A stretch of DNA of 64,000 nt from Planctomycetota bacterium (lineage in GTDB: Bacteria > Planctomycetota > UBA8742 > UBA2392): the NCBI GenBank assembly GCA_019636215.1, contig JAHBXZ010000012.1:62001-126000 (forward strand), in the 5' to 3' direction. This document shows, one piece after another, positions 1 to 64,000 of the stretch; position 1 is the stretch's first letter; each line of letters starts with the position of its first letter. Under the pieces are notes generated by a model. The model did not search any database. It had not been told where the DNA came from and saw nothing but the letters and a program-made list of their open reading frames with translations. The translations under genes were made by a program, and so were the position numbers.

Positions 1-3000
1 CAAAGACGTTGGTGGCGCCATAGTTCACCGGCGTCGGGCTGGAGAACGTGCCCGAGATGCCGTTGCCGTCGACGGTGACATTGCTGAAGCTGCCGGGTGT
101 ACCGCCGGTGTCGCTGGTAAAGCGCAGGGTCGAGGTACGGGCCCCGTTGCCGCCGGGTGTGAAGACAGCCTGGATGTTAACACTGGCGCCGGCGCCGATC
201 ACAAAGGGCACCGTCGGTGCGGCCGGAAAGAACGCCCAGTCCGCGGCGTCGCCGCCGGTGAAAGTCACCGCCGTGACTGTCAGCGGGCCGGTGCCGGTGT
301 TGCTGACCGTGTGGGTCACCGGTGCTGTGGGTGTACCGAACTGCTGAGAGCCGTAACCCACCGGCGTTGCCGTGCTGAGTGTGCCCACCGTCCCGGTGCC
401 GGTGACAGTGACGTCGGTCAGCGTGTTGATGAACCCGCCCGAGTCACTGGTAAAGCGCAGGGTTGAGGCCAGCGCCCCCGTGGCACCGGGCACCAGTTGT
501 GCCGTGACCTGGGCGTTGCCGCCCACCCCGATCACGATGGGGAAAGTCGGTACCGGGTTGAAGCTCCAGTAGGCCGCGTCGCCGCCGGTGAACTGGGCAA
601 GGGTAATCGTCAGCACGCCAGTGCCGGTGTTGGTGATGGTGTGTATGCGGGGTGAAAGGCTGGTGGGGGTGAACAGGTTGCCGGTGCCGTAGTCCACGGG
701 TGTCGGGGTGCTGAGCACGCCGGCCGTGCCGCTGCCGGTGATGGTTACGTCAAAGTCGCCGCTTGTGCCTCCGCTGTCGCTGGTGATGCGCAAGAGGCTG
801 GTGCGCAGGCCGGTGGCCGTGGGCATCAGCCGCGCCTGCACGTTCACCGAAGACCCGGGCCCGATGTTCATCGGCAGGCTGGGTGGGGGCAGCCAGCTCC
901 AGTCTGCGGCGTCGCCACTGAAGAACTGCAGGTTGGTGATCGTCAGTACGCCTGTGCCGCTGTTGGTCAGGGTGTGCGTGACAGGCGACAGGTTCGTGAA
1001 CTGCCCCACATTACCGCTGCCATAGTTCACCGGCGTTGTGGTGCTGAGTGTGCCGACCAGGGCGTTGCCGCTGACAGCAATGTCTGAAAAGTTGCCGGGT
1101 GTGCCGCCGGAGTTGTCCGTGACGCGCAGTGTGGCACTGCGCGGGCCGGTGCCCTGGGGTGTGAAGCTGGCGGTGATGTTGACGCTGCCGCCGCTGGCAA
1201 TCGTGTGCGGCAGGCCGGGGACGCTGTTGAAAGACCAGTCCGCGGCATGGGTGCCGATGAAGTTGACGGCTGTGATCGTCAATGTCCCGGGGCCGGTGTT
1301 GGTGATCGTGTGCGTGACTGGCGAAAGCGGCGAAGTGACAAAGACGTTGGTGGCGCCATAGTTCACCGGCGACGGGCTGGAGAACGTGCCGGCAATGCCT
1401 GTGCCCGTAACGGCCACGCTGCGTGTGGTGTAAGGCGCGCTGGCGTTGGTGACGTTGCTGCTGAACGCGCCCGCTGCTGTGGGGTTGAAGCGTACGAAAA
1501 TCGTAGTCAAGGTCGCCGCCTGTGCGGGTGTGCGCGACAGGCTTGCACCCCAGGGGCCACCGGCTGCCAGCGCCACCTGAAAATGGGCCGGCGCCGTGAT
1601 CGACAGATTGGCGCTCAGGCCTACGCCTTGCACATTGTAAGTCTGCGAACCTGAGGGTGTGCCGACCTGCTGGTTGCCAAAGGCCAGAGGGCCGGTCGTG
1701 CTTACGGTGATGCCCGCGCCGGTGCCGCTGACGGCGATGTTCTGCGTAACCGCGCCGCTGCTGGCGTTGGTCACGTTGCCTGCCGCTGCGCCAAGCACGG
1801 TGGGCGAAAAGCGCACGAAGATTGGGGTGCTGGCCACCGTGCCGCCCGAGGGCGCAAGGTTCAGGCTGGAAACCCAGGGGCCAACCGCTGCCAGTGCGAC
1901 TTCAAAGCTGGCGGGCGGGGTGACGACGATGTTCGCTGTCAGGAACGTGCCCGAGACGTTGTAACTTTGTGCAGCCGAATTCGTGCCGATTTCAACGTTG
2001 CCGAAGTTCAGCGGCCCGCCAGTCACGGTCACGGTTGGCACGACACCGGTGCCCGATATCGCGTAGTTGCTTGTTGCCGTCGGCGGCATGGTCGCGTCGG
2101 AGTTGTTCCAGGTCACCGTGATGTTGGCGGTTCGCAAGCCCGCCGCGCTGGGCGTGAACACGATATTGAACGTTGCCGTGCTGGCTCCTGCGGCCAGCGC
2201 CCCGCTTGGTGCCGTGCCCTGGATGACAAAGTCCGAGGCATGGGCACCCGTGATGCGAATGCCGGTGGCAGGTCCGGGGGCCGGCAGCGTGAGCGCAAAG
2301 CTGCCCATGTTCTGCGCCTGGAATCCCTGGGCGGCGCTGGGCGAGCCGACGGACACGCTGCCGAAGTTGCTGAAGCCCGCCGTCGGTACACTGAATACCT
2401 GCGCGCGTTCGGCCGGTACATACTGCACAAACCACGAAATCAGCCGGCCCGTACCGCCGCCGCTGTCGTCGGCAATGGCGATCGTCCAGGCACCGGAAGG
2501 ACTGGTGCCGTACATGGCGTTGAAGGCGGCCGTGCCTTCCACGAAGTAACCGGTTCCGGCAGTGAACGGCGCCGTTCCCCCCGTTACGGGCGTGTTGCCC
2601 GTGTTGAACTGGCGGTCACCATCGCGGGACAGCATCGTGTACACAAACGAGACCGCCCCGGTGCCGTAGTTGTCGCCGGTGCCGCCGTTGTCGGTGGAAA
2701 GCTCAATCACGCCGGCGGGCGGAACGACGTTCGGACCGTTGTTGATCGTTGTATAGGGGCCGGCCCAGGTGACCCCCGGTGGAATCAGCCAGATGTCCAG
2801 GTCGGCATCGTTGGCGTGGTCAATGCGGATGCCGATGCGCAACGCGCCGATCAGGTCGCTTGTCGCAGGGATGTTGATCGTGTCTGTAACACCAAAAGTG
2901 TTGTTGTCCGGGATGCTCTTTCCAAACGGCGGAGTGCTGACATAGGTGTTGGGCGGGTTCAGCGGGTGTGCCCCGTACTCCAGCGGGTATGGCGCGATTT

Positions 3001-5581
3001 CACTGGTCGAGCCCACAATGTCTGCATTGGTCGCATGCCGGAGCGACAGAACCGTGTTTGCCGGCGAGGCCAGCACCGTGCCCACAACCAAAAGAAACTC
3101 GGTGGTGTTGGCCGCCACCAGGAAGCCACCCGCGATGTTGAACGTGGCAACGCCGCCGGCCATGCCGCCATTGGCCACCAGGGTGTCGGTTCCGGCCTCA
3201 AAGGTGCCGTTCTGATTTACGTCGCGGTACAGTGCAATCGCGCTGAGGTTGTTGGCCAGCGTGAAGTTGTTGACCTCGCGCGCCGTGACCTGGGTGACAC
3301 TGTTCGAACCAAAGTAGGCCGAAAGTTCAAGCTGCCCGAAAACATTGCCCGTTGTGCCGGTCGTCGCCGGCAGGCCGGGCATGTTGTTGTCGCCGATGTT
3401 GGCCCAGAACTGCGGCGTGGTGATGGGCACATACTCGATCTGCCAGGAAATCAGGTAGCCGACATCCTGTCCCCAGGAGTCCACCACAATCAGCTGCCAG
3501 GTGCCGCTGGGGTCCCCGTTGTACGAGAGGTTCCAGGCGGTTGTTCCTTCTACACGGTACTGGGGCTGGGCGGTAAACGGCGCCGCGCCACCTGTGACAA
3601 GGCTTCCGGCTGCCCAGGTGGGGTCATTGGCGCCTGACAGGCGCCCGTAGTTGTAGGTGTATGGCGAGGTATTGCTTCCCCAGTTGTTGCCGGAACCACC
3701 GTTGTCCGTGGAAAGTTCAATGACCTGCGGCGGAGCCGTGATGACCGGGCCGTTATTCGGAACCGCATAGGGCGGGTTCCATACAATGCCGGGGGGCAGC
3801 AGGTAGATGTCCAAATCAGCGTCATAAGTGTGATCCAGCCGGATGCCGACGCGCAGAGAACCCACGCGGTCGCTTGTGGCAGGCACCGTGATTCCGCGCG
3901 TGATGCCGACGTCATCGTTGTCCAAAATCAGGTCCGGCTGGTTGGGCCGGTAGGTGTATGTCGTGGCCCTGACAAATGGGCGGGGCCCGGCACGCAGTGG
4001 AAACAGGCCGGCATGCGGCAATGGTGAAGCGATGGAACCCGCGGACTGAATCTCCATCTGCATCGACGCAGGCGCCGGGGCAGCCACAACGGTGCCCACA
4101 AGCAGCAGGTTCACGCCCGTGTCGGCGGCAATAGGCTGCGCAAAGTTGAACGTGGCAGTGGCACCGGCCAACGCCGCGTTTGCCAGCAGGGTGTCGCCGC
4201 CATCCAACAGGCCATCGCCGTTGTTGTCGCGGTACAGCGATGCCGCCGAAATCAGCGTAGTCAGCGTCGCGCCACTGGCTTCGCGAAAGACCATGCTGGT
4301 GACGTTGTTCGCCGCCGCGCCCACGGCATCCAGCCGGAACTGGCCCAGCACCTGGCCGGCTTGGCCTCGCGCGATGGGCGCGCCGGGATCGTTGGCCGCG
4401 CCCCGGCTCGCGTACAAAGTTCCGCTGGTCACAGGAGCATAGACAATCTGCCAGCTCCGAAGTGTCCCGGCTCCGCCGACAACGTCGTCGGCAACGACCA
4501 GCGTCCAGTTTCCGGCTGCAGGCCTGCCGTAGACGTCATCGAACCAGTCCACGCCTTCCGGGATGTATACGTTGGCAGTGAATGGCGGTGCACCGCCCGC
4601 GACAGAAGAGGTGCCGGGTGCCAGTGGGTCTCCAAGCGACGACAATCGGGCGTAAGTGTAAGGCGGAGTGGCGCCGGAACCATAGTTCGCACCGTTGCCG
4701 TTATCCGTGGACAGCTCGATCACCGGCCGGGGAATCGGCGCGTTCAGCGCCTCCGAAGCCGTGGAAAACTCATTGGACACAAGAGTGTAGGGCCCGGACC
4801 AGGACGCCCAAGGCGGGATCAGGAAGATGTCCAGCTGGTTGCCTGTGCCGTGGTCGATGCGAAGGTCCACCCGGAACGAGCCGATCAGGTCGCCATTGGC
4901 GGGAATCGTGATTGTGCTTGTGACGCCGATGCGCGAACCGTCGGGGATGGCGATGTTCGGGTTCGCTGTGAAAGTGTTGATGTGGACGTACCGCAATTCC
5001 CATGACACAAGCGATCCTGTCTCGCCTCCCTGGTCGTCAAACACAACAAGCTTCCAGTCGCCGACGGGGCTGGTGCCATAGCGCGTGTTGAAAGCGGCCA
5101 CGCCCTCCACGGTGTAGATGTTGGCCGTGTAGGGCACCGTGCCTGCCGTGATGGCCTGGGTCGACGGAAACACAGGATCGGTCGTGACGCTCAGCCTGGC
5201 GTAGACATAAGGGCCGGCACCGGTGCCGTAGTTGTCGTTGGTGCCACCGTTGTCGGTACTCAGTTCGATGACACCTGCAGGCGGCGGCAAAGCGTAGTTC
5301 GGGCCGGTGCGGTTCCAGGTCACGCCCGGCGGCACAAGGTAGATGTCCAGGTCTGCGTTGCGCGTATGGTTCAACCTCAGCCCAATCTGCAGGCCGTAAA
5401 TCTGGTGGGCCGTGTAGGGCGCGGCGTTGGGAACCGTAATCGTGCTGTCGGCCCCTGCGTTGCTGTTGTCCGGGATTGCCACGTTCGGCGTTGCCGAAAA
5501 CGGAACAACCTGGGCGGACAGCCCGGAAGCAAGTGCAATCAGTGCAACAAGTAAGAGTAGTCGCGAACCGGCCAAACCCAC
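1..5581 (-). CDS. Giant secreted P-domain/Hydin-repeat protein (3' end beyond window)
   Basis: The frame starts at GTG 5581 and is still open at base 1 (1,860 codons seen), so the C-terminus is missing. A hydrophobic signal peptide ends near residue 23 (GLSA/Q), so the protein is exported. Four P/Homo B (proprotein convertase)-like beta-sandwich units follow, each with an LDI(Y/F/W)L strand and an ELSTDNG motif; the latter fall near 5270, 4720, 3720 and 2700. Two related domains of about 150 residues sit between units 2-3 and 3-4 (about 4440-3960 and 3430-2900). From about 2420 to base 1 there are seven complete and one cut Ig-like ASPM/SPD-2/Hydin ('choice-of-anchor D') repeats of about 111 residues, marked by PVNYG and GGDAADW motifs. 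No catalytic domain is visible. I infer a surface or extracellular structural/adhesive protein. The GTG start is chosen because the signal peptide begins there; I see no in-frame ATG near it. Confidence 0.85.
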   Translation of the reverse strand, partial: MGLAGSRLLLLVALIALASGLSAQVVPFSATPNVAIPDNSNAGADSTITVPNAAPYTAHQIYGLQIGLRLNHTRNADLDIYLVPPGVTWNRTGPNYALPPPAGVIELSTDNGGTNDNYGTGAGPYVYARLSVTTDPVFPSTQAITAGTVPYTANIYTVEGVAAFNTRYGTSPVGDWKLVVFDDQGGETGSLVSWELRYVHINTFTANPNIAIPDGSRIGVTSTITIPANGDLIGSFRVDLRIDHGTGNQLDIFLIPPWASWSGPYTLVSNEFSTASEALNAPIPRPVIELSTDNGNGANYGSGATPPYTYARLSSLGDPLAPGTSSVAGGAPPFTANVYIPEGVDWFDDVYGRPAAGNWTLVVADDVVGGAGTLRSWQIVYAPVTSGTLYASRGAANDPGAPIARGQAGQVLGQFRLDAVGAAANNVTSMVFREASGATLTTLISAASLYRDNNGDGLLDGGDTLLANAALAGATATFNFAQPIAADTGVNLLLVGTVVAAPAPASMQMEIQSAGSIASPLPHAGLFPLRAGPRPFVRATTYTYRPNQPDLILDNDDVGITRGITVPATSDRVGSLRVGIRLDHTYDADLDIYLLPPGIVWNPPYAVPNNGPVITAPPQVIELSTDNGGSGNNWGSNTSPYTYNYGRLSGANDPTWAAGSLVTGGAAPFTAQPQYRVEGTTAWNLSYNGDPSGTWQLIVVDSWGQDVGYLISWQIEYVPITTPQFWANIGDNNMPGLPATTGTTGNVFGQLELSAYFGSNSVTQVTAREVNNFTLANNLSAIALYRDVNQNGTFEAGTDTLVANGGMAGGVATFNIAGGFLVAANTTEFLLVVGTVLASPANTVLSLRHATNADIVGSTSEIAPYPLEYGAHPLNPPNTYVSTPPFGKSIPDNNTFGVTDTINIPATSDLIGALRIGIRIDHANDADLDIWLIPPGVTWAGPYTTINNGPNVVPPAGVIELSTDNGGTGDNYGTGAVSFVYTMLSRDGDRQFNTGNTPVTGGTAPFTAGTGYFVEGTAAFNAMYGTSPSGAWTIAIADDSGGGTGRLISWFVQYVPAERAQVFSVPTAGFSNFGSVSVGSPSAAQGFQAQNMGSFALTLPAPGPATGIRITGAHASDFVIQGTAPSGALAAGASTATFNIVFTPSAAGLRTANITVTWNNSDATMPPTATSNYAISGTGVVPTVTVTGGPLNFGNVEIGTNSAAQSYNVSGTFLTANIVVTPPASFEVALAAVGPWVSSLNLAPSGGTVASTPIFVRFSPTVLGAAAGNVTNASSGAVTQNIAVSGTGAGITVSTTGPLAFGNQQVGTPSGSQTYNVQGVGLSANLSITAPAHFQVALAAGGPWGASLSRTPAQAATLTTIFVRFNPTAAGAFSSNVTNASAPYTTRSVAVTGTGIAGTFSSPSPVNYGATNVFVTSPLSPVTHTITNTGPGTLTITAVNFIGTHAADWSFNSVPGLPHTIASGGSVNITASFTPQGTGPRSATLRVTDNSGGTPGNFSDIAVSGNALVGTLSTTTPVNYGSGNVGQFTNLSPVTHTLTNSGTGVLTITNLQFFSGDAADWSWLPPPSLPMNIGPGSSVNVQARLMPTATGLRTSLLRITSDSGGTSGDFDVTITGSGTAGVLSTPTPVDYGTGNLFTPTSLSPRIHTITNTGTGVLTITLAQFTGGDAAYWSFNPVPTFPIVIGVGGNAQVTAQLVPGATGALASTLRFTSDSGGFINTLTDVTVTGTGTVGTLSTATPVGYGSQQFGTPTAPVTHTVSNTGTGPLTVTAVTFTGGDAADWAFFPAAPTVPFVIGAGASVNIQAVFTPGGNGARTSTLRFTSDTGGTPGSFSNVTVDGNGISGTFSSPTPVNYGATNVF

Positions 5582-5871
5582 CCCCGCTGCACAACCCTGT
5601 GCGCCAACTATAGTGAAGGAGCCGGCGACTTCATCTGGTGTCTAAGCACGTAAAGGCTACCTCACCGCACGGGCCCGGTCAAGGAATCCTACCCGGTGAA
5701 AGGTTTTTGTAAGTGGCTAATTTACTTGAGTTTGAGTCGAATTTTTGCGGCAACCCAGCCTGTAACCGGCGTCGGCTTCGCCCGGACTGCAAGAGAACTC
5801 CAGAAGCGGCGTGGAAAACGTGTTGGCAAAAAGGTTTGCGCAAAGTCTGCGAACCTGTCTCGTCGCGCGCT

Positions 5872-7632
5872 ATGCTCTCTGCCCAGGAGAGCACCTTGCA
5901 AGCATTGCTTCATGACCCGGCCTGGTGCATCACCAGCCAGCGTTCGCAACCGGTTTCCGAGCTTGCGGCGGCTTTGCGCCTGCCTGAGTACCTGGCCCGG
6001 GTGCTGATCAACCGCGGGGTCCGCGACCCCGAGCAAGGCCACGCCTTTCTTGCCGCCAGCACGGCCGCGCTGGAAGACCCGTTTGCGTTTCGCGGCATGG
6101 AAGTGGCCGTCGAGCGCGTTCGGCGGGCGGTGGCCAAGGGCGAAAAGATCCTGATCCAGGGTGATTACGACGTGGATGGCAGCACCAGCGCGGCGCTGCT
6201 GGTGAACCTGTTCCGGCTGCTGGGTGCCCAGGCCGAAGTCAGCATCCCGGTGCGGGCGCAGGAGGGCTACGGCCTGAACGAGCGCATTGTGCGCCAGGCC
6301 GCGGCTTCGGGCGTGACGCTGATGATCACCTGCGACAACGGCACAACCGCCCACAAAGAAATCGCGCTGGCCCGGCAGCTTGGCATTGAAACCGTGGTTA
6401 CCGACCACCACACCGTGGGCGAAACCCTGCCCGATGCCGTAGTGGTGCTGAACCCGCACGTGAAGGAAGAACCCCTGAAGTTCCGCGACCTGTGCGGGGC
6501 CGGGGTTGCCTTCAAGCTGGCCTGGGCGGTGCTGCAGCGGCTGGGCGGCGGCACGCGCCTGGAACAGGCGCACCGGGACTTTCTGGCCGGGGCCCAGAGC
6601 CTGGTGGCGCTGGCCAGCGTGGCCGACGTAGTGCCGCTGCTGGGTGACAACCGAATCTTGACACGTCAAGGCCTGCGCGCGATGCCCGACAGCCCCAACC
6701 CCGGCATCCGCGCGCTGATGGAAACCAGCGGCCTCGACCGGGTGCCGTCGGGAATGGATGTGGGCTTCAAGCTTGCGCCGCGCCTGAACGCCGGGGGCCG
6801 GCTGGGCCGCGAGACCCTGGGCCTGGAACTGCTGACGGCCGGCAGCTACGGCCAGGCCATGGACCTGGCGCGCGAAATGGATTCCCTGAACCGGCAGCGC
6901 CAGTCCCTGGACCGCGAACTGACCCGCATGGCCGAGGAAATGGTCGCCGCCGATCGCGGCTATGACAGCGAACGGGTGCTGGTGCTGGGCCACGACGAGT
7001 TTCATGCCGGGGTGGTAGGGATCGTGGCCGCACGCATCAGCCGCCGATTCAACAAACCTGCTGTACTTGTGGCCACGCGCGACGGCATGGGGCGCGGCAG
7101 CGGGCGCAGCATCCCCGGCTTTCACCTGTACAACGCGCTGAATGAATGCAGCGGCCTGATGCACCGCTTTGGCGGGCATGCCCTGGCCGCAGGCATGGAA
7201 ATCACGCGCGAGAATCTGGGGCTGCTGCGGCGTGCGGTGAACGAGATTGCCGGCAAACACGTGGTGAGGGCCGACTACGCCACGCCGACTTTGAACATTG
7301 ATGCCGAAGTCCCGTTGCAGGCCCTGGAGCCCGAAGGCGTGCAGCACCTCTCGGCGCTGGAGCCCTTTGGCGAAGGCAACCCCGAGCCGCTGTTTGCGAC
7401 CACAGACGTGGAAGTCGCCGCGCCGCCCAAGGTGGTGGGACGCGGCACCGGCCACCTGACGCTGCTGGTGAAGCAGGGCGGGCCCGCGCTGCGCGCGATC
7501 GGCTTTGGCATGGGCGAGAGAGTCTCGCAGTTCAAGCGCGGAGACCGGGTGCGCATGGTCTTCACGCCACGCATCAGCACCTTCCGCGGCCCCGCGGAAG
7601 TAGAGCTCGAACTCAAAGACATCCGGGCCTAG
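5872..7632 (+). CDS. recJ: Single-stranded-DNA-specific exonuclease RecJ
   Basis: RecJ is a 5'-3' ssDNA exonuclease of the DHH phosphoesterase superfamily acting in recombination, mismatch and base-excision repair. The 586-residue product shows motif I DYDVDG (residues 98-103), the DHH motif (178-180), and the DHHA1 GGHALAAG motif (434 onward), followed by an OB-like C-terminal region. The length matches the family (about 560-580). The frame is open upstream to GTG 5713, but the extra 53 residues are low-complexity and unlike RecJ, so ATG 5872 is preferred; no good Shine-Dalgarno sequence precedes it. The gene is divergent from the giant secreted protein; the roughly 290 bp between them hold the promoters of both. 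A perfect 14-bp palindrome (GGCCCCCGGGGGCC) lies just downstream. Confidence 0.95.
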   Translation: MLSAQESTLQALLHDPAWCITSQRSQPVSELAAALRLPEYLARVLINRGVRDPEQGHAFLAASTAALEDPFAFRGMEVAVERVRRAVAKGEKILIQGDYDVDGSTSAALLVNLFRLLGAQAEVSIPVRAQEGYGLNERIVRQAAASGVTLMITCDNGTTAHKEIALARQLGIETVVTDHHTVGETLPDAVVVLNPHVKEEPLKFRDLCGAGVAFKLAWAVLQRLGGGTRLEQAHRDFLAGAQSLVALASVADVVPLLGDNRILTRQGLRAMPDSPNPGIRALMETSGLDRVPSGMDVGFKLAPRLNAGGRLGRETLGLELLTAGSYGQAMDLAREMDSLNRQRQSLDRELTRMAEEMVAADRGYDSERVLVLGHDEFHAGVVGIVAARISRRFNKPAVLVATRDGMGRGSGRSIPGFHLYNALNECSGLMHRFGGHALAAGMEITRENLGLLRRAVNEIAGKHVVRADYATPTLNIDAEVPLQALEPEGVQHLSALEPFGEGNPEPLFATTDVEVAAPPKVVGRGTGHLTLLVKQGGPALRAIGFGMGERVSQFKRGDRVRMVFTPRISTFRGPAEVELELKDIRA

Positions 7633-7778
7633 AGACTACGGCATAGGACATATAGGTCCCCTCCGGCCCCCGGGGGCCAACCCGGCCTGCCAAACCGCCG
7701 TAGATGCCCTTCACCCTTGCCGCGGCCGCATTCGCCCGCAAAATGCAGGGCTGTTGACCATTACCCACCGGACCCGAC

Positions 7779-9233
7779 ATGTTCGAACAGGCTTTCCGCA
7801 ACATTGACGACGTACTGCGCCGCGAGGCCGGTTGCACGACCGAGCTTGATTACACCGAGCAAACCTCGTGGCTGCTGTTCCTGAAGTACCTGGACGCGCT
7901 GGAACGCGAGCGCGCCACCGAGGCCGAACTCGACGGCAGGAAGTACGGCTTCATTCTCGACAAACCCTACCGCTGGGAAGTATGGGCCGCGCCCAAGGAT
8001 TCCGCAGGCGCGCTGGACCACAACAAGGCCATGACCGGCGACGACCTGCGCGATTTTGTGAACATGCGGCTGTTTCCGTACCTGCAAGGCTTCAAACAGA
8101 AGGCCACCGGCCCGGACACGATTGAATACAAGGTCGGCGAGATTTTCAGCGAGATCAAGAACAAGATCCTGGGCGGCTACAACCTGCGCGAGATCATTGA
8201 CCGCGTGGACGAGCTGAGCTTCGGCTCGCAGGCCGAGAAGCATGAACTCTCAGCCCTGTACGAAGAAAAGATCAAGCGCATGGGCAACGCCGGGCGCAAC
8301 GGCGGCGAGTACTACACGCCGCGCCCGCTGATTCGCGCCATTATCCAGGTGGTAAAGCCCAAGATCGGCGACCGCATCTATGACGGCGCCTGCGGTTCGG
8401 CGGGCTTCCTGTGCGAAGCCTACGAGTACCTCCGGGCCAAGCCCGGCCTGACAACCAAACAGGCCGAAACGCTGCAAAAGCGCACCTTCACGGGTAAAGA
8501 AAAGAAGTCACTGGCCTACGTCATCGGGATCATGAACATGATCCTGCACGGCATTGAAGCCCCGAACATCCTGCACACGAACACGCTGACCGAGAACCTT
8601 GCCGACATTCAAGAGAAAGACCGCGTCGAGGTGATCCTGGCCAACCCGCCCTTTGGCGGCGGCGAGCGCAAGGAAGTGCAGCAGAACTTCGGCATCCGCA
8701 GCGGCGAAACCGCGTACCTGTTTTTGCAGCACTTCATAAAGATGCTCAAGGCCGGCGGGCGCGCGGGCGTGGTCATCAAGAACACGTTTTTGAGTAACAC
8801 AGACAACGCCTCGGTCAGCCTGCGCAAGCTGTTGCTGGAAAGCTGCCACCTGCACACGGTGCTGGATTGCCCAAGCGGCACGTTTCAGGGCGCGGGCGTG
8901 AAGACGGTGGTGCTGTTCTTTGAAAAAGGCGCGCCGACACACAAGACCTGGTACTACCAGCTCGACCCCGGCCGCAGCTTGGGCAAGACCAACCCGCTGA
9001 ACGACGACGACCTGAAGGAGTTTATCGAGTTGCGGGCCTCGTTCGCGGACTCGCCCAAGTCATGGACTGTCGATGCCAAGGCCATCGACGAAGCCACGTT
9101 CGACCTGTCGGCCAAGAACCCCAACGGCGGCGAAGAAGTGAAGCACCGCAGCCCGCAGGAGATACTGGACGAAATCGCCGCGCTGGACGCCGAGAGCGCG
9201 GAAGTCCTGGCAAACATCCGGGGGCTGTTGTGA
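7779..9233 (+). CDS. hsdM: Type I restriction-modification DNA methyltransferase subunit (HsdM)
   Basis: Adenine-N6 DNA methyltransferase (484 aa) that forms the M2S modification core and, with HsdR, the restriction complex. An HsdM_N-type helical domain comes first (about residues 1-150). The SAM-binding motif I variant YDGACGSAGF is at 201-210 and the catalytic NPPF motif at 289-292, followed by GGGE as in other type I/N6-methylases. ATG 7779 is the obvious start. The stop codon overlaps the hsdS start by 4 nt (GTGA), so the two are translationally coupled. It is the first gene of hsdM-hsdS-hsdR, with 146 bp between it and recJ. Confidence 0.96.
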   Translation: MFEQAFRNIDDVLRREAGCTTELDYTEQTSWLLFLKYLDALERERATEAELDGRKYGFILDKPYRWEVWAAPKDSAGALDHNKAMTGDDLRDFVNMRLFPYLQGFKQKATGPDTIEYKVGEIFSEIKNKILGGYNLREIIDRVDELSFGSQAEKHELSALYEEKIKRMGNAGRNGGEYYTPRPLIRAIIQVVKPKIGDRIYDGACGSAGFLCEAYEYLRAKPGLTTKQAETLQKRTFTGKEKKSLAYVIGIMNMILHGIEAPNILHTNTLTENLADIQEKDRVEVILANPPFGGGERKEVQQNFGIRSGETAYLFLQHFIKMLKAGGRAGVVIKNTFLSNTDNASVSLRKLLLESCHLHTVLDCPSGTFQGAGVKTVVLFFEKGAPTHKTWYYQLDPGRSLGKTNPLNDDDLKEFIELRASFADSPKSWTVDAKAIDEATFDLSAKNPNGGEEVKHRSPQEILDEIAALDAESAEVLANIRGLL

Positions 9234-10429
9234 ACCGGAATTCTTCTTCGGTGGCAATTTCAGAAGTAGCCCGCGTTCACTCCGGAGCGGGCTTTCCGGT
9301 CAAGTATCAAGGGCATGTCGATCAGGAAATCCCGTTCTTTAGGGTCAGTGACATGAATTTGCCGGGTAACGAGGTGGAAATGGTGAACTCTACCAACACC
9401 ATTTCCGACCATACTCGACTTACTTTGCGGGCGATCTTGTTCCCTGCCGGTACGGTCATTTTTCCAAAGGTTGGCGGGGCCATAGCCACAAACAAGAAGA
9501 GGCTCCTTGTTCGCCCAAGCTGTGTCGACAACAACGTAATGGGCGTGATTCCTGACGAAGGGAAAATTGATAGGCGCCTGCTCTATTACTTTTTCTTGGC
9601 TCACGATTTGTCGGAGTTCGCGAACGACGCCGGACTACCGTCCATCACCAAAACGACAGTGGAGAACTGGGGTATAGGTGTCGTGCCTCCGCTCCCCGAA
9701 CAGCGGCGGATTGTGGGCATCCTTGACGAGGCGTTTGAGGGAATCGCCCGCGCCAAAGCCAACGCCGAAAAGAACCTCCAGAATGCCCGCGCGCTGTTTG
9801 AAAGCTACCTGCAATCCATCTTCACTCGACGCGGCGATGGCTGGACAGAAAAGCGGCTCAGCGAAATGGCGCGCATCAACTATGGCTACACTGAGTCGGC
9901 ATCGTCAGAGAAGGTCGGGCCACGATTCCTTCGGATTACGGACATCCAAGATAATCGCGTTGATTGGGAAACTGTGCCCTACTGCCGCATCGAAAATGTC
10001 AGCCTGCCAAAATACAAGCTGGCAGATGGTGACATCGTGTTTGCAAGAACTGGGGCGACAACCGGAAAGAGCTACCTGGTGTCTGCCCCGCCCGATGCAG
10101 TTTTCGCCTCGTACCTGATTCGGGTGCAGTTGACTGGAAGGCAGATATCACCGCAGTTCTTGAACTTGTTTTTCCAAACCCAATCGTATTGGGACGAGAT
10201 TCGAGCTGGCGTTTCAGGCAGCGCGCAAGGCGGCTTCAATGCAACGAAACTTGGAGAATTGGAGATTCCGTTTCCAACTTCGCCCAAGGAGCAGCAGAGA
10301 GTTGTGGCCCAACTCAATGCCTTCGCCGCCGAAACCCAACGGCTGGCGCGGGTCTACGAACAAGAACTGGCGGTGCTGGATGGGCTGAAGAAGTCACTGC
10401 TGCATCAAGCATTCTCAGGGAACCTATAG
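9230..10429 (+). CDS. hsdS: Type I restriction-modification specificity subunit (HsdS)
   Basis: Target-recognition subunit (399 aa) with the usual two-TRD layout: TRD1 about residues 5-160, a conserved helical spacer containing PPLPEQRRIVGILDEAF, TRD2 about 200-350, and a second helical repeat with SPKEQQRVVAQLNAF. Each half-site of the bipartite DNA target is read by one TRD. The frame is open further upstream inside hsdM, but similarity to HsdS begins only after GTG 9230, whose GTGA overlaps the hsdM stop; that is the start used. The TRD-coding stretches are visibly less GC-rich than the flanking hsdM and hsdR genes, which is common in horizontally exchanged specificity genes. The target sequence cannot be predicted from this alone. 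Confidence 0.94.
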   Translation: MNRNSSSVAISEVARVHSGAGFPVKYQGHVDQEIPFFRVSDMNLPGNEVEMVNSTNTISDHTRLTLRAILFPAGTVIFPKVGGAIATNKKRLLVRPSCVDNNVMGVIPDEGKIDRRLLYYFFLAHDLSEFANDAGLPSITKTTVENWGIGVVPPLPEQRRIVGILDEAFEGIARAKANAEKNLQNARALFESYLQSIFTRRGDGWTEKRLSEMARINYGYTESASSEKVGPRFLRITDIQDNRVDWETVPYCRIENVSLPKYKLADGDIVFARTGATTGKSYLVSAPPDAVFASYLIRVQLTGRQISPQFLNLFFQTQSYWDEIRAGVSGSAQGGFNATKLGELEIPFPTSPKEQQRVVAQLNAFAAETQRLARVYEQELAVLDGLKKSLLHQAFSGNL

Positions 10430-10432
10430 GCC

Positions 10433-12742
10433 ATGAACGAAGCCGACACACGCGCCGAGTTGATTGAGCCGGCCTTGAAGGAGGCCGGCTGGGGCGTGGT
10501 TGAGGCCAGCCGCATCCGGCGCGAAGTGATTACGCCGGGGCGCATTGAGGGCGGGGGCAAGCGCGGCAAGCCGCTGATTGCCGATTTCGTCCTGCTCTAT
10601 CGCAACACCAAACTGGGCGTCATCGAGGCCAAGTCCGACGAATGCGGCGTCACCGAAGGCGTGGGCCAGGCCAAGAACTACGCGGGCAAGCTCAAAGTGC
10701 GCTTCGCCTACGCGACCAACGGCAAGGGCATTTACGAAATCGACATGCTCACAGCCGCCGAGCGCGAGATCGAAAGGTACCCCGCGCCCGCCGAACTGTG
10801 GCAGCGCACGTTCGAGCAGCCCAACAACTGGCGCGACCGCTTTGCCGACATCCCGTTCGAAGACAAAGGCGGCTCCCACCCCGGCCGCTACTTTCAGGAC
10901 ATCGCCGTCCAGCGTGTCATGGACGCCATCGCCGACGGGCGCAAACGCATCCTGCTCACACTGGCCACAGGCACGGGCAAGACGTTCATTGCCTTTCAAG
11001 TGGCATGGAAGCTGTTCCACGCCCGCTGGAACCTGAGCGGCGAACCCACCCGCCGCCCGCGCATTCTGTTTCTTGCCGACCGCAACATCCTTGCCGACCA
11101 GGCCTACAACGCGTTTTCAGCCTTCGAGGAAGACGCGCTGGTGCGCATCCGGCCTGACGAAATCAAGAAGAAGGGCAAAGTGCCCAAGAACGGCAGCCTG
11201 TTTTTCACCATCTTCCAGACCTTCATGAGCGGGCCGGAGAAAGACGGCCACCCGTCGCCGTACTTCGGCGATTACCCGCCTGACTTCTTTGACTTCATTG
11301 TGATTGACGAGTGCCATCGCGGCGGCGCCAACGACGAAAGCACCTGGCGCGACATCATGGAGTACTTTAAGCCCGCCGTGCAGTTGGGCCTGACGGCCAC
11401 ACCGCGCCGGGCCGAGAACGCGAACACCTATAAGTACTTCGGCGACCCGGTGTTTGTGTACGCGCTGAAGGAAGGCATCAACGACGGCTTCCTCACGCCG
11501 TTTCGCGTCAAGCAGATCACCACGACGCTGGACGAGTACCAGTACATGCCCGACGACCAACTGGTCGAGGGCGAGATTGAGCCTGGCAAGGTCTACGAGG
11601 AAAAGGACTTCAACATCTCCATCGAAATTCGCGAGCGCGAAGCCAACCGCGTGCGTATCTTCATGGAGCAGATCAGGCCGGATGAGAAAACGCTGGTCTT
11701 CTGCGCCACACAGGAACACGCGGCGCTGGTGCGCGACCTGATCAACCAGACGAAGAAGAGCAAAGACCCGAACTATTGTGTGCGCGTGACTGCCAACGAC
11801 GCCGGGCTTGGCGAACAATACCTGCGCGAGTTTCAGGATAACGAAAAGACCATCCCGACGATCCTGACCACATCGCAGAAGCTTTCGACCGGCGTGGACG
11901 CGCGCAACATCCGCAACATTGTGCTGATGCGGCCCGTGCGTTCCCTGATCGAGTTCAAGCAGATCATCGGGCGCGGCACGCGGCTGTTCGAGGGCAAGGA
12001 CTACTTCACGATTTACGACTTCGTGAAGGCGCACCAGCACTTTGCCGACCCGGAATGGGACGGCGACCCGATCAACCCGCAGCCAGAACCGGACCCGGAG
12101 CCCGAGCCAGCACCGGAACCGGAGCCCAAGGACCCGCGCGAGCACAAGCCGCGCCCCCAGCGCGCCAAGATCAAGCTGGGCGACGGCAAGGCCCGCACGA
12201 TCCAGCACATGATGGTCACCACCTTCTGGCACCCCGACGGCCAGCCGATGACCGCCCAGCAGTTTCTGGAAGCCCTGTTCGGCAAGCTGCCGGAGTTCTT
12301 CAAGAACGAGGCCGAACTGCGCAATCTATGGAGCGCGCCCGATACGCGGGCCAAGCTGCTGGCAGGCCTTTCGGATAGAGGCTTTGGCAAAGACCAGCTT
12401 TCCGAAATGCAGAAGTTAATCGACGCCGAAAAGAGCGACCTGTTTGACGTGCTGGCCTATGTGGCCTACGCCGCGCCGACCAAGACCCGCGCCGAAAGGG
12501 CGGACCAGGCCAGGCCGCAGATTGCCAAACTGTTCAACAACCGGCAGCAGGCGTTTCTTGACTTTGTGCTGTCCCACTATGTTTCGGTGGGCGTCGAAGA
12601 ACTGGGACAGGAAAAGCTGACGCCGCTCCTCAAGCTGAAGTACAGCGCCATCAACGACGCCGTGAAAGACCTCGGCCAGCCGACAGAAATCGCCAAGGCC
12701 TTCGCGGGGTTCCAGCGCTTGCTCTATCAGGATGTCGGTTAG
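10433..12742 (+). CDS. hsdR: Type I restriction enzyme endonuclease/translocase subunit (HsdR, EcoEI-like)
   Basis: Motor and nuclease subunit (769 aa). The N-terminal nuclease region shows a PD-(D/E)xK-type pattern (DFVLLYRN...GVIEAKS near residues 50-65) followed by a QAKNY element. The SF2 translocase core has Walker A GTGKT (about 181-185), DECH (292-295), a GLTATP motif, and motif VI in IIGRGTRLF. A Pro-Glu linker with repeated PEP units (about 549-565) joins the motor to the C-terminal domain that docks to the methylase. At 769 aa it is at the short end for HsdR but matches the EcoEI-like subgroup. It starts 3 nt after hsdS. All core motifs are intact, so the system looks functional. 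Confidence 0.95.
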   Translation: MNEADTRAELIEPALKEAGWGVVEASRIRREVITPGRIEGGGKRGKPLIADFVLLYRNTKLGVIEAKSDECGVTEGVGQAKNYAGKLKVRFAYATNGKGIYEIDMLTAAEREIERYPAPAELWQRTFEQPNNWRDRFADIPFEDKGGSHPGRYFQDIAVQRVMDAIADGRKRILLTLATGTGKTFIAFQVAWKLFHARWNLSGEPTRRPRILFLADRNILADQAYNAFSAFEEDALVRIRPDEIKKKGKVPKNGSLFFTIFQTFMSGPEKDGHPSPYFGDYPPDFFDFIVIDECHRGGANDESTWRDIMEYFKPAVQLGLTATPRRAENANTYKYFGDPVFVYALKEGINDGFLTPFRVKQITTTLDEYQYMPDDQLVEGEIEPGKVYEEKDFNISIEIREREANRVRIFMEQIRPDEKTLVFCATQEHAALVRDLINQTKKSKDPNYCVRVTANDAGLGEQYLREFQDNEKTIPTILTTSQKLSTGVDARNIRNIVLMRPVRSLIEFKQIIGRGTRLFEGKDYFTIYDFVKAHQHFADPEWDGDPINPQPEPDPEPEPAPEPEPKDPREHKPRPQRAKIKLGDGKARTIQHMMVTTFWHPDGQPMTAQQFLEALFGKLPEFFKNEAELRNLWSAPDTRAKLLAGLSDRGFGKDQLSEMQKLIDAEKSDLFDVLAYVAYAAPTKTRAERADQARPQIAKLFNNRQQAFLDFVLSHYVSVGVEELGQEKLTPLLKLKYSAINDAVKDLGQPTEIAKAFAGFQRLLYQDVG

Positions 12743-12967
12743 CCCGCCGAGGCCGTGTCGCACCGGTGGGGTATGCTTGAAACTGGCCTTGGGGCCGGGT
12801 CTTGGGTGTTTCTGGGCCTTGAGGACGTGACATTTTGGTGATGGCAGATGGATATCAGGGTGACATTCGGGTCGGGGAAGACGCCCCTGCCAGCTGGCAA
12901 GGTTGGGCCCAGGTGCGGGCAAGATGCCTGCGATCCTAGTGGGCCATCAGACTTGATATGGCGAGTG

Positions 12968-13059
12968 GCATCGCCGTCTCGGCGATGCGTGACAGGCGCG
13001 TCCCGCGCCTGTCCATGGCCGGGACGGCCATGGAGACGCATCGGCGAGGACGCCGATGC
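12968..13059. repeat. Four-hairpin palindromic repeat element
   Basis: Four consecutive perfect hairpins lie in the non-coding stretch after hsdR: stem 12968-12976/12980-12988 (loop TCT), 12991-13000/13004-13013 (loop TCC), 13013-13021/13025-13033 (loop GGA) and 13038-13046/13051-13059 (loop AGGA). The first and last hairpins are also largely complementary to each other, so a cloverleaf-like fold with two inner arms is possible. The element after xseA at 43204-43273 has the same architecture and loop types with different stems. It resembles a REP/BIME-type intergenic element; no transposase is adjacent. The preceding 12743-12960 contains no gene I can support. Confidence 0.75.
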
Positions 13060-13098
13060 CACGAACCGCCAAAACGAGTCAGAAGACCCACCAGGCGC

Positions 13099-13432
13099 GG
13101 TGACAGAAATGTGACAATCGGGTTGGGGTCTGCCCCCCTTGCTGACCAGGACAGGGTGGCCACGTCGCTAACGCTTCGGGTTCAAGGGTGACGATCTGGA
13201 GTGGTGACAAGAATGTGACAATTGGGTTGGGGTCTGGCTCTTTTTCGGCGGCCTTAGGCCGAAAAAGTGCCTGACCCCGTCGCGGGCCTCTGGCACGGTG
13301 ACAGGAATGTGACAATTGGGGTCGGGTCTGGCTCTCTTTCGGCGGCCATAGGCCGAAAAAGTGCCTGACCCCCTCACCGACCTTGGGCGGGCCCTGCGCC
13401 TCCGAGACGCGGTGACAGGAATGTGACAATCG
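13099..13432. repeat. 22-bp direct repeats interleaved with two long hairpins
   Basis: Four copies of a 22-bp unit of the type GGTGACAgGAATGTGACAAT lie at 13099-13120, 13203-13224, 13297-13318 and 13411-13432, differing at a few positions. After copies 2 and 3 come two near-identical long inverted repeats (13229-13278 and 13324-13372): outer arms GGGGTCTGGC/GCCTGACCCC and an inner stem TTTTTCGGC/GCCGAAAAA (weakened in the second) around a short loop. The last direct repeat ends 10 bp before the convergent valS stop codon. No open frame here looks coding. It could be a decayed MITE-like or REP-like array; the inner hairpins could also terminate transcription. Confidence 0.7.
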
Positions 13433-13442
13433 CTGATGGCCC

Positions 13443-16190
13443 TTACTTCGCCAGCGGCCGCACTTCCTCGATGTGCTTCTCGATGCGCTGAAGCTCGGCC
13501 ACCAGTTCACTGAGCCTTTCGCGGTCGCGGGCCACAACCTCTTTGGGCGCGCGCTCCACGTAGCTCAGGTTCTCCAGCTTGGTTTTGAGTTTGCTGACGC
13601 CTTCGTGAACCTTGGCCCGGTTGGCTTCCAGCCGCAGCAGTTCCATCTTGAAGTCAATCAGTCCCTGCAGGTCCACGTACAGTTCACTGCCGCCGCCCAG
13701 CACCACGGTGGCCGAAGCCTGGGGTTTGCGCGCGCCCACCCCGGCCTCGAACCCCGCCAGTTGGGCCAGGTTGCGGATTGTCTCCTGCTCGCTGCGGCCC
13801 AGCATCTCCAGAGTGGCTGCGTCGGGTGCCCGCAGCACGGCCTTGACGGCCGTTTTTGGCTCAAGCTGGTGCTCGGCCCGGATGTTGCGCAGGCCGCGCA
13901 CCACCTGCTGCATGAACTGAAAGCGGGCGGTCTCTCTGGGAAACAGCCTGTCCTTGATGGCGCGGGGCCAGGTTGCAATCGCCAGTGCGATTGGCGGCGT
14001 GTCGCCGTGCAGTGCCGCGATCAAGGGCCGCAGGTTCTGCCAGATTTCCTCGGTGATAAAGGGCGTGTACGGGTGCAGCAGGCGCAGAATCCCGTCCAGC
14101 ACGCGCACCAGTGTTGCCTGGGCCGCCAGGCGGGATTTCTCGCCGCCCTTGCCCTCGTACAGGCGCGGCTTGATGACTTCCAGGTACCAGTCGCAGAACT
14201 CGTCCCAGACAAAGTGGTACATCGCCTGGCCGCCTTCGTTGAACTTGTAGCGGTCAAGCGCGTCGGTCACGTCCACGATGGCTGACGTCAGCCGGCCTTC
14301 AATGAAGCAGTCCTCAAGCTCGGTGACCTCGCCTGCGGCCAGGGCTTCGCGTTCGGGTTTGCTGAGTTTGGCCAGTGCGGCCTCGAAGTCGCCCAGGTTG
14401 GTCAGTGCAAAGCGGCTGGCGTTCCACAGCTTGTTGCAGAAGTTGCGGCCCATCTCGAACTTCGATTCGGACAGCTTGATGTCCTGGCCTTCGCTGGTCA
14501 GCAGCGGCAGGGTCAGGCGCACGGCGTCCACGCCCCACTTCTCAAACATGTCGATCGGGTCGATGCCGTTGCCAAGGCTCTTGGACATGCGGCGGCCCTG
14601 TTCGTCCAGCACGGTGGCATGGAAGTACACGGTGTTGAACGGCTGCTCGCCCATGAACTCGCAGGCCGCCATCACCATGCGCGCCACCCAAAGGTAGATG
14701 ATGCCGCGGTCAGTGCTGAGGAAGTTGGTGGGAAAGAAGTAGTCCAGGTCAGCGGTCTTTTCGGGCCAGCCCAGTGTTGAAAACGGCCACAGCCACGAAC
14801 TTGCCCAGGTGTCCAGCACGTCTTCGTCCTGGCGGATCAGCGGCTTGCCGGTTTTCGGGTGTTTCGCCCCGGGCGCGGGGTCTTCGCGCAGCGCCGCGGC
14901 GTTACCGTCCGTGTCGTACCACACCGGGATGCGGTGTCCCCACCACAGCTGGCGAGAGATGCACCAGTCACGCACGTTTTCGAGCCACGCCAGGTAGGTC
15001 TTCTCCCAGCGTTCCGGAATCAGCGTCACAGCGCGCTTGCCGCCTTCGTCGCTCTTCACGGCGGCAATCGCGGGCTGGGCCAGCGGCTTCATCGACACAA
15101 ACCACTGTTCACTCAGGTAGGGCTCGACCGGGGTCTTGCTGCGGTCGCTGTGCGGCACACTGTGCGTGTAGTCCTCGGTGCGATCCAGCAGGCCCAGTCC
15201 GTCGAGTTCTTCGGTCACCTGTTTGCGGGCCTTGATGCGGTCCGTGCCCTGGTACTTGCCGGCCTGTTCGTTCAGGGTGCCGTCGCGGTTCAGCACGTTG
15301 ATCATGGGCAGGCTGAAGCGCTGACCGCGGTCATAATCGCTGAAGTCGTGCGCGGGGGTCACCTTGACCGCGCCGGTGCCGAAATCCTTGGAGACGGTTT
15401 CGTCGCCGATGATCGGGATCGCGCGTCCCACCAGCGGCAGGATCAGCGACTTGCCAACCAGGTTTGAATAGCGCTCATCGGCGGGGTTCACGGCCACGGC
15501 TGTGTCGCCAAACAGCGTTTCCGGGCGCGTTGTGGCCACGACCACGAACTTGTCGGGGGTTTCGGCCAGGGGGTATTTGATGTAGCACAGCTGGCCGCGC
15601 ACCTCGGTCGTTTCAATCTCGTCGTCGCTGATGGCGGTTTCGAGTTTGCAGTCCCAGTTGATCAGTCGGGTGCCGCGGTAGATCAGGCCTTTTTCCCACA
15701 GCCGGACGAAGCTTTCGCGCACGGCGCGAGTCAGGCCTTCGTCCATGGTGAAGCGCGTGCGCGACCAGTCGCAGCTTGCGCCCAGGCGGCGCAACTGGTT
15801 CAGGATGCGGTTGCCGTATTCTTCCTTCCAGGCCCAGACTTCCTTGAGAAAGGCTTCGCGGCCGAGTTCATTGCGGGTCTGGCCGCGGTCCTTCATCAGC
15901 TTCTTTTCCACCACCGCCTGGGTAGCAATGCCCGCGTGGTCAGTGCCGGGCAGCCACAAGGTGCAGAAGCCCTGCATGCGCTTGAAGCGTGCCACGATGT
16001 CCTGAATGGTGTTGTTCAGGGCGTGCCCCATGTGCAGCGCGCCCGTCACGTTGGGCGGCGGAATCATGATCGTGAAGGGCTTTTTGCGGATATCGCGCAC
16101 GGCCTTGAACAGGTCGTGTTCGTTCCAGAAGGTGTACCACTTGGACTCAATCGTGCCCGGCGTAAAGCGGGGCGGCATTTCTGCCGGCAT
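13443..16190 (-). CDS. valS: Valyl-tRNA synthetase
   Basis: Class I aminoacyl-tRNA synthetase charging tRNA-Val in the cytoplasm (915 aa, normal length). The HIGH signature is HMGH at residues 53-56, preceded by the PPPNVTGAL segment typical of ValS. The KMSKS loop is RMSKS at 534-538. A CP1 editing domain lies between them, then the anticodon-binding domain and a C-terminal coiled-coil arm rich in Lys, Arg and Glu (about residues 840-915). ATG 16190 starts MPAEMPPRF, giving the usual N-terminus. The gene is downstream of the RND permease gene on the same strand, with 131 bp between. Confidence 0.98.
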   Translation of the reverse strand: MPAEMPPRFTPGTIESKWYTFWNEHDLFKAVRDIRKKPFTIMIPPPNVTGALHMGHALNNTIQDIVARFKRMQGFCTLWLPGTDHAGIATQAVVEKKLMKDRGQTRNELGREAFLKEVWAWKEEYGNRILNQLRRLGASCDWSRTRFTMDEGLTRAVRESFVRLWEKGLIYRGTRLINWDCKLETAISDDEIETTEVRGQLCYIKYPLAETPDKFVVVATTRPETLFGDTAVAVNPADERYSNLVGKSLILPLVGRAIPIIGDETVSKDFGTGAVKVTPAHDFSDYDRGQRFSLPMINVLNRDGTLNEQAGKYQGTDRIKARKQVTEELDGLGLLDRTEDYTHSVPHSDRSKTPVEPYLSEQWFVSMKPLAQPAIAAVKSDEGGKRAVTLIPERWEKTYLAWLENVRDWCISRQLWWGHRIPVWYDTDGNAAALREDPAPGAKHPKTGKPLIRQDEDVLDTWASSWLWPFSTLGWPEKTADLDYFFPTNFLSTDRGIIYLWVARMVMAACEFMGEQPFNTVYFHATVLDEQGRRMSKSLGNGIDPIDMFEKWGVDAVRLTLPLLTSEGQDIKLSESKFEMGRNFCNKLWNASRFALTNLGDFEAALAKLSKPEREALAAGEVTELEDCFIEGRLTSAIVDVTDALDRYKFNEGGQAMYHFVWDEFCDWYLEVIKPRLYEGKGGEKSRLAAQATLVRVLDGILRLLHPYTPFITEEIWQNLRPLIAALHGDTPPIALAIATWPRAIKDRLFPRETARFQFMQQVVRGLRNIRAEHQLEPKTAVKAVLRAPDAATLEMLGRSEQETIRNLAQLAGFEAGVGARKPQASATVVLGGGSELYVDLQGLIDFKMELLRLEANRAKVHEGVSKLKTKLENLSYVERAPKEVVARDRERLSELVAELQRIEKHIEEVRPLAK

Positions 16191-16321
16191 GGCGCGCTCC
16201 GTTTTTCAGCCCCATGTCGTGAGGCGGCGGCCTGCCTTTTCGGTGGACGCCAACGTGCGCTGGTCGCCCGGCAAGCGGACGGGATGATAACGAGGCGCGG
16301 TTGCAGGGCCAGTGGCCGGGT

Positions 16322-19300
16322 TCACTCGGTGCTGGCAGGTGCCGGGGCCGAATCGCCGCCGCCCTTGGCGCGTCCCGCAAACACCGTGGATGACCAGGTT
16401 TTCAGGGCCAGGCCGAAATCGTCGACAATCGTGTACAGCAGCGGCACCAGCAGCAACGTGTACAGCATGCTGACCACCAGCCCACCCAGCACCAGCCGGC
16501 CCATCGGGTAATAGGGTGTGCCCACAAACTGCGCGTCGCCAACGGCCATCGGGATCAAGCCGAACACCGTTGTCAGGGTTGTCAGAAGAATCGGCCGAAG
16601 GCGCTGGCGGCAGGCGGTGCGCACGGCCTCGTCGCGGGGCACGCCTTCCAGTCGCAGGCGGTTGACAAGGTCAATCAGCACAATGCCATTGTTGACCACG
16701 ACGCCGACCAGCACCATCAGGCCCAGGCCGGTGATCACGTCAAAGGGCGTGTTGAACAGCCACAGGGCTCCATATCCGCCGAACAATGCGCCCGGGATAC
16801 TCACCATAAGGATGCAGACCGGCTTCATGAAGCTTTCAAACAGGAAGCACATCACCAGAAAGACCAGCACACCCGACCAGATCAGCGTCTTGAACAGGTC
16901 GTCAAAGCGCGCGCCGAAATCCGAAAAGCGGCCCGCCAGTTCGCGGTTGTAACCCGGCGGAAGCTGCACCCCTTCCATCGCCGAGTCCACCTGGCGGCGG
17001 ATGCGGTCTAGGTCTTCCGTGCTGGTGGTGCCCACGACGCGCAGGCTGGTCTGGCGGTTGCGGCGCCGGATCTCGCCCAGGCCCGAGTTGGCAAGGCCGG
17101 TGGTGCGGGTAATCGCCTTGGCTGCCACGCTGCCGCCGGCGCCGGTGGCAATGCGTGTTTCGGAAACATCCTGCAGGTCCGGGTCGCGCGCGTTGCCCGC
17201 GGAATCTGCCGGCGGGGCAAACCGCACCCGCAACGGCAGAAGGTTGTCGCCCTGTGAAAAATCCCGCAGCGTCGTGCCGGTCAGCTGAAACCCAAGCACC
17301 TGCGACAGTGTGCTGGGTGCAACACCCATGGCCGCGGCGCGCTGGCGTTCAATGGCTACCGTTACTTCATCCATGCCCTCGGCGGTGTCCACGCGCACAC
17401 CCTCAAGACCCTCCACGCCGCCCAGACGCACGACAATGTCATCGGCAAGCTGAAGCAGGCGCTGGGTGTCAGGCCCGCTGATGCGGATGGTCACCTCACT
17501 TGTGCTGCTGCTGCCGCCCTGGAACTCGCCGGAAACATCCATGCCCGCGCGCTGGGGCATGGCAGCCTGCACACGTTTGAAGAACTCGCCGGCCTGGTCC
17601 ACGCGGGTTTTGTCGATGTACAGCCAGAACATCGCGCGGCGCTCGCTGAATGATGCCGTCAGCATCTCCAGCCCGAAGTACTGCCGGGCTTCCTCTTTTG
17701 TGCGGCCGTACCGGCGCAGGGCTTCTTCTTCGCTCAGGCCAAGCTGGCTGACGGCCTGCTCGCGTTTGGTGTCGGCGCCGTCAACGCCAAGCAGGATTTC
17801 CTCGACGTCAAACACATACCGCGCCCAGATCGCGTCCCGCAGCGGCTGGGTGTCTTCCATGACAGCCTCAATGCCAAGTTCGCCGGTGGTGAATTCCAGC
17901 GTGTCGCTGCTGCTGCCCCGCGCGACTTCTACGGGCACTTTTACGCCCGGCGCAAGGCTGCGCTCCAGCGCGCGCAGGTCATCCAGGCTTGCCAGTTTGC
18001 GGGTGTTGTACGCCAGTATGAAGTCGCCAGGCCGCAGCTTGGCGCGTTCGGCCTGGCTGCCGGGCTTCACTTCAGTGAGCATCAGCGCGCGTTTGGCCAC
18101 GGCAATGTCGCTGTTGCGCGGAAAGCGCACACTCATCTGGATGCGGTCGCGGTTGCCCTGGTTCTGGTCCGTGCGCTCCAGCCTGCCGGGCAGTTCCATC
18201 ACGCCCCACAGTGTCAGGCCCAGCGCCACGGGCACCACCAGATAACGCAGGCGCATCAGCCCGGCCGTGGTCAGGTCGTAGGCGCGCGCAATGCCATCGA
18301 CCAGCGGAGTGCCGGGCAGGCCCTCGGAGTTGCGGCCGATGGCCAGTGCCGCAACTTCCCAGATGGCAAGCCCGGCCAGGGCCGTGATGGCGGCAAATCC
18401 ACCGCGCTGTCTGCGCTGCTGCAACCTCGCGCGCACCTGCACAAACCACCGCCGGCCGCGGCTGGTGTGGCCGGGCTTCAGCAGGCCCGCGGTGTTCATG
18501 GTCATGGGCACGACCGCCAGTGCCAGCAGCACCGAAAAACCAAGGCTGACACAGACCGGCAGGCCGATCTTGCCCATTACAAAGCCGATGAAGGGCTCCT
18601 CGGACAGAAAGATCACCGTGATGAACACTATGACGGTCGTGCTGGTGGCCAGCACCAATGCAAGGCCGACCTCGCCTGCGCCGCGAATTGCCGCCGCCAG
18701 CGGTGTTTCGCCCATGCTGCTTCGCCGGTAGACGTTCTCGGCCACGACAATCGCGTTGTCCAGAAGCATGCCCCCGGCCAGCGTGAAGCCCATCAGCGCC
18801 AGCAGGTTGATGGTCTGGTTGGCAAAGTACATCACGGCCAGGGTCAACGTCATGCACAGCGGAATCGCCAGCGCAATCACCAGGCTCAGGCGCCAGCTTT
18901 TCAGAAACAGCAGCAGCACAACAAAGGCCAGCAACCCGCCCCAGTAAAGGGTTCCCATCAGATTGGAAATGCTTTCCTGGATGGCGTCGCCCTGGTTCCA
19001 GGCCGTGCGCATGGAAAAGCCCGCAAGCTCGGGGCGGTTCTGCAACTCCGCCAGCGCGGCGTTCACGCGGTTGCCCACGGTAACCGTGTTGGCATCGCCG
19101 TTCTGAAACACCTGCGCCGTGGCGGCCCAGCGCCCGTTGGTACGAACGTAGCTGTTAACGCCGTAGGTTTCGTACACGCCGCGATGGCCCGCGCCGTCAG
19201 GCAGTTCCAGGTGGCGGGTGATCTGCCACAACGCCAGCCCCGGCCGCACGGGCAGTTCTTCGATCTCGGCGATGCTGGCAAAACGCGAATCGGCAACAAT

Positions 19301-20056
19301 GTAGATGTCCTTGCCGCCGCCGGCAGTCGAGCCCGCAGTGATCTTGCCCGCCGGCTCGCGGAAGTTGTCGCCGCGCAGTCGGCCCAGCAGCTCGGCCAGG
19401 TTCACGCCGTAGCTGCGGGTCTTTTCGGGGTCAAAGTCCACAGCAATGAACTTCTGCTTTGTGCCCAGGAAGGTCACGCTGGCCACGCCCTCGACGTTTT
19501 CCAGAAAGGGCTGGACCACGCGTTCAAGCTTCAGGTGCGGGTCAACCGTGCCGTCTTCCCACGAGAAATTGATGAATGCCACCGGCCAGTTGCCGCTGCT
19601 GCCGCCGCCGCGCCGCCAGACCCGGATGCGCCCGGTATCGGCCGGCAGCTTCAGCCGCGCGCGTTCTATGGCAGCGGTGACCTCGGCGTAGGCCTCATCC
19701 ATGTTGCGGTCGCCGTCAAACTCAATGTTGAAGTCGGCGCCGGTGCGGTTGCTGGTGGCCCACAGTTCCTTGATGCCGGGGATGGTGGAAAGCTCGGCCT
19801 CGACAACCAGTGTCAGGTCACGCTCGACGGTCATCGGCGAGATGGTGTTTCCGGCCTTGCTGTAGGGGACTTCGACACTCAGAGACTTGGACTGCAACCC
19901 GGCGGGAAAAAGCTCCACAGGCAGCAGATTCAGCGCGATCAGCCCGATCACGGCCGTGGCCGTCAACAGTACGGTGACGGTAATCGGCCGGCCGGCAAAG
20001 AATGCCAGCACCGGGTGGCGTGAGCGCGCGTGGTCGGTTGTCCAGAGCTCGGACAT
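16322..20056 (-). CDS. RND-family efflux permease with an inserted periplasmic PDZ domain
   Basis: Inner-membrane RND (AcrB/MMPL-superfamily, HAE-type) transporter, 1,244 aa against about 1,040 for the family. TM1 follows the N-terminal FFAGRPITVTVLL segment. TM4 carries GGMLLDNAIVVAENVYR (the DN variant of the proton-relay Asp pair), and the C-terminal half has GLMVLVGVVVNNGIVLIDL. In the second periplasmic loop a PDZ-like domain (about residues 655-730, with EVKPGSQAERAKLRPGDF) is inserted. The TM6-TM7 linker is also enlarged and contains an extra hydrophobic segment. ATG 20056 (MSELWTTDHARSRHP) is preferred over an upstream ATG at 20158, because the RND N-terminus begins there. No membrane-fusion or TolC-like gene is adjacent. 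Substrate unknown. Confidence 0.92.
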   Translation of the reverse strand: MSELWTTDHARSRHPVLAFFAGRPITVTVLLTATAVIGLIALNLLPVELFPAGLQSKSLSVEVPYSKAGNTISPMTVERDLTLVVEAELSTIPGIKELWATSNRTGADFNIEFDGDRNMDEAYAEVTAAIERARLKLPADTGRIRVWRRGGGSSGNWPVAFINFSWEDGTVDPHLKLERVVQPFLENVEGVASVTFLGTKQKFIAVDFDPEKTRSYGVNLAELLGRLRGDNFREPAGKITAGSTAGGGKDIYIVADSRFASIAEIEELPVRPGLALWQITRHLELPDGAGHRGVYETYGVNSYVRTNGRWAATAQVFQNGDANTVTVGNRVNAALAELQNRPELAGFSMRTAWNQGDAIQESISNLMGTLYWGGLLAFVVLLLFLKSWRLSLVIALAIPLCMTLTLAVMYFANQTINLLALMGFTLAGGMLLDNAIVVAENVYRRSSMGETPLAAAIRGAGEVGLALVLATSTTVIVFITVIFLSEEPFIGFVMGKIGLPVCVSLGFSVLLALAVVPMTMNTAGLLKPGHTSRGRRWFVQVRARLQQRRQRGGFAAITALAGLAIWEVAALAIGRNSEGLPGTPLVDGIARAYDLTTAGLMRLRYLVVPVALGLTLWGVMELPGRLERTDQNQGNRDRIQMSVRFPRNSDIAVAKRALMLTEVKPGSQAERAKLRPGDFILAYNTRKLASLDDLRALERSLAPGVKVPVEVARGSSSDTLEFTTGELGIEAVMEDTQPLRDAIWARYVFDVEEILLGVDGADTKREQAVSQLGLSEEEALRRYGRTKEEARQYFGLEMLTASFSERRAMFWLYIDKTRVDQAGEFFKRVQAAMPQRAGMDVSGEFQGGSSSTSEVTIRISGPDTQRLLQLADDIVVRLGGVEGLEGVRVDTAEGMDEVTVAIERQRAAAMGVAPSTLSQVLGFQLTGTTLRDFSQGDNLLPLRVRFAPPADSAGNARDPDLQDVSETRIATGAGGSVAAKAITRTTGLANSGLGEIRRRNRQTSLRVVGTTSTEDLDRIRRQVDSAMEGVQLPPGYNRELAGRFSDFGARFDDLFKTLIWSGVLVFLVMCFLFESFMKPVCILMVSIPGALFGGYGALWLFNTPFDVITGLGLMVLVGVVVNNGIVLIDLVNRLRLEGVPRDEAVRTACRQRLRPILLTTLTTVFGLIPMAVGDAQFVGTPYYPMGRLVLGGLVVSMLYTLLLVPLLYTIVDDFGLALKTWSSTVFAGRAKGGGDSAPAPASTE

Positions 20057-20240
20057 GTATGGGTTATACGAATGAAACCGGGCAAGGGCGTCTATGTTCG
20101 ATGGCCGGGGCGGATGGCCAGGCATTGCGGACTGCTCCGCCGCCAGGGGCCAGAACATTCGCCATCATGCTTCCGCGTGGAATTCGGCTTTCGCTCAAGC
20201 CGCCGGCGCTGAACTGCCGATTCATGTGCGGACTGCCGCC

Positions 20241-20615
20241 ATGAAGAAAATCTACTTCCTAACCCAGCCGGTCATGCCCGCCACCAACAGCGGCCGGTGG
20301 CGCAATCGCCTGAAGAACACCTACAAGGGCACCGACGCGATCCGCGACATCATTGACTGGACCGACCAGGGTCGCGAGTTCTATGTGGCGATTGTGTTCC
20401 ATGGCACCGGCGAGCGCCGCGTGTTCCACCTTAACCCGCCAGGCAGCCCCGAAATCTGCACCGACATGGCCACACGCAAGCCGGTGCTGAATGTGATCGA
20501 CCAAGTGTTGCGCCTGTGCGCTGAAAACGCCGACATCGACATCTGCCTGCTGGAACGCAAGCGCGGAGGAAACCCAAACTCCGGGCGATGGGACCCCCCG
20601 CCAACGGCGGCATAA
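20241..20615 (+). CDS. Hypothetical protein (124 aa)
   Basis: Not recognised. The product begins MKKIYFLTQPVMPATNSG and is a soluble, mixed alpha/beta protein with no signal peptide, membrane segment or Cys motif. It contains an FHGTGERRVFHL strand pair and ends in a Pro-rich tail. The frame is open upstream, but the M-K-K start at 20241 is the plausible one. It is divergent from the RND gene, whose start is about 185 bp away. A short GC hairpin plus a T-run overlaps its stop codon, which supports a monocistronic unit. The opposite-strand frame over the same bases lacks any recognisable feature. Confidence 0.6.
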   Translation: MKKIYFLTQPVMPATNSGRWRNRLKNTYKGTDAIRDIIDWTDQGREFYVAIVFHGTGERRVFHLNPPGSPEICTDMATRKPVLNVIDQVLRLCAENADIDICLLERKRGGNPNSGRWDPPPTAA

Positions 20616-20624
20616 ATTTTTTTT
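20598..20624 (+). terminator. Probable intrinsic terminator of the 124-aa gene
   Basis: A 5-bp stem CCGCC/GGCGG with a 3-nt loop (20598-20610) overlaps the end of the reading frame and is followed, after CATAAA, by eight T residues (20617-20624). The stem is short, so strength is uncertain. Confidence 0.5.
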
Positions 20625-20916
20625 GAGCGCCGCCAATATATAATAACATGATGTACTGTGAAGTTACTCACATACCCAGCAGGGCTCGGGTCGGGCCTTG
20701 GGCTGCATAACAGGCTTATGGTCGTGCAGGGTGACTCAGCTACTGCCCAGCTTGCCCACCGCTAAAGCGGACTAACTGCATCCGATGTTCCGAAGGCGCT
20801 GCGGGCACTGTTCGTGGCCGCACCAACCTACGGGCTTGCCACGTACATTCCGGCAGCATATTTTCTGCCCACCTTGATCTTTTTGGTCAGCGTTGCCGGG
20901 TGTTTCGGGGGCGGGC
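20625..20916. other. Intergenic region upstream of the Rrf2 gene
   Basis: About 290 bp without a supported gene. The first part is AT-rich, with a TATAAT hexamer at 20639-20644 but no convincing -35. The remainder is GC-rich with short complementary segments, including CCGC-TAAA-GCGG near 20760. It probably carries the promoter and leader of the Rrf2-activase unit. A structured leader or small RNA is possible; I could not match it to tmRNA, SRP, 6S or RNase P signatures. Confidence 0.4.
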
Positions 20917-21375
20917 GTGATCATCACCAGCAAATCCGATTACGGCATGCGTGCAGCGCTGCACCTGGCGCGCGCGGGCCGTCGTGTGCGCCTGCACGAG
21001 ATCGCCACCGAACAGCACATCCCTGAATCCCTGTGCGCGCAGATCATGCGCCGGCTGGTGGCCGCGCAGATCGTGCGCAGCCTGGCCGGGCCGCAGGGCG
21101 GCTATGAACTGGCCCGCGAGGCCAGCACCATCAGCATTGCCAGCATCCTGGCCGCGGCCGACCGTGACATCTGCATTTTCCGTTGCGTGGAAGATGGCTG
21201 CGATTGCGAGTTCGCCGGCAAGTGCGCTTTTCAGGGCATTCTGCAGGCGTTTGGTAAGTCGTTCTCGGAGTACCTGCAGCGGTTGACGCTGGAAGACATC
21301 CGTCCCGAAGGCGCCAAGCTGCCGCCGTTCACCGTGGTTGAATCCAAAGATGTGCTGGTAACCGCAAAGGGTTAG
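20917..21375 (+). CDS. Rrf2-family transcriptional regulator
   Basis: Winged-helix DNA-binding regulator of 152 aa, the family of IscR, NsrR and RsrR. The N-terminus IITSKSDYGMRAALHLA and the wing segment LAGPQGGYELAR are diagnostic. The usual Fe-S ligand region is present and Cys-rich: C86, C90, C95, C97 and C103, plus C40 in the recognition-helix region. Binding of an Fe-S cluster and response to iron, oxygen or redox state is therefore likely but inferred. GTG 20917 is used as start because the conserved domain begins at the next residue. It ends 2 nt before the activase gene, so the two are almost certainly co-transcribed, suggesting that it controls the Fe-S activase and perhaps itself. 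Confidence 0.88.
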   Translation: MIITSKSDYGMRAALHLARAGRRVRLHEIATEQHIPESLCAQIMRRLVAAQIVRSLAGPQGGYELAREASTISIASILAAADRDICIFRCVEDGCDCEFAGKCAFQGILQAFGKSFSEYLQRLTLEDIRPEGAKLPPFTVVESKDVLVTAKG

Positions 21376-21377
21376 GC

Positions 21378-24300
21378 ATGAGCGCAGAAATGCTTGCCAA
21401 GTATCCCAAGGGCATCACGGTCGGGCTGGATGTCGGCAGCACCACGGTCAAGGCCGTGGTGATGGACCCGGCCACGGATGCCATTTTGTGGTCGGAGTAC
21501 CGCCGCCACGAGACGCGCCAGCCGGAAAAGACCCACGAGTTCCTGAAAGAGATCACCGCGGCGTTTCCGCTGCCGAACGAGAAAATCCGCATCTTCATCA
21601 CCGGCAGCGGCGGCAATTCCCTGGCCCCGCTGTTCGGTGCCAAGTTCGTTCAGGAAGTCAACGCGGTGTCACTGGCGGTCGAGAAGCTTTACCCGGAAGC
21701 CGGCAGCGTGATCGAGCTTGGCGGACAGGACGCCAAGATCATCATCTGGAAAGAAGACAAAGGCGGCAAACGCAAGATCCCCAGCATGAACGACAAGTGC
21801 GCCGGCGGCACCGGCGCCGTGATCGACAAGATCAACGCCAAGCTGAAGATCCCGGGCGACATCCTGCGCCAGTTGAACTACCACGGCGTGAAGCTGCACC
21901 CGGTGGCCGGCAAGTGCGGCGTGTTCGCGGAAACCGACATCAACGGCCTGCAGAAGCAGGGCGTGCCCGCGCAGGAACTCATGGCCTCGCTGTTTGAGGC
22001 GATTGTTCAGCAGAACCTTTCGGTGCTTACGCGCGGCAACACGCTGCGCCCGACGGTGCTTCTGCTGGGCGGCCCGAACACCTTCATTCCAAGCATGCAG
22101 CAGGCCTGGAAGCACAACATCGCCAAGCTGTGGGAAGAACGGAAGTTCCCGCTGCCTGAGGGCAAGAAGGGCGAGGACCTGGTTGTGGTGCCCGACAACG
22201 CCCAGTACTTCGCGGCGATCGGTGCCGTGCTGTACGGCAAGAGTGAAGACGAAGAAATCGCCCGGTTCACTGGCATTGAAGCCCTGACTTCGTACATCAG
22301 CGGCGGGCGCGACGCCATGCGTAACGCCAGCGGCGGCGGGCCCCTGAGCGAATCCGAGCAGGACCTTGCCGATTTCAAGCAGAAGTACACAGTGGCCAGC
22401 CACAAGTTCCCCGAGTTCGGCCCCGGCGAAGTTGTCGAAGGCTGGGTCGGCATCGACGGCGGCAGCACCAGCACCAAGGCGGTGCTGCTGAACAAGAAGG
22501 GCGAGCTGATCGGGGCGTTCTACCAGCTTTCCAAGGGCAACCCGCTGCAGGACACCAAGGAAGTAATGGGCGGCCTGCGCGACAGCATCGAGAAAAACGG
22601 CGCGACACTCAAGGTGATGGGCGTTGGCACCACCGGCTACGCCAAGGACATCCTGAAGGACACCATCGGTGCCGACGTGGCGCTGGTGGAGACGGTGGCG
22701 CACACCCAGGCAGCGCTGCATTTCTACAAAGACGTCGACGTGATCGTGGATGTCGGCGGCCAGGACATCAAGGTGATCATGCTGAAGAACGGCCGCGTCG
22801 CCGACTTCAAGCTGAACACCCAGTGCAGCGCCGGCAACGGCTACTTCCTGCAGTCCACGGCCGGCAAGTTCGGCCACCCCGTCGAGAAATTCGCCGACAT
22901 CGCGTTTTCCGCCGACAGCCTGCCGATCTTCAGCTACGGCTGTGCGGTGTTCATGGAAAGCGACATTGTCAACTTCCAGCAGCTGGGCTGGGAACCGCAG
23001 CAGATCATGGCGGGCCTGGCGCACGTGCTGCCCAAGAACATCTGGCTGTACGTGGTACAAGAGCCCAACCTGGCCAAGCTGGGCCGGCGCTTCGTGCTGC
23101 AAGGCGGCACCCAGCGCAACCTGGCGGCCGTCAAGTCCCAGGTCGACTTCATCAAGAGCAAAGTGCCCGACGCCGACGTGATCGTGCACAAGTTCTGCGG
23201 CGAAAGCGGCGCCATTGGCTGCGGCATTGAGGCCATTCGCGTTACCCAGCGCCACGGCCACACGCACTTCATCGGGTTTGATTCGCTGCTGGGCCTCAAC
23301 TACAGCAGCAAGCGCGACGAATCGACCCGCTGCTACTTCTGCAAGAACAAGTGCCTGCGCACGTTCATTGATACGCAGACGCCCTCGGGCGACAACCGGC
23401 GCTTCATCATTGCCACCTGCGAAAAGGGCACGGTCGAAGACGTCAACGAGATGCGCAAGATCAAGGGCAAGCTCGATGACATGAAGAAGGCCAACCCCAA
23501 TTACGTAGAGGTTGCGGCCAAGAAAGCGTTCGACAGCTACAAGCCCGAAGTCGTGGTCAAGGATCTCAAAGTCGGCTTGCTGGGCAAACTTGGCATGTCG
23601 CGCGTCAAGCAGCAGCTGGAACGCCGCGCGAAGCTGAAGGATTACAAGCTCGGCCTGCCCAAGGCTCTGAACATGTACAACACCGGCCCGTTCTGGTCGG
23701 CGTACCTGGAGTCACTGGGCATCCCGGCCAAGAACATCATCTGGTCGGACTACACCAACGAGGGCATGTACAAGGAAGGCTCGCGCCGGGGCAGCATTGA
23801 CCAGTGCTTCCCGGCCAAGGTCAGCCTGGCACACGTGCACAACCTGCTGTACCGCAAGCAGGTCAACGCGATCCTGTTCCCGATTCCCAACACTCTGCAG
23901 AGCGACCTGACGCACCTGCTGGCGTCCTGTGCCTGTCCGACGGTCACGGCCACGCCCGAAGTCGTGAAGGCCGCCTTCACCAAGGAAAGCGACCTGTTCG
24001 GTGAGAAGGGTGTGGAGTACTGGGACCCTGTCGTTGACCTGTACATCCCGTCACTGGCGGAAAAAGAACTCTACGAGTTCTTTCACGAGAAGTTCGGCAT
24101 CACCAAGGACGAAAACGCGGCAGCGGTCAAGGCCGGCTACAAGGCCATGGACGAGTACAAAGAAGAGCACCTGCGCAAACCCGCCCGCGCGACGCTGGAT
24201 AAACTCAAGCGCGAGGGGAAGATTGGCGTGGTGCTGCTGGCACGGCCTTACCACAACGACCCCGGGCTGAACCACGAGGTCACAGAAGAGTTGCAGAAGA

Positions 24301-24824
24301 TGGGCTATCCCATCTTCAGCCTGGACAGCCTGCCGATTGAAGAAGACATCCTGCACGAGGTGTTCGGCGACGACGTAAAGAGCGGGCGTATCCCGCACGC
24401 GATGGCAATCACCGATGTGTGGAAGAACGCCTACAGCACCAACAGCGCCCAGAAGCTGTGGGGTGCCAAGTATGTGGCCCGTCACCCGAACCTGGTGGCA
24501 CTGGACCTGTCCAGCTTCAAGTGCGGCCACGACGCGCCGATCTATTCAGCCGTGGAGGAAACAGTTTCGGTCAGCGGCACGCCGTACTTCACCTTCCACG
24601 ACATCGACGAAAACAAGCCGACCGGTGCCATCAAGATCCGCACGGAAACGATCGACTACTTCCTCAAGCGCTACATTGAGGACATGGCCGACCGCAGCAA
24701 CAAGCAGACCAGGTTCATGGAGATGCTGGAACAGAAGAAGCAGGAACTGCTTGCCCGCAAAGGCGCGGCGCAGCAGACCGAGCAAGGCAAGTCAGACCCG
24801 GAACTGGCTGCCGTAAGCAGCTGA
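21378..24824 (+). CDS. Double BadF/HgdC-type acyl-CoA dehydratase activase with DUF2229 region
   Basis: 1,148-aa protein with two ASKHA ATPase domains of the BadF/BadG/HgdC family (about residues 10-310 and 355-630), followed by a DUF2229-type region to the C-terminus. Such ATPases carry a [4Fe-4S] cluster and use ATP hydrolysis to drive electrons into a low-potential partner (2-hydroxyacyl-CoA dehydratase or benzoyl-CoA reductase type). The presumed cluster Cys are in both heads: C141 and C180, C483 and C522. Each pair is 39 residues apart, the spacing I recall for the glutaryl-type component A. A C-x2-C-x3-C motif (C652, C655, C659) opens the third region. Family members are often about 1,400 aa and continue into a dehydratase-like part; here that part is the separate gene at 26227. 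The physiological substrate is unknown. Confidence 0.9.
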   Translation: MSAEMLAKYPKGITVGLDVGSTTVKAVVMDPATDAILWSEYRRHETRQPEKTHEFLKEITAAFPLPNEKIRIFITGSGGNSLAPLFGAKFVQEVNAVSLAVEKLYPEAGSVIELGGQDAKIIIWKEDKGGKRKIPSMNDKCAGGTGAVIDKINAKLKIPGDILRQLNYHGVKLHPVAGKCGVFAETDINGLQKQGVPAQELMASLFEAIVQQNLSVLTRGNTLRPTVLLLGGPNTFIPSMQQAWKHNIAKLWEERKFPLPEGKKGEDLVVVPDNAQYFAAIGAVLYGKSEDEEIARFTGIEALTSYISGGRDAMRNASGGGPLSESEQDLADFKQKYTVASHKFPEFGPGEVVEGWVGIDGGSTSTKAVLLNKKGELIGAFYQLSKGNPLQDTKEVMGGLRDSIEKNGATLKVMGVGTTGYAKDILKDTIGADVALVETVAHTQAALHFYKDVDVIVDVGGQDIKVIMLKNGRVADFKLNTQCSAGNGYFLQSTAGKFGHPVEKFADIAFSADSLPIFSYGCAVFMESDIVNFQQLGWEPQQIMAGLAHVLPKNIWLYVVQEPNLAKLGRRFVLQGGTQRNLAAVKSQVDFIKSKVPDADVIVHKFCGESGAIGCGIEAIRVTQRHGHTHFIGFDSLLGLNYSSKRDESTRCYFCKNKCLRTFIDTQTPSGDNRRFIIATCEKGTVEDVNEMRKIKGKLDDMKKANPNYVEVAAKKAFDSYKPEVVVKDLKVGLLGKLGMSRVKQQLERRAKLKDYKLGLPKALNMYNTGPFWSAYLESLGIPAKNIIWSDYTNEGMYKEGSRRGSIDQCFPAKVSLAHVHNLLYRKQVNAILFPIPNTLQSDLTHLLASCACPTVTATPEVVKAAFTKESDLFGEKGVEYWDPVVDLYIPSLAEKELYEFFHEKFGITKDENAAAVKAGYKAMDEYKEEHLRKPARATLDKLKREGKIGVVLLARPYHNDPGLNHEVTEELQKMGYPIFSLDSLPIEEDILHEVFGDDVKSGRIPHAMAITDVWKNAYSTNSAQKLWGAKYVARHPNLVALDLSSFKCGHDAPIYSAVEETVSVSGTPYFTFHDIDENKPTGAIKIRTETIDYFLKRYIEDMADRSNKQTRFMEMLEQKKQELLARKGAAQQTEQGKSDPELAAVSS

Positions 24825-24859
24825 TCCGGGCTTTGTGCGGGAAGTGAAGGCGCTAGACT

Positions 24860-24883
24860 CCTCCGCTTTGCGGAGGCACGAAA
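24860..24883 (+). promoter_or_regulatory. Hairpin sequestering the ribosome-binding site of the next gene
   Basis: A perfect 7-bp stem CCTCCGC/GCGGAGG with a TTT loop (24860-24876) includes the Shine-Dalgarno GGAGG (24872-24876), 7 nt before ATG 24884. In the RNA the ribosome-binding site would be base-paired. This suggests regulated or dampened translation of the coiled-coil/PDZ gene relative to the activase. There is no T-run, so it is unlikely to be a terminator. Confidence 0.55.
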
Positions 24884-26194
24884 ATGGACAAGGCGACAAC
24901 AGGCGCGGTACTGGGAACGATTCTCGGCCTTCTGGCCGGCATCGGCGGCATGGTCATGTTCGGTGCCGCCCGTGACACCGCGTCTGAGCGCGACCAGCTG
25001 GAAGAAAAGCTTGCCCTTCAGGCCGGCGACCAGGCCGCGCAGAAGGATGAAATCAGCCGCCTGAAGGCCGAGCTTGACCGTCTGCGCAACGATGCCGTGC
25101 GCGCCCGCGAGGGCACCAAGGAGATTGCCGACGGCTATGACCGTTTGTCGGAAGACAAAGCCGCAGCCGAGGAACGCGCCCGCAAGCTCAAGGACGAGCT
25201 CGACAAGCTCAAGGGCGGTGGGGCCGAAGCGGCGCGCCAGAACGAGGCCCGCATTGCCGAGCTTGAAAAACTGCTGGAAGAGAACGGGATTCTGGCCCAC
25301 CTTTCGCCCGAGGAAATCCAGCGGCGCATGACGCTGCACAAGGACGCGTTTGAGCTGGCGTTCAGCACCAAGGACAAGAAGAAGACTCTGGAAGCCCTGC
25401 GCGAAATGCAGCGACTGGGCCCGGCGGCCTATGACGAAGCCATTTCCATGTGGAAGAAAGTGGCAGAAGATTTCGGCATGAATCCGTTTGGCCAGGGACC
25501 GGGTACGCTGGGGCTCAACTTCCAGGAATACACCTCGTTGATTTCAAGCTACGGCTTGTTGCAGAAAGGCCTGACCGACCCAGGCGTGGACAGCGCTTTC
25601 CGCATTGCGGCCCTGTACGGCGTTCCCTGGTGGACCAGCGAAAGTGGCGCCGACCGCGCCAAACTGGTGGGCGATCTGCTGCAGACCGTCAAGGGTTACG
25701 AGGCCGGCGTGGCGATAGAGGCACTGCGCGACATCCAGGACCCCTCGACCACGCGCTATCTGTCTGAATACCTGCTGCGCAACACCGACGACGGGCCGGC
25801 CCGCATGGCCGCAGTCAATGCGCTGCAGCGCAAGAACACCGACGACGCCTGGGCGGCGATTGAACACACCGCCAAGAACGACCCTGACGAGAAAGTGCGC
25901 CGTCACGCCCAGGCCGCACTGGCCGCGCGCAACGTGGCCGTGGAAGGTGTGCTGATCACCTGGGTAGGCGAAAACAGCCAGGGATCGCTGGCCGGCATCA
26001 AGGTCAACGACATCCTGACCCATTACAACGGCGTGCGGATCAAGACGCTGGAAGACGTAAACCGCGCCAAGCAGTCGGTGGCGCCGGACCAGACTGTAAC
26101 TGTGCTTGTGAACCGGGCGGGCGAAGAGGTTTCGCTGCAGCTCGGGCCGGGAACCATCGGGATCAACGGCCAGGCCGTTGCCCCAAGGAAGTGA
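24884..26194 (+). CDS. Membrane-anchored coiled-coil/PDZ protein
   Basis: 436-aa protein with one N-terminal membrane segment (about residues 7-28, Gly/Leu-rich). A long Glu/Lys/Arg-rich coiled coil follows (about 32-130), then a helical region with HEAT-like pairs (about 140-350). It ends in a PDZ-like domain containing GENSQGSLAGIKVNDILTHYN and TLEDVNRAK (about 360-430). The topology probably places most of the protein outside the cytoplasm. No catalytic residues are apparent, so a scaffold or adaptor role is inferred. It lies between the two activase-related genes on the same strand, 59 bp after one and 32 bp before the other, and is likely to be in the same transcript. Its ribosome-binding site is inside a hairpin. 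Confidence 0.8.
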   Translation: MDKATTGAVLGTILGLLAGIGGMVMFGAARDTASERDQLEEKLALQAGDQAAQKDEISRLKAELDRLRNDAVRAREGTKEIADGYDRLSEDKAAAEERARKLKDELDKLKGGGAEAARQNEARIAELEKLLEENGILAHLSPEEIQRRMTLHKDAFELAFSTKDKKKTLEALREMQRLGPAAYDEAISMWKKVAEDFGMNPFGQGPGTLGLNFQEYTSLISSYGLLQKGLTDPGVDSAFRIAALYGVPWWTSESGADRAKLVGDLLQTVKGYEAGVAIEALRDIQDPSTTRYLSEYLLRNTDDGPARMAAVNALQRKNTDDAWAAIEHTAKNDPDEKVRRHAQAALAARNVAVEGVLITWVGENSQGSLAGIKVNDILTHYNGVRIKTLEDVNRAKQSVAPDQTVTVLVNRAGEEVSLQLGPGTIGINGQAVAPRK

Positions 26195-26226
26195 CCCAGG
26201 GACGCAAACGGACCGAAAGGGCGAAC

Positions 26227-28185
26227 ATGACACCGAACGACGTGATGGACAAACAGCTCAACCTTGATGCCCAGCAGGAGGCAGAGCTCAAGCAGTACGA
26301 GGAGCAACTGCGCAAGGAACTCGGCATCGAGGCCGAGGACACCCGGCACTTCACGCGGCCTGAGGAACGCCCGTTCCTCAAGCAGACTCGTGAGTCCACC
26401 ACCATCCTGTTCGGCGGCCTGACCGTCGCCCACGACCAGCTGATCCAGCAGGCCGTTGCGGGCCTGGGTTACAAGGTGGAGCCGCTGGAAGTGCCCGACA
26501 ATGCGGCACTCAGCATCGGCAAAGAGTTCGGCAACCGCGGCCAGTGCAACCCCACGTACTACACCGTGGGCAACCTGGTGAAGTACCTGCAGAACGTGCA
26601 GAAGGAAAAGGGCCTGACCACCCAGCAGATCAAGGAACAGTACGTGTTCCTGACTGCCGGCGCCTGCGGCCCCTGTCGCTTCGGCATGTACGAGGCCGAG
26701 TACCGCAAGGCCCTGCGCGACAGCGGCTTCGACGGCTTCCGCGTACTGTTGTTTGAACAGAACCAGGGCATCAGCCAGGCCAGCGGCGACGCCGCGGCCG
26801 AAGAAGGCGGCATTGATTACAGCAAAGACTTCTTCATGGGCCTGATCAAGGCCCTGATGGTCGGCGATGTGCTGAACGACATGGGTTACCAGCTTCGCCC
26901 GTACGAGCTCAAGAAGGGCGAAACCGACCGCGTGCTGGAAGAAGCCAAGAAGCTGGCAGGCGACGCGCTGCGCGAAGGCGACAAGATTGAGACGGCGCTG
27001 AAGGACATCCGCAAGATGTTCAACGCCATCGAGTGCGACTTCACCCGTGTGAAGCCCAAGGTCAAGATCACCGGCGAGTTCTGGGCCATGACGACCGAAG
27101 GCGACGGCAACTACAAGATCGGCCGCTGGCTGGAGAGCGAAGGCGCGCAGGTGCAGGTCGAGCCCGTCAGCACCTGGGTTGACTACCTGCTGTACATCGC
27201 CAAGCACGACATCATGAAGTCCTGGGGCCTGCCGGACAAAGACGGCAAGGTCAGCAAGGCCAAGCAGCTCAAGAGCTGGGCGTTGACCGGCGCATTGAAG
27301 ATTTACTTCCGCAACAAGTACGACAAGTACCGCAAGCTGCTGGGCATGAAGCCGTTTGCCCTGCCCGACCAGGGCAAGATCCACAAGCTGGCCCAGCAGT
27401 ACTACAACATTGACCTGCGTGGCGGCGAAGGCCACATGGAAGTCGGCAAGAACATTTACGCCGTGATCGCCAAGAAGGCGCACATGGTGATCAGCGTCAA
27501 GCCGTTTGGCTGCATGCCCAGCACGCAGAGCGACGGTGTCCAGAGCAAAGTCGTCAATGACTACCCGGACTGCATCTTCATCCCGATTGAAACCAGCGGC
27601 GACGGCGAAGTTAACGTCAAGAGCCGCGTGCAGATGAAGCTGTACGAGGCCAAGGTGCGCTGCCGCGAGGAGTTCAGCCGCACACTGGACAGCTTCGGCA
27701 TCACCGTGCAGCAGTTCCGCCAGTACGTGGACAGCCACAAGGATCTGCGCGATCCGTTCCTTGAACTGCCGCACGAAGAAGTCGGCGTGGCGGCAAACCT
27801 GGTGCACAAGGTTGCCAAGGCGCTGAAGGCGCAGCAGGTGAAGGACGCCAAGAAGGCTTCCAGGCTCAGTGTCCAGGAAGTCGAACGCCTGGCCCGCGAG
27901 GCCGCGGCGGCAGACGGTGTCGTGATCAAGGAAGTGAAGGAAGAAGCGGCCGGCCATGGCCATCACCACGACCATGACCACGACCACGACCACGAAGGCG
28001 GTTCCTGCAGCAGCCACGCGCCCAAGGCCGAAAAGGAAGGCGAGTGCGGCGACGGCGGCTGCCCCAGCTGCGACGACAGCCTGCCCGGCGAACAGAAGGA
28101 TCGTTCCCCAGCTGCAACGGTGGCGGCAGCCAAGGCTGCCGTGGCCAGCGAAGGCGGGTGCGGCGACTCCTGCGGTTGCAACTAA
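26227..28185 (+). CDS. Acyl-CoA dehydratase activase partner (dehydratase-like) with His/Cys-rich tail
   Basis: 652-aa cytoplasmic protein resembling the C-terminal dehydratase-like part of large BadF/HgdC-type activases. Conserved Cys-containing segments include GQCNPTYYTVGN, TAGACGPCRFGMYEAEY and KPFGCMPST, which probably bind an Fe-S cluster. The C-terminus is unusual: an alternating His-Asp run (H577, H579-581, then every second residue to H589) is followed by about 60 residues with seven Cys (for example GCPSC, GCGDSCGC). Such tails occur in Ni/Zn/Cu-handling proteins, so metal binding or storage is inferred. ATG 26227 is chosen because AAAGGG precedes it at good spacing; a GTG at 26191 is also in frame. 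The two activase genes together reconstitute the long family architecture. A strong terminator follows. Confidence 0.83.
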   Translation: MTPNDVMDKQLNLDAQQEAELKQYEEQLRKELGIEAEDTRHFTRPEERPFLKQTRESTTILFGGLTVAHDQLIQQAVAGLGYKVEPLEVPDNAALSIGKEFGNRGQCNPTYYTVGNLVKYLQNVQKEKGLTTQQIKEQYVFLTAGACGPCRFGMYEAEYRKALRDSGFDGFRVLLFEQNQGISQASGDAAAEEGGIDYSKDFFMGLIKALMVGDVLNDMGYQLRPYELKKGETDRVLEEAKKLAGDALREGDKIETALKDIRKMFNAIECDFTRVKPKVKITGEFWAMTTEGDGNYKIGRWLESEGAQVQVEPVSTWVDYLLYIAKHDIMKSWGLPDKDGKVSKAKQLKSWALTGALKIYFRNKYDKYRKLLGMKPFALPDQGKIHKLAQQYYNIDLRGGEGHMEVGKNIYAVIAKKAHMVISVKPFGCMPSTQSDGVQSKVVNDYPDCIFIPIETSGDGEVNVKSRVQMKLYEAKVRCREEFSRTLDSFGITVQQFRQYVDSHKDLRDPFLELPHEEVGVAANLVHKVAKALKAQQVKDAKKASRLSVQEVERLAREAAAADGVVIKEVKEEAAGHGHHHDHDHDHDHEGGSCSSHAPKAEKEGECGDGGCPSCDDSLPGEQKDRSPAATVAAAKAAVASEGGCGDSCGCN

Positions 28186-28202
28186 GCTGCATGGTTAAAC
28201 TC

Positions 28203-28234
28203 ACGGTCCCGGGCCTGTGCCCGGGACCGTTTTC
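28203..28234 (+). terminator. Intrinsic terminator of the activase operon
   Basis: Perfect 12-bp GC-rich stem (28203-28214 with 28219-28230), loop CTGT, followed by TTTCTTT. It lies 18 bp after the stop codon at 28185 and faces the convergent tail-anchored protein gene, so it may work in both directions. Confidence 0.9.
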
Positions 28235-28258
28235 TTTGGGTGAACTGAAACCTTGCAG

Positions 28259-29260
28259 CTACCGCGAAACCACAGTGCCAGCGGGAATGTTGCGCTCGGC
28301 TTCGGCCTGCGGCGCGGGTTTGTCGCCGCCAATCATGCCCGCGGCCAGCATGGCCACAAACACCAGCGCGCCGATCGCCAGCGCGGCGGCCACACCGGTG
28401 ACGATCATCTGGCGGCGCGTGCCGACCCGGAAGTGCTGCTCCAGGCGTTCAAAGTTGCGGGCCTGTTCGCGCTGGATCAGGTTCAGGCGGCTCTGCTGTG
28501 TGCGTTCCAGTTCAGCCTGGTGGCGACGCTGGCTGGCCAGCGCCTCCTGCCCGGCCTTGATCGCACCGACTTGCTGGCGCAACTGGGCGCGCTGGTACCG
28601 TGCCAGGTTCTCGACCATGCCCTGCATGCGTGCGCCCTTTTCGGCGTCCTGCGTCACCAGGGTTTCCACCATGACCTTGACCTGGTCGCTTTGCTCGCGC
28701 GCGGCGTTGTTGCCGGCCTCAAGCTGGCTGGTCAGTTGTTCCAGGGCCCACATCTGCTTGCGGGCGGTTTCGGGCAGGTTGGCGGCGGCCTTGACGAACT
28801 CGGGCAATGGTTTCAGCGCGTCCACAAACTGGCGGTTGGCCTCGGCCTGCTCGTCCAGAGCCAGTTTCATGGCGGCCAGGGCGCGGGTCTGTTCTTCGCT
28901 GCTGGGAATCACTTCGCGCAGCATTTGGGGCAGGTTGGCCAGGGTTTCAATCAGGCGCGCATTGCTGAGTGTCTGGGCCTGAAGGCGCTGGCCCAGTGAC
29001 CGCACATGCGAACCCAGGTCTTCCAGTCCGCTCTTGATCTCCACCACGGCTCGGGTGCGCACGGAATAGCCCGGCGATTCGGCCGGCACGCGGGCCAACA
29101 GCGCGCTGTTCAAGGTCGATAGTTCCGCCAGCTGCACTTCCGACCGGTCTTCCACCAGGATCGGGCTGACCTCGGGGTCGTCGCTGGGAAGGGTGTAGGG
29201 TGTTTCAACGGGCGCGCCGGATTTGTTGCGCCGGAACCAGCGTGTGATGCGTTGCAGCAT
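28259..29260 (-). CDS. Tail-anchored coiled-coil protein
   Basis: 333-aa protein, not assigned to a family. It starts MLQRITRWFRRNKSG. A long helical/coiled-coil region rich in Gln, Glu and Arg (about residues 60-270) is followed by a single hydrophobic segment (about 285-312) and a short polar tail. It should therefore be anchored by its C-terminus with the coiled coil in the cytoplasm. ATG 29260 is chosen over an in-frame ATG at 29293 because GGAGAG stands at ideal distance before it. It follows the PII gene on the same strand after a 95-bp gap and is the last gene of the minus-strand cluster. A role as membrane scaffold for its neighbours is speculation. Confidence 0.75.
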   Translation of the reverse strand: MLQRITRWFRRNKSGAPVETPYTLPSDDPEVSPILVEDRSEVQLAELSTLNSALLARVPAESPGYSVRTRAVVEIKSGLEDLGSHVRSLGQRLQAQTLSNARLIETLANLPQMLREVIPSSEEQTRALAAMKLALDEQAEANRQFVDALKPLPEFVKAAANLPETARKQMWALEQLTSQLEAGNNAAREQSDQVKVMVETLVTQDAEKGARMQGMVENLARYQRAQLRQQVGAIKAGQEALASQRRHQAELERTQQSRLNLIQREQARNFERLEQHFRVGTRRQMIVTGVAAALAIGALVFVAMLAAGMIGGDKPAPQAEAERNIPAGTVVSR

Positions 29261-29354
29261 TGGCCTCTCCTGCATGGGTGCGGGCACGCCCATGGCGTGC
29301 TGCAGGATTCATCGGCCTGTGCGGGGTGCAAACTTGAGCAGCGCCGATACGCCC

Positions 29355-29690
29355 TCAGATTGCATCGGAGCCGTGTTCGCCGGTGCGGATGCGGATTACG
29401 TCGTCCAGTTTCAGCACCAGCACCTTGCCCACACCCACGGAATCCGTGCCGGCGGCCTTCATTACCGCGTCAATGGTGGGTTGCAGGAAGTCGTCATTGA
29501 CGGCGATTTCCAGCTTCAGCTTGCGGAACATCTCGATTTCCAGCGCGCTGTCGCCGACCTCGGCCTTGCCGCGCTGGTGGCCGGTGCCCAGCACTTCGCT
29601 GATCGTGAACCGGAACACCTCTGCCTGTGCCAGCGCGTCTTTCACGGCATCCAGCTTCTCGGGGGCGATGATGACCTGGACCAGCTTCAT
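29355..29690 (-). CDS. PII-family signalling protein (atypical T-loop)
   Basis: 111-aa trimeric PII (GlnB/GlnK-type) protein. Starts MKLVQVIIAPEKLDAVKDAL and ends VIRIRTGEHGSDAI, matching the family's C-terminal signature; the B-loop segment VGVGKV is a variant of GDGKIF. PII proteins sense ATP/ADP and 2-oxoglutarate and bind target proteins through the T-loop. Here Gln39 and the Lys equivalent to Lys58 (Lys57) are kept, so 2-oxoglutarate binding is plausible. The T-loop has no tyrosine: position 51 is Glu, so GlnD-type uridylylation is excluded. One residue is deleted near position 56. No amtB or glnA is adjacent. ATG 29690 overlaps the stop codon of the ImpE-like gene (ATGA), so translation is coupled. 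Confidence 0.92.
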   Translation of the reverse strand: MKLVQVIIAPEKLDAVKDALAQAEVFRFTISEVLGTGHQRGKAEVGDSALEIEMFRKLKLEIAVNDDFLQPTIDAVMKAAGTDSVGVGKVLVLKLDDVIRIRTGEHGSDAI

Positions 29691-30754
29691 GGGGCCTCCG
29701 GGAAGTCCACGCGCTCAATGCGCACGACGGGTATGAAGCCGTCGTCGGCACGCATGGCGCGAATGCCCACGCCGACGCTGATGTCCGGCGCCACCGGGCG
29801 CACCAGCGTGCTGGTGCCCTGGCGTACTTTGTCGCTTTGGGCGAATTCGGTGAACACATAGAACAGCGGCATCAGGCCGCTGGTCGTGCTGCCGTCGCGC
29901 AGGCTGACCACAGTACCCAGCGCGGCCGCCGGTTCCGCGAACTCGATCGAGCGAATGGTCGAAAACGGCACAAAGTGCAGTTCGCCGTCGATCACAAGTT
30001 CCAGCGCAGCCGCGGTCAGCGTGTCGGCGTCCTGCAGGCTTTCCACGCGCTGTTCCTCAGTGGTTGACCCGCCGGGCACACGCAGCGTAAGCGTGGCTGG
30101 TTGCGGGGCCAGCCTTGGCCCCTGCTGCATCAATTCAACCGCCTGCACGAAGTTGCGCGCCAGTAATGCCAGGTCGGCGCGGGCTTCCTCGGGCAGCATG
30201 GCGTACCAGCGCGTAATGGCGTCGGGTGTGTCCCGCGACAATCCGGGCTCGACAATCAGGCGCAGCAGCTCGGGGCGCAGCATGCGGAACAGCGCCAGCT
30301 GGGCCAGGCGCTGGCGGTCGGATTCGGGCAACTTGCCGGCCTGGGCGTCGGACAGCAGCTTCTGGTACTGGGCGGCGTCGAACGTGAACCAGCGGCGGCG
30401 CACCGCCGAAACGAATTCGGCGGCCACGCCTTCGTCTTCGGGCATGGACTCGTGCGCGGCACGGATATGCGGAAACGCGTCCATGTGGCGGCCCTGGCGG
30501 TACAGGGCTCGTGCGTACAGCAGGTGGGCCGCGCCGTTGTCTTCATCGCGCGCGATTACGGATTGCAGCCGCGCCGTGGCATCGTCCAGCTGGTCGCGGT
30601 CCAGCGCGATTCCCGCCAGGTTCAGGTTGGCTGCGGTGTGTCCCGGAAAGTGCTCCAGAATCTGCCGGTACAGCCCTGCCGCGCCGTCGGCATCGCCGCC
30701 CTGGTGCAGGGCAAGCGCACGGTAGAGAGCTTCTTCAGCCTGCTCGGAGTTCAT
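29687..30754 (-). CDS. TPR protein with ImpE/TagJ-like C-terminal domain
   Basis: 355-aa cytoplasmic protein. The N-terminal part contains TPR-like repeats (about residues 1-90, for example GLYRQILEHFPGHTAANLN). The C-terminal part resembles ImpE/TagJ, the accessory protein of some type VI secretion systems: FVPFSTIRSIEFAEP (from residue 261) followed by VSLRDGSTTSGLMPLFYVF matches the family pattern of FVPF-IR-I-F then a LRDG strand. No other T6SS gene is in this window, so the domain may serve as a sensor or adaptor here. ATG 30754 is used because it overlaps the upstream stop as ATGA; an ATG five codons earlier is less likely. It overlaps the PII gene in the same way. Confidence 0.72.
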   Translation of the reverse strand: MNSEQAEEALYRALALHQGGDADGAAGLYRQILEHFPGHTAANLNLAGIALDRDQLDDATARLQSVIARDEDNGAAHLLYARALYRQGRHMDAFPHIRAAHESMPEDEGVAAEFVSAVRRRWFTFDAAQYQKLLSDAQAGKLPESDRQRLAQLALFRMLRPELLRLIVEPGLSRDTPDAITRWYAMLPEEARADLALLARNFVQAVELMQQGPRLAPQPATLTLRVPGGSTTEEQRVESLQDADTLTAAALELVIDGELHFVPFSTIRSIEFAEPAAALGTVVSLRDGSTTSGLMPLFYVFTEFAQSDKVRQGTSTLVRPVAPDISVGVGIRAMRADDGFIPVVRIERVDFPEAP

Positions 30755-31782
30755 GCCTGGGCGCCCCATCGAACCCGGTGATAAAGCCTGGTGGCAAGGC
30801 CGTCAAACACCATCAGCCCGCCCAGCATCGATGGCCAGAAGTAAGGATAGAGGTCGCCCCAGATCAGCCAAAGTGAGGTCGCGGCCACGCCGGCAGTGTT
30901 GGCCAGCACGGCGGACAGAAACAGCGGCCGTGCGAACTTGTAACCCAGCACCAGCCCCAGCACTGCCCCGGCCCCCAGGCCGATGAACGAGAACAACTCG
31001 TTGCCGGTGCCAAGAAAGACTCCGCCCCCGGCGATCATCCCGCCCAGGATCATGCCCGCCATGGTGGTGTTGCTGACTACGGCCGCCAGCAGCAACTTCG
31101 GCCCCAGCCATGCGCCAACTGCGGCAGCCAGTGCGGCCGCGCCCCAGGTGATCCAGGGGTCAAGCCCGGCAAAAAAGCAGGCGGCAAAGGCCACTCCGCC
31201 GAACAGTGCTGCCCACAGGGCGCGCACGAACAGCGCCATCAGGATCAGCCCGAAGCCGCCGATCACCAGCGCAGCCAGGGTGGCCAGCCGCCGGTAGTTG
31301 GCAAAGTCCGTGCCGGCGCGACGCCGTATGTCTTCGCGCAGGCCTTCTACGGTCAGGGGCAGGTTCTCCAGGCCGGGTTCATCGGGACTGGCGGTCTTGC
31401 CGGGCTCCTTGAGCTTGCGCTGGCGGTCTTTCAGGTCGCGCATCCGTTGCTGCAGTTTCTCGCGGTCTGCGACCAGTTGTTCGACATCCTGGGCCGACTT
31501 TGCCTCTTCTTCATTCAGCAGCCCGCTTTGCTGGATCACCTGCTTGAGGTGCCGTGCTTCGACCAGCGTTCCGACCAGCGACGCGCCCACGCAAAGCACG
31601 GTGGCAAGAATCAGCCAAAGCCAGGGCAGGTCGGTCAGCTTGGCGGCGTCGGGCAGGGCCTGGCGCTGGACGTGAACGTTCTGCTCGAGTTCGATCTCGG
31701 TGATCGACTTCGGGTCAACGCCCCCAAAGGGGTCGCCCAGGGTCGTAGAGCCGGGGCCCTTCTTTGTGCCGCTGTCGCCCAT
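30751..31782 (-). CDS. Polytopic membrane protein with cytoplasmic coiled coil
   Basis: 343-aa integral membrane protein of no family I recognise. A polar N-terminus (about 50 residues, with GGVDPKSITEIELEQN) precedes TM1 (LPWLWLILATVLCVGA). A charged coiled-coil segment (about 75-135) follows, then about six to seven hydrophobic helices rich in Gly and Ala (from about 165 to 335). It starts 3 nt after the prkA stop and its own stop overlaps the ImpE-like start (ATGA), which fixes it as part of one operon. A membrane dock or channel for the neighbouring PrkA, ImpE-like and PII proteins is possible but only inferred. Confidence 0.75.
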   Translation of the reverse strand: MGDSGTKKGPGSTTLGDPFGGVDPKSITEIELEQNVHVQRQALPDAAKLTDLPWLWLILATVLCVGASLVGTLVEARHLKQVIQQSGLLNEEEAKSAQDVEQLVADREKLQQRMRDLKDRQRKLKEPGKTASPDEPGLENLPLTVEGLREDIRRRAGTDFANYRRLATLAALVIGGFGLILMALFVRALWAALFGGVAFAACFFAGLDPWITWGAAALAAAVGAWLGPKLLLAAVVSNTTMAGMILGGMIAGGGVFLGTGNELFSFIGLGAGAVLGLVLGYKFARPLFLSAVLANTAGVAATSLWLIWGDLYPYFWPSMLGGLMVFDGLATRLYHRVRWGAQA

Positions 31783-31785
31783 GGG

Positions 31786-34068
31786 TCAGTGCGCCCGCTT
31801 CTCGATGTAGTAGAGGACGATGGGCTTTCCGCACTCAAAGCAATAGCCGTACGTGCGGTCGAGGTTCTCCATCAGGGTTCTGGCCGGGCTGTGGGGGCCT
31901 TCGCCTTCTTCCTTCAGGTGTTTGTCAAGTTCCGCCCGCGAGTTGCACTTTTCCAGCTGGCGCTTGATCTGCGCCCAATTGATCTGGTCATGCATCTCGC
32001 GGTAAAGGTTGCGGTGCAATTCCTTGTAGACGTCCTTGTAGACCTCGCCAAGGTCGATGGCAGGAGGTTCCTTGGCCGCACCCGCCTTCACGTGACCGGT
32101 GCCGCCGGTCATGGCGTTGGTCAGCCGCGAGACCATGCGGAATCGGAAGAAGTCGCGCTCGTTGTCGTCAACGTTCATCAGGTCCTCGATGCGGCGCAGC
32201 ATCTTCTGGTCGGGTTCCATGTCGGCGCCCGTGACTTCGTTCTTCAGCTTCTCCTTGCGGTTGTAGGCCATCACGTGCTTCAGGTACAGGCGGATGCGTT
32301 TCTCGATATCGCCGGGGTCGACGTTGACCACGCAATTCTCGATCTCGCTGCTGATGATCTCCTCATACCGCTGGCGCAGCACGGCTGTGAATGCGCGGAA
32401 GTCGTGGTAACCGTCGTCGCGCTGGCGTGCCAGGAAGTCGTAGTTTACGGGCCCCTGGTCGACCACGCGGTCCAGCAGCTTGAACACCGCAAAGGGTGTA
32501 ATGCACTCGCTGCTGTCGTCTTCGCAGATGTCAGCGAACACATTCTGAAGAATCCGCGTCGGGATACCGTCCATGCCCTCATGCGGAAACTCGTTGCGCA
32601 GGCGTTTGCGCAATTCGCGTGTCAGGGACTGGCGTTCCCGCGACGAAAGAAACGCCGGGTACTCGCCCGCGTACAGCAGCGCCTTGGCCGGCGGGTGCAG
32701 CTTGGCCAGCACCTGGCGGGCTTCCTCGGTAACGTCGGGCGCGTTGGGCAGGTCGGATTTCTCCAGCCGCGACATCACCGCCCACATGGCCGCCAGTTCG
32801 GTAGTGTGCGGGGCAATGCGGTGATAGCGCCGGGCCTGGCGCAGGCCGCGGTTGTAGATCTTTTCTTCGTCCAGGTAGTTCAGCAGGTACGGCACGTCGA
32901 TCTTGCGCATGCGCGACCGCAGCGCCTTGGAAAGCGGGTCGCCGCGCAGCGCCTGGTACTCGGCCAGGTTGGTGGTGCCCAGGATCATGACGTCCACGTC
33001 GCAGCCAACTTCGCCGAAGTCCATCTTGTGTTCCTCGACGGCGGCCAGCAGGTGCTGAAGGTAGTTGCTCGGCTTCTTGAAGATGTCGCTGTAGTGGACG
33101 ATGCCGCGGTTGCCTTTGACGTACTTTCCGTAGTACCGCACCAGGCTGACGGAACTCAGCAGGTTGGCGATGTACTTGAAGTTTTCGTCAAGCGTGACGG
33201 GGCTGCTGTTGGTCTCCACGTTGCCTTCGGGCGGGATCTTGGCGATTCCCACTCCGCCGCTTTCGCTGAAGTTCAGGCGCTGCACCAGCACATGGTCCAT
33301 GACCTTCAGCCAGTCGCCCTTGTAACGGCGCAGCAGAAAGTCGTAGATCTGGCGCGAGTTGTAATCCAGGTCGCCTTCCAGCACCTTGTGGGGGATCGGC
33401 GACTTGTCTTCCAGGCCGTTCTGCTTCCACAGTTTTTCCAGCAGCTCGCGGCGCGATTTGCGCGGGATCAGCAGCAGCGGGTGTTCATGCAACTGGCTGG
33501 GCAGCACGGCCACGGGGTTGCGTATGCCCGCAACATCGGGATGGCCCGATTGCATGCCAAAGCCCAGCGTTCCGCCTTCGGCGGCATGAAAATCCTTGCC
33601 AAAGCGCCAGGCGAAGCTGTACGTGGCGCCTTCCTCGGTGGCGCTGTAGGCCTCCAGCCCGCGGCAAAGCGTGTCGATGATGCTGGTCTTTGCGGTGCCG
33701 ACCGGACCATGCAGGATGAAGATGCGTTCGCGGCCTTCCTCGCGCGCGCCGGCACGGATGTATTTCACCAGCCGCGCGATCGGGCGCTCCAGCCCGTAGA
33801 TGGCGTTCTTGCCGCCATGGAACGGGTCGTCAAAAATCTTGTAACGACGCACCTGTTCGCCGCTGTCTTCGAAAGTGTCGCTGCCAAAGTAGCGGATCAT
33901 GTCGAATGCAAGCTGGTAGGCCGTGCGGGTGTGGCGGTAAGGGTCGGCACATACCAGGTTCAGGTACTCCGTGAAGCTGCCTTCCCACGCCAGCTCCTTG
34001 AAGCCGGCCTGGTTGCGGCTGACGATGAAGTCGCTGACGCTGGCTTCGTTGATTTCCGGGCGTGCCAT
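31786..34068 (-). CDS. prkA: PrkA-family AAA+ serine protein kinase/ATPase
   Basis: 760-aa PrkA (YeaG-like) protein. The N-terminal AAA domain carries Walker A GPVGTAKT (residues 121-128), and the PrkA C-terminal domain follows (conserved IPTRILQNVFADICED and GYHDFRAFTAVLRQRYEE). Family members are stress- and starvation-linked serine kinases, and an ATP-dependent protease activity has also been proposed. It is longer than the usual 640-690 aa. The extra C-terminus includes a DksA-like ribbon segment, TYGYCFECGKPI, with only one CxxC pair. ATG 34068 is preceded by AAGGAG at good spacing and is preferred to ATG 34092. The usual partners YeaH and SpoVR are absent; instead it heads an operon with a membrane protein, an ImpE-like protein and PII. 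Confidence 0.9.
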   Translation of the reverse strand: MARPEINEASVSDFIVSRNQAGFKELAWEGSFTEYLNLVCADPYRHTRTAYQLAFDMIRYFGSDTFEDSGEQVRRYKIFDDPFHGGKNAIYGLERPIARLVKYIRAGAREEGRERIFILHGPVGTAKTSIIDTLCRGLEAYSATEEGATYSFAWRFGKDFHAAEGGTLGFGMQSGHPDVAGIRNPVAVLPSQLHEHPLLLIPRKSRRELLEKLWKQNGLEDKSPIPHKVLEGDLDYNSRQIYDFLLRRYKGDWLKVMDHVLVQRLNFSESGGVGIAKIPPEGNVETNSSPVTLDENFKYIANLLSSVSLVRYYGKYVKGNRGIVHYSDIFKKPSNYLQHLLAAVEEHKMDFGEVGCDVDVMILGTTNLAEYQALRGDPLSKALRSRMRKIDVPYLLNYLDEEKIYNRGLRQARRYHRIAPHTTELAAMWAVMSRLEKSDLPNAPDVTEEARQVLAKLHPPAKALLYAGEYPAFLSSRERQSLTRELRKRLRNEFPHEGMDGIPTRILQNVFADICEDDSSECITPFAVFKLLDRVVDQGPVNYDFLARQRDDGYHDFRAFTAVLRQRYEEIISSEIENCVVNVDPGDIEKRIRLYLKHVMAYNRKEKLKNEVTGADMEPDQKMLRRIEDLMNVDDNERDFFRFRMVSRLTNAMTGGTGHVKAGAAKEPPAIDLGEVYKDVYKELHRNLYREMHDQINWAQIKRQLEKCNSRAELDKHLKEEGEGPHSPARTLMENLDRTYGYCFECGKPIVLYYIEKRAH

Positions 34069-34148
34069 GGTGCTCCTTGGGCCCTTGCGCATTCTACATG
34101 ATCGAAGGTTCCGGCCATGGCGTCAAAGGCCGGTTTGTTGCGCAACCC

Positions 34149-36743
34149 TTACTTCGGCGGCGGGGGCTTGTTGGCGGAGTCGTGCTTGTCACGCAGGATG
34201 TTATCCGCCATTTCACGGGCCACGCGCTCGGCATCCGTCAGTGGTGGGCGCGGGGTTTCCGGGTTGGGCGCGGCAACGCCCGATGACTGCGACCGGGCCT
34301 CGCTTTCGGCGACCTTGACGGCCTCTTTGGCCAGAGTCTCGGCGCGGTCGCGTTCTTCCACCGACAGCGGCATGGTCTCGGGCTCTTTTTCACCCTTGAT
34401 GCGGCGCACGTACTTCTGCAGCGCGGCGCGGTCCTTCTTGTCCTTGGCTTCGTCGCGGCTCTTCTGTGTGACCACGCGTTGCGGCCATGGAATCTCGACT
34501 CCGAACTCGTCGAACTTGCGCTTGACCCGCTTGCGGTACTCGCGGGCGGCGCCCCATTGCTCGCCGGCGCGGGTCCGCAGCAGTACCCGGATGTTGATCG
34601 CGTTGTCGCCAAAGGAGTCCACCCCGGGCAGGATGATGTCCTGCACCCGGCGGCCCCACACCGCGTCCTGCTGCATCTCGCGTCCCACGGCCTCCAGCAG
34701 CGCCATCACGTCGTCGACGTTTTCTTCGTAGGCAACGCCCACGTCCAGTACGGCGCGCGACCAGATCTTGGTCTGGTTGGTGCTCATGGCAATCACGCCG
34801 TTGGGAATGGTGTGCACATCGCCGTTGACGCTGCGCAGAACGGTGGTGCGCAGGTTCAGGTCTTCCACGGTGCCGCTCTTGCCATTGATTTCAATGACGT
34901 CACCGATGCTGTACTGGCCCTCCAGCAGGATGAAGAAGCCCGAGAAAAAGTCCTTCACCAGGCTCTGGGCGCCAAAACCTACGGCCAGCGACACGCCGCC
35001 GGCGGCCACCAGCAACGGCCCATAGTCGATGTCGAACTGGATCAACGCGAACATGGCCGCGGTAAGGAAAACGACCACGCGCATGGTTGTCATGAACACG
35101 GCAAACAGGGTGCGCGAACGCTGGCGCCGGTAGGCATCGTTGCCGTCGCCGGTGTCCGAACGCCGCATCATGCGTTCCAGGATCGGCGTGCCGGTGCGCT
35201 TGATCAGCCACAGCAGCAGCCAGGCCAGCAGGAACACGGCGGCAATGCGGGCGCCGCGTTCCAGTGCCGTGTAGCCCAGGCTGCGCCAGTACTGCTGGCG
35301 GGTGGTGGGCAGCGTTTCCTGTGCAATCTCCGCAGAGCGTTGCTCCAGCGCCGCCAGCCTGCGGTCAATGACTTCCAACTGTGTCTGGGCGCGCCGGGTG
35401 TCCAGGCGTGCGGCACCCAGCCTCTCGGAGACGGCGTCCAGGCGCTCCTGTTCCGCAAAGATCACCAGCGTTGCGCGCCAGGGCGAGGTATCGGGGTTCT
35501 CCTGCTTCAGGCGCGCCAGTGCCGACTGCAGGCGCTGGTACTCGGCATCGACTTCGCGTTCGACTTCCTGTTTCCCGACCAGCACACGTGACCCGGCAAC
35601 GCGGTCGGCTGCCAGGCGCTTGACCTCGGCGCGGATCGTCTGTTCTTCGGCCTCCAGCAGGTCAATGGCCGCCGACAACCGCTGGTAATCGGCGGACTGG
35701 TTGTTGCGCGGGGCGGGCTCGTTGGCCACCGGCTTCTCTGTGCCCTGGCGGTTGACCAGCCTTTCCTTCACCTTGTCCAGGTCGCGCTCGAGCTGCTCGC
35801 GGTAGTCTTCGCGCAGGTCGATCATCCTCTGGATCTCGCGAAGACGTCCCTGCAGGCTGAAGATCTGGCCGTTGGCCGCGGTGCCGCGGCCTGAACGCCG
35901 GCGCTGCAGTTGCTCCCGGATGGCCGTTGCGGTTGCGGCGATGGATGCCGCGTTGTCGTTCCTGCCCGCCAATGCCAGTGCGGCCGCGGGGGTGTTCTCA
36001 AAATCGCGGCGCTTCTGGGCGGCGGTCTCCAGGGCCACCAGCGCGTCCAGCGCCCGGCGTTCAAAGGCGATGTACGCGCCGAACACGGTTTCACTCAGGT
36101 GGTCGTACTCGTCGATCTTTACTTTGAAGCGCTCGGTGGCCCAGCGCAGTTCCATCTCCAGCTTTTCAACGTCGCTCAGGCGCTCGAACACGCGGCTCTG
36201 GCGTACATCGGCGCGGTCAACGGCATCAGACAGTGTCGCCAGATGGGCAAGTTCTTCCTCGGCGGCCGTGATGGCGCGGGCGAGCTTGCCGACGGGCGCC
36301 TCCGGCCCGGGTTGCAGATCCGCCAGCGCGCCAAGGGCCTGGGCCAGAAGTGCATCGTGTTCGCGGCGCGCGGCCAACTGGGCTGCGGTCGGGCCCATGC
36401 GCGCCACAGGAATGGCGGCGCGGCAGGCCTCAATGCGGGACTTCAGGGTTTCGACGCGCGACTCGGCGGCCCGGGCGGCGGTGTCGCGGGCCTGTTTGTC
36501 GGGGGCGGAAAGACCTTCTTGGGATGCCGCGGCGCGCGCCGTTGCCAAGTCGGACTCGGCCAGCGGCAGGGCATCCTGCAACGAAATCAGCAGCGATTCC
36601 AGCCGCGCACCGTCTTCCTGTACCCAGGGCTCGGGCGGCAGGTCTTCCACCAGTTGCGCAAACATGGCGGGGGCGCCAAGCAGCAGCCCAAGGGCCGCCA
36701 GCAGGCAAAGACAGGTGCCGCGCACGTTGAACCCATGTTGCAT
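34149..36743 (-). CDS. Large MscS-family mechanosensitive channel
   Basis: 864-aa inner-membrane channel protein with an N-terminal signal sequence (LLAALGLLLGAPAMFAQ). A long periplasmic Ala/Arg/Glu-rich coiled-coil domain follows (about residues 30-480), then TM helices from about 500 to 600. The MscS core is clear: a Gly/Ala-rich pore helix, then GDVIEINGKSGTVEDLNLR and the NGVIAMSTNQTKIWSR beta domain. It ends in the alpha/beta vestibule and a charged cytoplasmic tail. This layout resembles MscK/YnaI-type large channels that release solutes on osmotic downshock. Its ATG overlaps the last base of the enzyme I stop (TAATG), so the two are translationally coupled. It ends 80 bp before prkA on the same strand. 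Confidence 0.9.
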   Translation of the reverse strand: MQHGFNVRGTCLCLLAALGLLLGAPAMFAQLVEDLPPEPWVQEDGARLESLLISLQDALPLAESDLATARAAASQEGLSAPDKQARDTAARAAESRVETLKSRIEACRAAIPVARMGPTAAQLAARREHDALLAQALGALADLQPGPEAPVGKLARAITAAEEELAHLATLSDAVDRADVRQSRVFERLSDVEKLEMELRWATERFKVKIDEYDHLSETVFGAYIAFERRALDALVALETAAQKRRDFENTPAAALALAGRNDNAASIAATATAIREQLQRRRSGRGTAANGQIFSLQGRLREIQRMIDLREDYREQLERDLDKVKERLVNRQGTEKPVANEPAPRNNQSADYQRLSAAIDLLEAEEQTIRAEVKRLAADRVAGSRVLVGKQEVEREVDAEYQRLQSALARLKQENPDTSPWRATLVIFAEQERLDAVSERLGAARLDTRRAQTQLEVIDRRLAALEQRSAEIAQETLPTTRQQYWRSLGYTALERGARIAAVFLLAWLLLWLIKRTGTPILERMMRRSDTGDGNDAYRRQRSRTLFAVFMTTMRVVVFLTAAMFALIQFDIDYGPLLVAAGGVSLAVGFGAQSLVKDFFSGFFILLEGQYSIGDVIEINGKSGTVEDLNLRTTVLRSVNGDVHTIPNGVIAMSTNQTKIWSRAVLDVGVAYEENVDDVMALLEAVGREMQQDAVWGRRVQDIILPGVDSFGDNAINIRVLLRTRAGEQWGAAREYRKRVKRKFDEFGVEIPWPQRVVTQKSRDEAKDKKDRAALQKYVRRIKGEKEPETMPLSVEERDRAETLAKEAVKVAESEARSQSSGVAAPNPETPRPPLTDAERVAREMADNILRDKHDSANKPPPPK

Positions 36744-38491
36744 TATCCGAACTCGCTGCTGGGCAGCAGGCGCTCGACCTCTGCCTCCAGCAGGTTGTGA
36801 ATCTCGTCGGCCAGCCCGATGCCCATGGCCTTGTCCGCAAAGGCCTCGGCCTCGGCCACGGTGATGCGCGAAATCAGGGTGCGCAGCTCGGCCAGGCTGG
36901 TCGGCCCCACGCTGAAATCACGCAGGCCGAAACCCAGCAACAGCATGGCAAAGTGGGATTCCCCGGCCATTTCGCCGCACACGCTGACAGGACGTTTTGC
37001 GGCATTGCAGGCCTTGATCACGCCGCGCACCAGGCGCAGCACGGCCGGGTTGGTGTGCTTGAACAGGTTGGCCACGTACTGGTTGTTGCGGTCTACGGCC
37101 AGGGTGTACTGCACCAGGTCGTTGGTGCCGATGCTGAAGAACTGGCTCTCTTCAAGGAAGCTGTCGATGCACACGGCGGCCGACGGGACTTCCACCATCA
37201 TGCCCAGCGGCACGTCAGCGCGGTGCTGGACGCCTTCGCGTGCGAGGTCCTGCTTGACGGTATCGATGATCTGGCGGGCGGCGCGGAATTCCTCAATGCT
37301 GCCGATCATGGGCAGCATCATGCGCGTGGGCCCCAGCGTGGCGCAGCGCAGAATCGCGCGCACCTGGGTGACCAGGAGCTGCGGCTCGCGCAGGCTCAGG
37401 CGAATGCTGCGGCAGCCAAGAAACGGGTTGTCTTCTTTCTCAAGGCCGACCTCTGCGGCGTACTTGTCGGCACCGAAGTCCATGGTGCGAAGTGTCAGCA
37501 CCCTCCCGGCCAATGCCGCATGGGCCTTCTTGTAGACTTCAAGGTGCTGTTCTTCGGTGGGGTGGGCGCCGAACTTGCTGTAGATGAACTCGGTTCGGAA
37601 CAGGCCCACGCCGTCGGCGCCAAGTTCCACGGCGTGTTCGATTTCATCGTCCAGCTCAATGTTGGCGTACAGGTTGACCGCCGAGCCATCTTTGGTCTTG
37701 CGTTCGGCTTTGGCTGCGGCATCGGCCAGGCGCTTTTCGCGCTCGTGATAGCTTTCGCTTTTGGCCTCGTACTTGGCGCGGGTGGCTTCGTCAGGGTTGA
37801 TCAGCACCCGGCCGGTCTTGCCGTCGACAATCATCAGGTCGCCGCCGGACACATCGGACGACATCGTGCCCAGGCCGACCACGGCCGGGATGCCCAGCGC
37901 GTTGGCCAGAATCGCGGTGTGGCTGGTGGGCCCGCCCACGTCGGTGACAAACCCGGCGACGTTGCGTTTGTCCAGTGTGGCGGTCTGGCTGGGTGTCAGG
38001 TCGTGGGCGACCACAATGACCTTGCGCGCGAACTTGCTGATGTTCTGGCCTTGCTGGCCCAGCAGGTTGCGCAGCAGGCGCTTCTGGATGTCGTAGAAGT
38101 CGTTGACACGCTGCCCGAAGTAGCTGTCACCGATTTCCTTGATGGGCTTGATGATCTTCTTGAACACGCGCGAAACCGCATACTCGGGCGTGTAGCGCTT
38201 CTGCTTGATTTTTTCGGGTATCTCGCGGGTGATCATCGGGTCTTCAAGCATGCGCAGGTGCGCGTCAAAGATCAGCCCGACTTCGTCCTTGGCCACCGAA
38301 TGAACGCTGTCGCGGATGTCGCGGACTTCGGCCACGGCCTGTTCGCGTGCGATGCTGAAGCGCTTGAGCTCGACCTCCACTTCATCCTTGCGGATAAAGC
38401 GTTTGGGAATGCGGAACGATTCCGAATCCAGCACGTAAGCCGGGGCGATCGCCACACCTGGCGACACGGGAATGCCGTTCTTGATTTCCAT
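36743..38491 (-). CDS. ptsI: PTS enzyme I (phosphoenolpyruvate-protein phosphotransferase)
   Basis: 582-aa soluble enzyme I that transfers phosphate from PEP to HPr or NPr. The phosphohistidine motif GGPTSHTAI places the active His at residue 191, close to His189 of classical enzyme I. The PEP-binding C-terminal barrel shows LGCRSIRLSLREPQL, GTNDLVQYTLAVDRN and VCGEMAG. There is no N-terminal GAF domain, so it is of the PtsI rather than PtsP form. ATG 38491 is used because GGAG precedes it at good spacing and it gives normal length; in-frame ATGs at 38530 and 38593 would add residues foreign to the family. No HPr or EII gene lies in the window, so the role may be regulatory. Confidence 0.94.
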   Translation of the reverse strand: MEIKNGIPVSPGVAIAPAYVLDSESFRIPKRFIRKDEVEVELKRFSIAREQAVAEVRDIRDSVHSVAKDEVGLIFDAHLRMLEDPMITREIPEKIKQKRYTPEYAVSRVFKKIIKPIKEIGDSYFGQRVNDFYDIQKRLLRNLLGQQGQNISKFARKVIVVAHDLTPSQTATLDKRNVAGFVTDVGGPTSHTAILANALGIPAVVGLGTMSSDVSGGDLMIVDGKTGRVLINPDEATRAKYEAKSESYHEREKRLADAAAKAERKTKDGSAVNLYANIELDDEIEHAVELGADGVGLFRTEFIYSKFGAHPTEEQHLEVYKKAHAALAGRVLTLRTMDFGADKYAAEVGLEKEDNPFLGCRSIRLSLREPQLLVTQVRAILRCATLGPTRMMLPMIGSIEEFRAARQIIDTVKQDLAREGVQHRADVPLGMMVEVPSAAVCIDSFLEESQFFSIGTNDLVQYTLAVDRNNQYVANLFKHTNPAVLRLVRGVIKACNAAKRPVSVCGEMAGESHFAMLLLGFGLRDFSVGPTSLAELRTLISRITVAEAEAFADKAMGIGLADEIHNLLEAEVERLLPSSEFG

Positions 38492-38674
38492 CGATGCTCC
38501 GGCCGGGCCAACGGGGAAGGGCTTATTCATCGCCTTCCGACCCGGCAGATTTCGCGCGGCTTTATAACAGTGCAGGTGCCGATGTAACCCCAAGCGCGCG
38601 GTAAAATTTTGTAGCAGCAGGGGCGGCGCGAAGTGCGAAGCCCAGCCACAGCCGCAAGCGCAGGACGGCGCGGT

Positions 38675-39316
38675 TCAACCGCTGGCTTGCCCGCGCGGCA
38701 CCAATCCAGACAGATCCTGCGCCAGCGCGCTGGCCACGCAAAGGGGAGCCTCCACGCGCGGGCCGCCGGCGTCGTTCCATGCGGCCTGCAACTGCTGCTG
38801 GGCCGAAAACAGCACGGACTGATGTTGCACAAGCCCGGGGTCTTCCATCGGTTCGCCGGCCTTGAAGTTGAGCTCACAGGCAGTGACCGAGCCCGTGGGG
38901 GGATGAAACACCGGCACGCCGAACTTGCGGCAGATGATCGGGCGGGCTTCATAGATGCCGCACTCGCCTTCGGGCCCAAGCGCGGGGCAGGGCAGGCGCT
39001 GGCCCGTGGGCACCGGGCTGTCCCAGCTTTCGGCGCCGCGGAACAGCTTCGCGCGCCGGGCCAGGTAGACGCCCGCCGCGTCGCGCAGGCGCTGTTGCTG
39101 GTCGGCCGGCAGGGTTGCCACGAACTGGCTGATGCGTGCGGCCTCGGGCTCGGTGATGCGGAACACCTGGCCGCAGCAATCGCTGCAACCGCGACGGCAC
39201 AGAATGCGCGGGCCATGCAGGGCCGCGCCCCGGGCGAACTCGCGGTCGGCCTGCTGGGCAACTTGCTGCAATTGCCGGATCAACGGGTGCATGGCATGAG
39301 TGTAGCTTTCTGCCAT
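38675..39316 (-). CDS. YkgJ-family cysteine-cluster protein
   Basis: 213-aa soluble protein of the YkgJ/UPF0153 zinc- or iron-chelating family. The first Cys cluster is CRRGCSDCC (about residues 40-48); further Cys occur in LPCPALGPEGECGIYEARP, IICRKF and TACELN, the usual order in this family. The function is not established; metal binding is inferred from the Cys pattern. ATG 39316 and ATG 39292 are both possible starts and neither has a clear Shine-Dalgarno sequence. It is on the same strand as the upstream half of the minus-strand cluster and about 180 bp before enzyme I, but separate transcription is possible. Confidence 0.82.
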   Translation of the reverse strand: MAESYTHAMHPLIRQLQQVAQQADREFARGAALHGPRILCRRGCSDCCGQVFRITEPEAARISQFVATLPADQQQRLRDAAGVYLARRAKLFRGAESWDSPVPTGQRLPCPALGPEGECGIYEARPIICRKFGVPVFHPPTGSVTACELNFKAGEPMEDPGLVQHQSVLFSAQQQLQAAWNDAGGPRVEAPLCVASALAQDLSGLVPRGQASG

Positions 39317-39400
39317 GGGGCGGGATCAGGCAGCAAATCACCGTGTCGCAAGGTAAAACAGCTGTCGCACATTACACTGACCCGCTGCCCGCGAGCGCCC

Positions 39401-39880
39401 GTGGAACCAAAACCTGCATCTGCCAGCGAATCGCGCCTGACGTGGATCGTCGCGCCGCAGGATTTGAACATCAACGGCACGCTGTTCGGCGGCCAGCTGC
39501 TGGCGTTGATGGACCGCGTGGCCGCGATCGCAGCCATGCGCCATGCGCGCCAGAGTTGCGTGACAGTCAGCATCGACAAAGTCGACTTCCTGGCCCCGGT
39601 GCGACACGGCAACCTGCTGGACCTGACGGCGCGCATTCACTTCACCGCGCGAACCAGCATGGAGATTTACGTCGATGCCTGGGCCGAACAGCCCCACAGC
39701 GGCGAGCGCACCCACGTGTGCGCGGCATTCTTCAGCTTTGTGGCCGTCGACCAGAACCAGCGCCCCGCGGCAATACCGCAGGTGGCCCTGGAAACAGATC
39801 GAGACCGAGAACTGAGCCGCGAGGCCACCGCACGCTACGAGGCCCGCAAGGCCGCCCGCGCAGCAAAGGGCAAGGCCTGA
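39401..39880 (+). CDS. Acyl-CoA thioesterase (hotdog fold, YciA-like)
   Basis: 159-aa hotdog-fold thioesterase hydrolysing acyl-CoA to free acid and CoA. The family signature N-x-x-G-T-L-F-G-G-x-x-L-x-x-M-D is present (NINGTLFGGQLLALMD, residues about 25-40), followed by VSIDKVDFLAPVRHGNLLDL. The open frame extends far upstream across the opposite-strand YkgJ gene; GTG 39401 begins the domain-length protein and is the best start. The C-terminal 30 residues are charged and probably disordered. It is divergent from the YkgJ gene and convergent with the secreted unknown protein, whose stop is 6 bp away. Confidence 0.88.
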   Translation: MEPKPASASESRLTWIVAPQDLNINGTLFGGQLLALMDRVAAIAAMRHARQSCVTVSIDKVDFLAPVRHGNLLDLTARIHFTARTSMEIYVDAWAEQPHSGERTHVCAAFFSFVAVDQNQRPAAIPQVALETDRDRELSREATARYEARKAARAAKGKA

Positions 39881-39886
39881 AACACC

Positions 39887-40990
39887 TCAGGACTTCTGTT
39901 CGGTTTCTTTGCGGTAGGTTTCCCACCAGCGGCGCAGCTCGCCGCGCAGGGCGGTGCGCTCGCGGCGGCCCAGAGCGTTGATGCGCTCTACTTGGCCGCC
40001 GTAGTCTTCGCCCTCAATCGGCACTTTGTCGCCACGCCACCACTGAAGGCGCAGGTAAACCGCGGCCACAGTTTCATTCACATCGCTGCCGAAAAGTCCG
40101 ATCATGTAATCGCCCAGCCGCACGCCCTTGGCCTTGCCTTCGGTGAGTTCCACTTCGCGCACGGCCATTTCATCAAGCCGGGCGTTCAGCCTGGCGACGG
40201 CGGCCCGGCGTTCTTCAATCGGGGCATTGGCCACATAGTTGAACTGCGCGCCTGGCGCAGCCAGCCAGATCGATTCCAGCACCGCGGCCGCCTGGCGGCA
40301 CAGGCGCGTAGTCTGGGCGCGGGCTTCCTTCAGGCGTTCCTGGGCCTTGGCCGGGTCAGGTTCGTCGGCCGGCGCGGCGGGCTCGGTGCCGATCATCAGT
40401 TCGCCCAGCGTGCGCAACAGCGCAAGAAAGCCGGCCGACCCGTAATGGCAGTCGGCCATGATTGCCAGGCGCATGCCGAACTGGGCCGAGGGCCGGGGCA
40501 GGTCATTGGATTCGGGCACACTTTCGCACAGCGGCTTCAGCGCGTCCTGGCTGGCAAGCATGGCCTGAAGGTTGGCGCGGCGCTTGCCCTTGAGGTGGCT
40601 GGGGCCGGCGCGGCGCACGGCGTCAATCGGCGCCTCGACCATGGCCTCAAATGCGGCCCGGCGGGTCTCGGCCTGGTCGCTTTCCAGTACCAGCACGGCC
40701 GCGATCACGGCATTACTGCCGGTAGCTTCGCCCACGCTGCCCAGGATCTGCCGGGCTTCAACGACCGGGCGGCGCTGGATTTCGCGCCCAAGTTCCTCGG
40801 CGCGGCGGGGATTGATCAGGTTGAGTTCCAGCGAGCAGCGGTCGCGCTGGCTGGCATCGGCGGAAAGCAGGCCGTCGCAGATGGCCACGGCGGAAAGTGT
40901 GCTTTCGGGCGGCTCCTGCGCCAAAGCGGGAGTGCGGGGCGCAAGCGCCGCCAGGCACAACGTCACCAGCACCAGGGCGCCGCGCGTCAT
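39887..40990 (-). CDS. Hypothetical secreted protein (367 aa)
   Basis: Not recognised. A clear signal peptide (LVLVTLCLAALAPRTPALAQ) exports it. The mature part is mostly helical, with Ala/Arg-rich helix pairs suggestive of HEAT-type repeats in the first half (about residues 35-150) and a Trp-rich C-terminal segment (VYLRLQWWRGDKVP, LRRWWETYRKE). Five Cys are present, two of them in the first 55 mature residues, so a disulphide is possible. It is a single gene, convergent with the thioesterase and divergent from the EF-hand gene with about 105 bp between starts. Confidence 0.75.
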   Translation of the reverse strand: MTRGALVLVTLCLAALAPRTPALAQEPPESTLSAVAICDGLLSADASQRDRCSLELNLINPRRAEELGREIQRRPVVEARQILGSVGEATGSNAVIAAVLVLESDQAETRRAAFEAMVEAPIDAVRRAGPSHLKGKRRANLQAMLASQDALKPLCESVPESNDLPRPSAQFGMRLAIMADCHYGSAGFLALLRTLGELMIGTEPAAPADEPDPAKAQERLKEARAQTTRLCRQAAAVLESIWLAAPGAQFNYVANAPIEERRAAVARLNARLDEMAVREVELTEGKAKGVRLGDYMIGLFGSDVNETVAAVYLRLQWWRGDKVPIEGEDYGGQVERINALGRRERTALRGELRRWWETYRKETEQKS

Positions 40991-41096
40991 ACCTTATAGT
41001 CTGACACCCTGCTGCAGTCGCCGCCAGTACGGTGGCATGCGCCGCCCCGCGCCCTTGCTAAACTGGCGGACCCTTGGGCCCCACGCCGGGATTGGC

Positions 41097-42008
41097 ATGC
41101 AGCGACAGAACCTGATCATCCTTGTCATCGCCGTTGCCGCAGCAGGCACTGCCGCTGGCATATGGTGGATTGCGCGGCCATCCGGGCCCGGCGAGAACGG
41201 CAGCAACGCGGCCGCCAACGCCACGCCCGTAGTCGACAAGCCCTTTGAGCGCGACCAGTTCTTTCCCACCTTCGACCTGAACAGCGACGGGGCCGTGACG
41301 TTTGAGGAATTCAACGAGGTGTATTCCACCTGGGGCGCCGACAAGCGCTTCTCGCGTGGGCCCGGCCAGCCCGGCCTGGCGGCGCGAGAGGCATTCGACT
41401 TCTTTGATATGAACCGCGACGGCAGCATTGATACCGAGGACGTGCGCTTTGCCCTGGACGAGAAGTGGGCCAAGTTTGCCGAACAAACCCGTGCCCGCGG
41501 CCTGACACCCAAGCTGCACAAGAAGCAGTGGCTGGCGCTGAACAACCAGCAGGTGGATGCCTTTGCCAAGGAAGTCGGCGCACTGGCGCTGAACCAATTG
41601 CCTTTTGCAGGGTCGTTCTTTGACCGCAAGTACTTCAATGATGGTCGCTACGCGCGCGTCACAGACGCTGCCGGTAAGGTGGCCGAAGGCTTCCTGAGTG
41701 AATCCGGCGGCCGCCTGTGGCTGGTCAGCACCGATGCGCGACTGCTGGTGTTCCGGCCGGACGCCGTTGATGTGAAAGAGATGCCGGCCGCCCCGGCACT
41801 GGAGTACATCAAGAACGTAGCCGGCACCCCGTTTGACGACCCGCAGGCCAACCTGAAGCTGGGCCAGCGCTGCGTGGAGCTCGGCCTGAAGGTTGAGGCC
41901 GGAGCCATCTTCACGCGGGTTCTGATTTTTGACCCGACCAACGCGGCTGCGCTGGAGGCCCTGAACCTGCGACTGGAAAACGAACGCTTTGTGCCCCGGA
42001 ACGAGTAA
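41097..42008 (+). CDS. Membrane-anchored EF-hand protein
   Basis: 303-aa protein with an N-terminal membrane anchor or uncleaved signal (LIILVIAVAAAGTAAGIWW). Two canonical EF-hand calcium loops follow: DLNSDGAVTFEE and DMNRDGSIDTED, separated by about 35 residues, so calcium binding outside the cytoplasm is likely. The rest is a small beta-rich domain and a C-terminal helical hairpin reminiscent of TPR (LGQRCVELGLKVEAGAIF). The frame is open upstream to 40572, but ATG 41097 directly precedes the membrane anchor. Its stop overlaps the xseA start by one base (TAATG), so the two are expressed together although no functional link is known. Confidence 0.83.
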   Translation: MQRQNLIILVIAVAAAGTAAGIWWIARPSGPGENGSNAAANATPVVDKPFERDQFFPTFDLNSDGAVTFEEFNEVYSTWGADKRFSRGPGQPGLAAREAFDFFDMNRDGSIDTEDVRFALDEKWAKFAEQTRARGLTPKLHKKQWLALNNQQVDAFAKEVGALALNQLPFAGSFFDRKYFNDGRYARVTDAAGKVAEGFLSESGGRLWLVSTDARLLVFRPDAVDVKEMPAAPALEYIKNVAGTPFDDPQANLKLGQRCVELGLKVEAGAIFTRVLIFDPTNAAALEALNLRLENERFVPRNE

Positions 42009-43198
42009 TGGACGCAATCACAGTCACGGACCTCAGCAACAAACTCAAGCGCAGCATTGAGGGCGCCTTTGGCAATGTGGCCGTGACGGGCGAACTTGGC
42101 AACTATCGCGGGCCGCACCACAGCGGCCATGTGTATTGCAACCTCAAGGACAGCGGCGCGCAGATCAAGCTGATTATCTGGCGCGGCACGCTGCAGAAAC
42201 TGCGGTTTGAGCTCAAGGACGGCCTGGAAGTCACGATTGTCGGCAAGCTGGATGTCTACACCAAACGCGGCGAGTACAGCCTGGTGGCGACCAGCATTGA
42301 GCCGCGCGGCCTGGGCGGCCTGCAACTGGCCTTTCAGCAGATGTACGAGCGGCTGCAGGCCGAGGGTCTTTTCGAGGACGAGCGCAAACGCGAGTTGCCC
42401 CGGTATCCGCAACGCATCGCCGTGGTGACAAGCCCCACCGGCGCGGCGATAGCTGACATCATTACCACCGCAAAGCGCCGCAACCGGCTGGTCGAGATCC
42501 TGGTCTGGCCGGCCAAGGTGCAGGGCGAGGGCGCGGCGGAGGAAGTCGCCCACGCGATTGAGCGCCTGAACGCGCTGAATGATCAACTCAACATCGACGT
42601 GATGATCGTCGGCCGCGGCGGCGGCAGCCTGGAAGACCTGTGGGCCTTCAACGAGGAACCGGTCGCCCGTGCGATTTACGAAAGCAAGATCCCCGTGGTC
42701 AGCGCTGTGGGCCACGAAGTGGACACCACGATTGCCGATTTGGTGGCCGACCTGCGCGCACCCACCCCGACGGCGGCGGCCGAGATCGTGGTGCCTGAAC
42801 TTGCCGGCATGATCGAGGTTGTTCACGAACAGAAGCTGCGACTGGGTCGCGGCCTGCGGCACACGGTGGAACTGTGGACCGAACGGCTGGAAACGCTCAA
42901 GTCACGCATGGCCGCCATGGGCCCGCTGAACCAGGTGCGACGCGAACAGCAAAGGCTGGATTACCTGTGGGAGAATACCCAGCGCGCGATGCAGCACCAG
43001 TTGGCCAACGCCCGCGAACTTGTGGCCGCACAGGGCCAGCGCCTGAACGCCCTGAGCCCGCTGGCCGTGCTGCAAAGGGGCTACAGCATCACCCGCAACG
43101 CTAGTGGTGAAGTCATCAAGGAAGCCGAACAGGTGAAGCCCGGCCAAGAACTGGTCACGAAACTCGCCAAGGGCGAGCTACGAAGCAAGGCGGTTTAG
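42008..43198 (+). CDS. xseA: Exodeoxyribonuclease VII large subunit
   Basis: 396-aa large subunit of exonuclease VII, which degrades single-stranded DNA from both ends to oligonucleotides. The N-terminal OB-fold (about residues 1-100, with SIEGAFGNVAVTGELGNYR and SGHVYCNLKD) binds DNA. The catalytic domain shows PQRIAVVTSPTGAAIADI, DVMIVGRGGGSLEDLWAFN and PVVSAVGHEVDTTIADLVADLRAPTPTAAAE in expected order (quoted as separate segments of one region). The C-terminal coiled-coil arm ends with LAVLQRGYSITRN. It is somewhat shorter than the E. coli protein, mainly in the coiled coil. No xseB-like small-subunit gene follows; a repeat element lies directly after the stop. Confidence 0.95.
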   Translation: MDAITVTDLSNKLKRSIEGAFGNVAVTGELGNYRGPHHSGHVYCNLKDSGAQIKLIIWRGTLQKLRFELKDGLEVTIVGKLDVYTKRGEYSLVATSIEPRGLGGLQLAFQQMYERLQAEGLFEDERKRELPRYPQRIAVVTSPTGAAIADIITTAKRRNRLVEILVWPAKVQGEGAAEEVAHAIERLNALNDQLNIDVMIVGRGGGSLEDLWAFNEEPVARAIYESKIPVVSAVGHEVDTTIADLVADLRAPTPTAAAEIVVPELAGMIEVVHEQKLRLGRGLRHTVELWTERLETLKSRMAAMGPLNQVRREQQRLDYLWENTQRAMQHQLANARELVAAQGQRLNALSPLAVLQRGYSITRNASGEVIKEAEQVKPGQELVTKLAKGELRSKAV

Positions 43199-43203
43199 GT
43201 GAT

Positions 43204-43273
43204 GCGGGCGTCCCGCCTGCACGTGTTGCGGACATCCTGTCCGCAGGCTTTTTGCGCGGGCCGGAGGCCCGCG
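43204..43273. repeat. Three-hairpin palindromic repeat element
   Basis: Fills most of the 88 bp between xseA and the DinB-like gene. The hairpins are 43204-43210/43214-43220 (7 bp with one G-T pair, loop TCC), 43227-43234/43238-43245 (8 bp, loop TCC) and 43255-43262/43266-43273 (8 bp, loop GGA), with a short T-run between the last two. The TCC then GGA loop pattern matches the element at 12968-13059 although the stems differ. It is likely a REP-like mobile intergenic element; it may also end xseA transcription. Confidence 0.7.
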
Positions 43274-43286
43274 GTCCGAGCCACCA

Positions 43287-43772
43287 ATGTACACACCCGA
43301 AGCTCTGCTGGATGTCCACGAACGTTGCCACCGCAGCTTTGGCAAGCTTCTGGCCCATTGCCGCGCGTTCACCGTGGATGAGATCAACCGCGAGCTGCCG
43401 GGCTTTGGCTACCCGACCATCCGGCTGCAGCTGCATCACTTGATCGGGGCAGAAGACTACTGGCTGAGTGTCGTGCGCGGGGCCATGCGCGTGGATGATA
43501 ACGACGCGGCCTATCCAACCATCGAGTCGCTGGAAACCTGGCGCGCCAGTGTCGCCGCGGAAACCCGGGCCTGGTTGGCTGCGGCCGATGCCGATGCCCT
43601 GAACACCGCGCGGCCGATGAAGACCTGGGGCGGGGGCGAGCACTCGTTGATACCGGCGCACATCCTGATGCGCACCCAGGTGCACATCTTTCAGCATCAG
43701 GGGCAGGTCGCGGCGATGTGCCGCCTGCTGGGCAAGCCGATCCCCGCGGGGCTCGATTTCCCGCTGGGGTAG
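43287..43772 (+). CDS. DinB-family protein
   Basis: 161-aa four-helix-bundle protein of the DinB/YfiT superfamily. It contains the conserved helix IRLQLHHLIGAEDYWL and, near the C-terminus, MRTQVHIFQHQGQVAAMC, which supply the three metal-binding His positions of the fold. Members are metal-dependent enzymes or thiol transferases of mostly unknown substrate (for example bacillithiol or mycothiol S-transferases). No specific activity can be assigned. The start at ATG 43287 gives a full-length domain. It is separated from xseA by the palindromic element and is probably transcribed from its own promoter or by read-through. Confidence 0.82.
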   Translation: MYTPEALLDVHERCHRSFGKLLAHCRAFTVDEINRELPGFGYPTIRLQLHHLIGAEDYWLSVVRGAMRVDDNDAAYPTIESLETWRASVAAETRAWLAAADADALNTARPMKTWGGGEHSLIPAHILMRTQVHIFQHQGQVAAMCRLLGKPIPAGLDFPLG

Positions 43773-43866
43773 CCCAGATACTTCCGTGGAAAGAGTGTTG
43801 ATACTTCTCGCTCAGCCCCTAACTTGGGATGCGCTCACGGGGTCAAACTCTCTTATCGGAGGTCAC

Positions 43867-45744
43867 ATGCGCAGGTTCGGGCTTGCGACTGCGGTGCTGC
43901 TTGTGCTTGGCAGCGCCTGGCAGTCCACACTGATAGTCGGGCAAGGTTCCGGCGTTCTGGTTGCCATGGCCGAAGGCCTGGAGTTCAAGGACGGCGACCG
44001 GTACTGGGTGCCGATGAACTCGGAAACCAGTTCACTTGCGCTTTTCAGCGAGTCGGTCCAGGTCATCACCCTTTACAACAAGACCGGCGCCGAGATCACG
44101 CTGGATAAGGTGGAACTCGAACTGGGCCAGGGCGTTGAGCCCGAAGAGTTCACGATGCTCAAGAACCAGATCAAGCGCGAGCCGCTTGAGTGCAGCCAGA
44201 CCAAGCTGGAAGCCGGAAAGGGCGCCTACGCCCTGAAGGTGCGCCTGTACCCCGTAGAAAGCGGCGAGCGCAACGCCACCCTGAAGTACACGTACAACAC
44301 CGACAAGACGTTTTCGCTGAAGCTGGCCACCCGCGGACGCGACAAGGCCAAGTTCTTCAGCCATGGCAAGACGACCCTGCACAAGCTGTTCGGTGGTGTG
44401 AAGACCGACGAGATGCTCAGCACCGCCATCGGCGATGCGCAGGGCAACATTTACTTTTCCGGGCAAGCCACGCAGATTGCCGACCGTTTCAGCACCGACA
44501 TCTTCTATGGGCGCGTGAATGCCGATGGCAGCCTTGCCTGGGCAAAGCTGTGGCACGGCCCGTTCATGGATCGCAGCCCCGACAGCGGCCAGAACGCGGA
44601 AACTGGCGGAACGTCCAACAGTCTTGCCCTGGACGGCGAAGGCAACCTGTACTTCTGCGGATCCACCAGCGGAGACAAGTCCAACAGCCTGTTTTCGGCG
44701 CTGGTGGTCAAGGTCGACGGCAAGACCGGCGAGCCGATCTGGGAAAAGCTGTGGCGGCCGGAATGGGCCAAGTCAGAACTTGCACGACACAACGCCGATG
44801 CTTACGCGGTGTGTGTGCGCGGCGGGCGCGTGTTCGTGACCGGAAGCGCGATCGGCAACTCCGAGGTGCTGTTCCTGGCACTGAATGCGGCCGATGGCTC
44901 GCTTGCATTCCAGCGCACGTTTGACATCACCGGCGGTTACAATGACCGCGGCTATGCCATTGCAGCGGGCGCTGACGGCAGTGTTGTGATCGGCGGGCTT
45001 GCATCCGACCGCGCGTTTCTGGCGAAGCTGGCGGGCTGTGACGGCGCCTCGCCGTCCTTGGCCTGGATCAAACGCGTGGACCTTGACCGCGCCAGCGGCA
45101 TCAACTGCGTGGACATCGATGCCGCAGGCAACATCTACGCCAGCCTGGACCGCCGTGGCGCGACGACATTCCTCAGTGCTGCCAAGTTTCTGCCCGATGG
45201 CTCGCTTGCCTGGGCCAAGACGTATTCCGGCACCGCTGGCGACGGCAACAACACGCACCTGGTGCGGGTCATGGGTGACACGCTGCTGGTTGGCGGCCGG
45301 CACGTGGCGTCGGGCATTTATGACGGCGACGGCCTGCTGATGGCGCTGGACACCGACAATGGCGGCATGAAGTGGAGCGCGTTCTACCACACCGGCACCG
45401 GGCCGGACGAAGCCGTGCAGCACCGGATCAAGGGCGCGTTTGTCACCGGCACGACGCTCACCATCATCGGGCAAAGCTACACCGGCAGTCGCAACGGGGT
45501 GCGCTACTGGGGCTACTGGTACAACGGCATCAACGAACTGGAAGACTACGCCCCGGCGGTTGATGCGATGACTGTTTCTGAGGGGGCATTCAAGGACGCT
45601 CCCAAGGGCGAACTGCGCGAGGCCAAGGAAGCCCGCCAGGTCATCAATCCGATGGACAAGGTGCAGTGGGTGGACGCCAACACCAAGACCGGCGAACCCA
45701 GTGACGCCGACGTCTCCGTGTGGCAGATCAAGCTGAAGGATTGA
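43867..45744 (+). CDS. Secreted beta-propeller (SBBP-like) protein
   Basis: 625-aa exported protein. GGAGGT (43858-43863) at ideal spacing fixes ATG 43867, and the signal peptide is FGLATAVLLVLGSAWQ. Residues about 30-170 form a beta-sandwich-like domain (SLALFSESVQVITLYNKTG). From about 175 to 560 there are repeated blades of the type DAQGNIYFSG, DGEGNLYFCGST, ADGSVVIGGLA and DAAGNIYASLD, each with a nearby Trp-containing strand such as GSLAWAK; this is the PQQ/SBBP type propeller pattern. No enzyme residues are apparent. Function unknown; an extracellular binding role is inferred. An intrinsic terminator follows, so it is a single-gene unit. Confidence 0.8.
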   Translation: MRRFGLATAVLLVLGSAWQSTLIVGQGSGVLVAMAEGLEFKDGDRYWVPMNSETSSLALFSESVQVITLYNKTGAEITLDKVELELGQGVEPEEFTMLKNQIKREPLECSQTKLEAGKGAYALKVRLYPVESGERNATLKYTYNTDKTFSLKLATRGRDKAKFFSHGKTTLHKLFGGVKTDEMLSTAIGDAQGNIYFSGQATQIADRFSTDIFYGRVNADGSLAWAKLWHGPFMDRSPDSGQNAETGGTSNSLALDGEGNLYFCGSTSGDKSNSLFSALVVKVDGKTGEPIWEKLWRPEWAKSELARHNADAYAVCVRGGRVFVTGSAIGNSEVLFLALNAADGSLAFQRTFDITGGYNDRGYAIAAGADGSVVIGGLASDRAFLAKLAGCDGASPSLAWIKRVDLDRASGINCVDIDAAGNIYASLDRRGATTFLSAAKFLPDGSLAWAKTYSGTAGDGNNTHLVRVMGDTLLVGGRHVASGIYDGDGLLMALDTDNGGMKWSAFYHTGTGPDEAVQHRIKGAFVTGTTLTIIGQSYTGSRNGVRYWGYWYNGINELEDYAPAVDAMTVSEGAFKDAPKGELREAKEARQVINPMDKVQWVDANTKTGEPSDADVSVWQIKLKD

Positions 45745-45757
45745 ACGAAGGCACCGC

Positions 45758-45788
45758 AAAAGCCCGGCCTCGCCAGGCCGGGCTTTTT
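45758..45788 (+). terminator. Intrinsic terminator after the beta-propeller gene
   Basis: Perfect 13-bp stem (45758-45770 with 45775-45787), loop CGCC, ending in a run of five T. It begins 14 bp after the stop codon at 45744. The leading A-run means it could also act on the opposite strand. Confidence 0.92.
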
Positions 45789-45991
45789 CATTGCATGGGA
45801 AGTGTTGGGTGGCCGTCACGGCCAGGCAAGGGTTTCAGGGTCGACTATGATCCGTCGACCTCGGGCGTGGCCTGACAAAGGCACTTACCCCTTTGCCGGT
45901 TGCCCGCATTGGCTAATCCCTAACCCCTGTCCCTGCCGAATACTACAATCTGTCGGCTTGGGGCCGGCTCTGCCCCGGGCTTGGGTTACAC

Positions 45992-48943
45992 GTGGAAAAC
46001 GCTTCGGATTCCGGCCTGCACATACTGCCGCTGCCCAAAGTGGGGCAGGAAGTCGGCCGTTTTCTGATTGAGCGCGAACTGCCCCGCGGAGGCCAGGCCC
46101 GCGTGTACCGCGCCTGGCAACTGGACCTGCAGCGTGCCGTAGCGCTGAAGCTTCTGCCCGCCAGTTTTGCCGGCGACGACGATGCGCTGGTGCGCTTCCG
46201 CCGCGAAATCGAAAACGTCGCCAAGGTAAGCCACCCCAACGTCGTTCACGTTTACGAGGCCGGCGAACTTGACGGCCACGCCTTCTTCACCATGGAGTTC
46301 ATTGAAGGCCAGGACGCCGAGACCCTGGTGCGCAAGGGTCGCCTTGGCCCCGACGAAGCCGCAGCGCTGATCGAGGCGGTGGCGCGCGGCGTGCAGGAAG
46401 CCCATCGTGCAGGCATTGTTCACCGCGACATCAAGCCCGGCAACATCATCGTGCGCAAAGACGCGACGCCGGTGCTTACCGATTTCGGGCTGGCGCAGGA
46501 TTTGAGCCACAGCAACGCCCTGACCCAGACCGGCGTCAGCATGGGCACCCCAGCCTATATGGCCCCCGAACAGGCGCGGGGCGAACGCGCCCGTGTGGGC
46601 AAGCGCAGCGATGTGTACGCGCTTGGAGCCACGCTGTTCACCCTGCTGACCGGCAAGCGCCCGGTGGAGGGCGAAAGCGCCTATGAGCTGATGGTGAAAG
46701 TGGCAGAAAGCGAAGGCCCGGCCTGGCCTCGCGAGGCCCGCGAAGACGTCCCGGCCGACCTGCGTGCGATTGTCGAGCGCGCGATGCAGAACGACCCCGG
46801 CAGGCGCTACGAGAGTGCCGAGGATTTCGCCGACGACCTGGAGCGCTTCCTGCGCGGCGACTGGGTGGTGGCGCGTTCGCGGTCACGGCTGACGCGTCTT
46901 TGGGCGCGGGGCCGCCGCTATGTTCCGGCCGCTATGGTGCTGCTGCTGGCTGCGGGCCTGGCTGCGGGCATTGTGTATTCCGACCTTAGCACCCTTGGCA
47001 GCAACGAGCCCGACAGCGGCTATACGCTGGACGAGATTGACCTCAGCCGCGAAGTCGTGGGCACACCCGACAGCGACATTGAGGACTTGTTCGGCAAGGA
47101 AGGCTCATGGACCAAGGTCAACGCCTCCGTGCGGCGCGGCCAGGGTTCCGAACTTGTGCTGACCCGCGAGGCCGATGGCGCACTGCTGATTTCGCCGCGC
47201 GTGGCCGCGTGCTGGGGAGACTTCACCCTGCAGACGCAGCTTTACGCGCAGGGTGTGGATGGCCCGGTGCGGCTGCTGGTCGGCATGCCCGACGACAACA
47301 GCGAGCAGGACACCGCCTACTGCATTGCACTGGGCGACGGCGCGCGCACACAGTTTGTGCTGCACCGTCTGGGTGTTCCGGTGTTCAGTGGCCAGCGCGT
47401 CGACGGCCTGCCGCTGCTGGAGGAATCGCGCTGGTACGCGGCCTCGATCACCCGCCGGGCACAGCTGATTTCGTTTCTGCTGACAGACGTGGCCGCCGGC
47501 ATACCGGTTGCCTCCTTTGAGTTTGATGACGCATTCCCTGCGCTGGTCAACGAACAGCGCGACGGCAAGCGGCTGGATCGCCAGCGGTACGCCGTAAGCG
47601 CCCATGCCGCGCAGCTGGGTGTGCGCAACGTGACGGTGGTTCATCGCGACCATCGTTACACAACGGAGGAACTGCTGTTCTCTGTAGGCCAGTTTGACCA
47701 GGCCGAGGCCCGGCTGAAGGCGCGCCTGGATGGCGGCAGCGCCGCACAGAATCCCGAAGCCCGGGCCGAACGCGCGAGGCTGCTGTACCTTCGCGCCCGT
47801 TGCAGGATTGCGCTTGGCCGTGCCGACGCCGCAGCGGAGGACCTTGCCGCCTGCCGCGCGCTTACCGACGACGCAACACTGCGGTCGCTTGCGTTTCTGC
47901 TTGGTTCGGGCATTGAGACTTCGCGCGACGATGACGCGGCAGCGCTGGCGCAGCTTCGCGCCGCGCGCATCGGGCTTGCCGGCCCGCAGCAGGCACGGGT
48001 GTTTCATGCGGCGTGGCTTGCGGCCTCGCAGCTGACGGAGCAACCAGCCCGCGCGCTGCTGTACCTTGATTACATCGCCAACAACGGGCTGGGTACGCCG
48101 GGGCTGGTGGGCGCGGCACTGCTGCAAAGCGCGCAGATCCGCCTGGCCCGTGGCGATGCGGAGTCCATTGTTCTGGCCCGCGGTGCGTTGCGCCGGGTGG
48201 CCTCGGCGGGTTACCAGCGTTTCGGCGGGACGTTCACGCCGGCGCTGGCGCTGCTGTTTGACCAGCGCTGGTCGGAACTTGTGGCCGCCCGCCCTCCAGC
48301 AGAGGGCGAGCAGCCCGCCGGCGCCGAACTGCTGGTGTTGGCCGATCTGCTGGCCGATGCTGTCGGCGGCTATGAAGTTGCCGGCAACCTGGCCGTCAGC
48401 CCCTTGGCCCGCGCGGCCTGGCTGGCGCGGCTTTCCATGGCTCCGGCTGACACCGTCGAGTTTGCCCGCGTGAACCTGTGGCTGGAGATCGCGGGCAGGG
48501 CCGGCAGCGATGCGTTGTGGGCGGAGGCCCAGCGCGCCCTGGCCCGCGAAGAACACCCGCAGTTGGCTGCCGGCGGGCTGGAGGGCCGCAAGGCCCTGTG
48601 GGATGCCCTGGCCCGCAAGCTCAAGCCCGAAGACGCCGGATATGGCGCCTTGAGTACGCTGGCCGATTTTTACCTTTATGATGCACAGAGCCCCGCCGAC
48701 GCCCAGCGCCGGGCGGAGTTGTTCCGGTACGCCATGAAGCGCGAACTGGCCGGGGTTTCCCGGCACTGGCTGGCCGATGCCGAGCCAGACCGGTTTGTCG
48801 AGTATTGCATCGGCCTGTACTTCCTGGGCTTTGACCGCCCCAAGGCCAGAAGCCTGATTGAAACGGCCACAACCGGCAGGGCTGGCGCGCTGGCGCTGCT
48901 CAAAGGCCGCGTTGATCAGTGGCTGCCCCCCGAGCGCGAATAG
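45992..48943 (+). CDS. Membrane Ser/Thr protein kinase with large extracytoplasmic domain
   Basis: 983-aa Hanks-type kinase. Cytoplasmic domain: a degenerate glycine loop (PRGGQARVYRA), catalytic Lys53 (AVALKLLP), HRD at 144-146 in HRDIKPGN, DFG at 164-166, and GTPAYMAPEQARGE. One TM helix lies at about 311-331 (AAMVLLLAAGLAAGIVY). The roughly 650-residue extracytoplasmic part begins with a jelly-roll-like beta domain (SWTKVNASVRRG to HAAQLGVRNVTVVHR) and continues with TPR-like helical repeats. It probably senses an envelope signal and phosphorylates cytoplasmic targets. GTG 45992 is used, since no ATG precedes the kinase domain; a TACAAT hexamer at about 45945 could be a -10. No phosphatase gene is adjacent. 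Confidence 0.9.
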   Translation: MENASDSGLHILPLPKVGQEVGRFLIERELPRGGQARVYRAWQLDLQRAVALKLLPASFAGDDDALVRFRREIENVAKVSHPNVVHVYEAGELDGHAFFTMEFIEGQDAETLVRKGRLGPDEAAALIEAVARGVQEAHRAGIVHRDIKPGNIIVRKDATPVLTDFGLAQDLSHSNALTQTGVSMGTPAYMAPEQARGERARVGKRSDVYALGATLFTLLTGKRPVEGESAYELMVKVAESEGPAWPREAREDVPADLRAIVERAMQNDPGRRYESAEDFADDLERFLRGDWVVARSRSRLTRLWARGRRYVPAAMVLLLAAGLAAGIVYSDLSTLGSNEPDSGYTLDEIDLSREVVGTPDSDIEDLFGKEGSWTKVNASVRRGQGSELVLTREADGALLISPRVAACWGDFTLQTQLYAQGVDGPVRLLVGMPDDNSEQDTAYCIALGDGARTQFVLHRLGVPVFSGQRVDGLPLLEESRWYAASITRRAQLISFLLTDVAAGIPVASFEFDDAFPALVNEQRDGKRLDRQRYAVSAHAAQLGVRNVTVVHRDHRYTTEELLFSVGQFDQAEARLKARLDGGSAAQNPEARAERARLLYLRARCRIALGRADAAAEDLAACRALTDDATLRSLAFLLGSGIETSRDDDAAALAQLRAARIGLAGPQQARVFHAAWLAASQLTEQPARALLYLDYIANNGLGTPGLVGAALLQSAQIRLARGDAESIVLARGALRRVASAGYQRFGGTFTPALALLFDQRWSELVAARPPAEGEQPAGAELLVLADLLADAVGGYEVAGNLAVSPLARAAWLARLSMAPADTVEFARVNLWLEIAGRAGSDALWAEAQRALAREEHPQLAAGGLEGRKALWDALARKLKPEDAGYGALSTLADFYLYDAQSPADAQRRAELFRYAMKRELAGVSRHWLADAEPDRFVEYCIGLYFLGFDRPKARSLIETATTGRAGALALLKGRVDQWLPPERE

Positions 48944-49018
48944 CATTCAGGGCAGGCAAAGCCGCCCCGACCATTGCACAATGGCCGTACACATTCGATT
49001 GATTGCCGGGGGGCCGTC

Positions 49019-50611
49019 ATGTCCAGAACCCTGTTGGCGCTGGTGGTGCTGTGCGCGTGCGTGTTGCCCGCCGCGGATTTTTATGTCGATCCTGTCAACG
49101 GCAGCGCGGGCGGTACCGGCAGCTCCGGCAACCCTTGGCTTACGCTGCAGCAGGTTGTTGCCGACAACCGCATTGAGTCGCGGGACTGGAACGTGCACCC
49201 GTACACCGCCGGCGCGGTGCTGCAGCCCAAGAACGCCGGGGCACCTGTGAAGGCCGGCGACACAATCTGGCTGCGTACGGGCTTTCATGGGCAGCTGGTG
49301 CTGAACGGCTTTTACAACGCGGCACCGATCACGATCCGCGCCCAGGCCGGCCACACGCCGCGCCTGAGCCGCGTCAGCATCATCGGCGCACAGAACTGGG
49401 TGCTGGACGGACTGTCGATCAGCACGTCGCACGCGACGCCGTTTGTCAACCAGACCATCATTACCCTGCGCCACGACGGCTTCTGGGGCCCGGCCTCGGA
49501 TTTTGTGGTGCGCAACTGCGACGTGTTCTGCGGCAACGATTCCAGCGCTTGGACGGCGCAGGACTGGATTGACAACACCGGTACGGCCTTTGATGTGCGC
49601 TCAGACGACACTGAGCTTGCCAACAATACGGTGCGCAACATCCGCTATGGAATGGCGTGCAGCGGCCTTAACAACCATGTGCACGGCAATGTGATCAACG
49701 GGTTCTCGGGCGACGGCATCCGCGGGTTGGGCAACTATGGCGTCTATGAATACAACATCATCAAGAACGCCATTGATGTCGGTGACGCCCACCACGACGA
49801 CGGCTTTCAAAGCTGGTCCGTGGGGCCCGGCGGCGTGGGCACCGGTAGTGTTGTGGGCGTCGTGCTGCGCGGCAACACGTTCATCAACCACGAAGACCGC
49901 AACCACGCCATGCGCACCAGCATGCAGGGCATTGGCTGCTTCGACGGGTGGTTCGATGACTGGGTGATCGAAAACAATGTGGTAATCACCGACCACTGGC
50001 ACGGCATCACACTGCTGGGCGCGCGCAACTGCCGCATTGTCAACAACACGGTGATTGACCTTTACACCGGTACCCCCGGGCCAAGTTGGATCCAGATCGG
50101 GCCGCACAAGGACGCCACGGTCAGCCAGAACTGCGTGATCCGCAACAACCTGGTGAACACACTCAACGTGCCCGCGGGCCAGACCAACATTGCGGTGGAC
50201 AACAACATTACGGTGACTGACCCGGCCATTCACTTTGTGGATCCGGCCAACTTTGACCTGCGGTTGCTGGTCACGTCCACGGCCGTGGACACCGGCAGCG
50301 CCACGCTGGCCCCGGCACTGGACCGCGACAAGATTGCAAGGCCGCAGGGCAGCTCCGTGGATGTAGGCGCCTACGAGTGGCACGTGCCGGGCTCCGGTGG
50401 CGGCGGCGGCGCAGGTGGCGGCGGCAAATCTTCCGGCGACAGTGGCTGCAGCACAGGCACAGCCCAAAGCCTGTGGCCTGCATGGTTGCTGACGTTGACC
50501 GCTGCATTGGCCGCAGCACGCAGGCGCCGTCGCGCGCCTACTTCTATGGCGGGGCCCGGGTGTCTACAGTCGCGGCATGAAACCTTCCCGGCCCCTGGCC
50601 CTGATTGTTGA
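49019..50611 (+). CDS. Secreted right-handed beta-helix protein with MYXO-CTERM-like sorting tail
   Basis: 530-aa exported protein. ATG 49019 directly precedes the signal peptide (SRTLLALVVLCACVLPAADF). The body has an N-terminal segment common to polysaccharide-lyase-like proteins (FYVDPVNGSAGGTGSSGNPW), then repeated beta-helix coils with N-N-x-V/I motifs (NNTVRN, NNHVHGNVIN, NNVVITD, IVNNTVID). It ends with an AYEW segment typical of 'choice-of-anchor Q' proteins. The C-terminus is Gly-rich (from about 460), then C477, a hydrophobic helix and an Arg cluster at about 501-505. This resembles MYXO-CTERM/GlyGly-CTERM processing signals, but about 25 extra residues follow. A carbohydrate-binding or lyase role is possible; catalytic residues were not identified. 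The last 35 nt overlap the next gene. Confidence 0.83.
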   Translation: MSRTLLALVVLCACVLPAADFYVDPVNGSAGGTGSSGNPWLTLQQVVADNRIESRDWNVHPYTAGAVLQPKNAGAPVKAGDTIWLRTGFHGQLVLNGFYNAAPITIRAQAGHTPRLSRVSIIGAQNWVLDGLSISTSHATPFVNQTIITLRHDGFWGPASDFVVRNCDVFCGNDSSAWTAQDWIDNTGTAFDVRSDDTELANNTVRNIRYGMACSGLNNHVHGNVINGFSGDGIRGLGNYGVYEYNIIKNAIDVGDAHHDDGFQSWSVGPGGVGTGSVVGVVLRGNTFINHEDRNHAMRTSMQGIGCFDGWFDDWVIENNVVITDHWHGITLLGARNCRIVNNTVIDLYTGTPGPSWIQIGPHKDATVSQNCVIRNNLVNTLNVPAGQTNIAVDNNITVTDPAIHFVDPANFDLRLLVTSTAVDTGSATLAPALDRDKIARPQGSSVDVGAYEWHVPGSGGGGGAGGGGKSSGDSGCSTGTAQSLWPAWLLTLTAALAAARRRRRAPTSMAGPGCLQSRHETFPAPGPDC

Positions 50612-51155
50612 TCGCGCACCCTTTGCCCCGCCGGCCGGCGCTGCCGAACTTGCCGCGGCCCTGCGTGAAGACGCCCGTGAACTGATTGCCGCCGTGCGCC
50701 TGCGTACCGGTGCCGACAGCCCGTCCGACGCCGGCAAACTGGCCGCACAGGCCGGTGGCGGCCTGGTGATCATCTTTGCCGATGTCCCGGCCGTGCCGCC
50801 CATGGCCATTGAGGCCGCCATCCATGCCCTGGGAGACTGCGACGCCGCGCTTGGCCCCTGCCCCGACGGCAGCCTGTACCTGCTGGCGCTGCGCCCGGAC
50901 CTGGACCCCGCGCTTGTGGAAGAAATCCTCGAAATTGTGTTCCAGCCCGGCACCCTGGGTCCATTGACGGACCTGCTGGACGACGCTGAGTTGCAGGCAA
51001 CGGTGCTGCCTCCATGGTTCCGGCTGGCCTCGGCCGCCGACCTTTCCTTTGCGGAATGCCTGGCGCGTCTTAGCCTTATGTCAGAAGAAGGCGAGGACGA
51101 TTTCGTGGCCGACAGGCTGCGCGTCTGGTTTGAAGAATACGCCGCGGAGGCGTGA
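50577..51155 (+). CDS. DUF2064/TIGR04282-like glycosyltransferase-fold protein
   Basis: 192-aa soluble protein resembling the DUF2064 (CofC-related, GT-A-like nucleotidyl/glycosyl transferase) family. The core strand and metal-binding loop appear as LVIIFADVPAVPPMAIEAAI, followed by LGPCPDGSLYLLALRPDL, which matches the family pattern of GPaxDGGyyLlgl. The DCP of the classical GTDCP motif is replaced by ADVP, and the N-terminal lysine-rich part is shortened, so activity is uncertain. It overlaps the beta-helix gene by 35 nt and its stop codon overlaps the next start (GTGATG region), so it sits in a compact operon with secreted proteins of unknown role. Confidence 0.68.
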   Translation: MKPSRPLALIVDRAPFAPPAGAAELAAALREDARELIAAVRLRTGADSPSDAGKLAAQAGGGLVIIFADVPAVPPMAIEAAIHALGDCDAALGPCPDGSLYLLALRPDLDPALVEEILEIVFQPGTLGPLTDLLDDAELQATVLPPWFRLASAADLSFAECLARLSLMSEEGEDDFVADRLRVWFEEYAAEA

Positions 51156-53938
51156 TGCACCGGTTGCTGCTATGCGCCATCATTGCCCTTGCGTTGTGGC
51201 CGGCCTGCCTGGCCGACGGGCAAGGGCGCATTGTGATACGGCCTTCGGTGCCCGAGCCCAAGGGCGGGCCGCAGGGACAGCCCGCCGCTTCACCGGACGC
51301 CGTTGCCCCGATTGAACCAACCGCCGAAGAAGCCGACCGCATCGCCGAGCTGATTGAGCAGCTTGGCGCGGAGCGCCTCAGCCAGCGCGACCGCGCCATG
51401 GCAGAGCTTGCGGGGTTTGAGGCCCGGGCCCTGCGCCAGGTGCGGCTGGGCAAAGATCACCAGGACGACGAAATCGCCGCCCGCTGCGCGTTGCTGGAGG
51501 AGGTCATCCAGTCGCGACAGGCCGAACTGTTTCTGGCGGCTCGACGCCTGAGCCTGCAACCCAGCGAGCTGGAGCGCCTGCTGGCCGCCGAAGACGTAAA
51601 GCCGCTGCTGGACATCCTGCGGTCGCGCGCCCAGCCGGGGCTGGTGGCACTGTGGGCGCGGGTGCTGGGCCGGCTGGCGGCCCGCACACAGGTGATTCCC
51701 ACCGCACAGTTGTGCATCAACGTGGAAGGCATTGAGGGCTACGGTATCGCCCTTGCCGAGGCCGGGCGCTCGCCGTTGCTGCAGCCGGACCAGGCCACCG
51801 GGCTGGCCGGACTGGTGGCGATGTTGCCGCCCACGCGGGCCGTGGATGTGGTGGATGCACTGACTCATTGCGCGCTGGTGGCCGGCGGGGCTGAGGGCGT
51901 GCAGGCTGCGTTGCGCGCTGCGGCTGTGCTTCGCGGCACCTACACGGCGCGCCAGGTGATGGAGTCGTTGCAGGCCGATGATGCAGCCCTGCGCAAACGC
52001 GGCAACGATGCCGTCGGTTTGCGCCAGGCCGTCGCCGTCTGCCTGGCACCGGGCTGCACGGAGGCCGAGCTTGCATCGGCCGGGCTTCCGGCGCTGGCCG
52101 CGATGAACCCGCTGGTGCTGTCTGAGTACCTTGCCCTGCTGCGACGCAGTGGCCTGCTTTCACGCCTGTCAAACGTGCTGGTGCAGCTGGTGACCGCCGG
52201 TGCCTCGGCCCGGGCACTGAGCACCGCAGGTGCGGCCTGGGCAGACGCCTCGAGTATCGAGACTGTCAAAGAGGGTTTTGCGGCGCTTCCCGGCGCGGCG
52301 CAGCTTGGGGCACTGGATGCGTTGTGGCTGAACCCGCGCGAGCCGCGGGTGCTGCAGCCCTTCCTGCTGGGGCTGCTTGGGCACAGTGACTCTTCCTTGC
52401 GAAGCGCGGCGGCACGGCTGCTGCGCCAGTACCGGGCCAAGTCTACGGTGGCGGCACTTGCCAAGGCCGCGGTAGGGGGCGACGTCATTTCGCCGATTGC
52501 GCTGGAATCGCTGGTCGCCATGGCCGACCTGCTGCGCGACCAGCCGACAGAGCTGGAAGGTCTGGTGAAACTGTTGCCCGGGTCTGACCTGGCGCTGCGC
52601 GGCCCGCTGGTGGATGTGCTGGTGGCTTCAGCAAGCCCGCCGGCCCACAAGGCCCTGCTGGAGGAATGGCGCAAGCTGCTGCCGCGCAACGAGCTCATGT
52701 CAGCCTGTGAGGTGCTGGCTGCGGATACTTCCACGCCAGCCGGGGCCTATGCGGCTTCGGTGATGTCCGGCGTCGAGACAAGGTTCCAGAAAGTCCAGAT
52801 GGGCGCACGACTTGACCAGGGCGACTTTGTGCTGGTGCGCGCCCTGATGTCGGCCAGTGCCACAGATGGATTTGCGCTGCTGCGCGCCCTTGCGGCCGAC
52901 CAGCGCAGTACATCGCGCGGCATTGCCGCGGGTGCCTTGGCCTTTGCCGGCAAGGACGGCGATGAGATTCACGACTGGATCCGCCGACTGGCGGGCGAGA
53001 CCCCTGACCAGGACGTAGGCTCGCTGGAGTACGCTGTTGCCATGAGCGCCCAGCCCGCCGCTGAGGAGTTCCGGCGTCGTGCTCTGCAACAGGGTGCGGC
53101 CTCGCCGCACATCCAGTGTGTGGTTTTGGCCGTGGAGGCGGGCCGGTCAGGCAGCATCACCCGCGAGGAGTTGCTGCGTGTGCTGTTCGACACCCCGGCC
53201 AATGCCAGGAATGCGCTCGACTATGCTTCCGGCCTGTTGCGCGGGCCAATCCCCGAAGAAGCCATGCGCACCATCACGACCACCATGCTGTTTTCGGAGG
53301 AGTTTCAGCCGCTGGGTGACCCCGACAGCGCGCTGCTGTTGGCGGAATCGGGCGTAGACGTGCTGCAATTGCTGTTCGGTGACGACGCCGAGGCCACGCC
53401 ACGCGACGCACAACGGTTGCTGATGACCGCCCTGCTGGGCGAACCTGCGCGGGCCGCGACCATGCTGGACAAGGTGACGGAGGCCGAGGACGGATCCAAC
53501 TTCCAGGCGCTGCTTTTCGCCCGGGCATGGCTGGGCAAGGCCGAGTCGCGCGACCGCGGCCGCCTTCTGCGGCTGGGTATGGACCACCCCACCTTGCGCA
53601 TGTTCGCGCTGCGCAAGGGTGCTGATGCCGGCAACGCCCATGACCTGCGCGGGTTGATGGATCGGTTCAGCTCGCTGGGCGGGCAGTTTTCTGAAGCCGC
53701 CACGGCCGGCATTGAACTGCGCGTCGACCGCTGGCGCGGGATCATGGTCGATCTTGACGGCGCGGCCGGGCCGGCTTTCGGCCTCGAAGCAACTCAACGC
53801 AACCTTGCCGTGGCGCGCCTGCAGCGCCTGTTTGCGCCGACCATGCCTGTCGACTGGGATACATGGTGGAGTGCCCGCCGTGCGTTGGTCGAGCGCGACA
53901 ATCAAACCGGCCGTTATCACTTTGTGGAGCTGCCATGA
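51155..53938 (+). CDS. Large secreted HEAT-repeat-like protein
   Basis: 927-aa exported protein of unknown function. GGAGG at 51146-51150 supports ATG 51155 (GTG 51152 is also possible). The signal peptide is LLLCAIIALALWPACLADG. After a Pro-rich linker the protein consists almost wholly of short amphipathic helix pairs rich in Ala and Leu, such as LGALDALWLNPREPRVLQPFL, shown here only as an example of HEAT-type spacing. No enzymatic motif, membrane segment or lipobox is evident after the signal peptide, so it is likely periplasmic. Its stop overlaps the next gene as ATGA. The pair is probably one functional unit, but nothing in the sequence identifies the partner they bind. Confidence 0.78.
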   Translation: MHRLLLCAIIALALWPACLADGQGRIVIRPSVPEPKGGPQGQPAASPDAVAPIEPTAEEADRIAELIEQLGAERLSQRDRAMAELAGFEARALRQVRLGKDHQDDEIAARCALLEEVIQSRQAELFLAARRLSLQPSELERLLAAEDVKPLLDILRSRAQPGLVALWARVLGRLAARTQVIPTAQLCINVEGIEGYGIALAEAGRSPLLQPDQATGLAGLVAMLPPTRAVDVVDALTHCALVAGGAEGVQAALRAAAVLRGTYTARQVMESLQADDAALRKRGNDAVGLRQAVAVCLAPGCTEAELASAGLPALAAMNPLVLSEYLALLRRSGLLSRLSNVLVQLVTAGASARALSTAGAAWADASSIETVKEGFAALPGAAQLGALDALWLNPREPRVLQPFLLGLLGHSDSSLRSAAARLLRQYRAKSTVAALAKAAVGGDVISPIALESLVAMADLLRDQPTELEGLVKLLPGSDLALRGPLVDVLVASASPPAHKALLEEWRKLLPRNELMSACEVLAADTSTPAGAYAASVMSGVETRFQKVQMGARLDQGDFVLVRALMSASATDGFALLRALAADQRSTSRGIAAGALAFAGKDGDEIHDWIRRLAGETPDQDVGSLEYAVAMSAQPAAEEFRRRALQQGAASPHIQCVVLAVEAGRSGSITREELLRVLFDTPANARNALDYASGLLRGPIPEEAMRTITTTMLFSEEFQPLGDPDSALLLAESGVDVLQLLFGDDAEATPRDAQRLLMTALLGEPARAATMLDKVTEAEDGSNFQALLFARAWLGKAESRDRGRLLRLGMDHPTLRMFALRKGADAGNAHDLRGLMDRFSSLGGQFSEAATAGIELRVDRWRGIMVDLDGAAGPAFGLEATQRNLAVARLQRLFAPTMPVDWDTWWSARRALVERDNQTGRYHFVELP

Positions 53939-56853
53939 GACATCGCCCATTGCCGTTGGTTGCACTGGCAGGGCTGGCCGTGGCAACACTGCTGGTTGCC
54001 CGCGCTCCGGTCGCGGCGCAGGACGACGCGCAGCCTTCGGCAACTTTGGCCTTCGAACTCGCCCAGTTGGCAGAGACCTGGGTGCACGGCGACGACCGCC
54101 AGGCCGCGGCACGCCTGGAAACGTTTGCGCAGGACAATCGCCTGCGCGGGGAACTTCCGCGCTGGCTTGCCGCCCTGCGCGCGGGATTGGCCCTGCACAA
54201 CGGCGACACCAAAGCCGCCATGGCGGCGTTGCAACCAGAGCTTGATGCCGCCGACAACCCGCGCCCGTACCTGCGCGCGGCGCGCATGATGACAGGCCTG
54301 GGCTATGGCAAGGAAGCGCTGGCAGTAGTGCGGCAAGGCCGCGCGCGCGACCCTAAATCGCCGGCACTGGCACGCTTTGAAGCCGGGCTGCTGTGGCTGG
54401 AGGGCGACTTTGAGGCCGCCGTCAGCGCCTACGCAGGAATCATTGCCGCCGATGCCCGTGAGGCCTACCCCTATGTGCCGCCCGAGTTCGGCGATTGGGC
54501 CAACGTGCGCCCCTGGGGCGGCCCGGACAAACCGCCGCCGGAAGTCGACAAGCGCCGCGTGATCCGCGACGAGTGGGACGACTGGGATTCTCCCAAGGCC
54601 GCGACCGATTGGGGTCGCGAGCCATTTGCAGACCTGTTTGAGCCCGCCACCTGGTTCAGCACAGACCTGCCAGGGCTGGAACGCTGCATTGCCGAAATCG
54701 CCACCAACCCGACCGAACTTGCCCGCCAGCGCGCCGCGCTGACAGCCAGGTTGCAGGCTGCTCGCGAATCCCAGGCTGCGCTGGAGGCCTATCGAGGTGA
54801 TGACGCCGGCCTGCGCCAGAACCTGGCCGCCAAGGCCCGGCGCGAGCGCGCCCTGGCGGTGATTGCCGCCCGCGCCGGCATACAGGCGGACCTCGCCGCC
54901 ACCCGGGTCGCCGACGCCGAGGTCCTGGTGAACATGGCGCAGGAAGTCGCGCCTGACGACATCGCCCTGCTGGACCTTCAGGCCCAGGTGATGGCGCGCC
55001 AGGGCAAGGCCGAGCAGGCCCGCACCGGCCCGCTGGCGCGGCTGGCCAGCCACGGGCTGGTGCTGTACCCCGGGCTGCTGTACGCGCGGGGGCCCCAGCA
55101 GCAGGCCGTACACCGGGCGTTGGAGCCGGCCCTGACGCTGTACAAAACCAATGCCCAGGCGGGCGAACAGCAGTTTGAGGCGATTCGAACAGCCTTCGGG
55201 CCGGAACACCTCAAGCGCAACGTTGCGCCGGATCTGCTAGGTGTCTGGCTGTACCAGCGCGGCGAAAAGGCCCTGGCCATGCGCTATCTGGCCGATGCCG
55301 GGCGCATGTCGGGATTTGAAAGCGGCAAGTCACTGGCACCGGACGGTGTGGTGCTGGAGTACGCGCTGCTGGCCCTGCGTGCACCGGTGGGGGCTGCACC
55401 CGAGCGCAAGGCCGAGGGCGATGACCCCGAAGGCAAAGCCGAGCCCGAACCTGAGCCGGAACCCGGCGAGGCCAAACCGGGCAACGCGCCTGACAGTTCC
55501 GACCCCTTGCCGCTGCGGGTGCTTCCGCGCGCTGGCCTGTTGCTGGGCTCAATTCCCGACGCCCGGTCGGTGGTCTGGCGTGTTGCAGCCGTGGACTTCT
55601 GGGGCGGCAACTGGGGCACACAGAACCACCTGCGGGCCGCACAATCGCTGCCCGATGGCGACAAGCAGCTGCGTGAATTGCTGTATGGATATCACGTGCG
55701 CCTGGCCACAGAGCTGACCGAGGCGCAGTTGGATGCAGCCCTGGCCGAAGATCACTCGGCCAGCAAGGCCCTGGCCGAAGCCATGAAGTCCTTTGCCGAT
55801 GGCCTGCAGCAGGCCAAGGGCGGCGGCAACTGGCGCATTACACAGACATTGCGAGAGCGCGCAGGGTTCCTGCTGGGCATGGTGGAATCACGTGCCTTGC
55901 TGGTGCGCGCGCGGCTGCGCCACAACCCGCCCAAGAACATGGCCGAGCTCGCCGTGTGGCTCAAGGCCCGCCAGTCCCTGATTGACCTGCGGGCCCAGCT
56001 CAAGGCCAGCGGCAACGAGATCACGGACAAACTGGCCCAGGAACGCGCCGCCGCCAAGGTCCCTGAAGTGGTTCATTCCGGCCTGCTGCTGGATTGCGCG
56101 AAGCTGCTGGCACGCAACGGCGACTGGGCCGGGGCTGCACAGCTGCTCTGGCTCAACCGCGACGTGCCGATGGGCATTGACAGCCGCGGGCGCCGGCTGT
56201 TCCTGGCCGCGCTGTTCGCGCGCAAGGCCGGCGACCTGCTGACCGAGGCGCGTTGCCGGATGGCGGCATTGGAAGAAGATGACCCCAACCGCAGCAGCAT
56301 GGACGTGTCGCTGCTGCTGATGGAGTTCGCCCAGATCCGCGGCGAGATCGAGGAGTTCGGCACCCGCACGGACCTGGAGGCATATGTAGAAAACAGCATC
56401 ATCCCCTGGGCAGACTCACGGGCGATTAGTTCGGTGTTCCAGACGGCGCCAGAACTTCGTGCCAGCCGCGCCACGCTGCTGATGCGCAACAGCCTGCGAG
56501 CGGGCATGGACGGCATTTTCCGCAACGCGCTGGCCGAGGGCAGCATCTCCACCATCGACCGCAACTGGATCAAGATGATCTCGCCGCGCGAAAGTCACCT
56601 CAAGTGCATGCGCTTTGCACTTTGGGTGCTTGCCTGCGACCTGCCGGCAAATCGCGGGCGGGGCTTCAACAGCGGGTTGAACTCAGCCACCGACACCATC
56701 CATGGCTGGGGCATGCTGCTGCAACTGCATGAGAGCCGCGCTGTCTACGACCCGACCACCAAGCCCAAGGCCGAACGCCTGAAGGCGATCATCGCCCGCT
56801 GCAGCACGCCGTCGGAAGATGTTGAAGAAGATGACGAAGACTGGTGGGATTGA
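53935..56853 (+). CDS. Large secreted TPR-like protein
   Basis: 972-aa exported protein of unknown function. ATG 53935 overlaps the preceding stop codon and begins a signal peptide (LVALAGLAVATLLVARAPVAAQ). The N-terminal third has TPR-like helix pairs (for example AAMAALQPELDAADNPRPYL). An acidic, Pro/Glu-rich linker (AEPEPEPEPGEAKPG, about residues 500-520) precedes a Trp-containing segment (VDFWGGNWGTQNHL) and a long helical C-terminal half. It ends in an acidic tail (SEDVEEDDEDWWD). No catalytic motif was recognised. It is the last gene of the overlapping run from the beta-helix protein onward and converges with the DUF1579-like gene 15 bp downstream. Confidence 0.78.
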   Translation: MRHRPLPLVALAGLAVATLLVARAPVAAQDDAQPSATLAFELAQLAETWVHGDDRQAAARLETFAQDNRLRGELPRWLAALRAGLALHNGDTKAAMAALQPELDAADNPRPYLRAARMMTGLGYGKEALAVVRQGRARDPKSPALARFEAGLLWLEGDFEAAVSAYAGIIAADAREAYPYVPPEFGDWANVRPWGGPDKPPPEVDKRRVIRDEWDDWDSPKAATDWGREPFADLFEPATWFSTDLPGLERCIAEIATNPTELARQRAALTARLQAARESQAALEAYRGDDAGLRQNLAAKARRERALAVIAARAGIQADLAATRVADAEVLVNMAQEVAPDDIALLDLQAQVMARQGKAEQARTGPLARLASHGLVLYPGLLYARGPQQQAVHRALEPALTLYKTNAQAGEQQFEAIRTAFGPEHLKRNVAPDLLGVWLYQRGEKALAMRYLADAGRMSGFESGKSLAPDGVVLEYALLALRAPVGAAPERKAEGDDPEGKAEPEPEPEPGEAKPGNAPDSSDPLPLRVLPRAGLLLGSIPDARSVVWRVAAVDFWGGNWGTQNHLRAAQSLPDGDKQLRELLYGYHVRLATELTEAQLDAALAEDHSASKALAEAMKSFADGLQQAKGGGNWRITQTLRERAGFLLGMVESRALLVRARLRHNPPKNMAELAVWLKARQSLIDLRAQLKASGNEITDKLAQERAAAKVPEVVHSGLLLDCAKLLARNGDWAGAAQLLWLNRDVPMGIDSRGRRLFLAALFARKAGDLLTEARCRMAALEEDDPNRSSMDVSLLLMEFAQIRGEIEEFGTRTDLEAYVENSIIPWADSRAISSVFQTAPELRASRATLLMRNSLRAGMDGIFRNALAEGSISTIDRNWIKMISPRESHLKCMRFALWVLACDLPANRGRGFNSGLNSATDTIHGWGMLLQLHESRAVYDPTTKPKAERLKAIIARCSTPSEDVEEDDEDWWD

Positions 56854-56868
56854 GTCTGCCCCGCAAGG

Positions 56869-57381
56869 TTACCTGCGCTTGCCGGCTGCGGACTTCTTTG
56901 CGCGCTTGGCGGGTTTTGCCTTTGCCTTGCTGCCCGCCGCGCCCTTGGCCCGCTGCATGCGATAGTTGGAAAACCCAATTGGCTCGGCACCGGGCGTAGG
57001 CGAACGCCAATAGCTGGTCAGCATCAGGCTGTCGCCTTCCTGGATCAGCGAAACAACCACATGGTTGCCGGTCACGCTTCGGCCTTCCACGGCCAGGGCA
57101 CCCGGGTCTTCGGGGGTCACGGGCATCACCATCGATCCGTGCAGGGTCGAGGCCACACACAGGCGCAGCCAGCCGTCGGGATCCACGGTCAAGAATGACT
57201 CCACGCCCTGCAGCAGCGCACCGGTATTGGGGTGCCGTGACTGCACTGAAAACGCCAGAAACGCGCCATCAAGGGCGGGTTGAATGTCCAGTGTGACCGT
57301 GGCAGGGACGTTCTTCAGTGTCTCGCCAGCGCCGACCCAGCGGCCCACCCAACCTTCATAGGCCTTGAATTCGGGCCTCAT
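56869..57381 (-). CDS. DUF1579-like beta-barrel protein with basic tail
   Basis: 170-aa cytoplasmic protein. The first 140 residues form an antiparallel beta-barrel pattern like DUF1579/lipocalin-type domains: FKAYEGWVGRWVGAGET, then alternating strands including LDGAFLAFSVQSRHPNTG and SLMLTSYWRSP. The C-terminal 30 residues are very rich in Lys and Ala (about residues 140-170), resembling nucleic-acid-binding tails. Ligand and role are unknown. It converges with the secreted TPR-like gene and is divergent from the DUF4139 cluster, whose first gene starts 147 bp away. Confidence 0.72.
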   Translation of the reverse strand: MRPEFKAYEGWVGRWVGAGETLKNVPATVTLDIQPALDGAFLAFSVQSRHPNTGALLQGVESFLTVDPDGWLRLCVASTLHGSMVMPVTPEDPGALAVEGRSVTGNHVVVSLIQEGDSLMLTSYWRSPTPGAEPIGFSNYRMQRAKGAAGSKAKAKPAKRAKKSAAGKRR

Positions 57382-57527
57382 GGCAGCGTCCTTTCATGTC
57401 GTGATGTTTGTCTAAGTCAATTCAAGCCCTGAGTCCAGCATGTTCCGCAGCAGCCGGGATTAATCCGGAACCGGATGCCGTCCTGTTGCGTCGGAAGTGG
57501 GTCGGAAACCTCAAAAGGGGCCAGGAT

Positions 57528-58811
57528 ATGAACAGGTACACTTTCGGAATTGCCGCACTGCTGATGCTGACCGCGCTCTCGCCGGCCCTGATGGCCAAAG
57601 AAGAGCTGGTGACACTGCCCAAGCGCGACAAGGTGCAGTTGACCATCTACAACAGTGTAGACCTGACCTTGGTGCGCGAAACGCGCAGCCTGACGTTCAA
57701 GAAGGGTAACAACCGCCTGCAGTTCTCCTGGGCCGGTACCCTGATTGACCCCACCAGTGTCGAGTTCAAGGCCGTGACCGGCGCCGACAAGCTGGATGTG
57801 CTGGACACCAGCTATCCGGCCGAAAGCAACCAGATGCTGATCTGGACAATCGCCGCCGAGGCCGACCTCAGCGCAAACGTTGAAATCAGCTACTTCACCA
57901 GCGGCATCAGCTGGGCCGCCGAATACCACGGCATGCTGGCCGCCGATGACTCCAGCATGACCCTGACGGCCTACGTCACGGTGATGAACAACAGCGGCGA
58001 AGAGTACGAAGACGCCCAGGTTCGCCTGGTGATCGGCAGCATTAACCTGGTAGAGACAATCGCCGGCCTTGCCGGCGGCCAGCGCACCGCGCGCATGGAA
58101 GAGGCCTACGGCGAGATGCGCAAGGCCGGCAGGGCTGCGGATTCCAGCCGCAAGGAGATCGTCAAGGAAGGTTTGAGCGAGTACTACATCTACACCGTTG
58201 GCGGCACCGAGACGATTCCCAACGGCTGGGCCAAGCGCCTGCAGAGCTTCGAACAGGCCGGTGTACCCGTGCGCAGCGTCTACACCTGGGACCCCGCCAA
58301 GTACGGCGCGCAACTGGCCCGCATTCTGACCTTCAAGAACGACGAAGCCCACAAACTGGGCAAGGAACCGCTGCCCAGCGGCATCGTGCGCTTCTATCGC
58401 AACGCCGGGGCCGGTCGCCTGGGTTACGTGGGGGCGATCTCCACGAACTACATCGCCAAGAACGACGAGATCAAGGTCAACGCAGGTGCCGACCCTGAAG
58501 TAACCATGAAAGTCACCCGCACCCAGTTGAAGAAGGAAAACCTCAGCTTTGCGTTCAACGGCCGCCAGCAGTACCTGCAGGGCTGGGACACCTACGAGAC
58601 CTTTAAGCTGGAACTGCGCAACTTCCGCGACCGCGCCGTGGACTTTGAGATCAACCTGGTGTTCGGTGGCGACTTTGACTTTGAATCAGAACTGGCCAGC
58701 AACAAGGTCGACTTCCGCACCCAGCGCTTTGCCCTGAAGCTGGACAAGTCCGGGAAACAGGAAGTCGTCTACAAGGTTCGCACCCGCTTCGGCACCAACG
58801 CCAAGAAATGA
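57528..58811 (+). CDS. DUF4139-family secreted protein, paralogue 1
   Basis: 427-aa exported protein with a signal peptide (FGIAALLMLTALSPALMA) and a mature start KEELVTLPKRDKVQLTIYNS. It matches the DUF4139 type: an N-terminal beta domain (SLTFKKGNNRLQFSWAGTLI), a central sandwich (YFTSGISWAAEYHGMLA), and a C-terminal domain with RVRFY-like strands (GIVRFYRNAGAGRLGYVG, ELRNFRDRAVDFEINL). Function of the family is unknown; the all-beta build suggests surface or periplasmic assembly. ATG 57528 is used; the frame is open upstream but the signal peptide starts here. It is the first of four tandem paralogues, 147 bp before the second. Confidence 0.85.
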   Translation: MNRYTFGIAALLMLTALSPALMAKEELVTLPKRDKVQLTIYNSVDLTLVRETRSLTFKKGNNRLQFSWAGTLIDPTSVEFKAVTGADKLDVLDTSYPAESNQMLIWTIAAEADLSANVEISYFTSGISWAAEYHGMLAADDSSMTLTAYVTVMNNSGEEYEDAQVRLVIGSINLVETIAGLAGGQRTARMEEAYGEMRKAGRAADSSRKEIVKEGLSEYYIYTVGGTETIPNGWAKRLQSFEQAGVPVRSVYTWDPAKYGAQLARILTFKNDEAHKLGKEPLPSGIVRFYRNAGAGRLGYVGAISTNYIAKNDEIKVNAGADPEVTMKVTRTQLKKENLSFAFNGRQQYLQGWDTYETFKLELRNFRDRAVDFEINLVFGGDFDFESELASNKVDFRTQRFALKLDKSGKQEVVYKVRTRFGTNAKK

Positions 58812-58958
58812 CGATGTGCGAAGTTCCGGGTCCTGAGTGCGAAGTGAAGGCACACAGGCCCTGGACACGAAGCGTGAACAGGCACCGAACTTCAACGCAG
58901 CCCGGACCAGACAACCCAAAACGCTGAACTCAGAACTCGCCATCAAGGAACCCAAGCC

Positions 58959-60074
58959 ATGAACAAGCGCCTTATGCTCTCTCTCGCCTTTGCCGCCGGT
59001 ATCGGATCGATGATCGGCTTCTTCAACCCGGTGCCCGCCCAGGCGCGCATCAAACTGGCCACCCTGCCCGACCGCGAGGCCGTGGTGGTGCGGTTTGACA
59101 ACCCCAACGTCGTGATGGTTGAAGAAGAACGCACCATCAGCCTGCAGAAGGGCGTGAACAACGTCGACTTCTCGTGGGCCGGCACGCAGATCGACAAGGG
59201 CAGCATTGTGTTCCGCCCGGCCGACGCCGCAGCCAAGGTGGAGATCCTTTCCACCAGCTATCCGCCGGGGGAAGCTGCACTGACCTGGCAGATCAGCGCC
59301 GCCGAGGCCATGAGCGTGAAGTTCCGCCTGAGCTACCTGATGGCGAACATCCAGCGCGAGACGGACTACCGCATGCTGGTCAGCAAGGACGAACAGACCT
59401 GCAGCTTCAAGCACTACTTCAAGATCCGCAACTGGTCCGGCGGGCGCTTTGCCACGGCGGACTTTGTCACCCGCGACGGCAAGAAGTTTGAAAAGGGCCT
59501 GGAGAACGGCGAGGCCAAGCGCGTGCTGGTCAACACCTGGGACAAGGTGAAGCTGACCAAGGAGTACGTGTACGACATCACCCGCAACGGCGAAGGCAAG
59601 GTGATGACCGACTACGTGCTGAAAAATGCCAAAGAAATCGGGCTGGGCGCGATCCCGCTGGAGTACGGCAAGGTGCGCATCTACCAGGACGACGGCAACG
59701 GCACTACCGCCTTCACCGGCGAAGACTGGGGCCGCTTTACGCCGATTGGCGACGACATGCGCCTGAACATCGGCATCGCCCAGGACATCAAGATTGAAAT
59801 GAAGAAGATGGTCAACGATGTCCAGAACCGCCGCGGCAATGTCTATGACACCGACGAAGTCGACGAGTACGAGATCAAGAACTTCAAGGACACCGACGCC
59901 GTCGTCACCCTGGTGCTGCGCGTGGATGGCGAATGGGAAATGAAGGCCGACACCAGCGGCCACGAAAGCTTCGAGCGCATTGATAACGAAACGATCAAGT
60001 TCAAGGTCAAGGCGCCCGCCAAGGGCACGCCGGTCAAGCTGAAGTTCCACTACCAGAAGAAGAACGTGTGGTAG
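58959..60074 (+). CDS. DUF4139-like secreted protein, paralogue 2 (divergent)
   Basis: 371-aa exported protein; signal peptide LMLSLAFAAGIGSMIGFF ending at AQA. It keeps the family order (LATLPDREAVVVRFDNPNVV; VNNVDFSWAGTQIDKGSIVF; EYGKVRIYQDDGNGTTAFTG; DEYEIKNFKDTDAVVTLVLR), but it is shorter and much more divergent than the other three. The central YFTSGISW segment is replaced by LSYLMANIQRETDYRMLVS. AAGGAA upstream of ATG 58959 is a fair ribosome-binding site. Position and shared architecture suggest an early duplication followed by specialisation. Function unknown. Confidence 0.83.
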   Translation: MNKRLMLSLAFAAGIGSMIGFFNPVPAQARIKLATLPDREAVVVRFDNPNVVMVEEERTISLQKGVNNVDFSWAGTQIDKGSIVFRPADAAAKVEILSTSYPPGEAALTWQISAAEAMSVKFRLSYLMANIQRETDYRMLVSKDEQTCSFKHYFKIRNWSGGRFATADFVTRDGKKFEKGLENGEAKRVLVNTWDKVKLTKEYVYDITRNGEGKVMTDYVLKNAKEIGLGAIPLEYGKVRIYQDDGNGTTAFTGEDWGRFTPIGDDMRLNIGIAQDIKIEMKKMVNDVQNRRGNVYDTDEVDEYEIKNFKDTDAVVTLVLRVDGEWEMKADTSGHESFERIDNETIKFKVKAPAKGTPVKLKFHYQKKNVW

Positions 60075-60094
60075 CTGAACGAGTCGGCAGTCTT

Positions 60095-60154
60095 CAGTCG
60101 GAAGTCAGAAGCAAGTGCCTGCCGACTCTGCTGCCGACTGCTGACTTCCGACTG
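60095..60154. repeat. Intergenic inverted repeat
   Basis: A perfect 14-bp inverted repeat (CAGTCGGAAGTCAG at 60095-60108 and its complement at 60141-60154) lies between DUF4139 paralogues 2 and 3. The loop and flank repeat the theme CTGCCGAC/GTCGGCAG (60083-60090 and 60119-60126). There is no T-run; a regulatory or recombination-derived repeat is equally possible. Confidence 0.55.
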
Positions 60155-60174
60155 CTGACTACGGGAACCCGTCC

Positions 60175-61482
60175 ATGCGCCTGACACTTGCCATCCTTGC
60201 CCTTCTTGTTGCGGTGCCACTGGCTGCCAAGGAAGAGCTGGTCACGCTGCCCGGTCGCGACAGCGTGCAGCTGACCATCTACAACAGCGAAGACCTGACG
60301 CTGGTGCGCGAGCGCCGCACACTCAGCTTCAAGCAGGGCAGCAACCGCCTGCAGTTCTCGTGGGCGAACACACTGATTGACCCGACCAGTGTTGAACTGC
60401 AGCCCGTCGGCGACACAGCCAAGGCGGCGATCGAGATAGCCGACACCAGCTACCCGGCTGAGTCGCACGAGATGCTGATCTGGACGGTTTCGTGCAAGAC
60501 CGCCGGTGCGCACGTGGTGGAGATCAGCTACTTCACCAGCGGCATCAGCTGGCAGGCCGAGTACACGGGCGTGGTGAACGCCAACGAAGACAGCATGACG
60601 CTGACGGCCTACGTGACCGTGACCAACCGTTCGGGCGAAGAGTACGAGAACGCCCAGGTGCGGCTGGTGGTGGGCACCATCAACCTGGTTGAGAAGATCG
60701 TCAACCTGGCCACCCCGCGCCCCCAGAGCCAGCCCCGCCCAAGCCGTGAAGACCAGCGGGGTGCCCGCGACATGGATCGCATGGCCGAGAAGGGCGGACC
60801 AGGCATGGGCGGCGGCGGTGGCATGGTCAAGCCCAAGGAGATCATCAAGGGCGGCCTGAGTGAGTACTACATCTACACCGTAGAAGGGCAGGAGACGATT
60901 CCGGACCAGTGGTCCAAGCGTCTGCGCAGCTTTGAGGTTGCCGGCGTGCCCCTCAAGACCGTGTACCGGCTGGAACCCGCCAAGTTCGGCCCGGCCTTCA
61001 CCAAAGTGCTTGAGTTCAAGAACGATGAAGAACACAAGCTGGGCAAGGAGCCGCTGCCTGACGGCCTGATCCGCCTTTACAAAGACCAGGGCATGGGCCG
61101 GCTGGGCTACATGGGGGCGTTGGCCAGCAAGTACATTCCCAAGAAGGACGAAGTGAAGATCAATGTCGGCCCGGACGCCGAGTGCACTCTGGCCATCAAG
61201 CGCCTGAGCATCAAGAAGAAGGACCTGGGCTTCCGAAACAACTGGTTGATCGGCTGGACGACCGTCGAACAGTTCGAGCTCGAGGTCAAGAACTTCCGTG
61301 GCCGCGCCGTAGAAGTAGAGATTCACCGCACCATGGCCGGTGACTTTGACTTTGAAAGCCCCGACAAGTTTGAATTGCACGATGCCGCCACGCGCAAGGT
61401 GGCGTTCCGCCTGGATGCCAACAGCGCCCGCAAGCTTTCCTACACCGTGACCACACGCCTGGGCGAGAACGCCCGCAAGTAG
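60175..61482 (+). CDS. DUF4139-family secreted protein, paralogue 3
   Basis: 435-aa exported protein with signal peptide LTLAILALLVAVPLAA and mature start KEELVTLPGRDSVQLTIYNS. Layout is as in paralogue 1. A variable linker after the central sandwich is rich in Pro, Arg and Gly (about residues 183-218, with PRPSREDQRG and GMGGGGGM). Residues 19-182 are encoded by DNA identical to that of paralogue 4. The C-terminal half is also similar but has accumulated differences. ATG 60175 directly precedes the signal peptide. Stop codon to next start is only 32 bp, so it is co-transcribed with paralogue 4. Function unknown. Confidence 0.86.
   Translation: MRLTLAILALLVAVPLAAKEELVTLPGRDSVQLTIYNSEDLTLVRERRTLSFKQGSNRLQFSWANTLIDPTSVELQPVGDTAKAAIEIADTSYPAESHEMLIWTVSCKTAGAHVVEISYFTSGISWQAEYTGVVNANEDSMTLTAYVTVTNRSGEEYENAQVRLVVGTINLVEKIVNLATPRPQSQPRPSREDQRGARDMDRMAEKGGPGMGGGGGMVKPKEIIKGGLSEYYIYTVEGQETIPDQWSKRLRSFEVAGVPLKTVYRLEPAKFGPAFTKVLEFKNDEEHKLGKEPLPDGLIRLYKDQGMGRLGYMGALASKYIPKKDEVKINVGPDAECTLAIKRLSIKKKDLGFRNNWLIGWTTVEQFELEVKNFRGRAVEVEIHRTMAGDFDFESPDKFELHDAATRKVAFRLDANSARKLSYTVTTRLGENARK
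60229..60720 (+). repeat. 492-bp exact repeat, copy A (within DUF4139 paralogue 3)
   Basis: Every base of 60229-60720 matches 61569-62060 (constant offset 1,340), including synonymous positions. Identity begins two codons after the start of the mature protein region and stops at the first base of the variable linker. Sequences on both sides differ. Confidence 0.95.
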
Positions 61483-61514
61483 CGCCGGGGCCCAGCGCCC
61501 CGTCAGGAACACCC

Positions 61515-62825
61515 ATGAAAGCGCCCATACTGCTGCTTGCACTGCTTCTGGCCGCGCCACTGGCCGCGAAGGAAGAGCTGGTCACGCTGCCCGGTCGCGA
61601 CAGCGTGCAGCTGACCATCTACAACAGCGAAGACCTGACGCTGGTGCGCGAGCGCCGCACACTCAGCTTCAAGCAGGGCAGCAACCGCCTGCAGTTCTCG
61701 TGGGCGAACACACTGATTGACCCGACCAGTGTTGAACTGCAGCCCGTCGGCGACACAGCCAAGGCGGCGATCGAGATAGCCGACACCAGCTACCCGGCTG
61801 AGTCGCACGAGATGCTGATCTGGACGGTTTCGTGCAAGACCGCCGGTGCGCACGTGGTGGAGATCAGCTACTTCACCAGCGGCATCAGCTGGCAGGCCGA
61901 GTACACGGGCGTGGTGAACGCCAACGAAGACAGCATGACGCTGACGGCCTACGTGACCGTGACCAACCGTTCGGGCGAAGAGTACGAGAACGCCCAGGTG
62001 CGGCTGGTGGTGGGCACCATCAACCTGGTTGAGAAGATCGTCAACCTGGCCACCCCGCGCTACCCGACGCCGCCGGCCATGCCGGCGCCGGCTGCTCCGT
62101 CGGAAGAATGGGAAGACGACCTGCGTGGCATGGACGAGCCCAACGCCGATTCCGCAGCAGAAGACGGCATGATCCGCCCCAAGGAAATCAAGAAATCCGG
62201 CCTGAGCGAGTACTACATATTCACCGTCGACGGTCGCGAAACCATCCCGAACCAGTGGTCCAAGCGCCTGCGCAGCTTCAGCGTGGAGGGTGTTTCTCTC
62301 AAGACGGCCTACACACTCAAGCCCAGGGACTTCGGCCCCGCCTTCACGAAAGTGCTGGAGTTCAAGAACGATGAAGAACACAAGCTGGGCAACGAGCCGC
62401 TGCCCGATGGCCTGATCCGCCTTTACAAAGACCAGGGCATGGGCCGGCTGGGCTACATGGGGGCGTTGGCCAGCAAGTACATTCCCAAGGGCGACGAAGT
62501 GAAGATCAACGTCGGCCCCGACGCCGAGTGCACTCGCACCGAACGCCGCCTGAGCCTTAAGAAGAAGGACCTCTCATTCCGTGACGGCTGGCTGGTCGGA
62601 TGGACGACCGTGGAAGAGTTCGAGCTGGAGGTCAAGAATTTCCGTGGCCGCGCCGTGGAGGTAGAGATTCACCGTTCCATGGCCGGCAACTTCGACTTTG
62701 AAAGCACTGACCCCTTTGAGAAAGAGGACGCGGCCACTCGCAAGATCCGCTTTCGCCTGGACGCGGGCGTGGCCCGCAAGTTCCGTTTCACCGTGACCAC
62801 CCGCCACGGCACCAACGCCCGGTAG
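61515..62825 (+). CDS. DUF4139-family secreted protein, paralogue 4
   Basis: 436-aa exported protein with signal peptide ILLLALLLAAPLAA. Residues 19-182 are identical to paralogue 3. The linker is instead Pro/Ala then acidic (PAMPAPAAPSEEWEDDL and GMDEPNADSAAEDG). The C-terminal domain keeps LPDGLIRLYKDQGMGRLGYM and VKNFRGRAVEVEIHRSMAG. Upstream GGAA before ATG 61515 serves as ribosome-binding site. It is the last gene of the tandem cluster and converges with the porin gene across two hairpins. The linker is the main feature distinguishing it from paralogue 3, so the two may bind different partners; this is inference. Confidence 0.86.
   Translation: MKAPILLLALLLAAPLAAKEELVTLPGRDSVQLTIYNSEDLTLVRERRTLSFKQGSNRLQFSWANTLIDPTSVELQPVGDTAKAAIEIADTSYPAESHEMLIWTVSCKTAGAHVVEISYFTSGISWQAEYTGVVNANEDSMTLTAYVTVTNRSGEEYENAQVRLVVGTINLVEKIVNLATPRYPTPPAMPAPAAPSEEWEDDLRGMDEPNADSAAEDGMIRPKEIKKSGLSEYYIFTVDGRETIPNQWSKRLRSFSVEGVSLKTAYTLKPRDFGPAFTKVLEFKNDEEHKLGNEPLPDGLIRLYKDQGMGRLGYMGALASKYIPKGDEVKINVGPDAECTRTERRLSLKKKDLSFRDGWLVGWTTVEEFELEVKNFRGRAVEVEIHRSMAGNFDFESTDPFEKEDAATRKIRFRLDAGVARKFRFTVTTRHGTNAR
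61569..62060 (+). repeat. 492-bp exact repeat, copy B (within DUF4139 paralogue 4)
   Basis: Second copy of the identical tract described for 60229-60720. A further shorter tract of near-perfect identity, coding for the YKDQGMGRLGYMGAL segment, occurs downstream in both genes (about 61050-61140 and 62397-62487). Confidence 0.95.
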
Positions 62826-62838
62826 CCAAATGCACGAT

Positions 62839-62940
62839 GGGGACGGCGGAAAGTCCGTCCCCAACCCAGGATTCATTGCAAGGCATGGCAAGTGAACCTG
62901 GAAGTCTGCGGCAATGCGGGGCCGGGTGATCCCGGCCCCG
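62839..62940. terminator. Two hairpins between convergent genes (probable bidirectional terminator)
   Basis: Hairpin 1: 8-bp stem GGGGACGG/CCGTCCCC (62839-62846 and 62855-62862). Hairpin 2: perfect 10-bp stem CGGGGCCGGG/CCCGGCCCCG (62917-62926 and 62931-62940) with loop TGAT, followed by ATTGATTT. They lie between the DUF4139 stop (62825) and the porin stop (62959). Only the second looks strong enough to end transcription, and its T-tract is weak. Confidence 0.6.
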
Positions 62941-62958
62941 ATTGATTTGGGAGTGCTT

Positions 62959-64000
62959 CTAGAAAATCCACTGCAACTGCAGGCGCCACTGCCACAGGGC
63001 AAGGTTGTCCGCGTTGTCATTGGCACGGCTGATCGCGCTGCGGTTGGGCAGGGCGATACCGGCCAGCGGTTCACGCGGGGCACCGGTGCGGAAGGTGGCA
63101 AGCTGGTAGTTCACGTAGGTGATGTCCATCTGCAGCTTCAGGTTGTGACCCTGGACGTAGTAGCCCACCACCAGGCCCATCTCAGTCGCGTCAGGCAGCA
63201 GGGCGTTGCCATCAACGTTGCCGAACTCGAAGTCTTCGCCGTTGACCATGCTGTAGCGCAGGCCGACGTTGAAGGTCTTGGGAATGATGAAGTAGGTGGC
63301 GTCAGCCGAGAAGCCCATCTCGTCCAGGTTGGTCGGGCGAAGGTTCTTGCTCAGCAACGCCGCGTTCTTGCCTACCTGGCGGCCCTGGTAGTGGAACTCG
63401 GTGTGGCGCCAGTGGAACTCCATGTTCACGGCAAGGCCGTGCCAGCGGAAGTGCGCGTCCATGGTCCAGGACAGCGTGGTCTGGGCGGCCTGTGAACGAC
63501 CCGAGGCCGCGGCGGTGGTGGCGTTGGGGCGGAAGTCAGCGTTCAAAAGGTCGCTGCCGAACCACACCAGGCCCAGCCCGATGGCGAACAGGGGCTTGTC
63601 GAACTTGTCTTCACCGCGCAGGTCCACCATATCCATGGGCACTTCGCCCAGCGGGTGGGTTTCCAGGCGCAGGGCTACCATCAGGTCGCTGTCTACACCG
63701 CCGCTGCCGGTGTTGCCGGTGCCGACATTGGCTGCGTTGGCCTTGAAGGTGTCGCTGGTGGTGGTGAGGTCCTGGTTGCGGAAGTCGCCGTTGGCGCGCA
63801 GCACACCATTGAACAAGCCGGCGGTGTACTTGATCCATACGGCGCTGTCGTCCTTGAACGCGCCGCTGGCCCAGATGCCCTTGGCGAAGCCCTGGGTGAA
63901 GTAGCCGTTGACGACGCTGCGATCAACGAACGACTGACGACCCGAGCTGGTCATCTCTTCCCAGCTGTAGGGTGTCTTGTCCTGGCCGCCCGTCAGGTTG
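62959..64000 (-). CDS. Phosphate-selective porin O/P-like outer-membrane protein (5' end beyond window)
   Basis: Outer-membrane beta-barrel porin of the OprO/OprP type; 347 codons are visible and the N-terminus lies beyond the right edge. The segment near the edge (TPYSWEEMTSSGRQSFVDRS) matches the family's plug/early barrel signature of the form P-(F/Y)-x-x-E-x-x-T-S. Alternating amphipathic strands follow, such as FRWHGLAVNMEFHWRHTEFH and MGLVVGYYVQGHNLKLQMDI (separate strands), and the chain ends in QWIF, the terminal Phe expected for BAM-dependent insertion. An internal ATG at 63954 is not the start, since the frame runs on to base 64000. Substrate selectivity cannot be judged. It converges with the DUF4139 cluster. 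Confidence 0.87.
   Translation of the reverse strand, partial: NLTGGQDKTPYSWEEMTSSGRQSFVDRSVVNGYFTQGFAKGIWASGAFKDDSAVWIKYTAGLFNGVLRANGDFRNQDLTTTSDTFKANAANVGTGNTGSGGVDSDLMVALRLETHPLGEVPMDMVDLRGEDKFDKPLFAIGLGLVWFGSDLLNADFRPNATTAAASGRSQAAQTTLSWTMDAHFRWHGLAVNMEFHWRHTEFHYQGRQVGKNAALLSKNLRPTNLDEMGFSADATYFIIPKTFNVGLRYSMVNGEDFEFGNVDGNALLPDATEMGLVVGYYVQGHNLKLQMDITYVNYQLATFRTGAPREPLAGIALPNRSAISRANDNADNLALWQWRLQLQWIF

Follow-up and report, generated by a model that had tools for sequence, protein, structure and literature searches.

A set of genes encoding a divergent PrkA-family AAA+ ATPase (prkA2), a membrane protein (mem), a TagJ-like adaptor (tprE) and a PII-family signalling protein (pii) is conserved and apparently undescribed in a single planctomycete family, where the order prkA–mem–tprE–pii is contiguous in 10 of the 15 informative genomes and, having been kept this often, reflects more than chance. 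We put it at slightly under an even chance that the locus is a family-specific signalling unit based on a retasked PII, in which an adenylate-sensing PII would act on a membrane-linked PrkA by way of a TagJ-like adaptor. The locus was examined in a window of 64,000 nucleotides (the whole stretch of DNA that was analysed) from a metagenome-assembled genome of an uncultured member of the Planctomycetota.

Organisation of the locus

A preliminary description had placed five genes on one strand at this locus, and all are present on the minus strand. The first, prkA2 (31786..34068; 760 aa), has Pfam AAA_PrkA and PrkA C-terminal domains and is followed by mem (30751..31782; 343 aa), which encodes a multi-TM protein belonging to no Pfam family, tprE (29687..30754; 355 aa), which encodes the TagJ-like adaptor (Pfam ImpE and TPR), pii (29355..29690; 111 aa), which encodes a Pfam P-II protein with a rewritten T-loop, and cc (28259..29260; 333 aa), which encodes a cytoplasmic coiled coil with a C-terminal TM anchor. 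The junctions agree with those given earlier, at 3 nt between prkA and mem and ATGA overlaps (-4 nt) for both mem–tprE and tprE–pii, with the start of pii overlapping the stop of tprE, while the gap between pii and cc measures 94 nt rather than the 95 bp claimed. It should be noted that the prkA2 start used here is common to its relatives and that translation could instead begin further upstream, at an ATG at 34092.

Conservation of the gene set within the family

The claim of a novel module depended on whether the gene order recurs in related genomes, and the conservation seen here does not refute it; our literature searches also gave no PrkA–PII or PrkA–ImpE module, in keeping with the earlier statement that no operon combining PrkA, PII and an ImpE domain had been described. 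A PVC-wide distribution was not found, the module being confined to one family: the prkA–mem–tprE–pii order was not found outside it, and the prkA2 neighbourhoods in other families (L047–L051) contain no pii, mem or tprE. Among 392 planctomycete genomes mem occurs in 15, all within this family, and the only full-length tprE found outside the family is a 29% relative (G172) with neither pii nor prkA nearby.

The tightest pair is tprE–pii, which is adjacent and on the same strand in 15/16 genomes with a spacing of ≤5 nt in ten, and the -4 nt overlap persists in G007 and G011 even though the pair has moved away from prkA. Linkage is also frequent for prkA–mem (14/15 genomes) and mem–tprE (12/15), and the two pairs prkA–mem and tprE–pii have parted from each other in three genomes, with prkA leaving in a fourth. 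As prkA is apart from tprE–pii in 4/15 genomes, a permanent operon is not required. The cc gene follows pii in 10/16 family genomes, including G003, G011 and G012 where tprE–pii has left prkA. We note that hgdA, pdz and hgdB, which flank the locus in the opposite orientation, are syntenic as well in the closest genera, so that only the rearranged genera are informative.

A PII protein with a rewritten T-loop

The pii product matches Pfam P-II with 86 bits (cutoff 25; E 2e-24) and thus belongs to the same fold family as GlnK and GlnB, its closest relatives outside the family being ordinary planctomycete PIIs with 56–57% identity. A phylogenetic tree placed the 16 family PIIs in one fully supported clade on a long branch that groups with these ordinary PIIs, with the finer placement unsettled. 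Several of the ordinary planctomycete PIIs adjoin glnA or amtB, whereas the family PII sits with tprE, mem and prkA instead. Comparison by residue table found the T-loop to be rewritten in 16/16 family PIIs, which are one residue shorter here than GlnK/GlnB through a deletion and have lost Tyr46, Arg47 and the modifiable Tyr51 (absent in all 16); Arg38His and Lys40Arg substitutions are also universal, and Asp88 is replaced.

AmtB and GlnD are the partners that use the PII T-loop. No AmtB scored over cutoff in a profile search of the 16 family genomes, and full-length GlnD is absent from all of them. Both proteins are present in the sister-family genomes G018 and G019, together with amtB-linked PIIs, but because the nearest other family (G016) is missing AmtB, GlnD and also PII, the loss of AmtB and GlnD may have other causes.

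Using the ligand-residue roles described for PII (PMC8395244), we found the ATP/ADP residues Thr29, Arg101 and Arg103 in 16/16 family PIIs and Lys90 in 15/16 (Arg in G007). Position 9, where Arg or Lys is expected for 2-oxoglutarate binding, is Ala in 16/16 and Gln in the ordinary planctomycete PIIs, and the 2-oxoglutarate ligands Gln39 and Lys58 are kept in 13/16 but are His and Arg in genus g2. The earlier proposal that this PII senses both energy and 2-oxoglutarate is therefore consistent with the residues for its first part and doubtful for its second. The T-loop rewrite and the absence of AmtB and GlnD had not been remarked upon in the preliminary description, nor had an ordinary prkA–DUF444 operon elsewhere in the genome and a type VI secretion system (T6SS) in the family, both described below.

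The TagJ-like adaptor

TprE matches Pfam ImpE with 59 bits (cutoff 25; E 6e-16) in addition to TPRs, and its AlphaFold model (pLDDT 93.6) has HsiE1/TagJ (4uqx) as the best fold match in the PDB (Foldseek E 2e-12 over ~317 columns), from which the protein is predicted to share the TPR plus ImpE beta-barrel architecture of TagJ over its full length. TagJ itself binds the AAA+ ATPase ClpV (PMC4239648).

PrkA2 and the membrane and coiled-coil proteins

PrkA/YeaG is a conserved stress ATPase for which, to our knowledge, neither the regulator nor the substrate has been established. PrkA2 is found in 16/16 family genomes and has the AAA_PrkA (137.6 bits) and PrkA_C (130.1 bits; Pfam cutoff 25 each) domains in common with PrkA/YeaG as well as a Walker A motif, GPVGTAKT, and it matches the solved PrkA homologue 9xip with E 3e-92. 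Its identity to the canonical PrkA that this genome also encodes is nonetheless only 36%, and it scores 87.8 bits against the NCBIfam PrkA equivalog, far under the cutoff of 576. The canonical prkA lies elsewhere in an ordinary prkA–DUF444 operon, as for PrkA/YeaG with YeaH, whereas DUF444 is absent from the prkA2 locus. The biochemistry of PrkA is disputed, with the Bacillus anthracis protein showing neither kinase nor protease activity (PMC13001217). Links to nitrogen have been described in Escherichia coli, where NtrC binds yeaGH, which the cells require when starved of nitrogen (PMC4664914), and in Pseudomonas stutzeri, where one list of nitrogen-responsive genes includes both prkA and glnK–amtB (PMC2820453).

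The mem product is predicted to have an N-terminal cytoplasmic segment followed by one TM helix, a coiled coil and a bundle of several TM helices. No Pfam family scored over cutoff in any of the 15 members, and the all-helical model, which is of moderate confidence (pLDDT 69), had no fold match in the PDB or a viral library. No Pfam family was found for cc either, save for a T2SSF match in one member.

Proposed mechanism and alternatives

In the mechanism that we favour, where the substrate, the direction of control, all contacts between the proteins and the binding of nucleotides are inferred, the PII trimer would still bind ATP or ADP, and its T-loop would have changed to fit a new partner once AmtB and GlnD had been lost. 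The likeliest partner is the co-translated TprE, which might recruit or release PrkA2 at the polytopic Mem, and perhaps Cc as well, much as TagJ tethers an AAA+ ATPase to its target. As output, PrkA2 would carry out ATP-driven remodelling under the control of the cell's adenylate state and possibly, for most genera, of 2-oxoglutarate as well. A retasked PII in a PrkA operon points to a possible new PII output; the more specific proposal that a T-loop able to bind a TagJ-like adaptor replaces the AmtB/GlnD type, and that PII in this way switches a membrane-docked PrkA-type AAA+ machine in response to ATP/ADP, we advance only tentatively, as somewhat less likely than not. PII is among the most widespread of signalling proteins, and this lineage provides a natural experiment in which it is found without its standard partners, with nucleotide-site residues kept and the contact loop changed, and coupled to an AAA+ adaptor-like gene. 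This makes two questions testable, how PII gains new targets and what controls PrkA, and suggests that a TagJ-like protein may work outside type VI secretion.

The least improbable of the alternatives, though still unlikely, is that PII controls glutamine synthetase adenylylation through a retained GlnE, a classical PII target, or acts on another remote target, with its place in the operon reflecting co-expression only. The family genomes do encode a GlnE-sized protein (~1040 aa with two GlnD_UR_UTase domains), but this explanation accounts neither for the coupling of tprE and pii after relocation nor for the T-loop rewrite. Somewhat less probable is the model of the preliminary description, in which PII acts directly on PrkA and gates it at the membrane according to energy and 2-oxoglutarate. 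The shared operon, the short prkA–mem junction, the retention of Gln39 and Lys58 in most of the PIIs and the nitrogen links of PrkA in E. coli and P. stutzeri all fit with this, but the invariant Ala9 and the Gln39His and Lys58Arg substitutions in g2 do not, and PII is genetically closest to tprE, with prkA and pii separated in the four genomes noted above and in a divergent arrangement in G005. That interpretation was right in recognising a real conserved gene set, but the strongest link of PII is to tprE and not to prkA.

As tprE encodes an ImpE protein, the presence of a T6SS in the family matters for how it is read, and TprE might be the TagJ of this system, with the operon linking PII and PrkA to the recycling of the sheath. 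At G000:C31 there is a complete T6SS with ClpV, TssB and TssC among its components, TssC was detected in 16/16 family genomes and not in G016, G018 or G019, and no full-length ImpE protein other than TprE, with its predicted TagJ fold, was found in G000. However, the TssB-binding residues Trp171, Pro181 and Glu/Asp273, described as invariant in TagJ (PMC4239648), are all replaced in 15/15 TprE sequences, and the TssC N-termini read in four family genomes (SLLDEIM or SLLEEIM) carry SLL(D/E)EI, the motif that marks the Vibrio cholerae class, from which TagJ is absent in all known cases but one (PMC4239648). The T6SS cluster also has no tagJ and the prkA operon no T6SS genes. We rejected this as the main reading of tprE on the misfit of residues and T6SS class, and consider it quite improbable. 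Least probable of all is that these are neutral neighbours, slowly rearranging housekeeping genes with shared expression and no functional complex; synteny in close genera does extend to the flanking ptsI, a thioesterase, a CxxCxxCC protein and the hgd genes, yet genera g2 and g6 lack the downstream flank with the four genes still together, and the overlapping starts have been kept.

Genes upstream of prkA2

The operon probably extends upstream through two further genes on the minus strand, mscS (34149..36743), encoding a mechanosensitive channel of the MscS type that has Pfam MS_channel domains and a long N-terminal region, and ptsI (36743..38491), the first co-directional gene upstream, encoding PTS enzyme I (NCBIfam PTS_I_fam, 580 bits; cutoff 342), with spacings of -1 nt between ptsI and mscS and 56–80 nt between mscS and prkA. 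In most family genomes ptsI is upstream of prkA and lies directly before it where mscS is missing; mscS is found between the two in g1, g4 and two g2 genomes, and was not found there in the remaining family genomes. In G006, a gene for HPr is located directly before ptsI.

Gene order at the prkA2 locus

The divergent prkA gene (product PrkA2) lies on the minus strand in a co-directional run that reads, in transcription order, ptsI (PTS enzyme I), mscS, prkA, mem (a membrane protein), tprE (a TPR-ImpE protein), pii (PII) and cc (a coiled-coil protein anchored in the membrane by its C-terminus), with successive gaps of -1, 56–80, 3, -4, -4 and 94 nt, the second of which depends on the prkA start chosen. 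Because of this gene content and these gaps, the gene identities of the preliminary description, which had proposed a PrkA–membrane protein–ImpE–PII–tail-anchored protein operon at window 28259–34068, are correct (all were recovered on the minus strand with the same junctions, apart from a last gap of 94 rather than 95 nt); its named genes stand, but the run opens two genes further upstream, with ptsI and mscS. The source genome assembly is 3.99 Mb in 34 contigs and 91% complete, and its named relatives are uncultured Planctomycetota MAGs.

Two other regions of the window are noted here. A convergent cluster beside the operon (window 21378–28185), syntenic in genera g1 and g4 of the family, encodes a CoA-activase (BcrAD_BadFG plus DUF2229) together with a PDZ/HEAT protein and a large protein whose tail is rich in His and Cys, and four similar exported proteins encoded in tandem at window 57528–62825 form a recent-looking paralogue array, with the mature region starting KEELVTLP in three of them.

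Conservation and distribution of the module

All 16 genomes of the family contain the divergent prkA, and mem, tprE and pii were also found throughout, except in G015, the most fragmented assembly, where no mem was found and tprE is truncated by a contig end. In 10/15 informative genomes the four genes form one uninterrupted, co-directional block, and pairwise adjacency is 14/15 for prkA–mem, 12/15 for mem–tprE, 15/16 for tprE–pii and 10/16 for pii–cc (the cc sequence is conserved in 10 genomes within the pii neighbourhood, the scope of this comparison). The close genera g1 and g4 are barely informative on linkage as synteny there extends to the downstream, oppositely oriented hgd genes; in genera g2 and g6 this flank is gone and the four genes remain together. 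The tprE–pii unit lies apart from prkA–mem in G003, G007 and G011, with cc having moved along in G003 and G011 and the 4-nt tprE/pii overlap persisting after relocation in G007 and G011. In G012 mem–tprE–pii–cc is apart from prkA, and on a short contig of G005 pii is divergent and upstream of prkA. In G014 an oppositely oriented gene for a ParE-like toxin (L035:10627–10920) separates tprE and pii, and the 557-nt gap between them in G008 is of the same size. We also observed that the G013 cc gene runs into the C-terminus of T2SS protein F (L037:4621–5907), through a true fusion or a misassembly.

Among 392 planctomycete genomes mem, which has no match to any known family or fold, was found only in this family. 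Full-length tprE was likewise found only here, bar one relative (29%) in G172 that has neither pii nor prkA in its vicinity. The prkA2 type is older, with 43–58% identical copies in other families, where the module is lacking.

Remodelling of PII and loss of its partners

The pii product scores 86 bits in Pfam, and outside the family it is closest to ordinary planctomycete PIIs (56–57%), several of which adjoin glnA or amtB-like genes. The T-loop is rewritten in all 16 family genomes, with GRQKGHTEVYRGHEYTVNLLRK in ordinary PII compared to GHQRGKAEV-GDSALEIEMFRK at this locus. Tyr46, Arg47 and Tyr51 are lost, Arg38 and Lys40 have become His and Arg, Asp88 is replaced, and residue 9, a 2-oxoglutarate ligand in PII (ligand roles follow PMC8395244), is Ala. 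Thr29, Arg101 and Arg103 are kept in all, Lys90 in all except G007 (Arg), and Gln39 and Lys58 except in genus g2 (His and Arg).

The most telling result is the joint loss of AmtB and GlnD and of the T-loop which serves both. Tyr51 is the GlnD modification site, and GlnK inserts its T-loop to block AmtB (PMC4285133). AmtB and full-length GlnD are absent from 16/16 family genomes and present in the PII-bearing sister-family genomes G018 and G019; a two-domain GlnE-like protein is retained in the family, and G016, from the nearest other family, has no PII, AmtB or GlnD.

Most family genomes also have a second, short PII at other sites (G000:C12:373058–373342, L061, and relatives), which forms a separate clade across the family, keeps the GRQK T-loop start and lacks the C-terminal arginines, the RIRTGE segment being absent.

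A TagJ-like fold in tprE

The best PDB matches to the tprE model (pLDDT 93.6) are HsiE1/TagJ, along the length of tprE; TagJ is a binding partner of the AAA+ ATPase ClpV as well as of the sheath protein TssB (PMC4239648). The source genome has a complete T6SS (TssA, B, C, E, F, G, H/ClpV, J, K, L, M, Fha, TagF, Hcp and VgrG at G000:C31:~187600–212600; L235, L236) and the TssC marker is found in 16/16 family genomes, and we therefore examined tprE as the TagJ of this system (of four genomes from other families of the same taxonomic class, three gave no TssC). This identification fails on two grounds: the three TssB-contact residues of TagJ, described as invariant, are replaced in 15/15 tprE sequences, and the family TssC bears the SLL(D/E)EI motif of a T6SS class without TagJ, to which one exception is known (PMC4239648).

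A proposal for PII signalling through PrkA2

We file the locus as a new form of PII signalling. Gene order, gene coupling, the remodelling of PII, the loss of its partners and the TagJ fold are observed; the mechanism is offered as a proposal, in which PII would contact tprE, tprE would dock PrkA2 at mem, and nucleotide state would set the contact. No PrkA–PII or PrkA–ImpE unit is described in the open-access journal papers searched. Independently of this locus, PrkA is linked to nitrogen status in E. coli, where NtrC binds at yeaGH (PMC4664914), and P. stutzeri prkA and glnK–amtB appear in the same nitrogen-responsive list (PMC2820453). The enzymatic role of PrkA is contested, and we assume AAA+ remodelling for PrkA2 rather than kinase signalling because B. 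anthracis PrkA has no detectable kinase or protease activity (PMC13001217). An ordinary prkA is also present in the source genome, followed downstream by a TPR/zinc-ribbon gene and then a DUF444 (YeaH) gene (G000:C12:~179500–184600; L060:5529–10570), and the genome thus carries two PrkA systems.
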